A DNA stretch of 64,000 nt, taken from the NCBI GenBank assembly GCA_026874595.1, contig CM049307.1, positions 42,478,362 to 42,542,361 of the forward strand, in the 5' to 3' direction. Of this stretch, positions 1-64,000 are shown piece by piece (position 1 is the first letter of the stretch; each line of letters begins with the position of its first letter). The notes beneath the pieces are model-generated. The model worked only from the letters and a program-made list of their open reading frames with translations. It was not told where the DNA came from and did no database searches. The DNA comes from Sipunculus nudus. Lineage: Eukaryota; Annelida; Sipuncula; Golfingiida; Sipunculidae. The position numbers were made by a program, and so were the translations under genes.

Positions 1-1061
1 GTCACACCCATGCACCCTATTGAACCCTGACAGGTTTATTTCTCCCAGTATCCTGGAACTACTCATCGGGGCTGCCATTTTGCATACACACTAAAACCTG
101 GATATCACAGGTTGCAAGTTGAAATCATGGGTATACTGCTAATATTTTAAATTTGAAATAAAAAATAATAATTTTTTATTGTTTATTGCATTTATTTTAA
201 GATAGAGGATTGAAGAAAAACTGTTTTTAAATTGTCTCCTAATTATTGTAGAATGTATATTGTATCCATGTAAAGTTATCAGCTGTGGAAAATTCTTTTT
301 CAAGTGCTGTCATTTGAAAAATCATGCAGTCAATATACGATGCATGATCTAAAATAAGAAATTAAATGATACAGTAAATTATGATAGTATATTTATCAGT
401 ATATTGTTGGGTTATGTTCCAGCCTGGTAGGTCATCCTGGTCACCTGAGGCAGTAGAACATTAAGATCAATCATAGGGGTCACTTGTTTGATTCAGAGCT
501 AATGAAGGCAATCTAGGCCACCAGATGTTATGAATTTGTTGCCCTTTGGGTGGGTTATGTAGCCCACGGCCAGTGAAGATGCCTACACATCATGCCCTGT
601 TTGTTATGATAACAGTGATAACAGAGTCTGTGAGTGATTTTCAGCCTTGTTATCACAAGGTTTACCAGATATTGCTTTGCCCTGCTGAATCATCTCTGCA
701 TCAGCATCAGACCCTCTGATTTCCCACTGTGACAGCCCACCAACCATGCAGCCGCTGCTATACTTCACATCTGATTACACCACCTACAATGGGGTCACAC
801 AAACTCTGTTTATTTGTTGACATACAGAGGAACCCCTGTTGATGGCCACCTGTCTGCCAGAGGCCTGCACCAAGTGATTTAGAATGTTACTCAATGGGTG
901 ATCTTTAAACAAAATCATAAAAATTGTAAAAATTCACCAGAACTTCTTTATTATGAAATAAAATCAATAGTAATGGTTAAAACATGAAAAAATGCCATTA
1001 TATGTATAAATCAAAGATATTGGGGTGGGGGGGTGGATCGTATCAATCTCATTAATATGAA

Positions 1062-1331
1062 CAGGGCTTGACATTAAGGGTTAACCACTTACCTGGGGCA
1101 AGTGAAAATTCCAGAAAATAGTGGAAGGACAACAAAAAGTCACCTCTTACTTGCCTTACATGGCAAGTGGGTTCAGCATAAACCTTTATCCAAAGGCCTG
1201 AAAAAGGATGTTTGTGTTCTTAAATAAAAGCTGTCTTTATAGGGCAAGTGAAAGTTCATGCAGGGCCCGTAACAGCTAGGTGTTACTTGCCGGACTGGGC
1301 ACATACTTTCAAAAGATAATGTCGAGCCCTG
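1062..1331. mobile_element. hAT-like MITE with inverted termini
   Basis: The left end CAGGGCTTGACATTA matches the reverse complement of the right end (CAGGGCTCGACATTA) at 14 of 15 bases. The interior carries several copies of GGCAAGT / ACTTGCC in both orientations. CAGGGCTCGA-type termini are typical of non-autonomous hAT elements. I could not find a clean 8-bp target duplication, so the exact family is inferred. A short minus-strand reading frame across it is incidental. Confidence 0.65.
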
Positions 1332-4300
1332 ATGAGCAGGATGAGGATTGTACAAACAAAAAATGAAGGATTACACAACCTGATGCATCAACACATAAGT
1401 CATGTGACCAGAATAAGTTTGACTATTGCATATTTTTATTATGTCATGTAACATTCAAATACTGCCCTTTGCCTTACCATCTCAAACTGCTGTACAAATA
1501 ATATTCTGTGTTAGCAGGTGTGTCTTTTTTATCTTGACTTAGTATATGTAATGTGTATTAGTGTCAGATTTGATGAAGGTCCATCAAAAAGGGATATCTC
1601 CTTTGAATTTAGATATGTATTGATATCAGTAAAAATGAGCCAGTGATATTTTATGTTTGACCCATGTTAAATTGTCTCCATTGCTTCAGGCATGTGTTAC
1701 TCACAGTGGCTTACTTTCTTTGTTGGACCATACTGTGAATTATGTTCACTTTTCCTATGGCAGTATTTTCCATGTTCACAAATCAAATCAGATCACTGTA
1801 AACATTGCTTGGGCCTGATTTAACTAAGGAAAGCTGTGGTCCGTCAGCAAGTTTTTCCTTCATCTGGCAATGTGCCGTCATGCAGGTGCTCTCGTTCCGG
1901 CCAGCAGGCATGCTCCTGTTTCAGGGCCGTGCCAGTTCTTCATCCTGTATCCACCTGGCTACGGCAGCCAGTACTCAGACCGCTATCATAGGACTTGGCA
2001 CACCTTTCCATACCTCAGACCATCAGAAGCATGTTGCAATACTGTCTGTCAGAGCCTGAACATGTTTTCTATATGGGATGAAGCCATTCAGGAAGCCGGC
2101 AGCTGAGCCAGGCCAGATGGGTTTTTGTCAGAGCTGGCTTTCTGACATTTTCAGAATTCCTAGGTTTGCTGTTCAGGTCCGTTAGGTGTAGCTGAGTTCA
2201 TCTGATGAGATTTTGTATATAATCTTATGGTCTATCATTTGCTGCCCTTTTTGAACATAAACATTGGTTTTCTGGTGTATTTAATCAATGCCTGTCAGGG
2301 CTCCTTTAACTCCACCCACTACTGAAAAAGTGATTCTTCTTTCCCTTTGTCAGTGTAATATTTCAGTACCCTAGGTTACATGAAAGAACTTGGTAAGGTT
2401 GGTTGAATGAAATGGGGATAATGAAGAATTTGAAATACTGGTCAAGATGTCACATAATAATGCACAAGGTCCCTGGTGTAAACCAGGCTCATTTATATGA
2501 CTTACTAAACATTTGACTGACTTATCAATAACTAATCCTGCTTTGACTTATGAATAATTCTCAGCTTTGTCCATTGAAATCTTTGAATCAAGAAGAGATC
2601 ATAATAATATATCACCTGTTGTCATACAGTTACGTTCATCCTCACTCCATAGACAGTGCCACCTGCTGGTCATTGACCTAGTTATGGTTGACAAAAAATG
2701 GCACATAATGTGCAGATTGGGGGATAAGGGTTTCATGGTAATATTGGAAGTAGCCAGGGCTCTCTTCATGGACTTATTATAACCAAAGGTTGTTTTATAT
2801 ATGAAAGGCTTTTCCTCAGCATCTTGTGGTTCATATATGTAGTTTGATAAATGTATTTGATATGAGAGCAATCAGGAGGGAGTATTGATATTACCTGTAT
2901 GGTCTGAAGCCTGGGCTGAAGCAGAAATGAAACATAAAGATTTATAACTGGAAGAGAAATATTTGTTCAGCTCTTTGTGCAGTGTAGACAAAACCTATTA
3001 TGCAATAATACCAGAGAAAGCAGGATGTTAGGCAAATTGTCAATGGTCTTCAATTATATTAAATTACTTAATTTGCAGGGCTTATTTATTGTAGAGCATA
3101 ATAAGTAATATGTGTATTGGTTCCTATAAGCCTTGTAGTTTGTAAGATCTCTTATTGCCAATTTATAAGTAAGGTCTAATTTTTAATTTTTTTGTTGTAA
3201 AAGTACAGGCATTTAAAGTTTTTTTAACTTTATAATTTAAGGAAATAACAAATCCAAATAATTATGAAGGTATTGTAAAGCAGTCAATGTTTTCCTTACA
3301 AATATTAAATGTGAAATATACCTTTGCATCTTTTAAATGGTATTTCCCAGGACATTTATTTCCTGGAAAGTTGACTGACTATATCTAGGATGAATGATCC
3401 TGAGATTTTCTAGTGAATCCAGACAGATGATTGCCACATGTATGTAGGCGTCCTGAGGTTCTTGCCAGAGTCAGAGATGATTTATCCACACTGATGTTAC
3501 CTGCCCTGGCTCCATCAGGCTGTACCTACTGCTGGATTGGTTGTCTCTCACCTGGAAAGGCTGTATGGTTAATTGTCCCAGTACAAACAGGATGCTGGTG
3601 TAGGATTTAAAAGCACCAAGTACACATCACCTGACAAGTTAAAAGAGAACAAACACCACTGAACACAATGCATGTAGAAAATATATTTAAAAAGAAATGC
3701 GCATGTTTCAGAATGATCCGATGCAGAGACAAGGAGATGTATTTAAAATCTGTGTTAAATTAGAAATAATTTATTTCTTATGTAGTTATTGTTTTCCATA
3801 TACATGGCTGTATTGAGAAATTTAAGATATTATCAGGATCTTTTACCAAAGGAGTATTTATATTGTTGTTATAAGGTTTACTGTAATTGATTTAAAGCTG
3901 ATATATGGTGACGAGGGGTCCATACCTTTCTTGGTGTATATTCTTGGTGGTTTCAATGAATCTTTACCTTTAATTGGTCCATATATACAGAAACTACTAA
4001 AATTAAATTTTTCAATAATTGGTGAATGGATTGTCCTAAAATTTTATATGACCCAGAATTTTGATTGCTTACTTTTACATAAAATATTTTGTGCCATTTC
4101 CAGTTCCTGTTTATATGTAGTTTACCATCCTATTCCTCCAACTGAATACAATTTGAGTAATATCACTCAAAGATAAGAACAAACATTTATCTGAAATATT
4201 GCTAAAAACTAATGTAGCTTATTGCCTCATCTTGGATAGCTTATACAACGAACAAGTACTCTAGTACCACACATACAAGTATTACTAGTAGATATGCACC

Positions 4301-5005
4301 AGAAGAAGGCTCCTGTTTAAAAGGGTTTACTACCAAGGTCTAGAGATGCTACTTGATATCTTATATCAGACATTTTCAGTTTTTTATGGATTCAGTGAGA
4401 AAGGAAAACATGCAAATATTTCAGACACATAGTTGAAGTACATCTGAAACTGCTTCAGTATTATTCATCTCACATTTTGTGTGTCTTGGCTGATATTAGA
4501 GTCTGTTTGAGAAATGTGAAAAACTAAACTAGCTAGAAGTTCCCATTGCTAACAGATTCCCTTGTGAAATCAAGTCATGGTTGTCAAGCAGAATTTAGCA
4601 GAAACACAGAACTAATGCAAGGGTAAATTTCCCATATTGTGTGGAAACACGCCTTGAAAACATTGCCTTGTAAAAGAAGATGTTCCTCTGGATAGACTAA
4701 GAGTCTAAGACACCCCATGGGAAATTAGGTCATGGCTATCAGACAAAATATTTAAAACACAAGCAGAGCTGTTGGCTCTGTAAACTGACTTGATGATAAG
4801 AATGGACAGCAGGGATAAATTGAAGGAACACTAGAGAGAGAACAGGCCTCCCAGCTAGGCTAAACAGGTTAGTGTATGATAATGTAAAAATGGTTGTTCT
4901 AAACAAGCCCCCTGGACAGGGATTTAAGCATAGGTCACTGTCTCAGTGAGGGTGTCTGCCAGTGTTTTCACCATGCAGTCATGTAGAAAAACCCTTCAAT
5001 TCTCA

Positions 5006-5129
5006 AGCCTTTAATGTTTGGTACATTTGGTATTATTAAAGCAATAACATGGGATAAAGTTCCTAATTTCTTCAGCCTTTAATGTTTGGCATATTTTTTA
5101 TTATATTGAAGCAATAAAATGGGATCAAG
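5006..5129. repeat. Two-copy tandem duplication, about 68 bp
   Basis: AGCCTTTAATGTTTGG begins both units (5006 and 5074). Both end with GCAATAA.ATGGGAT. The middle has diverged. Confidence 0.7.
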
Positions 5130-5293
5130 AGAGGCAATATGAACAAGGAAATCATCCTGGGTCTGTACCCATGTACAGATCAACACAATTATGTATATGT
5201 CCAGACAGTCCAACCAGTCAGCAAAGTAAAATTCATGAAATGCCATCAATAGCTTACAGAGTAATCACACTGACAGACAAAAACAAACATGAT

Positions 5294-6060
5294 CTAACCA
5301 GGACTCTCCATGCTTGTTGTAATTAAGGAAATGGAGATACTAAAATCAAGCAGACTAGAAAAAAATGGAGTTTTCTGTCTCCAGTATCCTTGTGAACCAG
5401 ACTGGGAGTGGAGGCCGCTGATTCTTATGAATACATGAATTCTGGCCATTATTCCAGACACGTCTACAGTACATTTGAGGACATGGAGCTTAAGTCTAGT
5501 GCAAGGATTTAATGATCCAATGGAGCTGTATGTCTGACTGAGTTTTGACATCCAGGAAATGACCTTGGGGCTGACCCTTGTCCCGCTTGTGGAGAAAATG
5601 AGGTTTGGTGGTGCCAGACTGCTTGGCTTACTGACCAGCATGTGAAAATCTACCAGCCTCAATGTCCCGGGAGGAAACAGTCGAACAAATATTCCTGCAC
5701 GGCTCGTTTGGCCAAGTGTGCTGGCATTGATAAGGTGGCTGCATGCTTAATTGCTGTATGTATGGAGTCTAAAATCTAATCATTTCCATTGTGTCCACTT
5801 TAACAAGAAGGAACCTGACCAGAAATGTTAAAACCCTGGTAATATCATCTTTAAGACTTCTAGGAACTGAACTCTGAATCTTTGCTGAGCTCTGATAGCA
5901 TCCCCTTGTGGACGGAGAATAAATCAGCATGGAACAAAATGGCCCTAGTCTACACCAGAAACTAGTAATTATAGTCTCCGAGAGCCCAGGGCCCACCCCT
6001 CCATGAAGTTTCATTGAAATCTGTGCAGTTTTTGTGTAATCCTGCAAACAAACAGACATA
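5294..6060 (+). mobile_element. Degenerate retroposon-like remnant (tentative)
   Basis: The block is less AT-rich than its surroundings and ends with a stretch resembling the 3' tail of invertebrate LINE/SINE elements: TTTCATTGAAATCTGTGCAG, then GTAATCCTGCAAACAAACAG. Minus-strand open frames of 122 and 96 codons cross it, but I recognise no domain in them and read them as incidental. No reverse transcriptase motif is visible. Confidence 0.35.
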
Positions 6061-7820
6061 GGTAAAAGCAGAACCTTCTTGAAGTTACAAATTTATTCTT
6101 CTCTCTGTTCTCTTAATTTTATCCATGCCAGTGAGTTCCTCAGGGTTATTTATCCATCTGAATTCGTAAAGAACTGCTTGATTTCATAAGCTGCCAGTCT
6201 GGGTGGTTTTAGAAACTGATAAAAGGGGAAACTGATCCGTTACCTACTGTGAGAAAAAATTCCTAAATCTGTATTTGAATCTGAATTACCATCAAAATTT
6301 TTTATCAAAATCTGTCCACAAGTCTTTTAGGAATCAATTGAAAAGACGGACCAACCTGTAAACTGTCTGAATGTTTGATTGATATGTGTTGCTGTTAATG
6401 GGATTGTTGTGTGAGTTAACCATGCTTCGAGCGTACATACCTGAGCTTTGGTTGGCCAAATTGTAAAATCATGCAAGCACTGCAAGGCTCAGTCAAGCAT
6501 GTCTGATTGACTTTGAGTCCCCCAGTATCATTGATACATTGTAATTTCTAAATGTTCTTCCATTGTGTGAGTACACCCTGACAAGAATGTCTTTTCCCTT
6601 GAAAACCGTTTCAGATCAGCACCAAACTGCTTCAACTAGTATCCTCTTTTTATTGAAGCTTTGCAATATAGAATATAATTACTTAAATATCTTTTTCCAA
6701 GGACTGCAATTTATGAAGGTCTTTGACGTATAGAAACTTGTATTTTTTATAGCGTGGAATTCTAAACTTTTATTATTTTGTTGCCATGGAGATTTTGCAG
6801 GTTTCAGTTTTTGATGACCAGTTTCAGGCACTAGTCACAAAAAAGATTATGCAACATTTGATGGAGTTCTGATTAATTCAGTCCATTATCATTAATCATT
6901 CATATACCTGTAGTCACATTTGATTATTTTACTACATTAAATTAGGTGTGAAAATAAATTAATATTTATGGCCTTTGTCATAATACCAGGCGATGACAAA
7001 GGCCATGCATGTAATACTGCAATATTTGTTTATCAGACAAAAAATGGGTCTGTGGTTCAATATTAAATTTGACAGATTGTGTATGTGTAACACATACTTG
7101 TTTGGTCATATGATAGACATCCATAATGTTCTGACTGGAAGGAAATAAAAGATATATGCAGCATCATAACATGTGGTAAACCTGTCCATGGAAAGTCCTT
7201 GGCTGAACCAGGACAAACTTGCTGACATGAATGAGAGGTGGGGTGTTTGTGTGTTGACATACAAAGTTAACTGATGGTAATACCAGATCTGTAACATCAC
7301 TCAGATCTGTAACAGTAGGTACCCCTGAAGTTTCATCCCACACAGGTTTAGGATACTGTATGAACAGAGGTACCACAGACGTGAGCTAGGTGTTTTCACA
7401 TATGTATGAATATTGATATGATAATGATATTATCTCACAAAACCAAATATCTGTGGTAATGGCATTGATATACAGATTATACTATTAAAATTGAAAAAGG
7501 GGATTTAAGTGGAACAGTTGGAAATTTTAGGTAGAGGATTATTAATCATTAATAGTATTTTTCTGTAATATTTAGTTTTATCAGTTCAGGTGTTTATGCC
7601 TCAGAGCACAACGTCACCAGCACTAAAGGTGACAATCACTAAGAGCATGGGTCAGACGGGTGACACCACAGGATTATGGGTACTATTTGACATTAACCGG
7701 ATAAAACTTTATAAAACCTACTGTAGCATTTAACATGATGCAGTTCCAGTTTGTGATTGGATATATGTGTTAAGAAATGAACTATAATGAATAATTCAGC
7801 TTCCTTTCCTTTATTTTCAG

Positions 7821-7906
7821 TGGTAATGCATACCAGCAACAGTTGCAGAAAAGCCCTGCAGTAAACGGAAGTGTCATCCGGTCAAACATAGTCGACGGGG
7901 ATCTAG
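7821..7906 (+). CDS. SORBS: SORBS-like exon 1 of the window (N-terminal linker)
   Basis: The acceptor is TTATTTTCAG|TGG and the donor is ATCTAG|GTATGT. Only one frame is open: GNAYQQQLQKSPAVNGSVIR, then SNIVDGDL. It enters in phase 2 and leaves in phase 1, which fits the next exon at 10450. The peptide is polar and probably disordered. No domain is recognised. Its assignment to this gene rests on phase and on the following exons. Confidence 0.8.
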
Positions 7907-10900
7907 GTATGTAATATGATTTATACACGACTTGATGATGTTGTCAGTGTGTCTGTATTCATCTTCTCTAGTCCTGAGTTTTCTATATTGGATAAAGCTT
8001 TGGTTGCACCAACAGACACTTTTTTTTCCTGATGTCTGTATGAATTTTTTATGATTTTGGTAGTAGATTGAAATGTTTATATATAACTGATCTGTAAATA
8101 TTATGTAATTACACTTATAGTCGTAGTTGTGTGACTTATACAATATGAAAATCAGTTGAAATGTCACATATTAGATGGCATTTCAACAATAGTCACAGAT
8201 ATTAATGAATATAGCAAAAGGGGAATCAATTATCATGAACTGACAAAGGTTAGGATTGTAAAAAAAAATTGCACAAATTGCTAAGATCTTGTCTGATATG
8301 GTGTTTTCTGTGTCAGACTTGAGATCACCTGCAGGGTACAAAAGATTCATAAACTGCTTAAGGAGACTGAACATAATTAACTGATCACACTGGGTCGTTA
8401 TATTCTGTTGGGTATATTTATATGTCCTTTTGATATCTAGTACTTTTTGGGCCCTTTAATAAGCGGAGTAAGTGAAGCAGTAACAACTGTATTTGAAAAT
8501 ATATGTTTGTCATACTGGCACAATATTTGCTTAATCTTACATACTTACATATACGAGTTTGTAATAAGAATGCACTAGTGATTAACATGCTTGAAGCAAC
8601 ATCGGTAAAGCCGCTGCCCTCAAATGTCAATACCAGCAGAGTGCCTTGCTGTGTCTCATCGTACCAGCTTAGGCGGCCAGTGCACAAGCACAAAGCTTGA
8701 ATCACTAACTTAATATTGGTGAATGTCCTGTAAAATCACAGTCAGTGCACTTTTATTGTGTCAACATGGCAAAAAAAATTACATACTTTCCCTATGGATC
8801 ATTTTGTTGACCCGCCTGAAAAAACAAGAATGTCTAGTGACATTTTAACAATTCTTAACTAAATAGTTCCAGGTAAATTCTGGCATTTTATCACATTCAG
8901 GAAAACCTTAATCATTTTTTCTGTTTTTAAAAGAATTGTTTATAACCCTTGTCTCATTAATTTATTATGTGTAATCAAGCATTTAATACAAATATGTGAT
9001 CCCCCAGTGATAGCAAGTACTTAAAGTACCATTTGACATTACTATTCGCCATACTAATTACCTACACATACTAAATAGTGCCTAGGTACTAGATACATCA
9101 AGTAAATACCAAGCAGCTTAGGGAATTACATGAGAAGTGTATATTGGTAAATCTGAGAAATCATATGAAGGGTACAATAATTGTAAGCCTAGTGGTTAAG
9201 GCATTTTACCATGTTGCTGAAGGTCCTGTGAACCCCCAAGAACCTGTGCTGGGGAAAATGGAATATCAGAAATCATCATTTGTGATTTGTAATATTTAAC
9301 TAAAATTTTCTTAATTATTTATGAGGTTATAGAATAATAGAAGGCCTAATAGATATATATCAGGTCTTTTCAATATCAGTTTTTATCATTTAATTCCATA
9401 TATAGATATATATATATATATCCTCTTCATTGAGACAGAGCAAGGGCAGGTCAGGGACTTATCCTTTAAAAATTTTAAAATTTTATCAGTAGGTGTTGAT
9501 GTTAAAATAAAATTTAACTTTTTTCAATATAAGTAACAACAAAGTTTCAACTCTATATAAGCTGGCTCAGAAGCAAGGAGGCATTGTTATGCCAGTATAG
9601 ATGGACTAAATAATCTGCCAGTTATTCTAGTAGCAGATTATGCTAAACATGTTTACTCCAGCATCTGTTACTGGTATTAACGAGCCAGTTGTTGCTGCTG
9701 AGTGCAAGATGGTTGGATGGTAGGTCAGCTGGGTAAGAAAAGAGCTGGTATGTAACAGTATGTGTTTGTTACAGGATTAAACCAGTAACCCTGGTATTTA
9801 TTTAATGATTTAAATAATTAAAAGTAAAGAATATATCAAGTACATATGTACAAATTTATGAAAAACTATTTTTGTTTTATTTTAGTCTCAAAGTAACAAG
9901 TATATCAAACATATGTACAGCTGTGTACGAGATAAGTCCAGTATATACTAGTCTTATTGAGTATCTAATTGTACGACGGAAGCACCATTTAACTACTGTA
10001 ATCAAATTATCTATGGTATTTCCCAAGCCTTTCTTGTGTCTGTTTCATAGCAGGCATGAACATACACAATTGTAAAGTTGACAGAAAAAGGTAGCATAGG
10101 TTCTATAATTTATGTTTCAGACCAGTCTACTATTATGAAAGCAAGATGTTTGAACTTTGTGAATGTGGTTATTTTGCATCTTAAACGGAACCTGTCTAAT
10201 ATTCTAATCCCATCATGTCCTCTTTTTTGTATCAGTTGATCGGGTTAATAGTTTTTTCTGAGGGTTTCATCTCTTTCAGTATACTTTTCTTCTGTGGAAG
10301 ACAAAGTAGACAGTTTTTCTAGTGCATGAAAATAAATGTGATGTATTTCTATTTTCTGCATTATATGTTGTAGTTAATGTCAGCATGAATGGGCTTTCTA
10401 AGTGTTGTTTATTATCTAAATGTCCGTTTTTGTGTAATGCCCTTTTCAGACTTATCAAATCACAAAGAAGAAGAATCCGCAAGTGATAGTTCCGAATCTC
10501 AAAACAGTGTGATTCTTTCTTACGGGCCATACAGGCCCCCGGCTTCCTTGTCTGCTAAAACCCCAGCGACAATGAACTCAAACCCCACCACGACAGTGTG
10601 GTCACCCTATGGTCAGTCGGTGCTTCGCATTCTCTGCCTGGGTTGCTGTGCGCATTTCAATTTATGCTTTATTAGGTCGTTCATTTCCTGTTATGATCAC
10701 CAGATTTAATCCGGCTTCTCCTAGTTTTGCCATCTTTGTAATTCAAAGATGACATGATTAGTTGTCACAAATGATTAGTTCAAATTTCAATTTAGTTGTA
10801 GCATTTTTCAATGTTTTATTTCATAAAGCTTTGGAGATATTTGACATTTTTATTTCCATCAAAGACTTGGAACATCTTTGTTTCAGTATTACTTTAATTA

Positions 10901-13900
10901 GGATTTTGATTGTACTTTTTCTGATTATTTTCATTTTGAAATACAAAGATGACAAAATTCAGTGATGGCTGCCGAAAAGGTTTACTTTATTTGGGTTTGA
11001 TTCATGTATTTTTCTACCTTTTCTCTTTTTCTTTTATTGTTTGCAAATTAACACTAATTTGTTTAGTTTAGTTTACTAATAGCCGAATAAAACCTGCACC
11101 TATCATTTTTTGCACAAGAGATGTATATACTAATATGCACCATGATTATACTGATGATCTAGGTTATTTTTGCTTTTAGATTTGACAGCAAGTTTGTCTT
11201 AGTTTATTGCAAATGTTTGTATTATAACAATTTCCAAAATTAATTGTATATAAGATACATTCTTCTAAATGTTTCATGTATTAACAGACACAAGGAGGTA
11301 CAAACATTGATATAAACATGAACCTGATAAGTTATAATATTGTTAAAATATAGAGCTTCACAGATTGTGTATGTTTAAGTGAAACATCATTAATATCAAA
11401 AGTTGACCTGCTTGTGTGAATATCACACTAGGTATGTGAATATTACACTAGGTATGTCATTCTACTTTAATTTGTGGATGAGGGCGTGGTCACCACAGAG
11501 GGTTCCTCCAGCTTCTACTTGGAAGATACAGGTCTAATGGCGACCATTCTTCAATAGATTCAAACCTTGAGACTGTTCTTAGAGTTATTTCCTATTGGTT
11601 TTCCCTGCCCTTATCAAACCCAGACCTAAAAAAATTATGTAACCACTCATGGTTCTGTCATTTTGCTTACGGTCGGACCAAAAACCTGGATGATTGTTAG
11701 TTTTTATAAATTTTTGGTTGTTATTGTTTCTTCTTCCCCATGATTGACAGGTCAGAACCATCAGCTGATAATACACTTGTATTTAGCTTGCCTTTAAAGA
11801 ATCAATAAACATAAGTTAACCTATGGAGCAAATATTTGAATTTAGAAATTTAGAAAATCTCAGATCTGTCAATGAAGATTCTAGATAAATTGTACCAGAG
11901 TTATTTGGTGCAGTGAATTTATTTAGATGGAGGATAATTCTGGTTAAAGATGTATGGAACTATTGATGTTTAAGGTATCAGAATTAAATCCTTGCTGTGC
12001 TGCACAGCCTTAGCTGCCTGGCATTCCAGCAACGGGGCTGACAGTAAAACCCAGCGCTGATATATGTGTTCTACCAGAGATAAAGATGGGCTGTCAGTAG
12101 ATCACACAAACAACATGCTAACCTGGTCCGTGTGGCACTGCTCAAGTCACTGCACACAGTACATGGTAGAAATAGGAACAGTGAAATATATATAGACCTG
12201 AACAGTGTATCAGTGCTTGCTGTTCTGTGTTCTTGTATCTTTTGGGTCTTCTTTGGCCAGATATTCTGATACCTTCCCCAATCAGCATATTGATTAAGTT
12301 TTGATATAGTGTAATTACTTGGGAAACACATTTGTCCAGCTGTCTCAAAGATTTATCATTATGGTCACTTTGGTATCTGTCCCAAATAGCAGGGTATATT
12401 GACTACACAGGCCTTCAATCTGTCCTAAAGATTGGCAGGGTATAATGACTACACTGGCCTTCCATCTGTGTCAAAGATTGGCAGGGTTTATTGACTACAC
12501 AAACCTTCCATCTGTCCCTAAGTTTGCAAGATATATTTACTAGGCTGGCCTTCCATCTGTCCCTAAATTGGCAGGGTATATTGACAACACAAATCTTCCA
12601 TCTGTCCCAAAGTTTGCAAGGTACATTGACTAGGCTGGCCTTCCATCTGTCCAAAAAATTGGCAGTGTATATTGACTATGCTGGCCTTCATCTGTCCCAA
12701 AGTTTGACATTGGTAGGAGGATATGATGATCACTTTGGCCTTCCATCTGTTCAACAGATTGACATTGGTAGGATATGATGACCACTTTGGCCTTCCATCT
12801 GTTCTAAAGATTGACATTGGTAGGATATGATATTCACTTTGGCCTTCCATCTGTTCAAAAGATTGACATTGGTAGGATATGATGACCACTTTGGCCTTCC
12901 ATCTGTTTAAAAGATTGACATTTCTAAGATTTGATGATCACTTTGGCCTTCCATCTGTTCAAAAGATTGACATTAGTAGGATATGAAGATCACTTTTGGC
13001 TTCCATCTGTTCCACAGATTGAAATTGGTAGGATCTGATGATCACTTTGGCCTTCCATTTGTTCAACAGATTGACATTGGTAGGATATGGTGATCACTTT
13101 GGCCTTCCATCTGTTCAGAAGATTGACATTGGTAGGATATGATGATCACTTTGGCCTTCCATCTGTTCTAAAGATTTACATTTCTAGGATTTGATGATCA
13201 CTTTGGCCTTCCATCTGTTCAAAAGATTGACATTGGTAGGATATGAAGATCACTTTTGGCTTCCATCTGTTCCACAGATTGAAATTGGTAGGATATGATG
13301 ATCACTTTGGCCTTCCATCTGTTCAGAAGATTGACATTGGTAGGATATGATGATCACTTTGGCCTTCCATCTGTTCTAAAGATTGACATTGGTAGGATGT
13401 GGTTATCACTTTGGCCTTCCATCTGTTCTAAAGATTGACATTGGTAGGATATGATGACCACTTTGGCCTTCCATCTGTTCAAAAGATTGACATTGGTAGA
13501 ATATGATGACCACTTTGGTCTTCCATCTGTTCAAAAGATTGACATTTCTAGGATTTGATGATCACTTTGGCCTTCCATCTGTTCAAAAGATTGACATTAG
13601 TAGGATATGAAGATCACTTTTGGCTTCCATCTGTTCCACAGATTGAAATTGGTAGGAAATAAGGTTAACTTAGGCCTTCCTTCTGTTCCAAAGATTGACA
13701 TTGGTAGGATATAATGTTAAATTTGACCTTCCATCTGTTCCAAAGATTAAAATTGGTAGGGTATAAAATGACTGTTTGACTGTCCAAGTGTCCAAAGAGC
13801 CAGCATTTTCCCAAATTTGCAGTCAGATTCACAGGTCATCTATGAAGAGTTTATTTAATCTTCTTTGGTACTATTCACTGTTGGAAAAAAGGCCCAAAAT

Positions 13901-16900
13901 TATTGTTCACATTATCTTAGCATTATTTTTTTCAGCAGCATTATTTATCAGAGTGGTGTGCCAGCTAAGCTTCACAGTTCCTGATTTTGCCAGAGTTGTA
14001 GTTTAACCAATCAAAAATTTATTTTGAGGTAGTAAGTCAAATCACATTATAATAAATAAGTTATTCAAAGCTAACACCTATTTCTTGATTAGTTAAAATT
14101 TTGTTTTCACTATTATATGCCGTTGAAGAATTTGTAGTCACTCATATGTAACTGCTGCTGGGCAGCATAAGTTGTTATATAAATATGTATCGTAAAAGTA
14201 GGGAAGAAATTATTTGAACATGTCATAGTCCATGAAATGTGTATACTATGGAGTATCATTAGTTATCACTTGCTAGTTGCAAATCCTGTTTGATTATGCC
14301 TCATAGAAATAATACATTTAAATTTAGATTGATCATAGATTGTAATTATGTCTCCCAATTACATGTATATATGCATGCAGATCTGCTCCTGTTTGAACTA
14401 ATTATATATTGTAAATACATAGCTGCATTAAAAATTTGATTCTGGATGATTCAAGCTTGGGCTATACTGTCCATGTTGTACAGTTTATATATGTGTGAAT
14501 ATTCAGTCTTATCAGATAAAAGTGTATTGATATATTGTATTATATATTGTATTTCATTTTATTTAAATATTTTTGTTAGTTATAGTATTTTAATCTTCTA
14601 TTTAATCTACTTGATCAGGTTTCCTCACATATTAAAATTTTATTAAATTACAATTAAATTTGCCTGATATGTTATCCTTATATTGAACATGCATTTCAAA
14701 ATTTCTTAAGAAATATTTTTAAAAAATTCCAACAAATGAATTTTTGCATTTTACATATTAAAAAAATTTTTTTTTTACAAATTTCAGGGACAGGCCAGAA
14801 AAAGGTTTACAAGCCTGTGTCTTTCAGTACAAATAAATCAGTCAGCGGAGGAGTTCGAGAAAGTAAAGGGCCAGCACCGTTTTCACCCAGTAGCCCATCA
14901 TGGAGTGCTCAAACTAATGGTCACCACCATGCTGAAGATGATATCCGGCCAGCGGACGAGGAACTTAACGGTCCACTGAGCCCCGCCGGTGGTCCACCTT
15001 CACCACACACCAGCGCAACCAGTATGACATTGAAATCTGGCTCATTAGGTAAATTGTTAATCTTATAGTGATGGTTAATATATGGTAATAATGGTACTTG
15101 ATATGAAGACTTAGACACAGAAAGAGACCCAAGCCAGGAATTTTTGCTACTTGAGTGTATGGTAAGGGTGTAGTCAGGGTGTAAATGAAACAGTAGTACT
15201 CAGCCATAATTGTATCCCCAGACAAAGTCGGGGAATACTATGTTTTCATACCGGTCCCTCCGCTGCCCCCGCCGCATATAAATATTGTTGGCGCGATAAC
15301 TCAAAAAATATTTCACGGATCTTTACCAAACTTGCTATATGTATAGATATGGGTGAGAGGACGACGCAAATTTAAAATGAGGTCATGACCTTGACTAGGA
15401 GTGTCCTTGACCTTGAATAGGTCCAATTTTGGGGATAATCACACAAATTCTTAAATATCTCAAGAAATCTGGCATGGATTGATCCCAAAATCAACTTGAC
15501 CGAAGATCTTGGATAGTGTTGTCATGTACCGGAAACTGATAGCGCCACCTGTTATTCTTTTACTTGTTTTCATGTCGTTAAATACCCCATCATTGCCACT
15601 TAACAGTACTGTGAGCATTATAAGTCAAAAACTAATGGACAGATTTCTTTCATATTATGCATATACATAGATATGGGTTATGGGATGATGTTTATTTAAA
15701 TTGGGGTCATGACCTTTCCTATGAGAGTGGCCTTGACCTTGAATATTGCCATATATGGTGAAAATCACACAAAAGCATTAATATCTCACTAAGGGATGCA
15801 ATGATTTGGTCCAAAAATCAACTTGACCGAAGATCTTGGATAGTGTTGTCATGTACTGGAAACTGATAGCGCCACCTGTTATTCTTTTACTTGTTTTCGT
15901 GCTGTTTAATACCCCATCTTTGCCACTTAACAGTACTGTGAGCATTATAAGTCAAAACCTAATGGACAGATTTCTTTCATATTATGCATATACATAGACA
16001 TTGGTTAGGGGATGATGTATATTGAAATTGAGGTCATGACCTTTTCTATGAGAGTGACCTTTTCTATGAGTGTGGTCTGATATTAATTGTTGCTGAAGAT
16101 TGGGGGGCCTATTCTTAAAGGGGGGGGATTAATTGTCTGGGGATACTATGGCACCTGCGGTGCCAAGAAATATCTAGTTTATTAATTATGGCTTAAATTA
16201 GCAAATCTGCTTAAACTGGACACTTACTGGATAAGCCTTGGTGATCTCTTAAGAAATCTTGGACTTGCACTTGGGTTTATGTTTACATTTAATTTAATAT
16301 GTATAATCTTTGAACATTGCTATAAGAAAGAAAAGCATTAAATCAAGTTATAAAGAAATTGTATTTGTTTGTATATTGCATTTTTTTACCATCAGCAGTG
16401 CTTCAAAATGTTACAGGATATTTGAGTGATAAAAGGTAGATTTTTAATTTTGAACTTTTTTTAATATTTGAAATTCATAAACCTCTAAGTAAGGTATGTT
16501 ATATTATGGTTCTCTTACTGTTTCATGACTTGCTATTATAATTAAGAATCCTGCAACCTTGTACCTGTGTCTCATGGCATCCAAGCAAAAAGTTTAATGG
16601 AACAATAAAACATGTATGACTTTATGAAAACTTTGATGATTCATAGAAGTTTGGGATTACAAATTTGAGAGGGATCATTTTTGAAAGGTATGAACCTCCA
16701 AAGGTGTTTTAACTACTGTTATTTTCTCTCCTTAAATAAAAGAAAACTCTATGAAAATTAATGATTCCTAGGGTGTGTTGCAATAAGGTGACTTAAGTCA
16801 TGTAGGTGACTTAAGCCCAGGGGCATCTGTGTGTCACCATGGTAACCATTATGGCGTCACAATTGTAATCATGGTATTTAGGCCCCCAACTGGGCTTAAG

Positions 16901-19900
16901 TCCAGTAAAATGTTATTGCAACAGGCCCCTAGAATCCTAGAAAATTCCTAGGATTTTGAGGTTTGTAGATATAATTGTTCCAAGGGTGTGAAATTAGAGG
17001 TGTTTTAGCAGCAGTTATTTTCTCTCCTGGAAAAAAAAGCACTGGCTAAAAGATAACATCCTGTCTATCAGCTGACAGAAAAACCAATTCCTGTATTCAT
17101 TAGCAGGAGTTAAGGTGCCAGGTCTGTACAGAGGTCAGCTGCAGGGCTGTGTGAACTGGCTAGTAGTGCTGATAAATCAGCCTTTAGCTGCTACACACTG
17201 TCAGCCTGCAGCACAGATGACTTGACATTGTGACCTGGAAGTAATTCCCTACACCTGGCTAGGTAATCAACCGGGCTGCTCTCTTGTTCTTTACCTGGCC
17301 ACCAGGTGTGCCTTACCTGTAAACATGTACTTAATTTCTTTGAATGCAACATTCTTGTCTCATAAATGTGACGCGAATAGTAGTTCAGGTACGACACAAC
17401 AAATGAATTTTTAGCTCAGCTGACTTTCAGTCATGCTGGGCTATAGCAATGGGTCTTTGTCCGTCGTCCTTCCGTCTGTCCGTCCAGCCGGCCGTCCGGC
17501 CGTTAGCAGGGCACAAATCGTAACCGTAGGGGCTAGGGCCATGAACCCTATGCAGTCTTAGAGGTTATAAAAAGATCTCCTTGCAAACCTGAAATTAGGT
17601 CACTGCAACCTATATTCTCGTTATGGGGTGTGTTTGCACCCCCCAGAAATAACTCTTTGAGACAAAATTTTCATCCCAAACCTTCCATCTTTCACATACA
17701 GCTCACCTACCAACAGGGGAAGAACCATAATTTTTTTTAGGTCAAAAGGTCAAAGGTCAAGGTCACAGGAGCCTCTTCTTTGAAAAGCCTGTGGATGCAT
17801 TTTAAGCCAACCCTTTCATCCCAATTCTTTGATCTTTCACATATAGCTCACCTACTAAGTTGGAGAAGAATCCTATAGATTTTGAGGTCACAAGGTCAAA
17901 GGTCAGGGTCACAGGATCCAGTTCTTTGAAAAGGTTGTGGACACATTTCAAGCTAGACTTTTCATTCTAAACCTTCCAGCACTGATATCGCTTCTCTGCC
18001 ACCAGCGGAAAAGACCTGTTGATTTTGAGGTCAAAGGTCAAGTTCACAGCACCCACTTCTTGCGTGGAGTCTTTTTCAGGCAAACTTTTCAATCTGTACC
18101 TTCCATCTGTCATATATGGCTTACCTACCAATAAGGGAAGAAACCTATTGATGTTGAGGGCAAAAAGTCAAAGATCAAGGTCACAATATTTAATTGTTCT
18201 AAATGCTTGTAAGCATATTTCAAGTGTAACTGTTCAACCCAAACCTTCAGTCTTTCACATATGCCACATCTATGCATCACTCAGTTTGACTCAAACTTCA
18301 TTTTTATGGGTCTTTTTGCTTGAATAAATAACTTATTGATTTTGGGGTCAGCTGGTCAGCAGGTTAAAGGTTGCAGGTCAAAGTTATTCACCCATTGGTT
18401 GCCAAGTAAATACACCAGATTTAAGTGGTTAGTAGTTACCCATCATTTAGAAAGAATCCAGTTGATATATGGGCAAAAGGCCAAGGTCATAGGTAATGGA
18501 TGTTCACAATTACATATTTTATAGACCATCTCTATTTTTCTTGTATATATAACCATCCCACTCCAGCTGGTACATCTCCCTGTGTGGCTGTAATTATGAG
18601 TGACACTGGTGACATATGACTCCCTTTTGTATCAGCCTATTAAGTGATAAGGCTCAGTGATAAGTACCTCATTACTTCATAACAAAAACACTGTTGTCAG
18701 AATGCTTCAGCCAGGCATTAAGACTATGAGAGTATAGTATTAAGGTTTAGCTACTGATTTATAAGATGATGGGAACATTTTGCAGTTTATTTTATGGAAT
18801 CCTAGCAACAAACTTAGTTTCCTAGATATCTGAATATTTTAATATATCACCTCATATAAAAGCAAGTGTTTGTTCTCATAATATGTGGACGTGTACCTTG
18901 ATTTAGGATGGCTTTTTGTTTTATTTCAAGACTCTTAGTCATGCTTTCTGCATTTCTTTTCTTTCAGGTTTGGCAGTTTACCTACCCTGCTGACCCCATT
19001 GAAAAGCAGAGTGATAATAAAAAATATAAATCTGATATGAGGGCCTGGACATGCCTTTTGAATTATTTTGGGCATCCATTACTGGATAATTTGCCCCAAG
19101 TTTGGTCTCTTATTGGAGAATGTGGGATATCAAATGTCATACTTGTCAGAAATCCATTATGTCGGCCAGTTAGCCACCTTAGAAATTCTTTCTTCAGTGC
19201 AGTTTCAGTAATTTTTCTTTAATGTTTGGTTCAATTTAGAGAATGTTTGTTGTCTGATTTCAGACTAGTCAGAAGTCCAATATGGACACCAGGCAACCAT
19301 CTTTTAATTCCTTTTGATCATTTTATCTCAAGAACAATTAAAGTGAATGCAGTTGGATGTATATTTATGTAATCTTGTAAAGGATTGGGTCAAATATTTC
19401 TGAATAAATATTACCATCATTTATAAAAGTGCAGTACAGTTGGCTTGTATTGAATAAAAATTCACACAGAAGCACCTGATTCTCAATCATTCTTGCATGT
19501 ATTTCCTTGATTTTTGCTATATATTTTGATCTTATATATTTGCCTTTTGTGGTATTCCTTTATAGACTGACAGGTTTCAAGCAAGCAGTTGGAATAGTTC
19601 CTGATTGCTTAACAATCATGCATTTTCCTCAGACCATCAATTCACTGTGTTTTAACCAGACATAGGTGATATATATTTCTGTTGTCATAGAAAATTTTCA
19701 ACAAATTGGCAAATTGGTTCTTCAAAATTTGACTGGAAGTTGTGAATCTCAGTCCATGATGTCACAGGTCATGCTTGGCAGCTGAGCGTCATGACCCATG
19801 GGTCACTTGTTTTCTGTTCAGGATTCATTTATATTGTGGTTTGTTAGTATGTATCTTTATGTCAAGTTATATCATTTTCACTATACCCCTCACTCTCAGA

Positions 19901-22900
19901 TCTTTACAGTATTTCTCTTATCTCCTCTCATTAACAAAAGTTCTCATGGGATAAAGACTGCATTACATTTCACATGAACAGCACGCTATTTTCTCATTGG
20001 TTTCATGCCCAGCGAGCTTGTGAAATAATCAGCTTTAAGTCTGTCCTTGCATCAGTTATTTTCAGCTGTAATGGGAGCTAAGGTTAAGAATTATGATCAA
20101 GCTTTTACTTTGTCGCCTTAACTTGATCCACAAATAATTGTTATTTTATCCTCCACTATGATTGTATATCACTGATTTAAATGACAAATTTTGTCTGAAG
20201 AACACACATTTACAGACAGATACATCTTATATTTTAAAAGGGAAAGATTGCCACCACGGGCGGGGGGGGGGGGGGGGGGGGGAACGAATTCACAATATAT
20301 CATAAAATTATGTGAGTCTTTGTAATTTAGTTAAAGGTGTCAGGAGCCAGCTTCAGATCTTCATCTATCTGTCAGTGTATGTGTGTTCTCAAAGCAGTAT
20401 GTTCTGGCTCCTGATTGTGTTGTATATTTCTGCAGGAAGGTCAGCAGCCCCACAAGTTCACACACTACGAAAATCTGGTACTTTCTCTTTCCGTCTCTGC
20501 ATGCCTCTCATCTTGTTCTCTCTCCCAGATTTAATTGTACGTTACTCCATATGGAAATAATATATTATATATACCATTATTTAATGTACTTCCTACATAA
20601 ATGTAATTAATGGTTGCTCTTTTATTTAGATGATAAGGCTGACATTTTATAAGTGCTGTTGATAAATATATACCAGTTTACAAGAGTAAAAAAAGTTTGC
20701 CAAAGCATCATCACAGTACAGAGAACCTGTGATCTTCAGTTATATTAAGGATACATGATATTCTGTTCTTTATATCCTCTTTCTTAATTTTGTAATGTTC
20801 AGTTAGTTTGTAAAAAAAATTATGAATCATTGTTAGAAGTTTGCATTCTGGGACAGAGAACTTGTGTGATTTCTTCTTTTTTATATTCTTCTGTTTTAAT
20901 TGTGTCATCCAGTGCAGTAAAAGGGCATTGTATGTAAAAGATGATGTTAAATGTACCCTCTTGGCTTCAGAGTAAGATGAAGGTTTTCAGCCCTTTACAC
21001 CCCATTGTTCGATAATCTGTTCTAATTTAACCAGTTCTTGTCAGCATGCTTATATGTACCATTCATTTCTCTTCACCACATTACAATTTTGTTGGATTTA
21101 TCATTTTGTGATGTTATTTATGGTATAGGTGGACAGCAATACCACACTCTTCCCGCAAAACGATCTCCTAGCAGTCCCCAAATGTATAAAGCTCCAAAAT
21201 CTCCGGGTGGTCAGTCCAAAGGCATGGCCATGTTTCTCAGCCAGCGAGAGAAGAACAGAGACCCTGACCCTGAAGCAGCAGAAACTGTAGAGGTTCAGTC
21301 CCCTGCTAAGTCATCAGACGAACAGTCAGGTCGTCAATCCAAAGGGATGGCCATGTTTCTAAGCCAGCGGGAGAAAAACCGTGACCCTGAGGAGGTCATC
21401 GAAGATGACATAACTGACTATGAAAGTTATCCTCCAAGGACACCTTCTCCTAGACCGCGTCCTGCGGTGGCAGAGAAACCCAAATTATCTAAGGCTGTTC
21501 CCACTATCCGAGGTATACATGAGCGAGGTGTTGGGTCGCTGCATGGTGTTTTGATTATTATTACGGATTATGTTCTCGTGCTGCATCATGCATTGTTGAC
21601 TGACTGACCCTGAGGAAATTCCCCGTGTAGCAATGTAGTCGTCTCTCCATAGGGTTTAGGACGGTGTTAACAGCCAGATTGACTCCTAAGTGTTGTGTTA
21701 TATTTACGGTTTTAATAACATCCAATGATTAATTCTATGGTCTGTGATCAGAGTTCTAGTTAGTCTGTCCTGTAGGAGAGTGTATTAATCAGATTTGAAT
21801 GCTAATTGATCGTTTAATCATCTCTTGATCCTCCACATCCTGCATCTTGGTTGTCCCTGCTGTTAAACCTTGGTTTGTTGGCTGACCAGATTGTGTCATG
21901 TGATCCATGCTGTATGATAATCAACCTAATTGGTATATGTATGTCAGTCCTTTTACTCAATCTTTAATCATCCATGTTGTTTGTGTTTGTTCATTCCGTA
22001 ACTTTCTTCTGTTTTTTTTTTTGGTTCCACCTCTTTGTTCTATGTGATCTTTCCAAGATCCTGTGTCTGTGTCCAGGTTCCCCCCATCAGAGCATGGCTT
22101 TCCTGGAAAATTCTGAAGAATCCAGTGTCTCTCCTCCACTGGTGACAGATATAACCTTATACCCGCTTCATGGTCTGTTTAACATGTTCTTTATCTGAGC
22201 TTTGTAACCTTTGTTTAGACCTTCTCTTTATGCTGTCTTCTGTTTACTTCTGGCTGAACTACTCTGTTACAATGTTCTTGTTAAACCCTTTCTAATATCA
22301 TGCCGTCCAGCTTTTTCAAAGTTATTTTTGTTTTCCCTCATCCAGTATCATTCAGTTGTGACAGTGTTGTAACTTTGTTTTTATCCTGCCTCAGATCATT
22401 GTTGCTTCACTTTACTGTTCACAGTGATGTCTTTGTTATAACAGTATACGTGTCTGTCTGAAGCCATGGAGAAATCTATCCTTTGTATGCAGTATATGTG
22501 TGGTCAATTAGTCTCTACCAGTAATATCCCATACTGGTGCTTTATTTTACATAAGTACCCTGAGTTTGGACAGATCTTTTCCTTCTTTATTTTTTTAGGT
22601 TTAAAGCAATGTGTCGCCCTTAAGCAGGCTGTTAAGACAGTCGAAAATATTTGTGTTAATCCTGAAGATTGTAACATTTAAAACAAAAGAAAATGTACAT
22701 TATTGAAAAATAGTTTTCAGGATTCTGTCACAGAATTTCTGTATAATCTTGAAGAAAGACTCTTGGTTTTAATCAGGAATAAATCTTTGCTGTATAAGAA
22801 GCTTCAAAAACTAAGGAAATCCTTTGAAAATTAAAAAGAAAAATATACTAGTAACTCCAAAAAGTCATATTGGAAAACCATGTCTTTTTGACATTTAGTG

Positions 22901-25506
22901 AGTCCTTGGGCACTATTGGTTGTCATTTTAAGCTGAAATACCACCTGACAGAACCACCCAAATTAAGTTTCAAGGACAAAAGTATAAAGTTTAGGCTAAA
23001 ATATAAAAAAAAAACAGGTAACCAAATGACTAGAACTGAGCTATTCTGTTTCACAAAAGAAAGCTTGAATAAAAGTGTATTAACCTCTGTTGATTTGATT
23101 GATTGAAAAATGTATATATATATATAACAACCTCTGTTGTATCTCACTTTGTAATCCAATGAATGATTTTACTCCCTGTGTTTGTTTAACTGGTTGCATC
23201 CATGTTACATGCAATATGCGCTTCCATAACCAAAGTAATTTTAATCCTGCTTGTTTTGTCCCTTTGCCTGTAAAATGTTGACTTGGTCCTGTCATGTACT
23301 CATCCATTGCCTGATAATTATCTGTTTACAAATGCAGTGCTGCCAATTCATAAATTTAGTTTAAAAAAAGTAACTTTTTAAAAATATATTCTCATACTTA
23401 CAGATAAACTTTTTATCTTCAATAGTTCAAGCATATTTCAAAGTTTATGATTTTAGATTATTTAAGACTCCTCTGACATATATTGAAAATTCTTGGTAAC
23501 ACCAAGGAATATATTCTGTGTTTTACCACGTTTGACCTCCATTTTATTGATTTATATTTGTCTTGTTCTCATTAATATGTAAACAAACAGATCGCAGTAT
23601 GAGAGGCCGAAGACTCACATCAAGGCAGATGTGCTTCTTGAAGCTTGTGCTCAAGAATCACAGTCAACAACAATTGACAAACTTTGCATTAAATTTTGTT
23701 TGTTTTATATTTTCTCACTCTTTTTTCGTACCTTTCTAGGGTAAAATCTAGAGTGGCAGCATTGTAGATACCTTAATCACTGCAATTAAATTCTGATCAC
23801 TTATCACTCTTTGATTGGAGTCAAACCTGGAGTTTAGTTTCAAAAAGATTTGTTAAATGTGGTTCTGCTGTTTCAAAGAGCAGGGAAACCATTCTGTTTC
23901 AACTAATTCAGTTATTTTTGTTTAACTGTGATTTTCATGATTTGATAGTTTGACTCCAATCAAAGTTACCCAAATATTACACCAGTCTGGAAATCATTAC
24001 ATCATTTTGATCCATTTTTTTATGGATTTTCAGAATTTATTGAATTTTGGCAAATACATCCTTTTTCTTTTGCAAACAAAAATGTCAAAGTAATGTCATT
24101 ACCTCATGCCAGTAAATTGAATAAAAGTATGGTTACTTAAAAATAATCATAGTTTATCATTTCTACAATCCTTTAAAAAAACATTTATTCTATGCTAATG
24201 TATCTCTGTTTTCAATAATCATGCTTAATTTCTTAACATTGAAAATGTATTTACCAGTTGTTTGAAACTGTACTACAGACTAATTTATTTTCAGAATTTG
24301 ACAAATGGGATAACATTAAAAAAATTTCCCATGGAATAAATTTGGAATTAAGGACATAGTTGAAGTTGGAATATAATTAGGGAATGACAAATTGTATTAT
24401 ATTATTGCAAAATTAGTTTATAATGATAACGGTACCTTTATGTAACATATATTATAGCAATATTAGTTTATAATGATTGAGGTGCCATTATGTAACATTA
24501 ATGATAAGAAATAGTAAAATAACATCATTTAGTTGTGTGCAAACCATTTACCAGAGATTAACAAGATTATATTTTATTTATCCTGATCATAAATCCAAGG
24601 CCTTTAAGACTGATTGGATTGACTAAATTGCAGGTTTGACCAAGCCAACCTAGATACTGCACTTGTGTCTGCACAGCACTGTTCTTTAATTTTAACTGTA
24701 TGTATCAACTGTTGTTAAAAACACATGTCAGCATTATATTTGTTCTGTCTCATTTTAATTTGTCCGTAAAACCATATTGTGTTTCAGTGTACTTTCTTTT
24801 ATTTGTGTTGTATTGCACATATCGTACAAGGATATATCTGTTTAGAAGGAATTGCCTCAATTATACTTAGAAAGCAATTTATTAAGACATACTTAATGGA
24901 ATCTTTTGTTGTAGTAGAGTCTGCAAGCAGTGACATTGAGACCAGACCCACTTTCACAGGACTTCGAAAAACATTTAGTTACGGTGTTGACACCTTTAAA
25001 AAGCCTCCAGAAGAGACAAAAATAGACTCTTTCAGTCCAACACATCGTAGTATTGCTACTTTGAATCGAACAGCACCTGAGCCTAGCACAGATAGATACA
25101 ATTGGCAAGATCCACCACGAAGCGCTAGTGCAATACCCTGGGAAGATACAAAAGACGAATACAGTCCTACCCATCGCAGTATTACCACTCTAACTCGAAA
25201 AGCACCCGTAGAGCAGAACACAGAAACACACAGTTGGCTGGAGCAGCCTCGAAGCACCAGTGCAATAGGCTGGGAGGAAGCGAAGGACGAGGATATAGCC
25301 TCGCTTAGTGCAGGGACGAGTATCAGTATACGCTCCATCAAATCCCCGACACCGATCTCAAATAAACCAGGTGAGATGCTGAGCTTTCCAGGTAAAAACA
25401 TTGATCAAGATCATATCTGATATCTAAATGAATCAGATAGCATCTATAATACACATTCTGAATATTAACTGTATCTGCTTAGAGATCAAATTGTGTTGAT
25501 TCATTT

Positions 25507-25568
<62 letters not shown>

Positions 25569-25905
25569 GTAACTTAGTGTTTTAACAAAGAGGTTAATAA
25601 TAAGAATTTAAAATCTTATTGACCACTTATGTAAATTGTTATTTTTCAGGATCTTTCTACATTGCATTATGACATCAAGATTCATTTGAATATCATTTAT
25701 CAAAATATGTCAATTAAGGTTTGAGGATTTTGTTGGTCTTTCCTCATTCAGCATAAATGGTACCAATAAAAACAACTTTTACAGAACCAGTGGTGCAGAC
25801 ACCAGTGAAAGGTTTCAAGACAATAAAGATGGAAACATCCAAAAGAAAAGATGTGCCAAAGGTATGTTTTATCATATTCATTAATGAATGAAAAATGTCT
25901 TTAAG

Positions 25906-25943
<38 letters not shown>

Positions 25944-26630
25944 TGTATATATATATACAGTGAAACCTCGTTGTGTCAAACTCACTTAAGGCGAATACTC
26001 CACTTATGTCGAAGTTACAGGCTCAATATTCCCGACAACTTATTATTACGGATGTGTCAAAGTTTTCTGAGGGTCCCTTTGACTTACCACAAATAGGTTT
26101 CGCTGTATATATAATTGAGGTGAACAAAACTTGTTTATTGTCTTGAAATTGGATTCCTGAACATGCCCTCCCAGCACAGTTTGATGTATCTTTTTCTGAG
26201 TACTGGAAAAACGACTCAATTAATAAAAGATCTGGTCTGTCTATGAATCGGATATTTAAGAAAACAAAACCAAAGCAAGAGTAAGACCAGTTAGCTACTG
26301 AGTAAAGCTGCATATTGCAGGGGTTAAATCTTGATGCATTATTTATTTGTGAATCAGAAACGACAAGGAACAAAGGCGTATGACTGGAAGCCTCCAGAGA
26401 TGACAACCGCCACTGCCACCGCCACCACTACCACTACCACCATGTCACAGCCCTCCAGCAGTACAAGCACGAACCACTCTGCCTGGAATGGCACCATCAG
26501 CCACTTCTCAGAGAGCAAGTCCGGCCTGCCAGCATCACAGAGCCCTACAGTCACCCTCCTACAGAAGAACAGAGGTGGGTTGTTGGCAGCTCCAACTACA
26601 CCACTGTAGATTCTGTCACTATATACATAC

Positions 26631-26683
<53 letters not shown>

Positions 26684-29600
26684 GTGCCTTATTTTGCATT
26701 TTGACCAAACTCCTCCAACCATACACACTTCGGAAGTAAATATGTGCACTTTATTTCTTTTCTTTAACTTACCAGCATCCCACCTATTTTAAAATCCTTT
26801 TGAGGTTTGTCTTAAAAGCATGTTGACATAGGGTCTTTCAGACTAAATTAATATGTTATTTGAATAATTTAAACTAATGATAACAAAATCTTGCTCAAAA
26901 CTGCTTAAATTATCATTCAAGACCAAAAGACTGACTGTACTTGATTTCAGCCTTGTCTTAAAAGTACACACAGATATTATAGTGAACCATTCATTAATTA
27001 GGATGAAGTTTCATCAGTTTTATGATACATTAAGAAAAGGTTTCTCTGTTTGATCAAAAGTGATATCCAAAAATGCAAGCCATTATTCCAGAAATTATAG
27101 TCTTCATCTCACTTTTCACAGATGAAATTTAACCATATAGCATGGCCATTTTGGGTGAAGGGATCATTTTCATTTGCCGACCAGTACTTTTAGGAAGGAA
27201 ATTTAAGCTTTTAAGTTTTTAAATTTGTTTTAAATGATGTAAGAGTCAGAGATGTTTAAGTTTTGTAAGAAGAGAATTCCAGACCTTTGGGGCTATGAAA
27301 CTCAAGGAACATACACCAACTTTCATGCAATGCTTTGGTACTTAATTCCAATTTGGTACTTTATTCCAGTTTGGTGCTTTATTCCAATTTGGTACTGATT
27401 CCCCTGCCTGACAATATTGCATGCAGTGAAATAGATAAGATTAAGAAAAAAACTGTGCATTCCCGGAGAGATTTATTTACAAAGAGCTCCAGGGAGTTCA
27501 TTGATACGCTTATCATTTTCCTATTAATACTGAATGCAGAAAATATTAAAATTGCTACCTTAACTAGTTACTAATTTTGCATGACCTTGCACTTTGGAAA
27601 AAAAAAATTCATCAGTTTTTTATTTAGATGGATATATTTTATTTATACAGACAAATTTGTATAGTTTTCATTAGTCAAAGTGTTCTCTGCTTGTAACATT
27701 TGCTTGCAAATGAAAAGCTGGTCATAAAATCACTGAAGCACATTCACCTCTGAGGTTGGACCTGGCTCCACCTGCTGGAGACTTCATAAACTAAGCCAAT
27801 TTCCATTTTCGGTTCTTGACCACAAATATTCACAAAACCTGCTTTTGATAAAGAATGCTGAATTCTGATTTTCGGGTTTAATGATATGTCTTTCTTCAAA
27901 ATTTAATTAAGACACATTTTTTTGCATAGCATTGCAAGCAGCATGAATATTTGACATATGCCTTGCATCATTTTGCCAGGTAAACTGATGGTTATATTTT
28001 TGTTACCTGCAGAGAGTGCTTTTTGATACATATTTACTTTTGCATGGTTCATTTATTACTCTTTTATGTTGATATTATGATTTTTGCACCGTTTTGTTAT
28101 TATGCATGGTTTGTAGACGAGGAACCCTTGAACCAACCTGACTTCCCTAACATTCCCAAAGGTCTCAAAACTTTAAAAGTTGAAGGTAGGTACTTGGTTT
28201 AAATAAATACATTCTGTCAGTGTATATTGTATATAATATGCTTGGCATCACTCTTAGTTTGCTGATGATTTCTTTTCAGGAAGATATATATTCAATCTGT
28301 GATTTAATATTCTTTTATTCAGATGTCAGGTCTGTGGATAATTGCAAGTGTTATTACATGTTCATTGAATGAAATAAAAAAAAGAGAATGATGATCAGTT
28401 ATCAGTGGATTACTTAGGCAATGAAAGTAATGACCAGACAAGCTCACTCTTGCATCTTGCTGTTTAAAACAAACACTATTAGCATCACATATATTTTGTA
28501 TAATTCTGAAAGGTCTTAGCTTACAATGGGTTTGTTGACGTTATTAAGAATATGTTTGGATGCTCATGAAAGATAGATTTTTAATGTTTGTTGCAGCTTG
28601 TGTATTTTGTTGACAGAATTTAAGTTTGTTATACAGAAATCAGTTTTAATCATATGGATAATGTATATGTCAGAGACGAGATTGAAATCCAGGCGGATTT
28701 TAAATTCGCCTAGGCGAGATTGCGATTGTGATCTCGCCTAGGCGAGATTGCAATTGTGATCTCGGCTAGACAGATTTTAAACTCGCCTAGACAAGATCAC
28801 AATCGCAATCTCGCCTAGGCAAGTTTAAAATCCGTCTGGTGTCATCCAGGCGAGTTTAAAATCTGCCTGATATTACTTAGGCGAGTTTAAAATCTGCCTT
28901 GGCGAGATTAAAATAGTGATCTGATCTAATTTCCTAATATATTAAGCATTGTAATTGACATATGAAAGATGTTTTCAGTCGGATTTTCAATATTTAACAC
29001 TGAATGGTTATATATAGTTAAAAGGTAATATATTTATTAATATTTACAGAATATTATAGTATTAATGTAATAATTAACTTTTTTACAGTAATGTAATAAT
29101 TATTCATGTGATAATTAACATGAATTTTGGAAACAGAATTATGAAATAGATATTTGATTATTATTTGCACCTTTTATGTGTTTCATGTGGTCTACAGCAT
29201 CCTTATCATACCAATTATTTGCTAAACATTAATTAATCTTTATTTTTTTCTCCAGTTTTCTTAACAACCTTGTGATTGTAAATATCACTAATAATTTTTA
29301 CAAAAAAATAATTTGTAATTGTATTTAAATATATGGCAATTAGAGAGTAACAAGAGGTATATTGAAGCACACTTATAAGATATTATGAAGAGCAAATCTG
29401 GGGGAAAAAGTCATCCACTTGCATATTGAATCAATCATAGATAGATATACAGATAGATAGATTAGTCTAGATAGCTATTACTTCACTATTTAATGAGTAT
29501 ATTACACATTAACATAAACAATCATCCTATTTGATAATTCTTACAGGACAGACAGAACAAATTAGTTGGTTGATCTAGTTTAAATGTTTCTTTTCACCCA

Positions 29601-32600
29601 GGTATTCAATACTCAACAGTCAAAACATGTACACTTATGGTACAAAATATGCAGGGTATCAGTATTTATGATGGACTTTGATACACCATCCTTTTTTTGG
29701 TAATTAAACATCATATGTGAAAAGGTAAAAGTTGATACACAGATGTATGCATGTGAATATTTCTTTGTCTTATTTAGTCTTTTCTTATAATGTATATAAT
29801 ATTCTTCTGATCTTTTTTTTTAATGTTTTGTGAGGCATTTTGTGAAGCTTCAATATTTATGTAGACTGTGTTACAAGATAACTGCCTTTTTTTGTATTAT
29901 ATCATATCAGAAAAAATATGATTTCCAGTTTCATAGAGTGATAGATCATTTATGCATGTGAACATGCATTGAATTATATTGATAAAAAATAAATGAGCTA
30001 TGTTCCTTTTGTCTTTTTAAAATACTACATTACTAATATTACTAATACCAGTTTCCCTTCAAATTAATATTGACAACAAAATTATTATGTAAATAATCAG
30101 CATCAGCCCACATCATATATCATTTAAATATGCCATATACAATACCAATGTAAGTTTCTTATTACCTAGTTTATAAATAAAAATATAAAATAAAAAAATT
30201 TATGTTAATTATTACATAAATATTATAATATTCTGTAAATATTATTAAATATATATTACTTGTGAACTATACATAACCATATTAATAAAAAATATATAAT
30301 ATAAATATTCCATTTCCAAAATTAATGTTAATTATTACATTAATAATATAATATTCTGTAAATATTAATAAATATATTACTTGTGAACTATACATAACCA
30401 TTCAGTGTTAAAATATTGAAAATCTGACTGAAAACATCTTTCCTAAGTCAATTACATTGCATAATTTATTGGGAAATTAGATCAGATCACTATTTCAATC
30501 TCGCCTATGCAGATTTTAAACTCGCCCAAGTGATATCAGGCAGATTTTAAACTCGCCTGGATGACACCAGACAGATTTTAAACTCGCCTAGGCGAGATTA
30601 AAATCCTGGCCTGCTCCATGATGTCTTTTCATCTCACCTAGGCGGGATTGCGATTGTGATCTCGTCTAGGCGAGTTTCAAATCTGTCTAGCCGAGATCAC
30701 AATTGCAATCTCGCCTAGGCGAGATCACAATCGCAATCTCGTCTAGGCGAATTTAAAATCCGCCTGGATTTCAATCTCGTCTATCACATATACATGATCA
30801 TTTGTGATCACTGATTATGAAAAAATTACCAAACACCAATCAGTTTATTGTCATAACAATAACAATTATCATGTGATATATATAGCCACTTTGCTCTGGT
30901 CTGGCCTGTCAAGAAAATTTTATTTCAGCACCAAACTGTGTCGGGGTGCCAAAAGTATTAATTGTTACAATAAAAATATCATAGTGATATTTACCAATAA
31001 AGCTTCACCAGTATTAATTACAACTTGTGTGACCTGTCAATTTCACATGCTTGTAAATTTTTGGTTCCAAGTTTTTCTTTGGTTAATTATGAAAATTAGA
31101 TGCAAGCATTTTAAGTTTTTTTCACATTTTGATATTTACGTATAGAACAAGACTATAAATACACACTGCAGTTCTCTCTCTCTTTCTCTCAATATTTACA
31201 TTTGTGTAAATGTTGTAGAGATATGGTCCTGAGCCCATAGTGTATGCATATTGTAGATCAGTTCTCATCTTCTTTTCACATGGAAAATTTATAATACAAA
31301 CATATAAAAAGTATGTCATGAGTCAGACCAATTATTTTCCCAGAGGAGTATTTGGTATCACATTGCTGACTCAGGACATTCATTGGTATTCATGGCAGTC
31401 TTACCCTCTGATGGATGTTTGGAACAGGTTGTTCAGTCCCATGCAGATTACTGTAGTTAATGTTTCCTTTATTTTACAGCCATTAATGTAAAGACATTTT
31501 GAGTATTAAACATACCACAACAATTGGATTTTTATGAAACTATGTTTCAGTAATTTTGTTATTTTTCACAACTCTAAAATGTCTTTCATCATGCAAGGGT
31601 TGAACTTTGGACACTTGAAATTGCTTACAAGTCTACTTTTGCAGCACTTGAATTCTTCTCCATATGCTAGTTTTAGGAAACAGTGGATCTCTGTATATTG
31701 GTCTATCATAAAATTCCGGGTGACTGAAATTTTGGTGTTTTTATCAATAATTTGAGAAGTACCATTGTTATGTTATAACATCATCATGTTATAAAACAAT
31801 CAACCCTGCAGATACTTAGCTGACAAAATGAGCAACATATGAACATTTTTGTAAATTTTTACCTTCCCCCCCCCCCCAAAAAAAAAATATGAAATAAGAC
31901 AGGCAGATTGTGTTGTAACAGACTACAGCCATAAAAAATTAACAATATACAGGAAGAGAAATTTTTATACAAAGTCCCCTTATAATTATAATGTTTTGCT
32001 GACTCAGAGGGCCAGATTCCCAAGGGCGCCATCTACCTTGGCCAGCAGGAGAGTGAAGAAGGAGAGCTGAAACATACAGACACGTTTTACTATCTGCCCG
32101 GAGAGAAGACCACGACGACCACTACCAAGGAGGTCAAGGCACCCCCGAAGTACCACGGAGTAGGCCCCGTCAATGAGAAGGGCATCCCCATCGGGCTCAG
32201 AACTGTAAGTTTTATCACATTTCGTTTATTTTTCAGACTTTGTAGACATATTCTTGGAGCCAGCAGTGGTATCTCAAGTTAGGCTCCTTTCTTGACAGGA
32301 GAATTTGAAAAAAGCAGCAGGAAAAATTGATTTGACTGCCATTTCTGGAAATTTTAAAATTCAGACTTAATTATTGAAAACTGAAAATTTAAGGTGTTAC
32401 AGTAATTACGTTAACGGAAATAATTTTATCCTATAAATACATAATTCAAAGATCATACATTACATTAATGAATAATAATTGAGAAAATGATGTTAATTGA
32501 TGACATTGTCTTAACACTATTGGTTTGGATTAATAACGCCTTCCCATGCCCATATACAGTGTTTACCCATGTACCAACAATGATACCATGCAGCACAAAT

Positions 32601-35600
32601 ACAAGCTAAAGCTAATGCAGACCACATATTTATAAACACAATCAATAATTACTCATTTATCACCGTAGCTTTTATTTTTATCTTTTTTTTTTTTATTATT
32701 ATTTTTATAACAACTGATGTAACATGTAGACTTACATTGATCAATAACTTGTGATTAATGCATTGCTTCCAAGGCCACTCACGGTGATAAGGTTTGTATT
32801 TGCTTGTAGCTTCATCCACCATAACACATGCTTCTCAACTAATCTGCTGTTGTTTGAATATGCCAACACCATATTCAGTGAGACCTGTGTTTTAAAATCA
32901 CCTCGGGGACTGGCCAAAATGGGCCTTAATTCACAGGTGGTCTCTCTGACAGGTTCCACTATATATCCTACATGCTAATTAATAAATAACACTGTAAATG
33001 ACTTTACCCAAGGCGTATTAAACAATCGAGTTAATTTATAGTAAGGAATATTTTAGGCTATTTATATTTTTGTTTGCTGGCTATTTGCTTGAACAATATA
33101 TTTTGTTAATTTTGCTTAAGTAAAATGCATGCAAATATACTCCCCTTAAGCATGATATATCTTTAGCTTTTTATCTTAAACGCTTTATATAATTTGCACT
33201 ACAGGATATCGCTAATACCGATACTCTCATGTGTGGAGGCAGTAAATGACTGCCTGCTTGAAAAACTGCAGGCAAACAACTAGTGCCCCCTAGCGTCCAG
33301 CCTGACCAGCCCATTCATTCAACACAGCAGTGTGGGCACTGGACATAGTGTTTTTAATTGCCAATTATCCTGATGCTTATTATTCATCAGATTTATTTTG
33401 CCGTGCTAAACCTTAATACAGAACATGAAAAGACAAGATAATTCTGCATTCGGCACAGTTTGCATTAGAATTTGATCTTGAATCAACTGCCTTGTAGCAG
33501 CTGATACAATGGAAACTTACACAGGGTCTTTAGTCATTGATAAACGTCATATTTTGCAGGTTTCCTTGAAATATGATACATTATGGTACGAAACAATTGT
33601 AACCTCGTATTTATTTAATGATCATAATAATTAAAGAGATTCCATAGCGCGTATAAGCTAACAAAGTGGAGACTGTCAGTTTTGTCCGTGTTAATGAGTG
33701 TCCGGCTGAATCACGCTTGCCTGCACAAACATGCTTCCGGCTGCGCCAGCTGGTCGTTCTTCTCCTCCATCTACACGAGAAGCTGCATTAGCGATATCCC
33801 ATATTTTGTTTTGTTTTCAAAGTCATCCATTGAATGTTGCATGCAACCAAAAAATACAGATAATTTTAGTCAGTGATATAATGACTTTAATGATAGGCTT
33901 ATGATTATAGCATAGTCAATGCTTGTAATTTTGCATAGATAACATAGAGCACATGTAGTGCAGCTTGAAGAGATGATTTACATATAAAAAGACACTTTAA
34001 ATTGATGCTTTGTAAATCAGGACACATCAGCAGCTTGTAATGCTTGAAAAGTAATCACCTGTGAGTGTAATGTCATGTATGCACTTCAGTATTTTCTCTC
34101 CTGTATTAGTTGACTGATGTATATGCATGGTAATTTGGACATTTTCCTTCCAGGGAGTTGAAGAACATAACCAGAGGGAATGGTATCGTAAGATGTTTAA
34201 ATCCCTGCACAAGATGGATAAACCTGAAGGTACATGATTTAAAGATATACTAGTAGTTTCATTCCACCATCATATCAACCTTGGTTTTAAAACTGGATCT
34301 AAGTATTTATCGTGCTAAATATTTTGCAAAGGGTCACATGGCATATATTTTTCACTAGTAATTCTAAGGTTTCTGTTGAGGAAGGAATAGTTGAAAGGAA
34401 CAGAAATGATGAAATATAACTAAATAATTCCGAGGAATGCCATACCTATTCCATCCAGAATATGAATAGTGAAGTTGTGTAGTAATGTCAAACAAACTGT
34501 TAATGGTATGAATCAAATTCTGACTGCTTTAGAACCATGGCAGGTTTGTTCAAATAAATCCTGTTTTCCCATGATTGATTACAATAAAACTTTTAATGTT
34601 GATTTACAAATGAATATCTGTTTTACATTTTGCATACTTCAAATTTGTTAAGGATATTTGACAATCAACTAGCCCTGCCAGCAGGTTAGAATATTGTTTG
34701 CTACAAAAAATTCAAATGCGAGTCAGTTTTCAATTGACATAATTGAGTCTGTATGTTCAGGGCTGGCTCTCATCACAAACGGGTAGGATAGAGAACAAAA
34801 AATAGTTATATAATTTGCCACCAGGTGGCGGTATCTGTCTCAAGCATTTCAGTTCATTGATGGCTCTGTCAGCTGGTGTAATTAAGTCATATCAGCTGTA
34901 TCAACTGAGCCAGTCTTACATTTAAAATGTTTTTCTTTTGAAAGTATGTAACCATGATAATGAATTTTCTTAATTATTCTTTTACCTTACCAATTTCTGT
35001 TAAATTATCTATAATTTGAAATTATTTTTAGGTTAAAAAATAAGTCAGCTTAAGATTATCAACAATATTCTTCATAAAGGTTTATCTCAACATTTAAAAA
35101 AAAGTTTAAAGTTGTAAATAGTGCTATATTATTAATCTTTAGAACTGCCATGTTGTTTTGTAGTATCACCATGGGAGTTAGGTTATGTCAGTGACTCAGG
35201 TGCTCTATATTATCAGCATGTTTATTATCTAAATATATGTCTGATAAATCTAATCTAATTCACCTCTGTATTGATAAATGATCAGCATGTATATATGTAT
35301 TGTCTCTGATACAATTCAGGTGATTTAATCATGAAAGTGTTTCCTCTGTTTTACCAGCATGTGTTGGTACGTTATCCTTCTCGTATATTTCATGGTCACA
35401 ACCCATGTATCATAGAAGCGTATCCTTGCTTTTATATGATTACAGGTGGTGAAATCAGATCAGGTATATATACCCTGCATGCTTCACAAAATGTGTAAAA
35501 TTTGACGTGATACTTCCTTAAATGTGACACATGAAACACTTCATGAGTATTATATTATTGATCATTTGACATGTGATATAAGGTTTGGTGTTTTGTCAGT

Positions 35601-38600
35601 TTGTGTACAAAACAACCACCAGAAATAAATGACTTGATGTCCAAGGTCATATTTTTCAAAACCTAGGATGATTGTGACCCTTAGTTCTGTAGATCTTTTC
35701 TCAAGTTTCACATAAAAAAATTTGTTTCAACCAATTTTGTTCTTTAAGATCATATATATGGATTCATGTTTTCTGTTCAAATCATAAATTTTTCAGACAG
35801 TGCATATTTTCACCTCAACTTTTTGGACAGGGTCAATGGGGGAGACATGTCTCTGTTTTTGCTACTTAAGCCATTGTAGTTTAATTTAGAAATCCCTGCC
35901 AAGTGTCCATGAACCCTGTTATTGTCGGATGAGACCTTTGGACCATGTGCCTTAGGGTTTACAGTTTGTCCATGATTGACAACAATTAATGCTGTTGTAT
36001 TATTAGTTTAATCAATTAATGGTGAGGTATTTACAATATATGATTACTTCTTTAAGAACTCCACTGATAAAAACATAATTTTTTTTAACATAATAATTCA
36101 AACTAGTCTCACTGATGGGTCATGTGACTAAATTATCAAGTTCATGATAATGTTTGTTCATAATTTATGTTAATGTTTGTAACATTGTTCATGTTTGATG
36201 TTGTTTACTGGCATGTCTGTCAACAATGATGAACAAAATATTTCCTATAGTAAACTCTGAATTTTTTCCTTATGATTAATCCCTGCTAATTGCCTGCTGT
36301 ATACAAAGCATTCTGAACCTTTGAAATATATCATATATAATACAGTTAAACTACATATTTACACATCATGCATATTCATAAGCAGCTTCAAAATATCTAA
36401 TATATAAAAGATGTAGAACATAGATCTAGATAAAAGATAACACAAGCCATAGGGGTGCATCATTGAAAAATCAAAATAGAGGAGAATGCACTGGGGATAA
36501 ATGTCATAATTATACATAAATGCTGTAAATTAGAGATAATGGTGACAGTGGGGGTAACATGGTGATGATATTTGCTGATGCTCAGCTGGTATGCCATGGA
36601 ATAAGTACTGTATGTGGGGTGACTCTTTGAGTACTTGACATGGAAATAAACTACAGAATATGGGGAATCACATGTGTCTGTTCAGTAAGTGAAAGATTTC
36701 ATCATCCAGTCAGTTAATACGGTTAAGTGTTAAGCATTTAATGAATCATGTTTGGCTGAAGTGAATATTATTCAGTGGGAGATTTTGCACTCTCAGATCA
36801 TTTACCAAACCATTTCCCAATAAAGTGCAGTATTTTTCTGTTTCTTTATTTAAAACATATTTTGGTGTGAAATTTGTATTTAAGGACCCCCACCAGATAA
36901 ATATCTATGGATGTTTTCTAGCATGACCTGTACAGATGTCCATACATATAGAATATCAAATGGTAAAAATATTTCTTGATGTACAAAATCTTTCATCTCA
37001 CAGAAACCAACACCTACAGGCCGACGTACAAGTTCCCCGAGACTGACATTGAATCTGATGCCGAGAAAGACGGTAAGGAGTCATGTGACCTCAGAGTGCT
37101 GTTGTACAGAGTGTGTTGATGTGTTTAGCTGATCCTGATTTGTGAACCAAAACTCTTCAGTCTTCATACATGTTAAATAAACTTGCAGCATTTATCTGGC
37201 ATGTACCTGAATGCATCTTGATATACCCCCTGGTGAATACATGCCGGAGACATGTATGATATACCAGTGCATGTATAAACCTTACACATTAGCTTTCAAC
37301 TTTAGTCATGACCTTGGACCTACATTGACCTTGACCTTTTTAACCCTGAATTGTCTAGCAAATCTATACCTTTAAATATGATTATTTTATTACCTATGGA
37401 AAATGTTGATCAGCTGATCTGAAATCCCTTTCTTTCTAAGAGGATTCACAGCTTGAATTGTATTAGACTTGATTTGTTTTGAATTTTGTAATTTTTAAAT
37501 AGTAGATAGTAGCCATGTGAAATGAAAGGTTTCAGATGCTTTTTTATTTGAATAATTTGCTGTACTTATTTGGTTGTGTACACCTTTGATTGTATTTCAA
37601 CTGCTTTGTTATTTAAGTATGCATTATGATACACTGCAATACTTTAGATAATTTTATACCACCATTCACACATATATAGTATATTGCAAGATGATTTGGC
37701 AACTTGTGTTATATAATTTGGTCAATGTTTAGTGATTTTGATATGATCTGTGTACAGTTTATTTTGATTTTGGGATTGTGATTCACGGTCAGTGCTGGCA
37801 CTCAATATTAGTTTAATAAAAGTATTATATATTTTTCAGAAAAGGCTTGTTTTTGTACTTTTTTCATACTTTTTCAGGTGTTTATATTTTTTTACATTCT
37901 TAAAATTTTTTTTTGATTTTTATTTTATGCTCGATACTCATATACTTGTGTATATGTATGATATGCTCTTTCAGTTTTCATAAAAGTGACATTGTATTGA
38001 GCAAAGATTGGCTAAAAATAATGATTGGAAATATGAAATAATGAAGATTCTTTTGTTATAACTCCTGAAAAACTGATAAATTTTAAACCTGTTCCTTTTC
38101 TCAGAGCAAAACCATATCGTAAAACTGTGCGAAACATTACACCCTTGGGCGATGATTTATACTTTTTCATACTTTTATTCAGACATTTCTATACATTTGT
38201 ACTTTTGCAAGATCTTGTACTTTTTTTTCGTAAAATCCAGAGTGGCAGCATTGCACTGTGCAGTCTTGTACCCTTCTCCTTTTGCATGATTCTGATGCAT
38301 GGCATGGCATGTTTTATTTGAAATAGCTCTGAAAAATGGCCATGCTCACGATGCAAGCAAGACATCCAATAAAGGCATGAGAAAAACAGGTATGGTGTTA
38401 ATGATAATTAAAACAGATAAAATAAGTTGTGAAAAGACATCCTTCACTCTGACACAGACTTATGTTATGCCACCTTTACCTCTGTCAATACTTAACAGAC
38501 TTGGCCTGTATCTGCAAAGCTCTGTAATTTCAGCCTGTTTAAGCCTACATTTGACTTCTTTTCAAATAGGAACTTAAAGAAATAATTGGCCTTGGTTTCA

Positions 38601-41600
38601 TTTTATATAAAATAAAACTAAAGTAATCACCTGGAGAGGGTTGATGTCCTGTCAGGAAAAGGTGGCATATTTTTATCCAGTAACAGTTTACAAATCCATG
38701 TAAAAATGCTGGACATATCCAGGAACAACGCAGTGACCTCTGGTGGAGATTTCACAAAACACTGAAGCCCTAAGAAGTCTGCTTGTATGCTAACTTCATA
38801 AGAATCTTTAATAAATACATGTATAGTAGGAAGATTATAGAGTTCCCCTGTGTTGTAATAAATCCTTTCTTTACATTTCGAGGATATTCTTGTCATTCCA
38901 TCCTTTGGCTGTCAGCAGTTGTACAAAATCAGTAAAATCTTAAACTTTAATACCACCAGTGTGATATTAACTGCAGGGTGCAGTTGCAGGGTTGAAATTA
39001 AGGGGGGGGGGGGGAGTAGCAATGGGAGATTGAGGTTATAATTATTGGTTCCTTAAAGATAAATTCAAATCATGTCAGTCTGTAAGATTTCATGTGTCAT
39101 CAATTAATTAAGTTCTAATTGATGCTGTTTATATGATAAAATTACCAGTATATTTCCTCGTAAGACAGACAAATGAATCAATTAATAGTTTTCCCTGATA
39201 ATATTATTCAAATTGTTCTTCTGATTTTTTAATCATGCTCCTTCAATAATCATTATAAAAAAAACATTCTATATTATTGAAAAGCAAATAAGCCATTATA
39301 ATTTTTTGTGTCCCAGTGATAAATAGGTGGTTATTTATACCAGTCTGCAAAATGGAATTTCCTCTAAGTCACACCAAAAATGTTGGAAATTTTTATTACA
39401 GATGATCGACAGTCCACCGTATCCCTTGACCGCTTTAGTCTGCGCAAGAATGGAGAGCTCGAGCGCAAAGAGAGAGAACGCATGTTCACCCATGAGTACA
39501 GTGGGTCACGCAAGAGGCAAGTACAGTTTATAGGCACAAAAATTACATTAAAATTATGATACTGGATGTTAAACTTGAGTTTAACTTGCCAGCATATCAT
39601 GTATGAAATCACAGGGACATTGTGTATTTTAAGCTACAGTGGAGCTTTGCACCAAATAATGTCCATCCCAGCATTACAGAAAGTGTGATTGTAATCATTA
39701 CTTTTATCAGTTGGAGGACAGAGAAAAAAGAATTAGAATCCATTTTATTTATTTGTAAATTAGTGCCATGTGGAGTTGCAATGTTTTTTTCCTATCTCAT
39801 AATGTTACAGGTAAATATTGCTTTTAAAATGTGGCATTGATTGCTAACTTGGTATGTTTTTCATTTGCGTACACACTCCCATAAAAATAGTCATCCATAT
39901 TTTACATTTATGTACAAAATGAGGTAATAGTATTGTTATATATTGTAATATTGACAATAATGGCCCAGTTGCTTATCAGCCCCATCTAGTGTGTTTTTTG
40001 AAACAAATTAACCTTTATAGAGATATACTCATGGAGAAATTTCTACATTTTGCTAAGTAGAAGAACTATAAGAACATGAATAATGCACCAATATGATGTT
40101 AACAAGAGAAAATTTTAAAAAAGGCTTAGTTCCAGGCATGGACACTAGATGTCATGACAAGCAGCTATGGTATACTGTGGTTGGCTTTTTGTTTGCTAGG
40201 GTTTTGAATTTGTGATATTCCCAAGAGAGAAATTATTGTGAAGATATACCCTTCATGAATAAGACAACCAATTTACACATCTCATATATAAGAACTATGC
40301 CTGTAGTGTGACATGGCAGACGTTTGATATTATTTATATTGAAAGACCTCTATTTGAATTTATACTTGTTTGATGTTCCCTGGGTCCTTCTCAATTTGTA
40401 AAGATGTTTGCAGGCATATTAAATAAGTCTGTATAGTGAGATCATGAAAATAGAACCCTAGCAAAACACTGAAAAGTGCAAATTGCGAAATTTTCACACG
40501 GCGTGTATGAAGCCAACTACAGTACATGTATTAATAAATAAAACTACACAGTGGAACCTGTCAGAAAGACCACCTGTGTATTAATACACCTGACTATTAA
40601 GACCACCTTTGGGTGAACCAAAAGCATTCACAATGGTTAAAACAGACCTGTCTAATAATAACACCTGTGAATTAAGACCACTTTTAGCCATTCCTGTGGG
40701 TGATCTTAGTACACAGGGTTCAGTGTACATAAGATAATGAACTTATGGAGCAGGAAAGTATCACCTGCACAAAACCTCACATGGACTGATCAGTGAGATC
40801 ATCTTTGTTAGTTCAGGAGTTTTTCAGTGAATCTCAGAGGTTTTAGACTTGAATCCTTACAGGGACTGGATAATACCCAACGCACGATGGAAACTTGAGA
40901 AGTACAACAATAAGCCGTGGAGTATACATGAATATGAACCGGGCTTCTGTTCACTGGCTAAAAATATCCCTGATTATGAAAAGGTAACTGTGCCAATGAG
41001 CAGCAGAGATAATATCCTGATGGTTTGTGGCTTTGGAAGACCAGGTTTGCATTTAAAGAAGTTTATATTTTTTATTTGTACAGTTAAATAGTTAAACTGC
41101 TTAATAGATAAACATTTTTTGAGATTTTGTTTGTTTTGAAAAAAAACGACATTTGTACTGCCAAATTCTGCCAAAACTTGTTTTTCCTGATCAGTGCATA
41201 TTTTAGAAGTGATAAGACTGACAAGTTATCGTTTTCACAAAATTATTGAATTATTTGATTAGTTAAATGTGGCTGACCGAAAACTTCCATCGCTAAGAAA
41301 CTATCAGGATATTTTTGTTTTAATGGGAGAATTGCAGTTTCTGTACCAGTTGTATCACCATATGTCTCAGGAATTTAGAGTAAGGATAAAGCCAGTATCT
41401 CATTGGGCTGCAACTGTTGAAGACTACCATAATTGCAAATGGCATTCACGAGGGGGTTTCCAAAATGTCTCCAAAGGTTTTTGGGGGTTCTCAGTTTCCA
41501 CAGTTCAGTTGCAAGGCCTTGCTCCTGTGTCACTGGAATTATTACATGTTAAAACATTTTGTAAATGTCATTCGATGAACACACAACAGTTTCAAGCACA

Positions 41601-44600
41601 AAAAAATTCACAATTTTGTCACGCAAATGTTAGCAACAGTTGTATGACAAGCATGCAGGCTCCAGGTGAACTTTGGCCCAAATTTTGCTGAGATATGTTG
41701 TACGTACCAATTAGTGTGATTCCAAGTGAAAATTGTTGCTTATTCACATATTTTCTCGCAATATTTTATCTCCAACTAGTTGCCAACAGTCACTATCCAG
41801 TGAGATGCTGGCTTTAAGAAACTGCAGTTCTCATATATTTAACATACATTTAATGTTATTTATAAGGTGAGATGTAATTTAAAATATCTTGTGCACTTTC
41901 AGTGGGTGGAAACCACCCGATGCAAAGTCACGAATCGGCGTTTATAAGAACCAACCTCGTAGTATCATGGACTACGAGCCTGGTTTCTCGTCAATAGCAT
42001 TTAAAGAGGGCAAACCTGTAAGTAACGGTCTGAAGCATGAGGCGTGTGAAACCATGTTGTGGTTTGCGGCTTGCTTATGGCTAACTCGGATCAACTAGTG
42101 CTGCTAATATCTTGTACATATTGTCTACTTTTTTTTATTCACGATTGTTGTTTCTCCTTTTATGTCTATTTGTTGATAATTTTTAGCACCCTTATTATGT
42201 GTATATATGTGTATATTTGTGTATACACATATTTACATATATTCACCACTTTTGCACCATATTTCTGTCACTGGATTTTTTACCCAGTTTTCTTGTAAAA
42301 TAACCGTCTTTGTTGTCTTGCTGTATTGTCTTAGAATTGAATCAAGGAATCAGATTTCTTGGTGGATTTTCTTTGGGATCTTAAACACTGGCAGGGGATA
42401 GTGGAGCTGAAACTAAAATAATACATACAATTAATAACAATTAATATCATTGCCTTTCAAACATGGGAACATGAATTAATAATCAGCTGAATAAATTACA
42501 TTTCTGGTGCTTAAAAAATCATAACATTACACTTCATATTTTATAATAACAAATATATTTGAAATACAAGATGATGGGAGTCTGTCTATTGTCACTAACA
42601 TACGCTTCATCACAACTGGTCTGCTTTATGGGTACTTGTAGGGACTTGTGATCACAGGTTTTTCTGGGATTTTAAAAATAATCTTCTGGTCTGGAGAACT
42701 GTTCTTGATGTCTTACTAAAACGGTTAAAACCGTCATAACTGTTTTTTGTTGGTGTCAGCTAACTTAGCTTCCTTCTAAGTAGGAATTTTTTCTTTCTTT
42801 TCAATTCAATAATAGTAGACTTGATGATTATTTATCTTATCTGCAAGAATGCTTCCCTTTTGCCCAAGTAATTGAACCATATTTTATTATTTTAAAAATA
42901 ATACTTCACTTTACTGGACTGCCTGCAACTTACACTTACCAGATTTATTATATTACTAGATGTGCAGTTCTGATCTAATGCAGCAGTCTGTTCTTATGCT
43001 ATATTTGATCTCATAACAAATGTGTTGACCTTAATAGAATTTTAAGTTTCTCCTTGTTTTTTGTGCCTAATTTATCAATGAATGTACTTACTAAGTACCC
43101 GTTACAACATATAATACCAAAGTGTCAGCGGTAACATGTTGCAACATATTTGACACTGTACTAGCTTATTCTGCCAGAATGTTTTATTTGCTTTGAGATC
43201 TCCTTATTTTGTATGCATGGGTATGATCTGTTTTCAGTTCCGTTTTGCTCATAATTCCTCCAAGAGTGAACCATCAAAATCAAGTAAAAAAGTAAGTGAT
43301 ACTAGGCAGATTAAATGTACACAAATATAAAAAGCCCACGTGTGGTAACAACTCTGTGATTGGTTGATAACCGGAGTGTTGTCTGGCCTTTATGGGTATG
43401 ATGTTTGTGTAGCTCTAAACAACAGTAAATACTAGGTGACAACAGTTTAGGCTGGATGTACCATACTAATAGTTAGATCACTGACATTTATCATTACTCT
43501 GCATATCATGAATTCTAACAGAGAATTTTAGCTGAGTATAGGAATTTACATTCAAATACTGTAGAGTTACTACAAGGTTTTAAATGCAGGGTATATGGTT
43601 GGTTATCATTTTCCACAAATTAAAGAACTGGACAATTTTTTTAAAGAACAGCTGTAGAAATTATAGATGGCATATGCCTTCATTAATATTTTAACAACTC
43701 ATTGTCATTTATGTGATTTATTCTATAATCTTAAAAGATACCTCATAAAACTGATTAATTATTACAATGCTACATTAAATTACTCAACTTTAATAAATAA
43801 CAGATATTCATTTCATTCTCAGAATATGTGGAGAAGCTTAATTTGACATCCAGCCTTATTCAAAGCTCACAGTTGTATTTTCACAGAAATATTCTTCTTT
43901 TCTGTAAATTTGGCTTTTGTGTGAAATTTAATAAGCTGACAAACTGCTTTCGAAGATGAGATGTGAAGCCTGGGCATCACTGTCTTGGCATACAAACAAA
44001 AACATTCAGTGAAGTAAAGTAGAATTGACTTCCCAGATTCTCCACCAAATATGTTCATATAAAGATGGTCCCAAGACAAGATGGTGACTCTTGGTAGATG
44101 TACAGTTCATTAATATTTGATATCCTTGCTTTATATCCTCTGTATCTGTTCTTCCTGTGTGGTTTGTACAGTGTACAGCTGACTTGATCCATTGCTGACA
44201 TGTTGTATAGAGACATCTTGTATAGAAGTCTGAAGCAGTGCAGGTGTAATGTATTTAGATGATTTATTATTCTAATGTGTTGTGTGATTTTACAGGAAGG
44301 AAGGACAGACAAACACAATTCCCCAAAAGCATGTTTAATATATATGTTTCGTTCACACAAACACACAATATAACATACATATATGCTGTATAAACCTGGA
44401 ACACAAACTCAGCTGTAAAGTTTATTTTACACTCATGGTTTTGTCATTTGTATTACATAGATTTCCCATAAGCCTGATTTTGATTTACAGTAAACTGTAC
44501 CTTGGTTGATCATCAGCACCATCTAGTGTTTATTTTGTAAAAAAGTGTGTACTGTCAAGATGTATGAATTACAAAACAGAGATTGTGAGAATCTCACTAC

Positions 44601-47600
44601 TGTGAATGGTCCTACCTAGAATGGCCATTCTTTATAAGCATTAATTTGATAATTTATAAAACAAACAAACAAGAGATGGCACTGATGGGCAATATGGGTT
44701 CTTTTTACTGTATAAATGCTTCCTGTGCACATGGCATGTCTTGATTTGATGGGACATAAAAACACTCCATATTTTACAAATTTTAAGAAATAAGAAATAG
44801 GATTATTATTCATTAAAGATAACCTGAACAAGAAGTCCTTTGTGTGAAGATATATAAAAAGTGTCCTAGATGGAAAGGCATGACTTCAAGGAAAATCTGA
44901 AAAGTGTTTAATTCACACAACTCTCCAGAAAACAGCCATTGCTATGAGTCCAGAATATTGAATGATTAGTCGTGAACTGAAGGTTTCTGGATCAGAAGTT
45001 CTACCATTAACATAATTAATGTAAAAACTTCTTGTGGCTAGTGTTATTGGCAGACAAGTGAATTAATAATCTTTAACCATATATGAAAAATATAATAATA
45101 AAGGTATTAATTTTCTCAGAAAATTTATATAATATTTAATTATGTAACTAAATAAGCTGTGTTACAATTTGTACAAATTTGAAACACATTTCATTCTTTT
45201 TCTGTAACACTAAAAGTGTTTGTCTGTCCTTCCGTACTGATTTACCTGTGTCAGGAGTTGTTGTTTTAGAATTTTGCAGCTTTTGGGGCTGAGGGAGCAG
45301 GCAAAATGATATACTTTGGTCAAGTGAAAAAAAAATCTACAAAAAATATTACGTGTGTTTTATATTTATTACCGTTTTTGAAAACTCGATTTAAATATAA
45401 CAGAAATCACTAACTATAAAAAATTGAAAAAATGTAAAAAAAATTCATGTTTATGCACAATAATGGAATTAAACTGGATATAAGGTAGATCATATATTAT
45501 AGCATTGTTCCCTGTACATTATGTTTGTATTTTAACTCTTCTGTGCTTTTGAATGTTGTGTGTATTTTTAAGCTGAGATGAGTTTGTTAGTTTTAACAGT
45601 ACTGGAAAGTAAAATGCATCCCTTATTTGTTCCAACTGTATCATAGATTTATGTATCAAGTAATTTCTCTGATTCTCTTATAAATGGTTCATTTTTGGGT
45701 TAGTTTGAATGGTCAGCTTTTAAGATGAGTTGTAATTATTGTAATCAATAAGCTTAAATGATCTGCCTGATCACTTTGCCTGCTTCCACCTGCAGTAGTT
45801 AAATAAACAGGTTTAAGGGTAGTGTTCATTTATTGTAATGTCTGAGGCCTACAGAAGTTAACAAATAATTTATTCTGTTTGTTTGGGAATTTATAAAGTT
45901 ATGCTATATTGGTAAATTTACAGTATATGTTGTCTCAGACTTGCACTCTAAATGAATATACATCTTGTGGCTTATATTTCTCACAATTTGCAGTTCATTA
46001 CACCCATTTTCAATCACCCATTTCAGTGACACTGTCAGTTAAAGAGTTTCACCTTTATTTTAGAACTAATGATATGGGGCTGCATATATAATGATATGCC
46101 CATGATGTCCCTTGTGGATCTTATGAAAATGTGGGAAAGTTGAAATTGGTCCTTTCAGTGGACCCAGTAAGGGCTCCTGTGGAGCTGCATACACACCTTA
46201 TACAGTGGTTATATACTAAATATATTCATTATTTAGCTCAAGGCCTCCATACAATTTAAACTCTGCTTAAATTGCAGGGTGTATTACATATTGATACCAT
46301 TGGATTGGACAAATTGCAAGAATGTTCCAGTGAATGAGATCTAGGGTCTGGGTCAGACTTGAGATACACAGCTCTCATTGGTTGTAAATTTTTTTGGCCC
46401 AGTGCCAAGTCCCTGGTGGTGATACAAAGGAAGTGCAGCTTTTTTTTGAAATAAAAGTGTGGTTGGGTGGATAGAGTGTGGCTACTGTATATGGACTGTA
46501 AGAGGTGCCATTGGTCAGATTTTATCACAGAACACCAAAGATATTTATTGTCACGGCATCTGAATGTCAGTTCAATTTGGTAAACTACTTGGTAAACACC
46601 TGCAGCTATGGGGTCCTTCCTGTCAATAAAAAGGCTACCTCCATTGAGTCAGTAAAAACTCCATAAAAAGATGGCCTGGCATGCCTGAGAAATATAAGTC
46701 ACACGTTGATCACTAGGCTTGTTGAGGAGTAGCTTGTTAAGTTTTAAGACAGTGCGGGTGTTAATTGTGTTGCTGAGCTTGTGCTAGGACTGTACCAGTG
46801 TTTTCTATTGCATGTCTGCGCAGGACGAGGAAGAGCAGCGGGCAGAGGTACTCCCAGTTTTATATTGCTTTCTGTACACTCGCTTTGGTTAAATTTGCTG
46901 CATTATGTGGAGAAAACCATATATGCTCCCAATTTCACTACCCCTGTTTTTAGACAATAATTCATGGTAAAATGTGCTGAAGTATACCTTTTGCAAAGCT
47001 GTATATGTACCCCCTCCTTATGAAAATTCCATATTATCAACTTAAAATGAAAGATAATGGAATGGATACATTGTATTGTGACATATCCTTGATGGCCTAA
47101 GCTGATGATCTTGAAAAAGATACATTTGACAACATGTCTGTCGAAAGATGACCTGGTAATGACATTTTTACATATCACTTTTAGAGGACATATACTATCC
47201 CACATTGCAGGGAAATGATCACTTCAAAAATGAGGCCATCTTTTTTTGAGGCTCTGCAGTTCAGTAACATCAGAAAAAAATTACATTTTTAGCTCAGCTG
47301 ACTTTCAGTCATGCTGGGCTATAGCGATGGGTCTTTGTCCGTCGTCCTTCCGTCTGTCCGGCCGGCCGTCCGGCCGTCCGTCCGTCCGTTAGCAGGGCAC
47401 AAATCGTAACCATAGGGGCTAGGGCCATGAACCCTATGCAGTCTTAGAGGTTATAAAAAGATCTCCTTGCAAATCTGAAATTAGGTCACTGCGACCTATA
47501 TTCTCGAAGTTATGGGGTGTGTTTGCACCCCCCAGAAATAACTCTTTGAGACAAAATTTTCATCCCAAACCTTCCATCTTTCACATACAGCTCACCTACC

Positions 47601-50600
47601 AACAGGGGAAGAACCATAATTTTTTTTAGGTCAAAAGGTCAAAGGTCAAGGTCACAGGAGCCTCTTCTTTGAAAAGCCTGTGGATGCATATTAAGCCAAC
47701 CCTTTCATCCCAATTCTTTGATTTTTCACATATAGCTCACCTACTAAGTTGGAGAAGAATCCTATAGATTTTGAGGTCACAAGGTCAAAGGTCAGGGTCA
47801 CAGGATCCACTTCTTTGAAAAGGTTGTGGACACATTTCAAGCTAGACTTTTCATTCCAAACCTTCCAGCACTGATATCGCTTCTCTGCCAACAGGGGAAA
47901 AGACCTGTTGATTTTGAGGTCAAAGGTCAAGTTCACAGCACCACTTCTTGCGTGGAGTCATTTTCAGGCAAACTTTTCAATCTGTACCTTCCATCTGTCA
48001 TATATGGCTTACCTACCAATAAGGGAAGAAGCCTATTGATATTGAGGTCAAAAAGTCAAAGGTCAAGGTCACAATATTTAATTGTTCTAAATGCTTGTGA
48101 GCATATTTCAAGTGTAACTGTTCAACCCAAACCTTCTGTCTTTCACATATGCCACATCTATGCATCACTCAGTTTGACTCAAACTTCATATTTATGGGTC
48201 TTTTTGCTTGAATAAATAACTTATTGATTTTGGAGTCAGCCGGTCAGCAGGTTAAAGGTTGCAGGTCAAAGTTATTCACCCATTGGTTGCCAAGTAATTA
48301 CACCAGATTTAAGAAGTTATTAGTTACCCATCATTTAGAAAGAATCCAGTTGATATATGGGCAAAAGGCCAAGGTCATAGGTCAGGGATGTTCACAATTA
48401 CTTATTTTATAGACCATCTCTATTTTTCTTGTATATATAACCATCCCACTCCAGCTGGTACATTTCCCTGTGTGGCTGTAATTGTGAGTGACACTGGTGA
48501 CATATGACTCCCTTTTGTATCAGCCTATTAAGTGATAAGGCTCAGTGATAGTACCTCGTTACTTCATAACAAAAACACTGTTGTCAGAATGCTTCAGCCA
48601 GGCATTAAGACTATGAGAGTATAGTATTAAGGTTTAGCTACTGATTTATAAGATGATGGGAACATTTTTCAGTTTATTTTATGGAATCCTAGCAATAAAC
48701 TTAGTTTCTTAGATATCTGAATATTTTAATATATATCACCACATATAAAAGCAAGTGTTTGTTCTCATAATATGTGGATGTGTACCTTGATTTAGGATGG
48801 CTTTTTGTTTTATTTCAAGACTCTTAGTCATGCTTTCTGCATTTATTTTCTTTCAGGTTTGGCAGTTTACCTACCCTGCTGACCCAATTGAAAAGCAGAG
48901 TGATAATAAAAAATATTGGACTTACACTTTTTACAATTGCATATCTATAAATCTGATATGAGGGCCTGGACATGCCTTTTGAATTATTTTGGGCATTCAT
49001 TACTGGATAATTTGCCCAAGTTTGGTCTCTTATTGGAGAATGTGGGATATCAAATGTCATACTTGTCAGAAATCCATAATGTCTGCCAGTTAGCCACCTT
49101 AGAAATTCTTTCTTCAGTGCAGTTTCAGTAATTTTTCTTTAATGTTTGGTCCGATTTAGAGAATGTTTGTTGTCTGATTTCAGACTTGTCAGAAGTCCAA
49201 TATGGCCACCAGGCAACCATCTTTTAATTCCTTTTGATCATATTATCTCAAGAACAGTTAAAGTGAATGCAGTTGGATGTATATTTATGTAATCTTGTAA
49301 AGGATTGGGTCAAATATTTCTGAATAAATATTACCATCATTTATAAAAGTGCAGTACAGTTGGCTTGTATTGAATAAAAATTCATACAGAAGCACCTGTT
49401 TCTCAATAATTCTTGCATGTATTTCCTTGAATTTTGCTATATATTTTGATCTTATATTTTCCCTTTGTGGTGTTCCTTTGAGACTGACAGGTTTCAAGCA
49501 AGCTGTTGGAATAGTTCCTGATAGCTTAACAATCATGCATTTTCCTCAGACCATCAATTCACTGTGTTTTAACCAGACATAGGTGATATATATTTCTGTT
49601 GTCATAGAAAATTTTCAACAAATTGGCAAATTGGTTCTTCAAAATTTGACTGGAAGTTGTGAATCTCAGTCCATGATGTCACAGGTCATGCTTGGCAGCT
49701 GAGCGTCATGACCCATGGGTCACTTGTTGTCATACTTATGACCATAAATACATAATTATCATGAATCACTTCACTACCTGCCATGATAAAAGCAGAATTT
49801 ACCTTGCTAACTGATAAAAGTAGATGGGTGTTGAAATGGAGTATAATTTACTAGTTTGTCTTCCCGGGGGTTTGTATTCTACTGGGAATTTTATGGATGC
49901 AGAAAAAAATATTACGTTTTATCTCTTTTCGTTTCCCTATCTCTTTAATTCATGATATAATTTTATTTTTAAAAAGATAATTTTGTCTGTTTTCATTGTT
50001 TGTTATTTCTTTTCAAGTTTATTAATTTTTTTCATGGAAACAGGTTTGATTTTCAGTTTGTCATGTTTCCTGTTTCATGCATTTGGTTAAAAGCTGTTGC
50101 AAGCTCATAATAAGATCTGTTTTTATGCATCAACATTTTCCATGATCATTAAAAATATGAATTTTTCGTTTTCTTTTTCTCACTGACCCCACAGACTTTC
50201 AGTTGTTTGAAACTTCAGAAAATAGACAGATTTATATTGACTGTTCTTTTAGTAAAATTTTTCCCTAAAAGTTGTTCAAATTTGAAAATATATATATTTG
50301 AGACAGTTTGTCATGTGTGTTTTCCCTATTTTCATTATTCTTTCTTTTTTAATAAATAAAGAGACCTTTTATTATTTATCACACACTGTGATCTCATAAT
50401 CTCAATTTTTTCTTGATCTCCTGTTACATAAAATCTATGATCAACCAAGCCATTAATTGATGTTTTTGCATTATGCTTAACTCTATTTTCCCTGTATTCA
50501 TGGTTAATGCAGGTAGTAAATATAATAGTGAATTTAACTGACAAAAATCCTGAGAGGGTGTATGTCCTCACAAATGTGACCGTTATCTGGACAGTAATGA

Positions 50601-53600
50601 ACCCATAAATAATCACTTGGTTCACCTGCTTCCTCACTTACCTTCTATATATTTAAGTCTTGTTTGTTTTTCCCTAGATGTATCCTTTTATATATCATTG
50701 CCCGGTTTAGTATTCATCGCATGTTTTGAAATCTTTCGATGCTTTGATGAAGAGCTTTTATATAAAGTCTTGTTTAATTCTATGCCTGAAAATTCAGTAA
50801 AAATCATGGATTTATACTACACCTGAATTATTGTAAATTGTGAAAGCTTAATATCAAATAATTGGGATAGATCAGGTCAGTAATAATTAAATTACAGGTA
50901 CAAATATCAGTTGTAGTAGAACTAGATTGGTTTCTGGTTTCAAGTAGCTGGTCAAGTATGGGATGAGTGAATGAGTAATTGTCAGATGTTTAGTTCACAT
51001 ATGGACATCTGTCTTTTATTCAGCTGGCCACTTATTGCCAGTATGGCAGGAGTTAACATTATTGGTTGAGGCAGTGCTTGGTTTGCACCAATTGTCAATA
51101 AAACCAACGGAGCTCACATATCACGAGGTCTGCACTGAGCATGCCCAGCATATAATTATCAGGATTTATCAATATTAAGTGTTACCTGGCTGTGAGGCAG
51201 GTGGGCTGGGAATAGTTCCCTGCTCAGAAGCAGATTTTTTTCATATTTTACTATATTCTGGAGCTCCTAATACCGGTGCAACTTAACGAGGTTTCACACA
51301 AGTTGTGTCTTTTTGTGGGTAGTTACCTGTGAATGAGCAGTTCAGGTAAGGCACACCCTATTTCAGCATCTGTCTCTTAATGTTCAGGTAATACCCGAGT
51401 GGACCTTGTTGTCATATTGTGTTCGGTGGGCCTTTGTGTTGATGGCTTAGCGTTGACAATAACTGGCCATGTGATCAGGTATTACATCTCATTTATGCAT
51501 TCATGCATGAGCTACCAGTGAAAATTCCAGGTGCTCAAGCCTGGGGGTTTTTTTTGGTGTCAGGTTCATAGTGGTCGCATATAGAGGAATTACCACTCCC
51601 ATGGATTGAAGCTCTTTTTAGAGCCATCTTGGTAGTGGTTGCCACGGCGATGGGGAAGGAGGGCTAGTTCCAGTTGGTCTACAGCTGTGTGTGTACTTAT
51701 GTACTTTCATAAACAGATGCTCTCAGCAGGCCAAGCTGATTGATTTTAAGCTGAGCCTTGTGTCACATTTGTACTTATTCTCACATTGATTTTGGGCCTT
51801 AGTCTGTGTGAGAATAATTACCTGTAATCACTGGAATAAAGCCAGCAAAGGGAGTGGCAGCAGCTACCTGGAGGTTCGTTAACAATTTATTGAGGGATCA
51901 TTCATTAACGGTTCTCTCCCAAGAAAAAATTAGTTTAAAAATAGTGTAAAATATAGTGAGATAGATATAATAGTCAGATACTTACTTCTATAAAAAAAAT
52001 GGTAATTTTTTCATAAACATTGATTAAATTGAGGGAGCATTCATTATTCAGTTCTGTCGCAAGAAAAGAATAGTTCAAAGATAGTGTAAAATACAGTAAG
52101 ATTCTAAAACAATAACATATTTATTTCTGACTTAGTGAAAGTGAAGTCAGCCCTCGAGCTAGTCACAAGTCTCCAGAAAGTCTGGCCTGCACTGGCTTCC
52201 TCAGCAATGACAAAGTTTGACAGATTGAGACTGTTTTTATTGATCCGTGATTATTTAAGGTGACAATAGAAGATACTCTTTGAGAAGAAGATAAACAATT
52301 TTTTATGCCATTTTTCAGTGTTTACATGATTTTGTTGAATTCTTGGTGTGATCAGGCGGGGTCCACAAAAAAAGTTGCAGGCTGTTCAAAATACAGCCAT
52401 GCGCAGGGTGTATTTCTGTGTATATAATATTTATTTCTAAAAAAATAACTATTATGATTATTCATTGACAATTATTGAGGGAGCATTCATTAACAGTTCT
52501 CTTGCAAGAAAATGAACAGTTTTAGAAATAGTGTTAAATACGGTGATATTGATCTATATAACATTAGATTTTTACTTCTCCAGAAAACAATTGTAATTGC
52601 AAATGTTTATCGCTGTGTAAAGTTTTAAACATTATTGTCAAGATGTTTTGACCATACTAACTCATTAGTATTTCATATAAAATGTAGCTACAATATTGAT
52701 GGATCTTACTCTGATAATAAATTAGTACCGGTATTACTCAGTAGTATGCTTATTCAAACTACACATAACTGAATTACACTTGATGATGCATAGTCTAAAG
52801 AGATGGGGATATTTGTGGATCTTTGATGTATTCTCTGATGGAAACTCTAATGCTAAAAATTAGAGAACACATATATATAGCATTTCATTATTACCTGAAT
52901 CATTTTCATTGAGTTCAGGTTAATTGTAGGTTCAGCTCTAACATAGTTTACTCTATAATGTGGCAATTACTCTATAACTCAATATTCCATAAGTCAAATT
53001 ATACATCAAAGAAGATAAAGGGTTTAAATCAGTATTTATGTTATTAAACAGGTTGACATATTTTGCTATACATGCAGTAAATGTGACTTTAATTCAAATA
53101 CATTAAAATAATAATTTATAAATAATAGTTTAAAATAGTCACCTGAAATATTATAGTCTGCAGTGCCAGGGACTAAAAACCTAGCAAAATTAATTAAAAG
53201 GCTAAAAGAATTTACATTTTACCAGGAAATCTCAAATCCAACACTTTTCTGTATTGATGATGACATTTTGTATTTTTTAACTGTTTATTTTTTATCCAGT
53301 CTAGTTCATATCACCATGCACAAAAGTCTACCTTAAATTGGTGGACAGGTTTAGGATCCCTCACAGTCATCCTTTTTTTTTTTGGGGGGGGGGGGGGGGG
53401 GGTTCTTTTACATCATCAGGTCCTGTCGTCTTTTCATGTCAAGTATTCCAATCATGTTTTAATTTCTTATTTTAAAAAATTGAAGGCAAAATCCGAAAGG
53501 TTTTTGACATATAAAAATATTCCTGACCTTGTTGTGGCATTTATTAACAGTTTGTGTTATTCTTCTGTTCACAGAACAAGTTCTACAATCCTCCTGTGGA

Positions 53601-56600
53601 GAAGCCAGGACAGCAGACGAAACAGTAAGTACCCAGAACAAAGGGTAGAGCGTAGCCCAGTGGATCAGGCGTTGGACTTCAGAGCTGAAGGTCCCTTGTT
53701 TCTAACCCCACCGGTGCCTCAAAGGCATAATGTGGAAATCTCGTTAGAACCTCACAGATTCACTCTAATGTCCTAATGACAAGCTATGACTTCTGGATTA
53801 TTCCTAACCCCGTGCATATAAAACCTGAAATCCATATGTTAATTATAACATCATTCTTACTGTATGGATACCTTTATTTTCATTCAGTAGGGAGTGCAAC
53901 CAATATGCCATGGACCTGTCCTTTTAGAAATACCTTGAACAAGCTCAACAAAGATTGAAACCATAAAAGCAGAATATAGGACCACAGGGATTAGAACAAG
54001 CTAAACAGTATTATAAACATGTTATAAACATGTAGATATAACAAAATGAACAACCTATATGTGGTGGATTTGGTGTTTTCTAGGATATTTTATAAAAGGT
54101 TTGAGGGATTACCTTTAGTTGATAGACATCAGATATAGGAATAGACCACTTTAACTTTATGATCTTGATGTTTTATTATCAGGGTTGTCAAAGAAAAGAG
54201 GGAGGAGACTCGTACAACAACAGTTCGTGCGGATGAGCCATACGATGCTCGGGAGATTTACAAGAAGGTACAACGTGGAGAGGACATCCCATTCAAGGGA
54301 TTTGGTATCCCATTCCCAGAGAAAAAAGGTACGATCAGGAAATTTACCACTTTATCTACTTGTATCTGTGTCAGTATATTTTTCCGTCAGTAGCTTCATT
54401 AGGCTTGATCGATTCCTTAAAATTAAATGTAATTTGATGTAAAAATCTAGAAATTAGGAGAAAATATTAATTTAAACAATTATATTTTCAGTGGTAATTT
54501 TTATCCAGATGCAACTATTTATTTCAATGTCCCGTTATGAAATTTGTTATGAGGTACTTTAAAAATTGCTCGGTATGCACAGTAATACAGTAAATGAACT
54601 ATGAGTGCTTATAAGCACCACCACTTTAAGCACCATCTAGTGGAGGTGCATGGCATTATCCAGTTAATGGTATTGCTATAATAATATCACTATTTGTAGT
54701 GTGATGAGTTTTGAGTCTGCATCTGAAATACATATTTCTTTTAATCATAATCAGTGCCAATGTCTAGCTTATTAATTGCCATCATATATTAAAAATTTTT
54801 TCTTAGATTGAGCACTAGATGGTGCTGCATATCGTTTAAGGAACGGTAAACCATAAATATGCAGCACCAATACAGAACCCAGTTAAGGTATATCTCACTC
54901 CAACCATGCTCTGTCCAGCAGGATATCACTAATAAATATATATCTGCCTAAAAACAGATTTTGCTTAAGTAATTAATATAAGGGTATAAATCAGCAAATG
55001 GGGTATATAGTACAGTGAATCTGCCAAACATGTACAGATCACCACAGTTATACGTCAGTCACTGTAGATCACTTGTGCTCTGGGTATTTCCTGATAGTCA
55101 TGTTGGTAACATTCAGTTCTTTAGGTGTGTACAGTGTTGAATGCTCTGTGTTCTGTGCTGCAAGCATGCAGGTATTGTTGTGAAGACAGAATAAAAGTCA
55201 TCATATAAAAAAAATATTCAGGCTAATTAATCAGTGTCAGGGTGAGCAAATCTGAACCCATGTTAAGATAAAATACTTTTTATGAACCCCCAGCTGCAAA
55301 GTTATATTCATGAATTGCCTGTGTAAGTGGTTTTGCTTCTTTATGGCTGTATCAATTAAATAAGTTAATTAAATTGGATAGGTTCAAGTCAATGTGGTAA
55401 GAATTAAAATGTATGTAACCTGATGTATTGTAACCTGAAGTATCTGAAAGCACATCAGTTTTAACAAGTAAGATTAAGTCAGAAATAAGATTACAAAGAT
55501 GTATTTATTCTGTCTTGGAACCTACATGTGGAAAGCAGTTTGATGTCATGAAATGTGAAGTACCAGGAATATATGGGAAAAAAAAATGTGCCACTTTTCA
55601 AAGTTTACTATTATGCACAAGTATATTGTAGCCAATATATTTTGTTTTTATGTATTTTCTGTTATTCCTTGCTTTAGTATTATATATATTTTATTTGCTA
55701 CAATATTGTTGCTAGTATATAGTAATGGCTCCCTCCTGTTAACATTTACATAACATCTACAATATTTATAATATGATCATGTCCAACCTGGAGCAGTCAC
55801 AATTAAAAACTTGAAAATGTGTCTGGAGAATTTGAAGGTAAGGCCCAAAGAATATTTAATTGTATATCATTTTCGATTGTATTTTAGAATTTTATTGATT
55901 TTCTCCTACAGAAACTTGTGCTTTAAAGAACTTGTAATAATGTGTTGTCATGACTGATTGGTATAGCAGTCAAAGTACCTAGCTCTTCCAAATCTTCAGT
56001 AGATATGGTGGCTTTGGGGTAGAACCTCATTTGCATATTTCAGTATTTGCATCCATGAATATTCACTGTCCTGCACCATCCTGTACAAGACATTGCTTAC
56101 CCTGTGTTGGCCTGTTTAGTTTGTGGCTCTTCTTGTTGTTTTGAGCACTTTCTTTACCTGGCTGTTTGGCAGATTTTATAACAAATTCTTCAGTAATTAA
56201 ATACAATAAAACTCCAAATTTAAGAGTTATTTTTGTCATTGGATGTTTGTTTTAATGGATTTGATCAGATAATTTGTGTAACAGTAAGTTTGCTTATATA
56301 CTATTCTACTGTTGTTAAATCAAAGCATTTATTTGTTTTCAGAATCTGGGCTGATCTATCTTTTTGTAGTTACAGTGCTGGGTCCCTATCCCACAATCCT
56401 TAATAGGCATATCAATCACATTCTATTATACCTTCTGTGGTTTACCCAAGCCCCATGACGCCTGAGAGCTTTTGCAAGTTCATGCAATTCAAGTAGTCCA
56501 GAAGCTGCCCCCTTCTTCTGAATTACACCTATCACACTTCCGTGTTTGCCTGAGTGAATTCCACAGAGCTTTTGTTACTTGTATTTATTACTTCTGCTAG

Positions 56601-59600
56601 TCTTTTTTTTTACCATCAAAGTATGCTGGCGGGCAATAAATTACTTAGGGCTCCCGTGAGAGTTTTCCCAGAGTCTTCTCTTTTGTCAATGTCTTCTGCA
56701 GGCTTCAAGCCACAATCTGTCATCAGAACAGAAATAGATATTGAACCTTCTGTAAATAAAGTGGCTTTACTCTCAAACAGTGGCCTCATGAAAAATAAAC
56801 AGGCTGCAAGTGTTGGCAATGGTGCAGAGATCAGTCGTGTAACTAAAATGGATAATCATGGGAAATATGCAAATGAGGTGGACAAGTCTGAAAGTTTGAA
56901 CAGAAGTAATACCAGTAATGCACAAAAAAAAGAGTTCCAGTTTTCCCATAGGGAAAAACCAGTTGCAGCTGTATCTAGTAAAATAAGTCAGTTTGAACCA
57001 CAAAAAAGTCAGTTTGAACCAAAAAAGTCTGTGAGTACTCGGACAAGCAGACACCTGACTACAGAAGAAAAAGACAAGGCCAACAAAAGTGAACTGGTGA
57101 AAACCAAGTCAACATTTAAATATGGAAAGACTTTAGAAGAGGAAATGAAGCGTCCTGAAGTTTTGGAGTTGGTAAAAAAATATGATCCAGGCACCCCGTT
57201 TCATGAGGATGTGGACAGTAGTGGGTCTGTTTGTATGGTTGATGAGCCTGATCATGTCAGGAGTGAGTACAGGAAGAAGGTCGAAGGTCACTACAAAAGG
57301 CTGCTCCATGAGAGAGCTTCACCTGATTCTGAATATCTGTCTTTGTCTCTATCGGAGTCATTTGATGATCGGTGTGAAACGCCACAAGATAACTCTGCTT
57401 ATCGAATTGGTATTAATGAGTCTCATTGGCTAGAGATTGATCATGAGAGGCAGCTTTCATCTGAGCGGGAAAATGGACTGTCTCCTCGTTCAAGTATTGT
57501 TCAAGAAAAGTCAGAACCTAAACCTTTAACAAGTTGTCTTGCAAAGGAAAAATCCCCTTCCCATAAAAAGAATAAAAAGGTGCGAGTGCGTCGCCATGAC
57601 TCTTTAGTGCGGTCAGAGTCAACACCAGTACTCTCAGAGAACAGGAGTGAATTAACAAAGGAATCAGAAGAAAACATGGCAAATGCTAAACAGAAACTAT
57701 TTTTGACATCAGGAACCACTTGGCACAGTGCTGATAATGTGTATGATGACTTTTATGAGCAAACACTAAAAATACCTACAGAGGAAGACAAATCATTTTA
57801 TCAGAGTGAAGAAGATTTTTATAAGACCTTGCCCAGGTCTGCTTCCCAGAAAGCTAAGGCAAAAATTAATAAAAGTGATAATAAGGATAGTGAATACAAA
57901 AGAAAAATTTACAAGGAAGGACAAAATAAGGCAGAAGAATTATTTTATAAGGATTCTGATTGTATTCATGAAACTAAGGAGCAAGAAGGGAAGCCAGATC
58001 TGAACAGCCGTTCATACAGACTGGAATCACAGTCATACCAGTCATATACTGCAGGCATCTTAAACTCATCCAGGAAGTCAAATAGATTTATAAAACTCCA
58101 ACAGAATTTCAAGAAATTGGACAAAATTTCCTGTCTTGAAAAGGAAAATGTATTTAGTGATATTGGTGGAAACCAACTAGTAAAATCTGTCTCTTTGAAG
58201 GAGATGAGAGACTTGGATTCTGATTATCAGAGGCGTCTGTCTAATTATTGGGAAATAAAAGAGCTTTATGCTGATTTAGAAGAAGCTCAAGATCTTGGTG
58301 AGTTTTATCATGAGAATAAACAAATTGATGGTTTAGCATGGAGGCCTGAAAAAGACCGTGGTCTGCAACGGAGGGATCATTCTGTAAACAGTTTGCAAGG
58401 CCTGTTTGAGAAAAGTGAACCTTGGTCATCTGGTGAAACAAATCGGCTTAAAAGGAGGAAACAAAAGTTGGAAATAAAACGAGAACTACATTTCAGGAAG
58501 TTGTATGAGAAGTACAAGAATTTAGATGAGGCAGCATTACAACAGAAGGTGGTGGAAGACTTCTGGGAGAACAAATTCAGGAGTCGCTGTGGTTCTGATG
58601 CATCATCAGTATACAGCTGGTCAAGCAGAGCTTCGAGTACTGTATCGTATATTCAGATAATGGAAAATGCTTCTAAATTGTCAAAAGAAAGAGCTCTGTA
58701 TGGATATAACATTCCAGAAGATCCTGAAAGGTATGAAATGATGGTTGATAGATTAAAAAACAGACTTCGCACAAGATCAGAAGGTGATCTACCTCTGCAC
58801 GTTCGGTCAGAGTCGGCACCTCAGCCACCTATTAACGTAAGTCCAAGGTCTTCTCCTGCCTCATTAAAAAGGTCTGATTCTTTCCGGCAATCCCATTTTG
58901 GTGAACTTTCAAGCCCTGTAAGAAAACAGCAAAGTAAACCTCCAGTCAATATTGTGGCTCCAACAAGAAAAGAAGACCCACCATGGCGCAGTAAGAAAAG
59001 TACAGTTTATAGAAATTTGGATTCACCTGGGACAGAAGACTATTGGACCTCCTTTGACGACAATCTTATAGGAGACACAGATGCTTTGTCAGCTAGCCAG
59101 ACTGAGACAAGACCTGAGATTCAGCATATGCAGCATGACAGCTTAGATTCAATCATGAGAGGAAACATGAGTGCTTCTAGCTCTATATCACAGCTTGCTC
59201 ATTATTATAATGAGGATCCTTCACTGGAGAGCACAGGTCCTGACCAAGACTCCATGGCCCAGCAGAGTTCCTCAGATGTCCCCGAGTATGAGAGTGACTC
59301 CAGCTGTGAGAAAATGTGTGGCAAAAAGAAGAAGGACAGAGAAGCAAGAGTGTATAAACCATCTGTTAAAGTTGCAGACAGGTTTCAAAACGAGAGAGTT
59401 TTCAGTTTTAGTCCAGGGCTGTCAAGCACAGCTGGTGGTAGAAAATTAATGTCCAGGCAAGATAGCACTGATTCACATTGTTCTGTGGTGACTTTCCCAA
59501 GTAGGAGACTGCCAAGGCATGAGAATGCTCAGAGCCAAAAACCTGGTAATTTGGTATCACAGATGGTGAACAGATTTAATCAGAGTTCTCTTGGAAATGA

Positions 59601-62224
59601 CCCAGTCAAGCCAAAAAGATCATATTCATTTGCCCACAGTCTTGCAGACCTGGCAAGCCAAAACAGTGCCAACACAAGAAATAATAGACTTGAAAAACAA
59701 CACACTGGAAGGCCAAAAAGCACTGGAGATATCCAATACCCAAGACCTTGGAAAGCTGGGAATGAAGGTAAATCACCTTCAATATATCATTCTGTTTCTC
59801 CTAATTTCTCCAAGAAAAACAAGACGCAACCTAAAAATAAAGATGATGAACACAGCATTACAAAATCCAAAGTAACCACAATATCCCCATCCACTTCATT
59901 CCAAAAGAAGGAACTGCCATTGAAAGACTTACAAAGTACAGGCATGTGGAAGGATGGAAGAGGTCTCAAGACTGAAGCAGAACTGGATGAAATAAAACCA
60001 ACTCAAAGACCATCTGACATGTCATTAGACAGAGGAATTCATGGAAGCAGGTCTGTGCCATCCTTTACTGCGATATCCAGCCAGAACAAATCAAGTGCAA
60101 TTGTACCAGAGCATGATAGGACAAAGCAAATCCCAGACAGGATGAAAACTGAGGTTTATAAACAACCTGATCATAGGAAGCCCTTGGACTTCAAAAGAGG
60201 TGTTGACAGACCTGCTAGGTTCAGTCAGACCCCAAACTCTCAACATGTCGAAAAAACAGACAATGAAGAACAGACTGCTAACCAGGCACTCAATAGACAC
60301 AGAAACAGTGACTTATCTGAAACAAACATGCCTGATGAATATGAAAGTGCTGAGGGAGAAAGAGTCCGGTCTCACTCCACCACAGCCCTTAATGACCCTG
60401 GAGTGGTGTACCAACCCGATTACGGGAACTTGGGTCGGTGGTCTGGTATTAACATTAACCAAGATCTAGACATCAGGAAAAGTGAAGAAGATCTTGGAAG
60501 GTTACAGAAGTGGGACACCCTTGATTTTGGTGGAAAGGGTAGTGTAGCAAGTAGCAGTAATGATAATTTAGCTGAGACCAGTTCAAAGCCAGGACTTAAT
60601 TCACATAGAGGTTTCAGTACATTGAAACATTACAAAAGGAATGATGTCATTGACTCATTTAAAGCTAAGTCCAAATCAGAGCCAGCACTTGCAGCTAAGT
60701 CTAACCATAAACTTCGAGCTTTTGGTACAATTATCAGTAAGAATCCAAATTTTTCTGATATCCAATCCCAGTTTGAAAAACAGTGTCAAAAGGACCAACA
60801 GTTTCTGTCTAGTCTCAGTTCCCAATCCCCTAATAGAAAAAATGGTGATCTGTGTAAAAAAATAGCTGATACTCACAAACCTCATGGTCAAGGTCATGAT
60901 TGGTCTAAATCAGCCAGTTACTCCAGAGATGCATTAGAAAGTACTCACAGAAGTCATTGTCAGGGTCATGCTGGATCTGAAATGACCAATCCCTCACAAG
61001 AAAGATTAGAAAGTGCTCACAGAAATCCTGGTCAAGGCCATGATTTTTCTAAATCTACCAGTTTGTCAAAAGACAGGATAGAAAGAGCAAAGCAGAGGAT
61101 AGCTCGAGAGAGAATCCCAAAAGAGGATCCTGCCCCACAGCCAAGCGATAAAGCCCTTCAGACACTAGATGATATACAAGGGGAGTGGAGCAGGGAAAAA
61201 CAAAAGACCAGTGTAAAGGGTGTTCAAAATGGTTGTAACACAAACATGGTAGGGCCACAGAGTATGGCAGGGCCACAGAATGTGATATATTACAGGTGGC
61301 CATACTGCCCTGATGCTGTGGTGTATGCTCATCTTCAAGCACCTGTCCAGGCTAGGGCTGAAAGTCCCAACAGGCTGTCTGAAAATGCTCAGGATTTAAT
61401 AAACCAAGTAAATCAAGTAGGATACACTGGTGCTGGCGTGGGTGGCTATACTGAGCAGAAACCAGTCAAGAGGGTTCAGAGAGACAAGGTTTTACATAAA
61501 AATACACCAGCCCTGAGGCCTTTAAGTTACCCTGGCCCACCGCCTTACCATTACAATCACCGCATGAGCACAGGGGCTCATTCTCATGGCCATGAAGTAC
61601 CACTGAGTACCATTGTGCAAATACATGCTCCACCAAGGAATGGCAGGTCCTCTATTGACAGACGCATCAGCAGGGGTTATGTGGGATATTTCACTCAAGA
61701 GGCAAACAGGGGTGTCAGTGATGTTACATCACAAAACTTGACTCATGCAGAGAATAATCTTGTAGATACCCTCAGGTCCTCAGCTCTTCAGCAAGGAAGG
61801 AAGGAAAGATCAGGTTCACAAAATCACTACTCTGTGCAACAGCAAGCTAGAGTAGGGGTCAGTAAGAACGTAAATACTGTACCCACACAGGCTCCTCCAG
61901 CAAATTTGGCTCCCACCCAACATCCTGAAAACAACATATATAGAAATGGGTTAATGACCAACAGCAGGCTTAAAGAATATGGTGATAAACATGAGGATTG
62001 TGTGAGTGGTTCTGCTCTGTATGTCAGACCAGTGTCCATGATGGCGGTACAAACCACCAGACCCACGGATGTGTGGTACAGGACACCCAGCACTGTAGCT
62101 CATGCTGACCCCAGCAAAGGGTGGGGGATGGCAGGGCTGCCAGCCAGGCCTGTCAGTAGTCATGTCAGCCAGAGCAGAAGCATGACATATACTAACCACT
62201 TACAGCAAGTTAACACAGAACAAG
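7821..62224 (+). CDS. SORBS: SORBS-family adaptor gene (CAP/vinexin/ArgBP2-like), partial, at least 21 exons in the window
   Basis: This entry spans the whole recognisable gene; each exon is listed separately. SORBS proteins are cytoskeletal scaffolds at focal adhesions, Z-discs and cell junctions. Their SoHo region binds flotillin, and three C-terminal SH3 domains bind vinculin, Cbl, dynamin and similar partners (family knowledge). Three ordered signatures are seen here: PTVTLLQKNR (vertebrate form PTIVLLQHNR), GVGPVNEKGIP followed by WYRKMFKSLHKMDKPE (the SoHo core), and SI.[ED]YEPG (vertebrate SIFEYEPGKSS). All are on the + strand and connected by consistent splice phases. The start codon and the SH3 exons are missing, so the gene extends past both ends. 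Codon phase across about 20 introns is a strong internal check. Which vertebrate paralogue is closest cannot be told, because invertebrates usually have one gene. Confidence 0.92.
7907..10449 (+). other. Intron
   Basis: AT-rich intron. It contains a tRNA-like SINE fragment near 9184-9240 and a (TA) run with GATATA variants near 9400-9420. An AG at 10279-10280 with a pyrimidine tract precedes a short open stretch (VYFSSVEDK), but the following GT would leave in phase 0 and break the chain, so it is not called as an exon. Confidence 0.7.
9184..9240 (+). repeat. tRNA-like SINE head (tentative)
   Basis: The sequence CCTAGTGGTTAAGGC followed about 25 bases later by GAAGGTCCTGTGAACCCCC resembles a polymerase III A box and a decayed B box. 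No complete cloverleaf can be drawn, so this is a SINE or tRNA pseudogene fragment at best. Confidence 0.35.
10450..10611 (+). CDS. SORBS: SORBS-like exon 2 (cassette, phase 1-1)
   Basis: The acceptor is CCTTTTCAG|ACT and the donor is CCCTATG|GTCAGT. The 162 bases encode 54 residues running from DLSNHKEEES through YGPYRPPASL to TTTVWSPYG. Entry and exit are both phase 1, so the exon can be skipped without a frame change. It is Ser/Pro/Thr-rich and probably disordered. VWSPYG followed in the next exon by KKVYKPVSF is a short aromatic linear pattern. I do not recognise it as a named domain. Confidence 0.85.
10612..14787 (+). other. Intron with minisatellite
   Basis: The main content is the minisatellite at about 12370-13760. 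Elsewhere I see AT-rich sequence, a short direct repeat (TGTGAATAT.ACACTAGGTATGT near 11415-11457) and no supportable exon. Confidence 0.75.
12370..13760. repeat. Minisatellite, about 26 units of 45-54 bp, two subfamilies
   Basis: All units share CTTCCATCTGT. The first seven or so (to about 12700) are spaced by GGCAGGGTATATTGAC or TTTGCAAG.TA variants. The later units have the form ATTGACATTGGTAGGATATG, then ATGATCACTTTGG, then CCTTCCATCTGTTC, repeating every 52-54 bases. Higher-order repetition is visible: a block with TTTCTAGGATTTGATG followed by ATGAAGATCACTTTTGGC recurs at about 12915, 13173 and 13543. Open frames through the array on both strands are artefacts of the repeat. Confidence 0.95.
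14788..15048 (+). CDS. SORBS: SORBS-like exon 3 (cassette, phase 1-1)
   Basis: The acceptor is AAATTTCAG|GGA after a long T-run, and the donor is CATTAG|GTAAAT. The 261 bases encode 87 residues beginning GTGQKKVYKPVSFSTNK and ending MTLKSGSLG. It is rich in Pro, Ser and Gly, with an acidic centre (AEDDIRPADEELNGP). No folded domain is recognised. Symmetric phase 1 makes it skippable. Confidence 0.88.
15215..16177 (+). mobile_element. Helitron-like non-autonomous element
   Basis: The left end is A|TCCCCAGAC and the right end is CTAG|T, as expected for Helitron insertion between A and T. Just before the right end is a hairpin GGCACC-TGC-GGTGCC (16150-16164), ten bases from the CTAG, which is the classic Helitron 3' arrangement. 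GTATCCCCAGAC at the left recurs inverted as GTCTGGGGATAC near the right end. The interior has two clear units and one decayed unit with a period of about 327 bases (AATCAACTTGACCG at 15489 and 15816). No Rep/helicase coding is present. Confidence 0.75.
16771..16929. mobile_element. Short MITE with GTTGCAATAA inverted ends
   Basis: The left arm GTGTTGCAATAA..GTGACTTAAG is mirrored by CTTAAGTCCAGTAAAATGTT, then ATTGCAACAGGCCCC at the right. CTA/TAG bases flank both sides. The internal segment also contains GACTTAAGTC and GGGCTTAAG palindromic parts. The size and termini suit a DNA-transposon-derived MITE; the superfamily is not certain. Confidence 0.6.
17408..19811 (+). mobile_element. 2.4 kb repeat element, copy 1 (Helentron-like termini)
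   Basis: This block is nearly identical to 47286-49728 in the same orientation. It starts TTTTTAGCTCAGCTGAC and ends with the palindrome TGACCCATGGGTCA (19792-19805) followed by CTTGTT. GCTCAGCTG near the left end is inverted as CAGCTGAGC (19779-19787), an asymmetric inverted repeat of the kind seen in Helitron2/Helentron ends. The interior begins with a GTCC-rich stretch and then carries repeated AGGTCA blocks. No transposase is visible, so it is non-autonomous. The family assignment is inference. Confidence 0.75.
17739..17765 (+). promoter_or_regulatory. Cluster of four AGGTCA half-sites in element copy 1
   Basis: Four AGGTCA hexamers lie head to tail with spacings of 2, 1 and 0 bases (17739, 17747, 17754, 17760). 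Such direct repeats are nuclear-receptor half-sites (DR2, DR1, DR0). Related blocks follow near 17884 and 18028. Binding is not shown by the sequence and may be incidental to the repeat. Confidence 0.4.
20261..20281. repeat. Poly-G run
   Basis: A near-pure G homopolymer within GGGCGGGG. Runs like this slip in replication and in sequencing, so the length may not be exact. Confidence 0.9.
20436..20477 (+). CDS. SORBS: SORBS-like small exon 4 (42 bp, phase 1-1)
   Basis: The acceptor is ATTTCTGCAG|GAAGG and the donor is AAATCTG|GTACTT. It encodes GRSAAPQVHTLRKSG across the junctions. The exact fit to the phase-1 series supports it, although the peptide carries no family signature. It is likely to be an optional cassette. 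Confidence 0.7.
20478..21128 (+). other. Intron
   Basis: AT-rich intron with no repeat or signal that I recognise. Confidence 0.7.
21129..21512 (+). CDS. SORBS: SORBS-like exon 5 with duplicated SKGMAMFLSQREKNRDP motif
   Basis: The acceptor is TATGGTATAG|GTGG and the donor is ATCCGAG|GTATAC. The 384 bases encode 128 residues. A 17-residue block, SKGMAMFLSQREKNRDP, occurs twice at roughly residues 31-47 and 73-89. The codon usage differs between copies although the protein is identical, which indicates purifying selection on each copy. The block has a basic amphipathic look and may be a short binding helix. The end is Pro-rich (PPRTPSPRPRPAVAEKP), a possible SH3 ligand. Phase 1-1. Confidence 0.9.
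21513..22076 (+). other. Intron
   Basis: Nothing recognised beyond a T-rich stretch near 22010 ahead of the next acceptor. Confidence 0.7.
22077..22172 (+). CDS. SORBS: Candidate SORBS-like exon 6 (96 bp, phase 1-1)
   Basis: The acceptor is GTGTGTCCAG|GTTCC (context CTGTGTCTGTGTCCAG) and the donor is CTTCATG|GTCTGT. It encodes GSPHQSMAFLENSEESSVSP, then PLVTDITLYPLHG. The length is a multiple of three and both phases match the series. No family signature is present, so this is supported by splice sites and phase alone. Confidence 0.6.
22173..24914 (+). other. Intron
   Basis: AT-rich. An acceptor-like TTTTTTTAG at about 22599 leads into 26 open codons ending in a stop (GLKQCVALKQAVKTVENIC..) with no donor. 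It could at most be an alternative last exon and is not called. A two-copy tandem duplication lies at 24402-24498. Confidence 0.65.
24402..24498. repeat. Two-copy tandem duplication, about 49 bp
   Basis: TTAGTTTATAATGAT occurs in both units, followed by GGT.CC.TTATGTAACAT. Confidence 0.75.
24915..25370 (+). CDS. SORBS: SORBS-like exon 7 with two 43-residue repeats
   Basis: The 456 bases encode 152 residues. Two tandem repeats begin SPTHRSIATLNRTAPEP and SPTHRSITTLTRKAPVE, and both end with a W..PPRSASAIPWEDTKDE-like block. The acceptor is a tandem NAG site (TTGTAG|TAG|AG): starting at 24915 adds a Val that starting at 24918 lacks. The donor CCAG|GTGAGA is at 25370. A second in-frame donor, CCAG|GTAAAA at 25391, would add seven residues (GEMLSFP). 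Symmetric phase 1. Open codons upstream of 24915 are intronic read-through. Confidence 0.9.
25371..25784 (+). other. Intron with TA microsatellite
   Basis: Contains an alternating TA/CATATA tract at about 25508-25562. Nothing else recognised. Confidence 0.75.
25508..25562. repeat. (TA)n microsatellite
   Basis: About 25 alternating TA units with one CATA interruption near the left end. Confidence 0.95.
25785..25861 (+). CDS. SORBS: SORBS-like exon 8 (77 bp, phase 1 to 0)
   Basis: The acceptor is CTTTTACAG|AACC and the donor is CCAAAG|GTATGT. It encodes EPVVQTPVKGFKTIKMETSK, then RKDVPK. It changes phase from 1 to 0, as the following exon requires. It is basic, with no known domain. Confidence 0.85.
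25862..26357 (+). other. Intron with TA repeat and a MITE
   Basis: Holds a (TA)n tract at about 25908-25939 and a pogo/Tigger-like MITE at 25958-26105. Confidence 0.8.
25958..26105. mobile_element. Pogo/Tigger-like MITE inserted at TA
   Basis: The left end CAGTGAAACCTCGTTGTG matches the inverted right end CAGCGAAACCTATTTGTGG. TA is present immediately on both sides, inside a TA repeat. The interior has the CTTAAGGCGAA / TTATGTCGAAG pattern typical of CAGTGAAACCTCG elements of the Tc1-mariner/pogo group. 148 bp, non-coding. Confidence 0.8.
26358..26574 (+). CDS. SORBS: SORBS-like exon 9 carrying the PTVTLLQKNR family motif
   Basis: The acceptor is GTGAATCAG|AAAC in phase 0 and the donor is AACAGAG|GTGGGT in phase 1. 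It begins KRQGTKAYDWKPPEM, passes a Thr/Ala run built from ACC/ACT/GCC codons, and ends SQSPTVTLLQKNRG. The last part matches the conserved N-terminal SORBS motif (vertebrate NPTIVLLQHNRE), one of the best pieces of evidence for the family. YDWKPPE also resembles the DW.PP pattern at the start of the YEPG exons. The Thr/Ala run is a trinucleotide-type tract that may vary in length. Confidence 0.93.
26621..26679. repeat. (CATA)n-(TA)n microsatellite
   Basis: Five CATA units run into about 20 TA units. Confidence 0.95.
27337..27400. repeat. Short tandem repeat, 18-bp unit
   Basis: GGTACTT.ATTCCAATTT and close variants occur three times, with a partial fourth copy. Confidence 0.8.
28117..28185 (+). 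CDS. SORBS: SORBS-like exon 10 (69 bp, phase 1-1)
   Basis: The acceptor is GGTTTGTAG|ACG and the donor is GTTGAAG|GTAGGT. It encodes DEEPLNQPDFPNIPKGLKTL, then KVEG. It is acidic then basic, and precedes the SoHo region. Symmetric phase 1. Confidence 0.87.
28637..30822. mobile_element. Foldback-type element with long inverted arms of CTCGCCTAGGCGAG units
   Basis: The left arm (about 28637-29090) and right arm (about 30310-30822) are inverted copies of each other. The outer parts consist of repeated CGCCTAGGCGAGATTGCGAT-like units, including the perfect palindrome CTCGCCTAGGCGAG. The inner parts share TTTCAGTC.GATTTTCAATAT and ACACTGAATGGTTAT in opposite orientations. A segment of the right arm is duplicated again at about 30201-30280. 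No coding capacity is seen. This matches foldback transposons in general form; the specific family is unknown to me. Confidence 0.8.
31866..31888. repeat. Poly-C / poly-A run
   Basis: About 13 C residues followed by about 10 A residues. The length is uncertain, as for any homopolymer. Confidence 0.9.
32008..32204 (+). CDS. SORBS: SORBS-like exon 11, start of the SoHo region
   Basis: The acceptor is GCTGACTCAG|AGG and the donor is AGAACT|GTAAGT. It enters in phase 1 and leaves in phase 0. It begins EGQIPKGAIYLGQQESEEGE and ends APPKYHGVGPVNEKGIPIGL-RT. The end aligns with the vertebrate SORBS segment AP.YPGIGPVDESGIPTAIRT just before the SoHo core. The exon is much more GC-rich than its surroundings. 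It contains a run of Thr (KTTTTTKE). Together with the next exon it gives the strongest identification in the window. Confidence 0.95.
32205..34153 (+). other. Intron
   Basis: AT-rich with a T-run near 32683-32694. No mobile element or exon recognised. Confidence 0.7.
34154..34229 (+). CDS. SORBS: SORBS-like exon 12, SoHo core
   Basis: The acceptor is TTCCTTCCAG|GGAG and the donor is CCTGAAG|GTACAT. It runs from phase 0 to phase 1. It encodes GVEEHNQREWYRKMFKSLHK, then MDKPEG. The core WYRKMFKSLHKMDKPE aligns with the vertebrate WYKTMFKQIHMVHKPD, the defining block of the sorbin homology domain, which mediates flotillin/lipid-raft association in SORBS proteins. Confidence 0.96.
34230..37003 (+). 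other. Intron
   Basis: AT-rich. Contains one CTCF-like motif (34817-34833). No exon or mobile element is supportable. A polypyrimidine tract and CATCTCACAG precede the next exon. Confidence 0.7.
34817..34833 (+). promoter_or_regulatory. CTCF-like core motif (tentative)
   Basis: GCCACCAGGTGGCGGTA resembles the animal CTCF core CCACYAGRKGGCRSTA. A single match by eye in 64 kb is weak evidence of function. Confidence 0.3.
37004..37072 (+). CDS. SORBS: SORBS-like exon 13, end of the SoHo region (69 bp, phase 1-1)
   Basis: The acceptor is CATCTCACAG|AAAC and the donor is AAAGACG|GTAAGG. It encodes ETNTYRPTYKFPETDIESDA, then EKD. It follows the SoHo core as the Tyr/Pro-rich stretch (TYRP) does in vertebrate paralogues. 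Symmetric phase 1. Confidence 0.92.
37073..38326 (+). other. Intron
   Basis: AT-rich. T-rich open frames near 37790-37980 encode Phe/Leu-rich strings and are intron noise. Confidence 0.7.
38327..38389 (+). CDS. SORBS: Candidate SORBS-like cassette exon 14 (63 bp, phase 1-1)
   Basis: The acceptor is TTATTTGAAATAG|CTC and the donor is AAAACAG|GTATGG. It encodes ALKNGHAHDASKTSNKGMRK, then T. The size is a multiple of three and both phases match the exons on each side. The acceptor tract is only moderate. Polar and basic, with no family signature, so it rests on splice logic. Confidence 0.55.
38390..39401 (+). other. Intron
   Basis: Contains a poly-G run (39002-39014). Nothing else recognised. 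Confidence 0.7.
39402..39516 (+). CDS. SORBS: SORBS-like exon 15 with a GC donor
   Basis: The acceptor is TTTATTACAG|ATG. The frame-consistent donor is CAAGAG|GCAAGTACAG, a GC-AG intron with an otherwise perfect consensus. It enters in phase 1 and leaves in phase 2. It encodes DDRQSTVSLDRFSLRKNGEL, then ERKERERMFTHEYSGSRKR across the junction. The GT four bases further on would put either following exon out of frame, so the GC donor is preferred. The content is highly charged; the Arg/Glu-rich centre may form a helix. Confidence 0.9.
39517..40862 (+). other. GC-AG intron
   Basis: Begins GCAAGTACAG. Holds a MITE-like repeat at 40545-40727. Nothing else recognised. Confidence 0.75.
40545..40727. 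mobile_element. MITE-like element with inverted ends at TA
   Basis: The left end TACACAGTGGAACCTGT and the inverted right end TACACTGAACCCTGTGTACT share an imperfect inverted repeat bounded by TA. Internal copies of TTAAGACCACCT / TAATAACACCT recur. It resembles the CAGTGGAACC class of Tc1-mariner-type MITEs. Confidence 0.6.
40863..40983 (+). CDS. SORBS: SORBS-like exon 16a, YEPG motif, mutually exclusive version A
   Basis: The acceptor is ATCCTTACAG|GGAC and the donor is GAAAAG|GTAACT. It enters in phase 2 and leaves in phase 0; 121 bases. It encodes (R)DWIIPNARWKLEKYNNKP, then WSIHEYEPGFCSLAKNIPDY, then EK. It aligns with the vertebrate SORBS block DWDPPD.....F..EPRSIFEYEPGKSS. It is paralogous to exon 16b: shared positions are W..P.A, Y.N.P.SI, YEPGF.S.A. 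Using both exons in series would read 16b in the wrong frame and reach TAA after 14 codons. Confidence 0.95.
40984..41902 (+). other. Intron between the two alternative YEPG exons
   Basis: Contains TGGTTTGTGGCTT 37 bases after the donor, matched after exon 16b. The frame stays open for 36 codons past 40983, so a longer form using the weak donor CCAG|GTTTGC at about 41044 cannot be excluded. The 140-codon open frame at 41269-41691 lacks splice support and homology. Confidence 0.65.
41903..42017 (+). CDS. SORBS: SORBS-like exon 16b, YEPG motif, mutually exclusive version B
   Basis: The acceptor is GTGCACTTTCAG|TGGG and the donor is AAACCT|GTAAGT. It enters in phase 2 and leaves in phase 0; 115 bases. 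It encodes (S)GWKPPDAKSRIGVYKNQP, then RSIMDYEPGFSSIAFKEGKP. It is closer than 16a to the vertebrate consensus (W.PPD.K and PRSI.[ED]YEPG.SSI). The phases are identical to 16a, so either can join exon 15 to the exon at 43238. Confidence 0.95.
42018..43237 (+). other. Intron
   Basis: TGGTTTGCGGCTT lies 42 bases after the donor (42060-42072), paralleling the site after exon 16a. A short TGTGTATA run is at about 42198-42230. No exon. Confidence 0.7.
43238..43291 (+). CDS. SORBS: SORBS-like exon 17 (54 bp, phase 0-0)
   Basis: The acceptor is TGTTTTCAG|TTCC and the donor is AAAAAA|GTAAGT. It encodes FRFAHNSSKSEPSKSSKK. It follows directly in frame from either YEPG exon. KSEP recalls the KSEPAV motif found shortly after YEPG in vertebrate SORBS. 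Symmetric phase 0, so it may be optional. Confidence 0.82.
43292..46823 (+). other. Intron
   Basis: AT-rich. Scattered CACCATCTAGTG-like motifs (for example near 44518) are the only recurrent element noticed. No exon is supportable. Confidence 0.65.
46824..46847 (+). CDS. SORBS: SORBS-like microexon 18 (24 bp, phase 0-0)
   Basis: The acceptor is TGTCTGCGCAG|GACG and the donor is GCAGAG|GTACTC. It encodes DEEEQRAE. It is phase 0 on both sides, between two phase-0 neighbours, and a GC-rich island in AT-rich intron sequence. Acidic microexons of this size are often tissue-regulated in animals. It is short enough that chance cannot be excluded. Confidence 0.68.
47286..49728 (+). mobile_element. 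2.4 kb repeat element, copy 2 (Helentron-like termini)
   Basis: Direct copy of 17408-19811, with scattered substitutions and small indels. Differences include a different number of GTCC units near the left end and about 33 extra bases at about 48917-48949 (TTGGACTTACAC..). It carries the same start TTTTTAGCTCAGCTGAC and end TGACCCATGGGTCA-CTTGTT. High similarity between copies in separate introns points to recent dispersal. Its internal open frames parallel those of copy 1 and are not exons. Confidence 0.78.
51881..52590. repeat. Three direct copies of a 100-125 bp repeat
   Basis: TTGAGGGA.CATTCATTA followed by GTTCT...GCAAGAAAA and then ATAGTGT.AAATA occurs at about 51881, 52021 and 52468. 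The third copy is separated from the second by about 330 unrelated bases. Confidence 0.8.
53371..53402. repeat. Poly-T / poly-G run
   Basis: About 12 T residues followed by about 20 G residues. The length may be unreliable. Confidence 0.9.
53575..53624 (+). CDS. SORBS: SORBS-like exon 19 (50 bp, phase 0 to 2)
   Basis: The acceptor is TCTGTTCACAG|AAC and the donor is ACGAAACA|GTAAGT. It encodes NKFYNPPVEKPGQQTKQ across the junction. Its phase-2 exit is completed by the first base of the next exon. FYNPP is a short Tyr/Pro motif, and similar YNPP strings occur in vertebrate SORBS2. Confidence 0.87.
53625..54182 (+). other. Intron with a tRNA-like SINE
   Basis: The open frame at 53480-53776 runs through the exon into the SINE and is not a separate gene. 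Confidence 0.7.
53648..53720 (+). repeat. tRNA-derived SINE head or tRNA pseudogene
   Basis: GCGTAGCCCAGTGGATCAGG matches a polymerase III A box (TAGCCCAGTGG), followed by an anticodon-arm-like ACTTCAGAGCTGAAGGT and a degraded B box (GTTTCTAACCCCA). The 5' acceptor stem is not paired, so it is not called as a functional tRNA. Confidence 0.5.
54183..54328 (+). CDS. SORBS: SORBS-like exon 20 (146 bp, phase 2 to 1)
   Basis: The acceptor is TTATTATCAG|GGTT and the donor is GAAAAAAG|GTACGA. It encodes QVVKEKREETRTTTVRADEP, then YDAREIYKKVQRGEDIPFKG, then FGIPFPEKKG. It is charged, with a probable helix around AREIYKKVQRGEDI and a Pro/Phe-rich end. The phase-1 exit fits the giant exon, or a later phase-1 exon if that one is skipped. 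Confidence 0.9.
54329..56701 (+). other. Intron before the giant exon
   Basis: AT-rich. Two CACCATCTAGTGG/AGATGGTGCTGCA-type motifs lie in opposite orientations (about 54633 and 54820). The last 150 bases are open in the frame of the next exon but look like a branch-point and polypyrimidine region. Confidence 0.75.
56702..62224 (+). CDS. SORBS: Giant SORBS-like exon 21: 5,523 bp, about 1,841 disordered residues, phase 1-1
   Basis: The acceptor is TGTCAATGTCTTCTGCAG|GC and the donor is GAACAAG|GTACTT. Both are phase 1 and the exon is open throughout. The product is Ser/Lys/Arg/Gln-rich and mostly disordered. Visible parts include a doubled SQFEP.KS; basic-Ser-acid strings (RRHDSLVRSES, RTRSEGDLP, HVRSESAP, KPKRSYSFAH, RVRSHSTTA) resembling 14-3-3 or basophilic kinase sites; a helix-prone segment near 58440-58580; KSKSEPAL near 60665, like the SORBS KSEPAV motif; three 24-residue H..GQGHD repeats (60871-61086); and PPPY (61537-61548), a WW-ligand motif. 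No folded domain or C2H2 finger is seen. Vertebrate SORBS2 (nArgBP2) also has a large tissue-specific exon in the C-terminal half, upstream of the SH3 domains. I cannot show sequence homology between the two. Confidence 0.92.
60871..61086 (+). repeat. Three coding repeats of 72 bp inside the giant exon
   Basis: Units start at 60871, 60943 and 61015 with an exact 72-base period. The peptides begin THKPHGQGHDWSKS, THRSHCQGHAGSEM and AHRNPGQGHDFSKS. Each ends with R..LES or a similar RIER. Unit number may vary between alleles. Confidence 0.9.
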
Positions 62225-63478
62225 GTACTTAAGATATTGGTGTATATATATATATGTTGTGATGTAGATGTAGTTGGATATATCGGATCAAAAACCCTTT
62301 GGTGTTTGTGAGTGCCATTTTACTGTGTGGTGCAATCATAGTTTAAAGATGGGATCAAAGATGTTATCAAGTTCTTTTTTCTGTTTTTTTTTTTCATTGT
62401 TTTATCGTTCACAGATTTATTGCTTTGTGCATGCCCTTGTAGTCTGACATAGCCCGTTTCAGTGTGTTAATGTAGAACAACATGTTTCCCACCACGCACC
62501 TGGTGTAGCTTTGATATTTTGTCAGATTGAACTATCACATGATGATTAATGTGTTTTGCTCATCGTTTGTCCATGTTAAATGGTAGTACAACCTGCAAAT
62601 TTTTATTCTCTGCTTGGATCTGATGAAAATATATATATTGAGCGGGACCACACACCTTTCTGTTTTATCATTTACTGATGAACTTAACTAAAAGGCTAGC
62701 TTTTTGAGCCATCTCACTGCTAATTTCATCTATGCTGGAATAGATTTACTAAATAAATGGTGCGCTGTATAGGTTCAAAATGCTTTCATGTATATAAATA
62801 ATCCATAAGATATAACAAATATTTTATTTGGTAAGAAAAAAATGGCTAAGAGGCTGGTAAAAGCAATTGCATAGAGGCTAATAAAAACAGATTTATTAGG
62901 TAAGCAGGAAAAGGAGTGGTTCAACCCCATCAGGACTAATGACAAAACCTAAAAAAAAGATCCACATTTCTGGAAAAGGGGGATCTAAGCCACAAATATA
63001 TATCTGAAATAAGAGGCAGATCCAGGATTTAGGAAAAGGAGGGGTCAAATCTAGGATGACTGATGACAAAATCTAAAAACAAGGTCCCGATGTCATCAAA
63101 AGGGGGGTTCCAGGCCGAAAATAATTGGCATGAAACCCTTTAAAACAGGTTTAGGCAGCTGAAAAAAGGGGGGGGGGGGTTCTGAACCCCCTGGATCCTA
63201 TCCTTGAAACCCTTATGAAAGGTTGTGACTGCTGAAAAAGGGGACATCCAAACCCCCTCATCCCCCCCACCCTTGATTCACTTCTGGTAAGGATAAAATG
63301 GCATTGAGGCTGGTTACAGTATTGCAGCATGCCCCCCCCCCCCCTCCATGCTGCATGACCCAAGCATGACAGGTTATCAGGGGATTCAGAGCACAACTGA
63401 TATTACAGAGATACTAGACCAGTAAGTGATACAGGGTAACAAGATGATGATTAAGTTGTTAGTATGTATCATTTGTAG
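62225..63478 (+). other. Intron after the giant exon
   Basis: Starts GTACTTAAG and soon has a short TA run (62243-62254). It holds a G-rich repeat block at about 62895-63330. The SH3-encoding exons are not in this stretch. Confidence 0.75.
62895..63330. repeat. Degenerate G-rich repeat block
   Basis: Variants of GATCCAGGATTTAGGAAAAGG-type strings, GAAAAGGGGGGATC and TGATGACAAAA.CTAAAAA recur at roughly 90-120 base intervals, with homopolymers of G (63171-63179) and then C (63332-63344). It looks like a decayed repeat. A minus-strand open frame at 63151-63396 is an artefact of it. Confidence 0.5.
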
Positions 63479-63511
63479 AAGATGAGGAAGAGTATTACCG
63501 GCTTATGATTG
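63479..63511 (+). CDS. SORBS: Candidate microexon 22 (33 bp, phase 1-1, GC donor)
   Basis: The acceptor is TATCATTTGTAG|AAG and the proposed donor is GATTG|GCAAGT. It encodes EDEEEYYRLMIG. Phase 1 on both sides fits the exit of the giant exon. The donor would be GC with a non-AG exon end, which is weaker than that at 39516. The alternative donor CTCATG|GTGTGA at 63529 leaves in phase 0 (EDEEEYYRLMIGKYWLM). Confidence 0.4.
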
Positions 63512-64000
63512 GCAAGTATTGGCTCATGGTGTGATATTAACAAAGGATAGAGTTTGAGTTTTGATTGACATATTAACCATTTTGTTAATAACTTGTATAT
63601 AGATCTTTGAACCGGATGCTGTTTGCATTCTGATGTATTATTCTGCACAGATTAATGGATGCAGTTCTTACCTTGCTTTAATCTACTTGCAATGTGTGCA
63701 CTACTACATCTTTATGTATATAAAATAGTTTAAGGGCATGCTTAATGATATAATAATATATATTTGACAAACATTTTCTGTCAGGTTATGAATTAACCTG
63801 ATATGCTTTCATCTAGCTCTTTTTCTGCTGCTCTTTGTAATTAGTATATCTATTAATTACTAGTGCTGTCATTGAAAAAAAATAATAAATTAGCTGTCAT
63901 TGTCTTACCCTGTTACCAAATAATCTATACAAACCTATACCGCACAAGTAACTTATTAATTTACAAGTATGAAACACAATATTTCGTCCATTTAAAATAA
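63512..64000 (+). other. Intron, to the window end
   Basis: AT-rich sequence with no exon or repeat that I recognise. Confidence 0.7.

Follow-up and report, generated by a model that had tools for sequence, protein, structure and literature searches.

Splice switches in which one of two neighbouring, homologous exons is included are already well known from other genes. In the available part of PMC3228551, such exons are predicted from lengths within 20 aa of each other, the same phases and splice-site type, and homology; among 16,180 Drosophila X exons that are not exclusive, only 90 also show these features. Frame-incompatible clusters are the commonest class among the human mutually exclusive exons tallied in the accessible sections of PMC5740500 (377 clusters, 60%), and these, like the tandem duplicated exon substitutions of PMC9741552, consist of neighbouring homologous exons of near-equal length with the same phases; in both, length is not divisible by three and double inclusion is untranslatable. 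Among the exon substitutions, 15.6% of disordered residues are conserved (PMC9741552). The main texts of PMC5740500 and PMC9741552 make no mention of SORBS. GC-AG introns have in turn been linked to regulated splicing, C. elegans let-2 and human ING4 being cases given in the accessible portions of PMC7242645 and PMC2490688. The exon pair described here, 16a and 16b (Table 1), shares all of the traits listed for the human clusters and the exon substitutions, and is very probably a mutually exclusive pair forming a predicted splice switch, kept exclusive at least by the reading frame. Unlike those systems, the present pair is predicted from DNA sequence.

The host gene is identified, from its predicted domains, as a member of the SORBS (CAP/ArgBP2/vinexin) adaptor family. 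It has a SoHo domain and three downstream SH3 domains, a combination common to this locus and the SORBS/SoHo family (CAP/ponsin, ArgBP2, vinexin and Drosophila CAP). PF02208 (SoHo) scored 37 bits (cut-off 27) on the two SoHo exons when joined, and the second half alone fell below the cut-off. The SH3 domains are of the SORBS C-terminal type and lie at G000:C2:42554466, 42557186 and 42559888; parts of the first and third exceed the Pfam cut-off, and the middle one is marginal (29.7 bits, or 30.1 bits with in-frame neighbours). In a PDB search made with the middle SH3 only, the best seven rows were SORBS1, ponsin and SORBS2. The YEPG segment encoded by 16a and 16b lies between the SoHo and SH3 domains, as is presumably also the case in vertebrate SORBS proteins. 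Drosophila CAP is likewise isoform-rich, with 20 polypeptides given in the available part of PMC7259718. Among the literature matches listed, none described a duplicated alternative YEPG exon in SORBS. The matches listed for SORBS with mutually exclusive exons included no title on a duplicated SORBS exon, nor did those listed for SORBS with linker terms, and the matches to the letters of the YEPG motif were judged unrelated from the listing.

Table 1. Features of the SORBS locus within the window (the whole stretch of DNA analysed, 64,000 nt); exon numbers follow the earlier note.
Feature	Position	Strand	Peptide	Phases and remarks
SoHo (sorbin homology) first half, end of exon preceding 34154-34229	32142..32204	+		donor ACT|GTAAGT
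Exon with SoHo second half	34154..34229	+	REWYRKMFKSLHKM	phase 0 in, 1 out
Exon 14	37004..37072	+	TNTYRPTYKFPETD	phase 1 in, 1 out
Exon 15	39402..39516	+		phase 1 in, 2 out; ends in GC donor GAG|GCAAGT
Overlapping exon 15 donors	39517..39526	+		GC at 39517 (phase 2, to 16a/16b); weak GT at 39521 (CAA|GTACAG, phase 0, in frame to exon 17)
Exon 16a, 121 nt	40863..40983	+	DWIIPNARWKLEKYNNKPWSIHEYEPGFCSLAKNIPDYEK	phase 2 in, 0 out
Repeat sequence, 16a-16b intron	41371..41826	.		42 further genome matches at 70-86% identity
Exon 16b, 115 nt	41903..42017	+	GWKPPDAKSRIGVYKNQPRSIMDYEPGFSSIAFKEGKP	phase 2 in, 0 out
Exon 17	53575..53624	+	NKFYNPPVEKPGQQTK	phase 0 in, 2 out
Exon 18	54183..54328	+	YDAREIYKKVQRGEDIPFKG	phase 2 in

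The earlier note had reported two versions of the YEPG segment with equal phases, and the coordinates, lengths, flanking AG and GT dinucleotides and peptides were all borne out; 15-16a-17-18 and 15-16b-17-18 both remain open when joined in silico. An open frame by itself is little evidence, since, of 2,017 AG..GT stretches of 61-181 nt that begin between exons 15 and 17, 248 can be read through in this phase. The two peptides are identical at 15 of 32 residues and differ at 17, and their similarity is not due to chance, as the local alignment score of 82 compares with a maximum of 46 among 20,000 shuffles; for the first 18 residues alone, the score was reached by 5 of 5,000 shuffles. When the genome (1.43 Gb) was searched, the best other match of 16a was 16b (E 0.0385) and that of 16b was 16a (E 0.0398), the sole further match having an E of 3.04. 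No convincing third copy was found in the genome search or by tblastn within the window, and KYDPG at 57181, considered as a third motif, is absent from the tblastn matches of 16a and 16b up to E 10. The aligned residues kept in both copies are W, P, A, Y, N, P, S-I, Y-E-P-G-F, S and A. A claim that the copies differ mainly before the motif holds for the front part (6/18 identical, against 9/14 from SI to the aligned end), but the tails differ too (KNIPDYEK vs FKEGKP).

Set against the published measures, the lengths of 16a and 16b agree within 20 aa (PMC3228551, available part), both have the same splice-site type and reading frame with no in-frame stop, and homology of the peptides was found both in the genome search and by the local alignment score of 82, the published measure being a 15% global score (PMC3228551, available part). 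Double inclusion is untranslatable for the main sites, with cryptic escapes. If the stretch is disordered, as supposed, the identity of 15/32 is higher than the 15.6% of PMC9741552. No Pfam family exceeded its cut-off on the YEPG segment, and a sub-threshold match to MotY_N (E 0.037) was given by the 16a form only. The 16b-17-18 stretch had no credible match among the solved structures in the PDB (best E 0.41). The same stretch gave 22 pattern matches in bacterial/archaeal contigs and 5 in viral contigs, none confirmed by tblastn, which is the expected outcome for an animal gene.

At codon positions 1, 2 and 3, 16a and 16b agree at 22/32, 22/32 and 9/32 sites (P 1.7e-4), indicating that both copies diverged under long protein constraint. 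By NG86, dN is 0.44 and dS is not computable. No residual intron similarity was detected in 250 bp on each side (the observed values being reached by 172/300 and 120/300 shuffles), which argues that the duplication is old. An origin of the pair by ancient tandem duplication of a single exon, with both copies long under protein constraint, is thus supported. That one copy is instead an unused or dying duplicate, with only the other (more likely 16b, which is nearer to the presumed vertebrate sequence) being spliced in, is improbable: both copies are open with splice sites and phases kept, and the third-position bias of their divergence points to long protein constraint on each, although a recent loss of function would escape the tests made, the pyrimidine tract of the 16a acceptor is modest, with a second AG some 16 bases upstream of that acceptor, and neither copy is known other than from the genomic DNA.

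The donor at the end of exon 15 is GC, a feature absent from the account in the earlier note. Scored with an approximate donor matrix, this donor (39516) reaches 5.9 and is the best that keeps phase 2; the GT donors keeping phase 2 at exon 15 score at most 1.4, and the frame rule therefore depends on the GC site. Among the 785 GC sites in 30000-56000, the only one to reach this score is the site itself. A GT donor at 39500, in the wrong phase, is nearly equal to it (5.2), and a donor at 39810, near the end of exon 15, scores 8.4. An extra exon downstream of exon 15 and ahead of 16a, which could stand in for the GC donor, was sought, and none of 64 open candidates passed the donor and acceptor limits, limits passed by 6/7 model exons, with exon 15 failing on its pyrimidine tract (0.56 vs 0.6). 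As in the regulated GC donors of let-2 and ING4, the GC donor here lies at a splice choice, and as in ING4 a GT is close by (PMC7242645, available part); unlike in those genes, it precedes both alternative exons, and its part in regulation is putative.

The nearby GT, four bases on (39520), has a score of 2.0 and is in phase 0, and would join exon 15 directly to exon 17 in frame. This raises a three-way switch, in which use of the GC donor would include one of 16a and 16b, while use of the GT donor would give a protein lacking the YEPG segment. Among the scanned exon 15 donors, only 39520 gives an in-frame skip through exon 18, its product (GSRKRQ-NKFYNPP) is open, and ING4 offers a precedent in which a weak GC donor competes with a GT close to it (PMC7242645, available part). 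Against this, the donor matrix places the GT site (2.0) well below the GC site (5.9), the consensus GCAAGT itself contains a GT four bases on, and the fit to the phase of exon 17 has a 1/3 chance, so that a three-way switch appears unlikely.

Exclusive use of one copy had been ascribed to the reading frame. Splicing of 16a and 16b in series does give WVETTRCKVTNRRL followed by a stop, as claimed (in silico, 15-16a-16b reads to YEKWVETTRCKVTNRRL and then terminates), the stop falling after 14 codons when the main sites are used. The expected frameshift upon skipping both exons occurs with the GC donor, yet exons 17 and 18 contain no stop in the new frame, and skipping is in frame through the GT at 39520. 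Hence a frame that permits exactly one copy describes the main splice sites, and is breached by the in-frame skip donor at 39520 and by cryptic routes to double inclusion. The latter comprise cryptic acceptors inside 16b (41928, 41949 and 41979), other donors of low score, and, as an escape route, two open candidate exons of phase 0-to-2 within the 16a-16b intron (41780-41799 and 41790-41866) that lie in or overlap the repeat. Occasional in-frame double inclusion via 41928 would keep the frame open and yield a protein carrying the YEPG motif twice, comparable to vertebrate SORBS1, which we take to have a second, serial motif of the WDYTPG type where the earlier note gives vertebrate SORBS genes one copy; however, this acceptor is 25 bases into the exon and behind the main AG, appears by reading to lack a pyrimidine tract, and its use would remove the conserved WKPP start, making this outcome extremely improbable.

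The pair might also serve mainly to set dosage, with double inclusion or skipping leading to transcripts that cannot be translated, a coupling of splicing to decay in which the difference between the two peptides would be secondary. The early stop upon double inclusion is in keeping with this, as are the joining reads in 83 of 377 human frame-incompatible clusters (PMC5740500, accessible sections), but dosage control alone needs no pattern in which the core is kept while 17/32 positions differ, the skipping product has no stop in exons 17 and 18, and we consider this explanation very unlikely.

For the preferred reading, a splice switch between 16a and 16b, the frame, which in the earlier note enforces the choice, accounts for half of a mechanism: wrong products are spoiled, but how the splicing machinery chooses is left unexplained by it. 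A point against this reading is that frame exclusivity is an automatic result of duplicating any exon with a length not divisible by three. Depending on the cell, the GC donor of exon 15 would be spliced to 16a or else to 16b, each copy would be spliced on to exon 17, and transcripts holding both may be removed by nonsense-mediated decay. Our best guess is that a regulator acting in trans would make the choice, through acceptors of modest strength and through the non-standard donor of exon 15. Competing docking-selector stems, as in Dscam, did not rise above shuffles in this single genome, either by ungapped stem search between the three introns (best stems reached by 10/60, 33/60 and 59/60 shuffles) or by duplex folding (energies reached by 10/40, 30/40 and 7/40, with 2,000 nt of the third intron used). 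None of the RBFOX, STAR/QKI, PTB, NOVA, MBNL and CELF motifs was enriched within 40563-42317. Steric hindrance by a short intron was rejected, the 16a-16b intron being 919 nt, as was U2/U12 incompatibility, the splice sites looking U2-type by reading. The likely effect of the switch would be fine tuning, with the motif core constant and the surrounding residues swapped; the switch in partner choice suggested in the earlier note would be a conjecture.

The segment W..P........Y.N.P.SI..YEPGF is, we assume, the counterpart of the vertebrate stretch DWxPPDxKVDTRKYRxEPxSIxEYxPGKSSxL. Each copy agrees with the presumed vertebrate SORBS1/2 sequences at 13 to 16 of 32 residues, about the same distance as between the copies themselves (15/32), which would allow a bilaterian age. 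That the pair does date from bilaterian ancestors, as an ancestral SORBS YEPG switch reduced in vertebrates and here offering 16a, 16b or neither through overlapping exon 15 donors, one GC and one GT, is nevertheless improbable. In CAP, Tyr326 would presumably lie two residues before the YQPG tyrosine (given the 34-residue spacing to Tyr360), and under this placement 16a has His at the matching position and 16b has Met. Tyr326 of CAP is a target of Src phosphorylation, and the change Tyr326Phe slows cell spreading (PMC2777869, available part). If the placement is correct, both versions would lack that site while retaining the tyrosine of YEPG, which would set them apart from vertebrates in a testable way, and if the bilaterian three-state switch is true, splicing would alter a regulatory segment centred on a tyrosine in an adaptor of focal adhesions. 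As a natural pair with a constant core and varied surroundings, 16a and 16b reveal which residues are retained and supply two ready-made versions for binding tests.

The gene belongs to the SORBS (SoHo) family. Its SoHo domain is split in two (32142–32204 and 34154–34229) and gives 37 bits once the halves are joined, with a cut-off of 27; three SH3 domains lie about 12 to 18 kb past the window end (C2:42554466, 42557186 and 42559888; not window coordinates). The middle SH3 (42557186) is marginal; against solved structures, its rows 1–7 were SORBS1, ponsin and SORBS2, followed by GRB2 and then vinexin. None of six matches in a SoHo search of the genome passed the cut-off, as expected for a split domain, so this search leaves the gene copy number unsettled. 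A genome search found no other close relative of 16a or 16b, the two versions of the YEPG-segment exon. A 1,892-residue stretch (56554–62229) stays open in a single frame; lying between the YEPG and SH3 exons, it is probably one giant exon of this gene. Two coding-looking, internally repeated stretches (21026–21604 and 24770–25417), within which QSKGMAMFLSQREKNRDP and SPTHRSI(A/T)TL units each occur twice, are perhaps further exons of this gene, upstream of the others.

The positions given for the pair in the earlier note were confirmed. Both exons finish a codon started by two bases of exon 15 and end at a codon boundary, and the first base of exon 17 opens a new codon. When joined in silico, the 15-16a-17 and 15-16b-17 forms are both open through exon 18, and 16a joined to 16b reads WVETTRCKVTNRRL and then a stop, the early termination that the earlier note had claimed for double inclusion. 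This is a homologous pair with matching phases, whose double form is untranslatable with the main sites (the exon 15 GC donor and the principal sites of 16a and 16b).

Exon pair and neighbouring exons
Feature	Position	Length and basis
Exon 15	39402–39516	identified by reading and phase
Exon 16a	40863–40983	121 nt; AG before, GT after
Exon 16b	41903–42017	115 nt; AG before, GT after
Exon 17	53575–53624	identified by reading and phase

An open frame by itself is weak evidence for an exon, since 248 of 2,017 AG..GT stretches are open in matching phase. The likeness of 16a and 16b is beyond chance, because their best local alignment (31 residues, ungapped) scores 82, reached by none of 20,000 shuffles (maximum 46); for the first 18 residues alone, with the YEPG core left out, 5 of 5,000 shuffles were as good. 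Codon positions 1, 2 and 3 are identical at 22, 22 and 9 of 32 codons (P 1.7e-4), a test blind to very recent loss of one copy, and different codons lie behind 9 of the 15 common residues. No likeness remains in 250 bp of the flanking introns (matched by 172/300 and 120/300 shuffles). The sequence indicates that both copies have been preserved as protein, and the duplication is old.

The versions were said to differ mainly before the motif, which holds for the residues before the core (6/18 identical, versus 9/14 from SI to the aligned end), but the C-terminal tails differ too. The pattern fits the same core in different surroundings; a switch of partners is a guess. Both exons align gap-free to a vertebrate stretch that we take to be DWEPPDKK...YEYQPGKSSVL, with identities to the presumed residues of SORBS1 and SORBS2 of 13/32 and 13/32 for 16a, and 14/32 and 16/32 for 16b. 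In SORBS1 another such motif, WDYTPGDCSIL, occurs in series, which makes the claim of a single vertebrate copy doubtful.

The choice between 16a and 16b would depend on tissue or stage, and wrong splice forms would be cleared by decay. Simple crowding as the cause of exclusion is disfavoured by the 919-nt intron separating the exons. The only routes to having both exons in frame would be cryptic acceptors within 16b (41928, 41949 and 41979), alternative donors that score low on an approximate donor matrix, or an extra exon between the two. For the last, 2 of 73 open candidates are within limits, both in or overlapping a repeat at 41371–41826. Neither competing RNA stems nor known splicing-factor motifs rose above chance, although such tests are weak in a single species.

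The repeat at 41371–41826 has at least 42 further genome matches listed (70–86% identity). A 2.4-kb repeat has two copies in the same orientation (17398–19811 and 47275–49728; 96.5–97.2% identical), the second in the 16b–exon 17 intron. Elsewhere are a tandem array of about 1.4 kb (12375–13764; units of 45 and 52 bases) and an inverted repeat pair (28638–30816; about 92–96% identical) with TCGCCTAGGCGA-like palindromic units.

Among known systems, the pair comes closest to the frame-incompatible class of mutually exclusive exons, put at 377 clusters (60%) in human (PMC5740500). Under published prediction criteria (PMC3228551), the score left aside, 16a and 16b would be classed as mutually exclusive. 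Neither PMC5740500 nor PMC9741552 mentions SORBS in its main text, and the literature matches listed included no described SORBS exclusive pair. The pair is quite likely a real case of this class.

Leaving exon 15 in phase 2 requires the GC donor GAG|GCAAGT (39516), which scores 5.9 on the approximate matrix, a value reached by no other among 785 GC sites in 30000–56000. Phase-2 GT sites score −3.5 (39483), −2.2 (39495), 1.4 (39504) and −5.7 (39525); a wrong-phase GT (39500) reaches 5.2, and another, farther downstream at 39810, reaches 8.4. In mouse coding genes, roughly 0.8% of all introns are of the GC-AG type (PMC7242645). The claim that skipping both exons shifts the frame holds for the GC donor, although no stop then appears in exons 17 and 18; it is not absolute, because a weak GT four bases on (39520; score 2.0) would join exon 17 in frame. 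The presence of this GT proves nothing, since it belongs to the GCAAGT consensus. The stretch 39515–39526 holds GC and GT donors in different phases with different permitted partners (16a or 16b, and 17, respectively). The exon 15 GC donor is the feature of the pair worth following.
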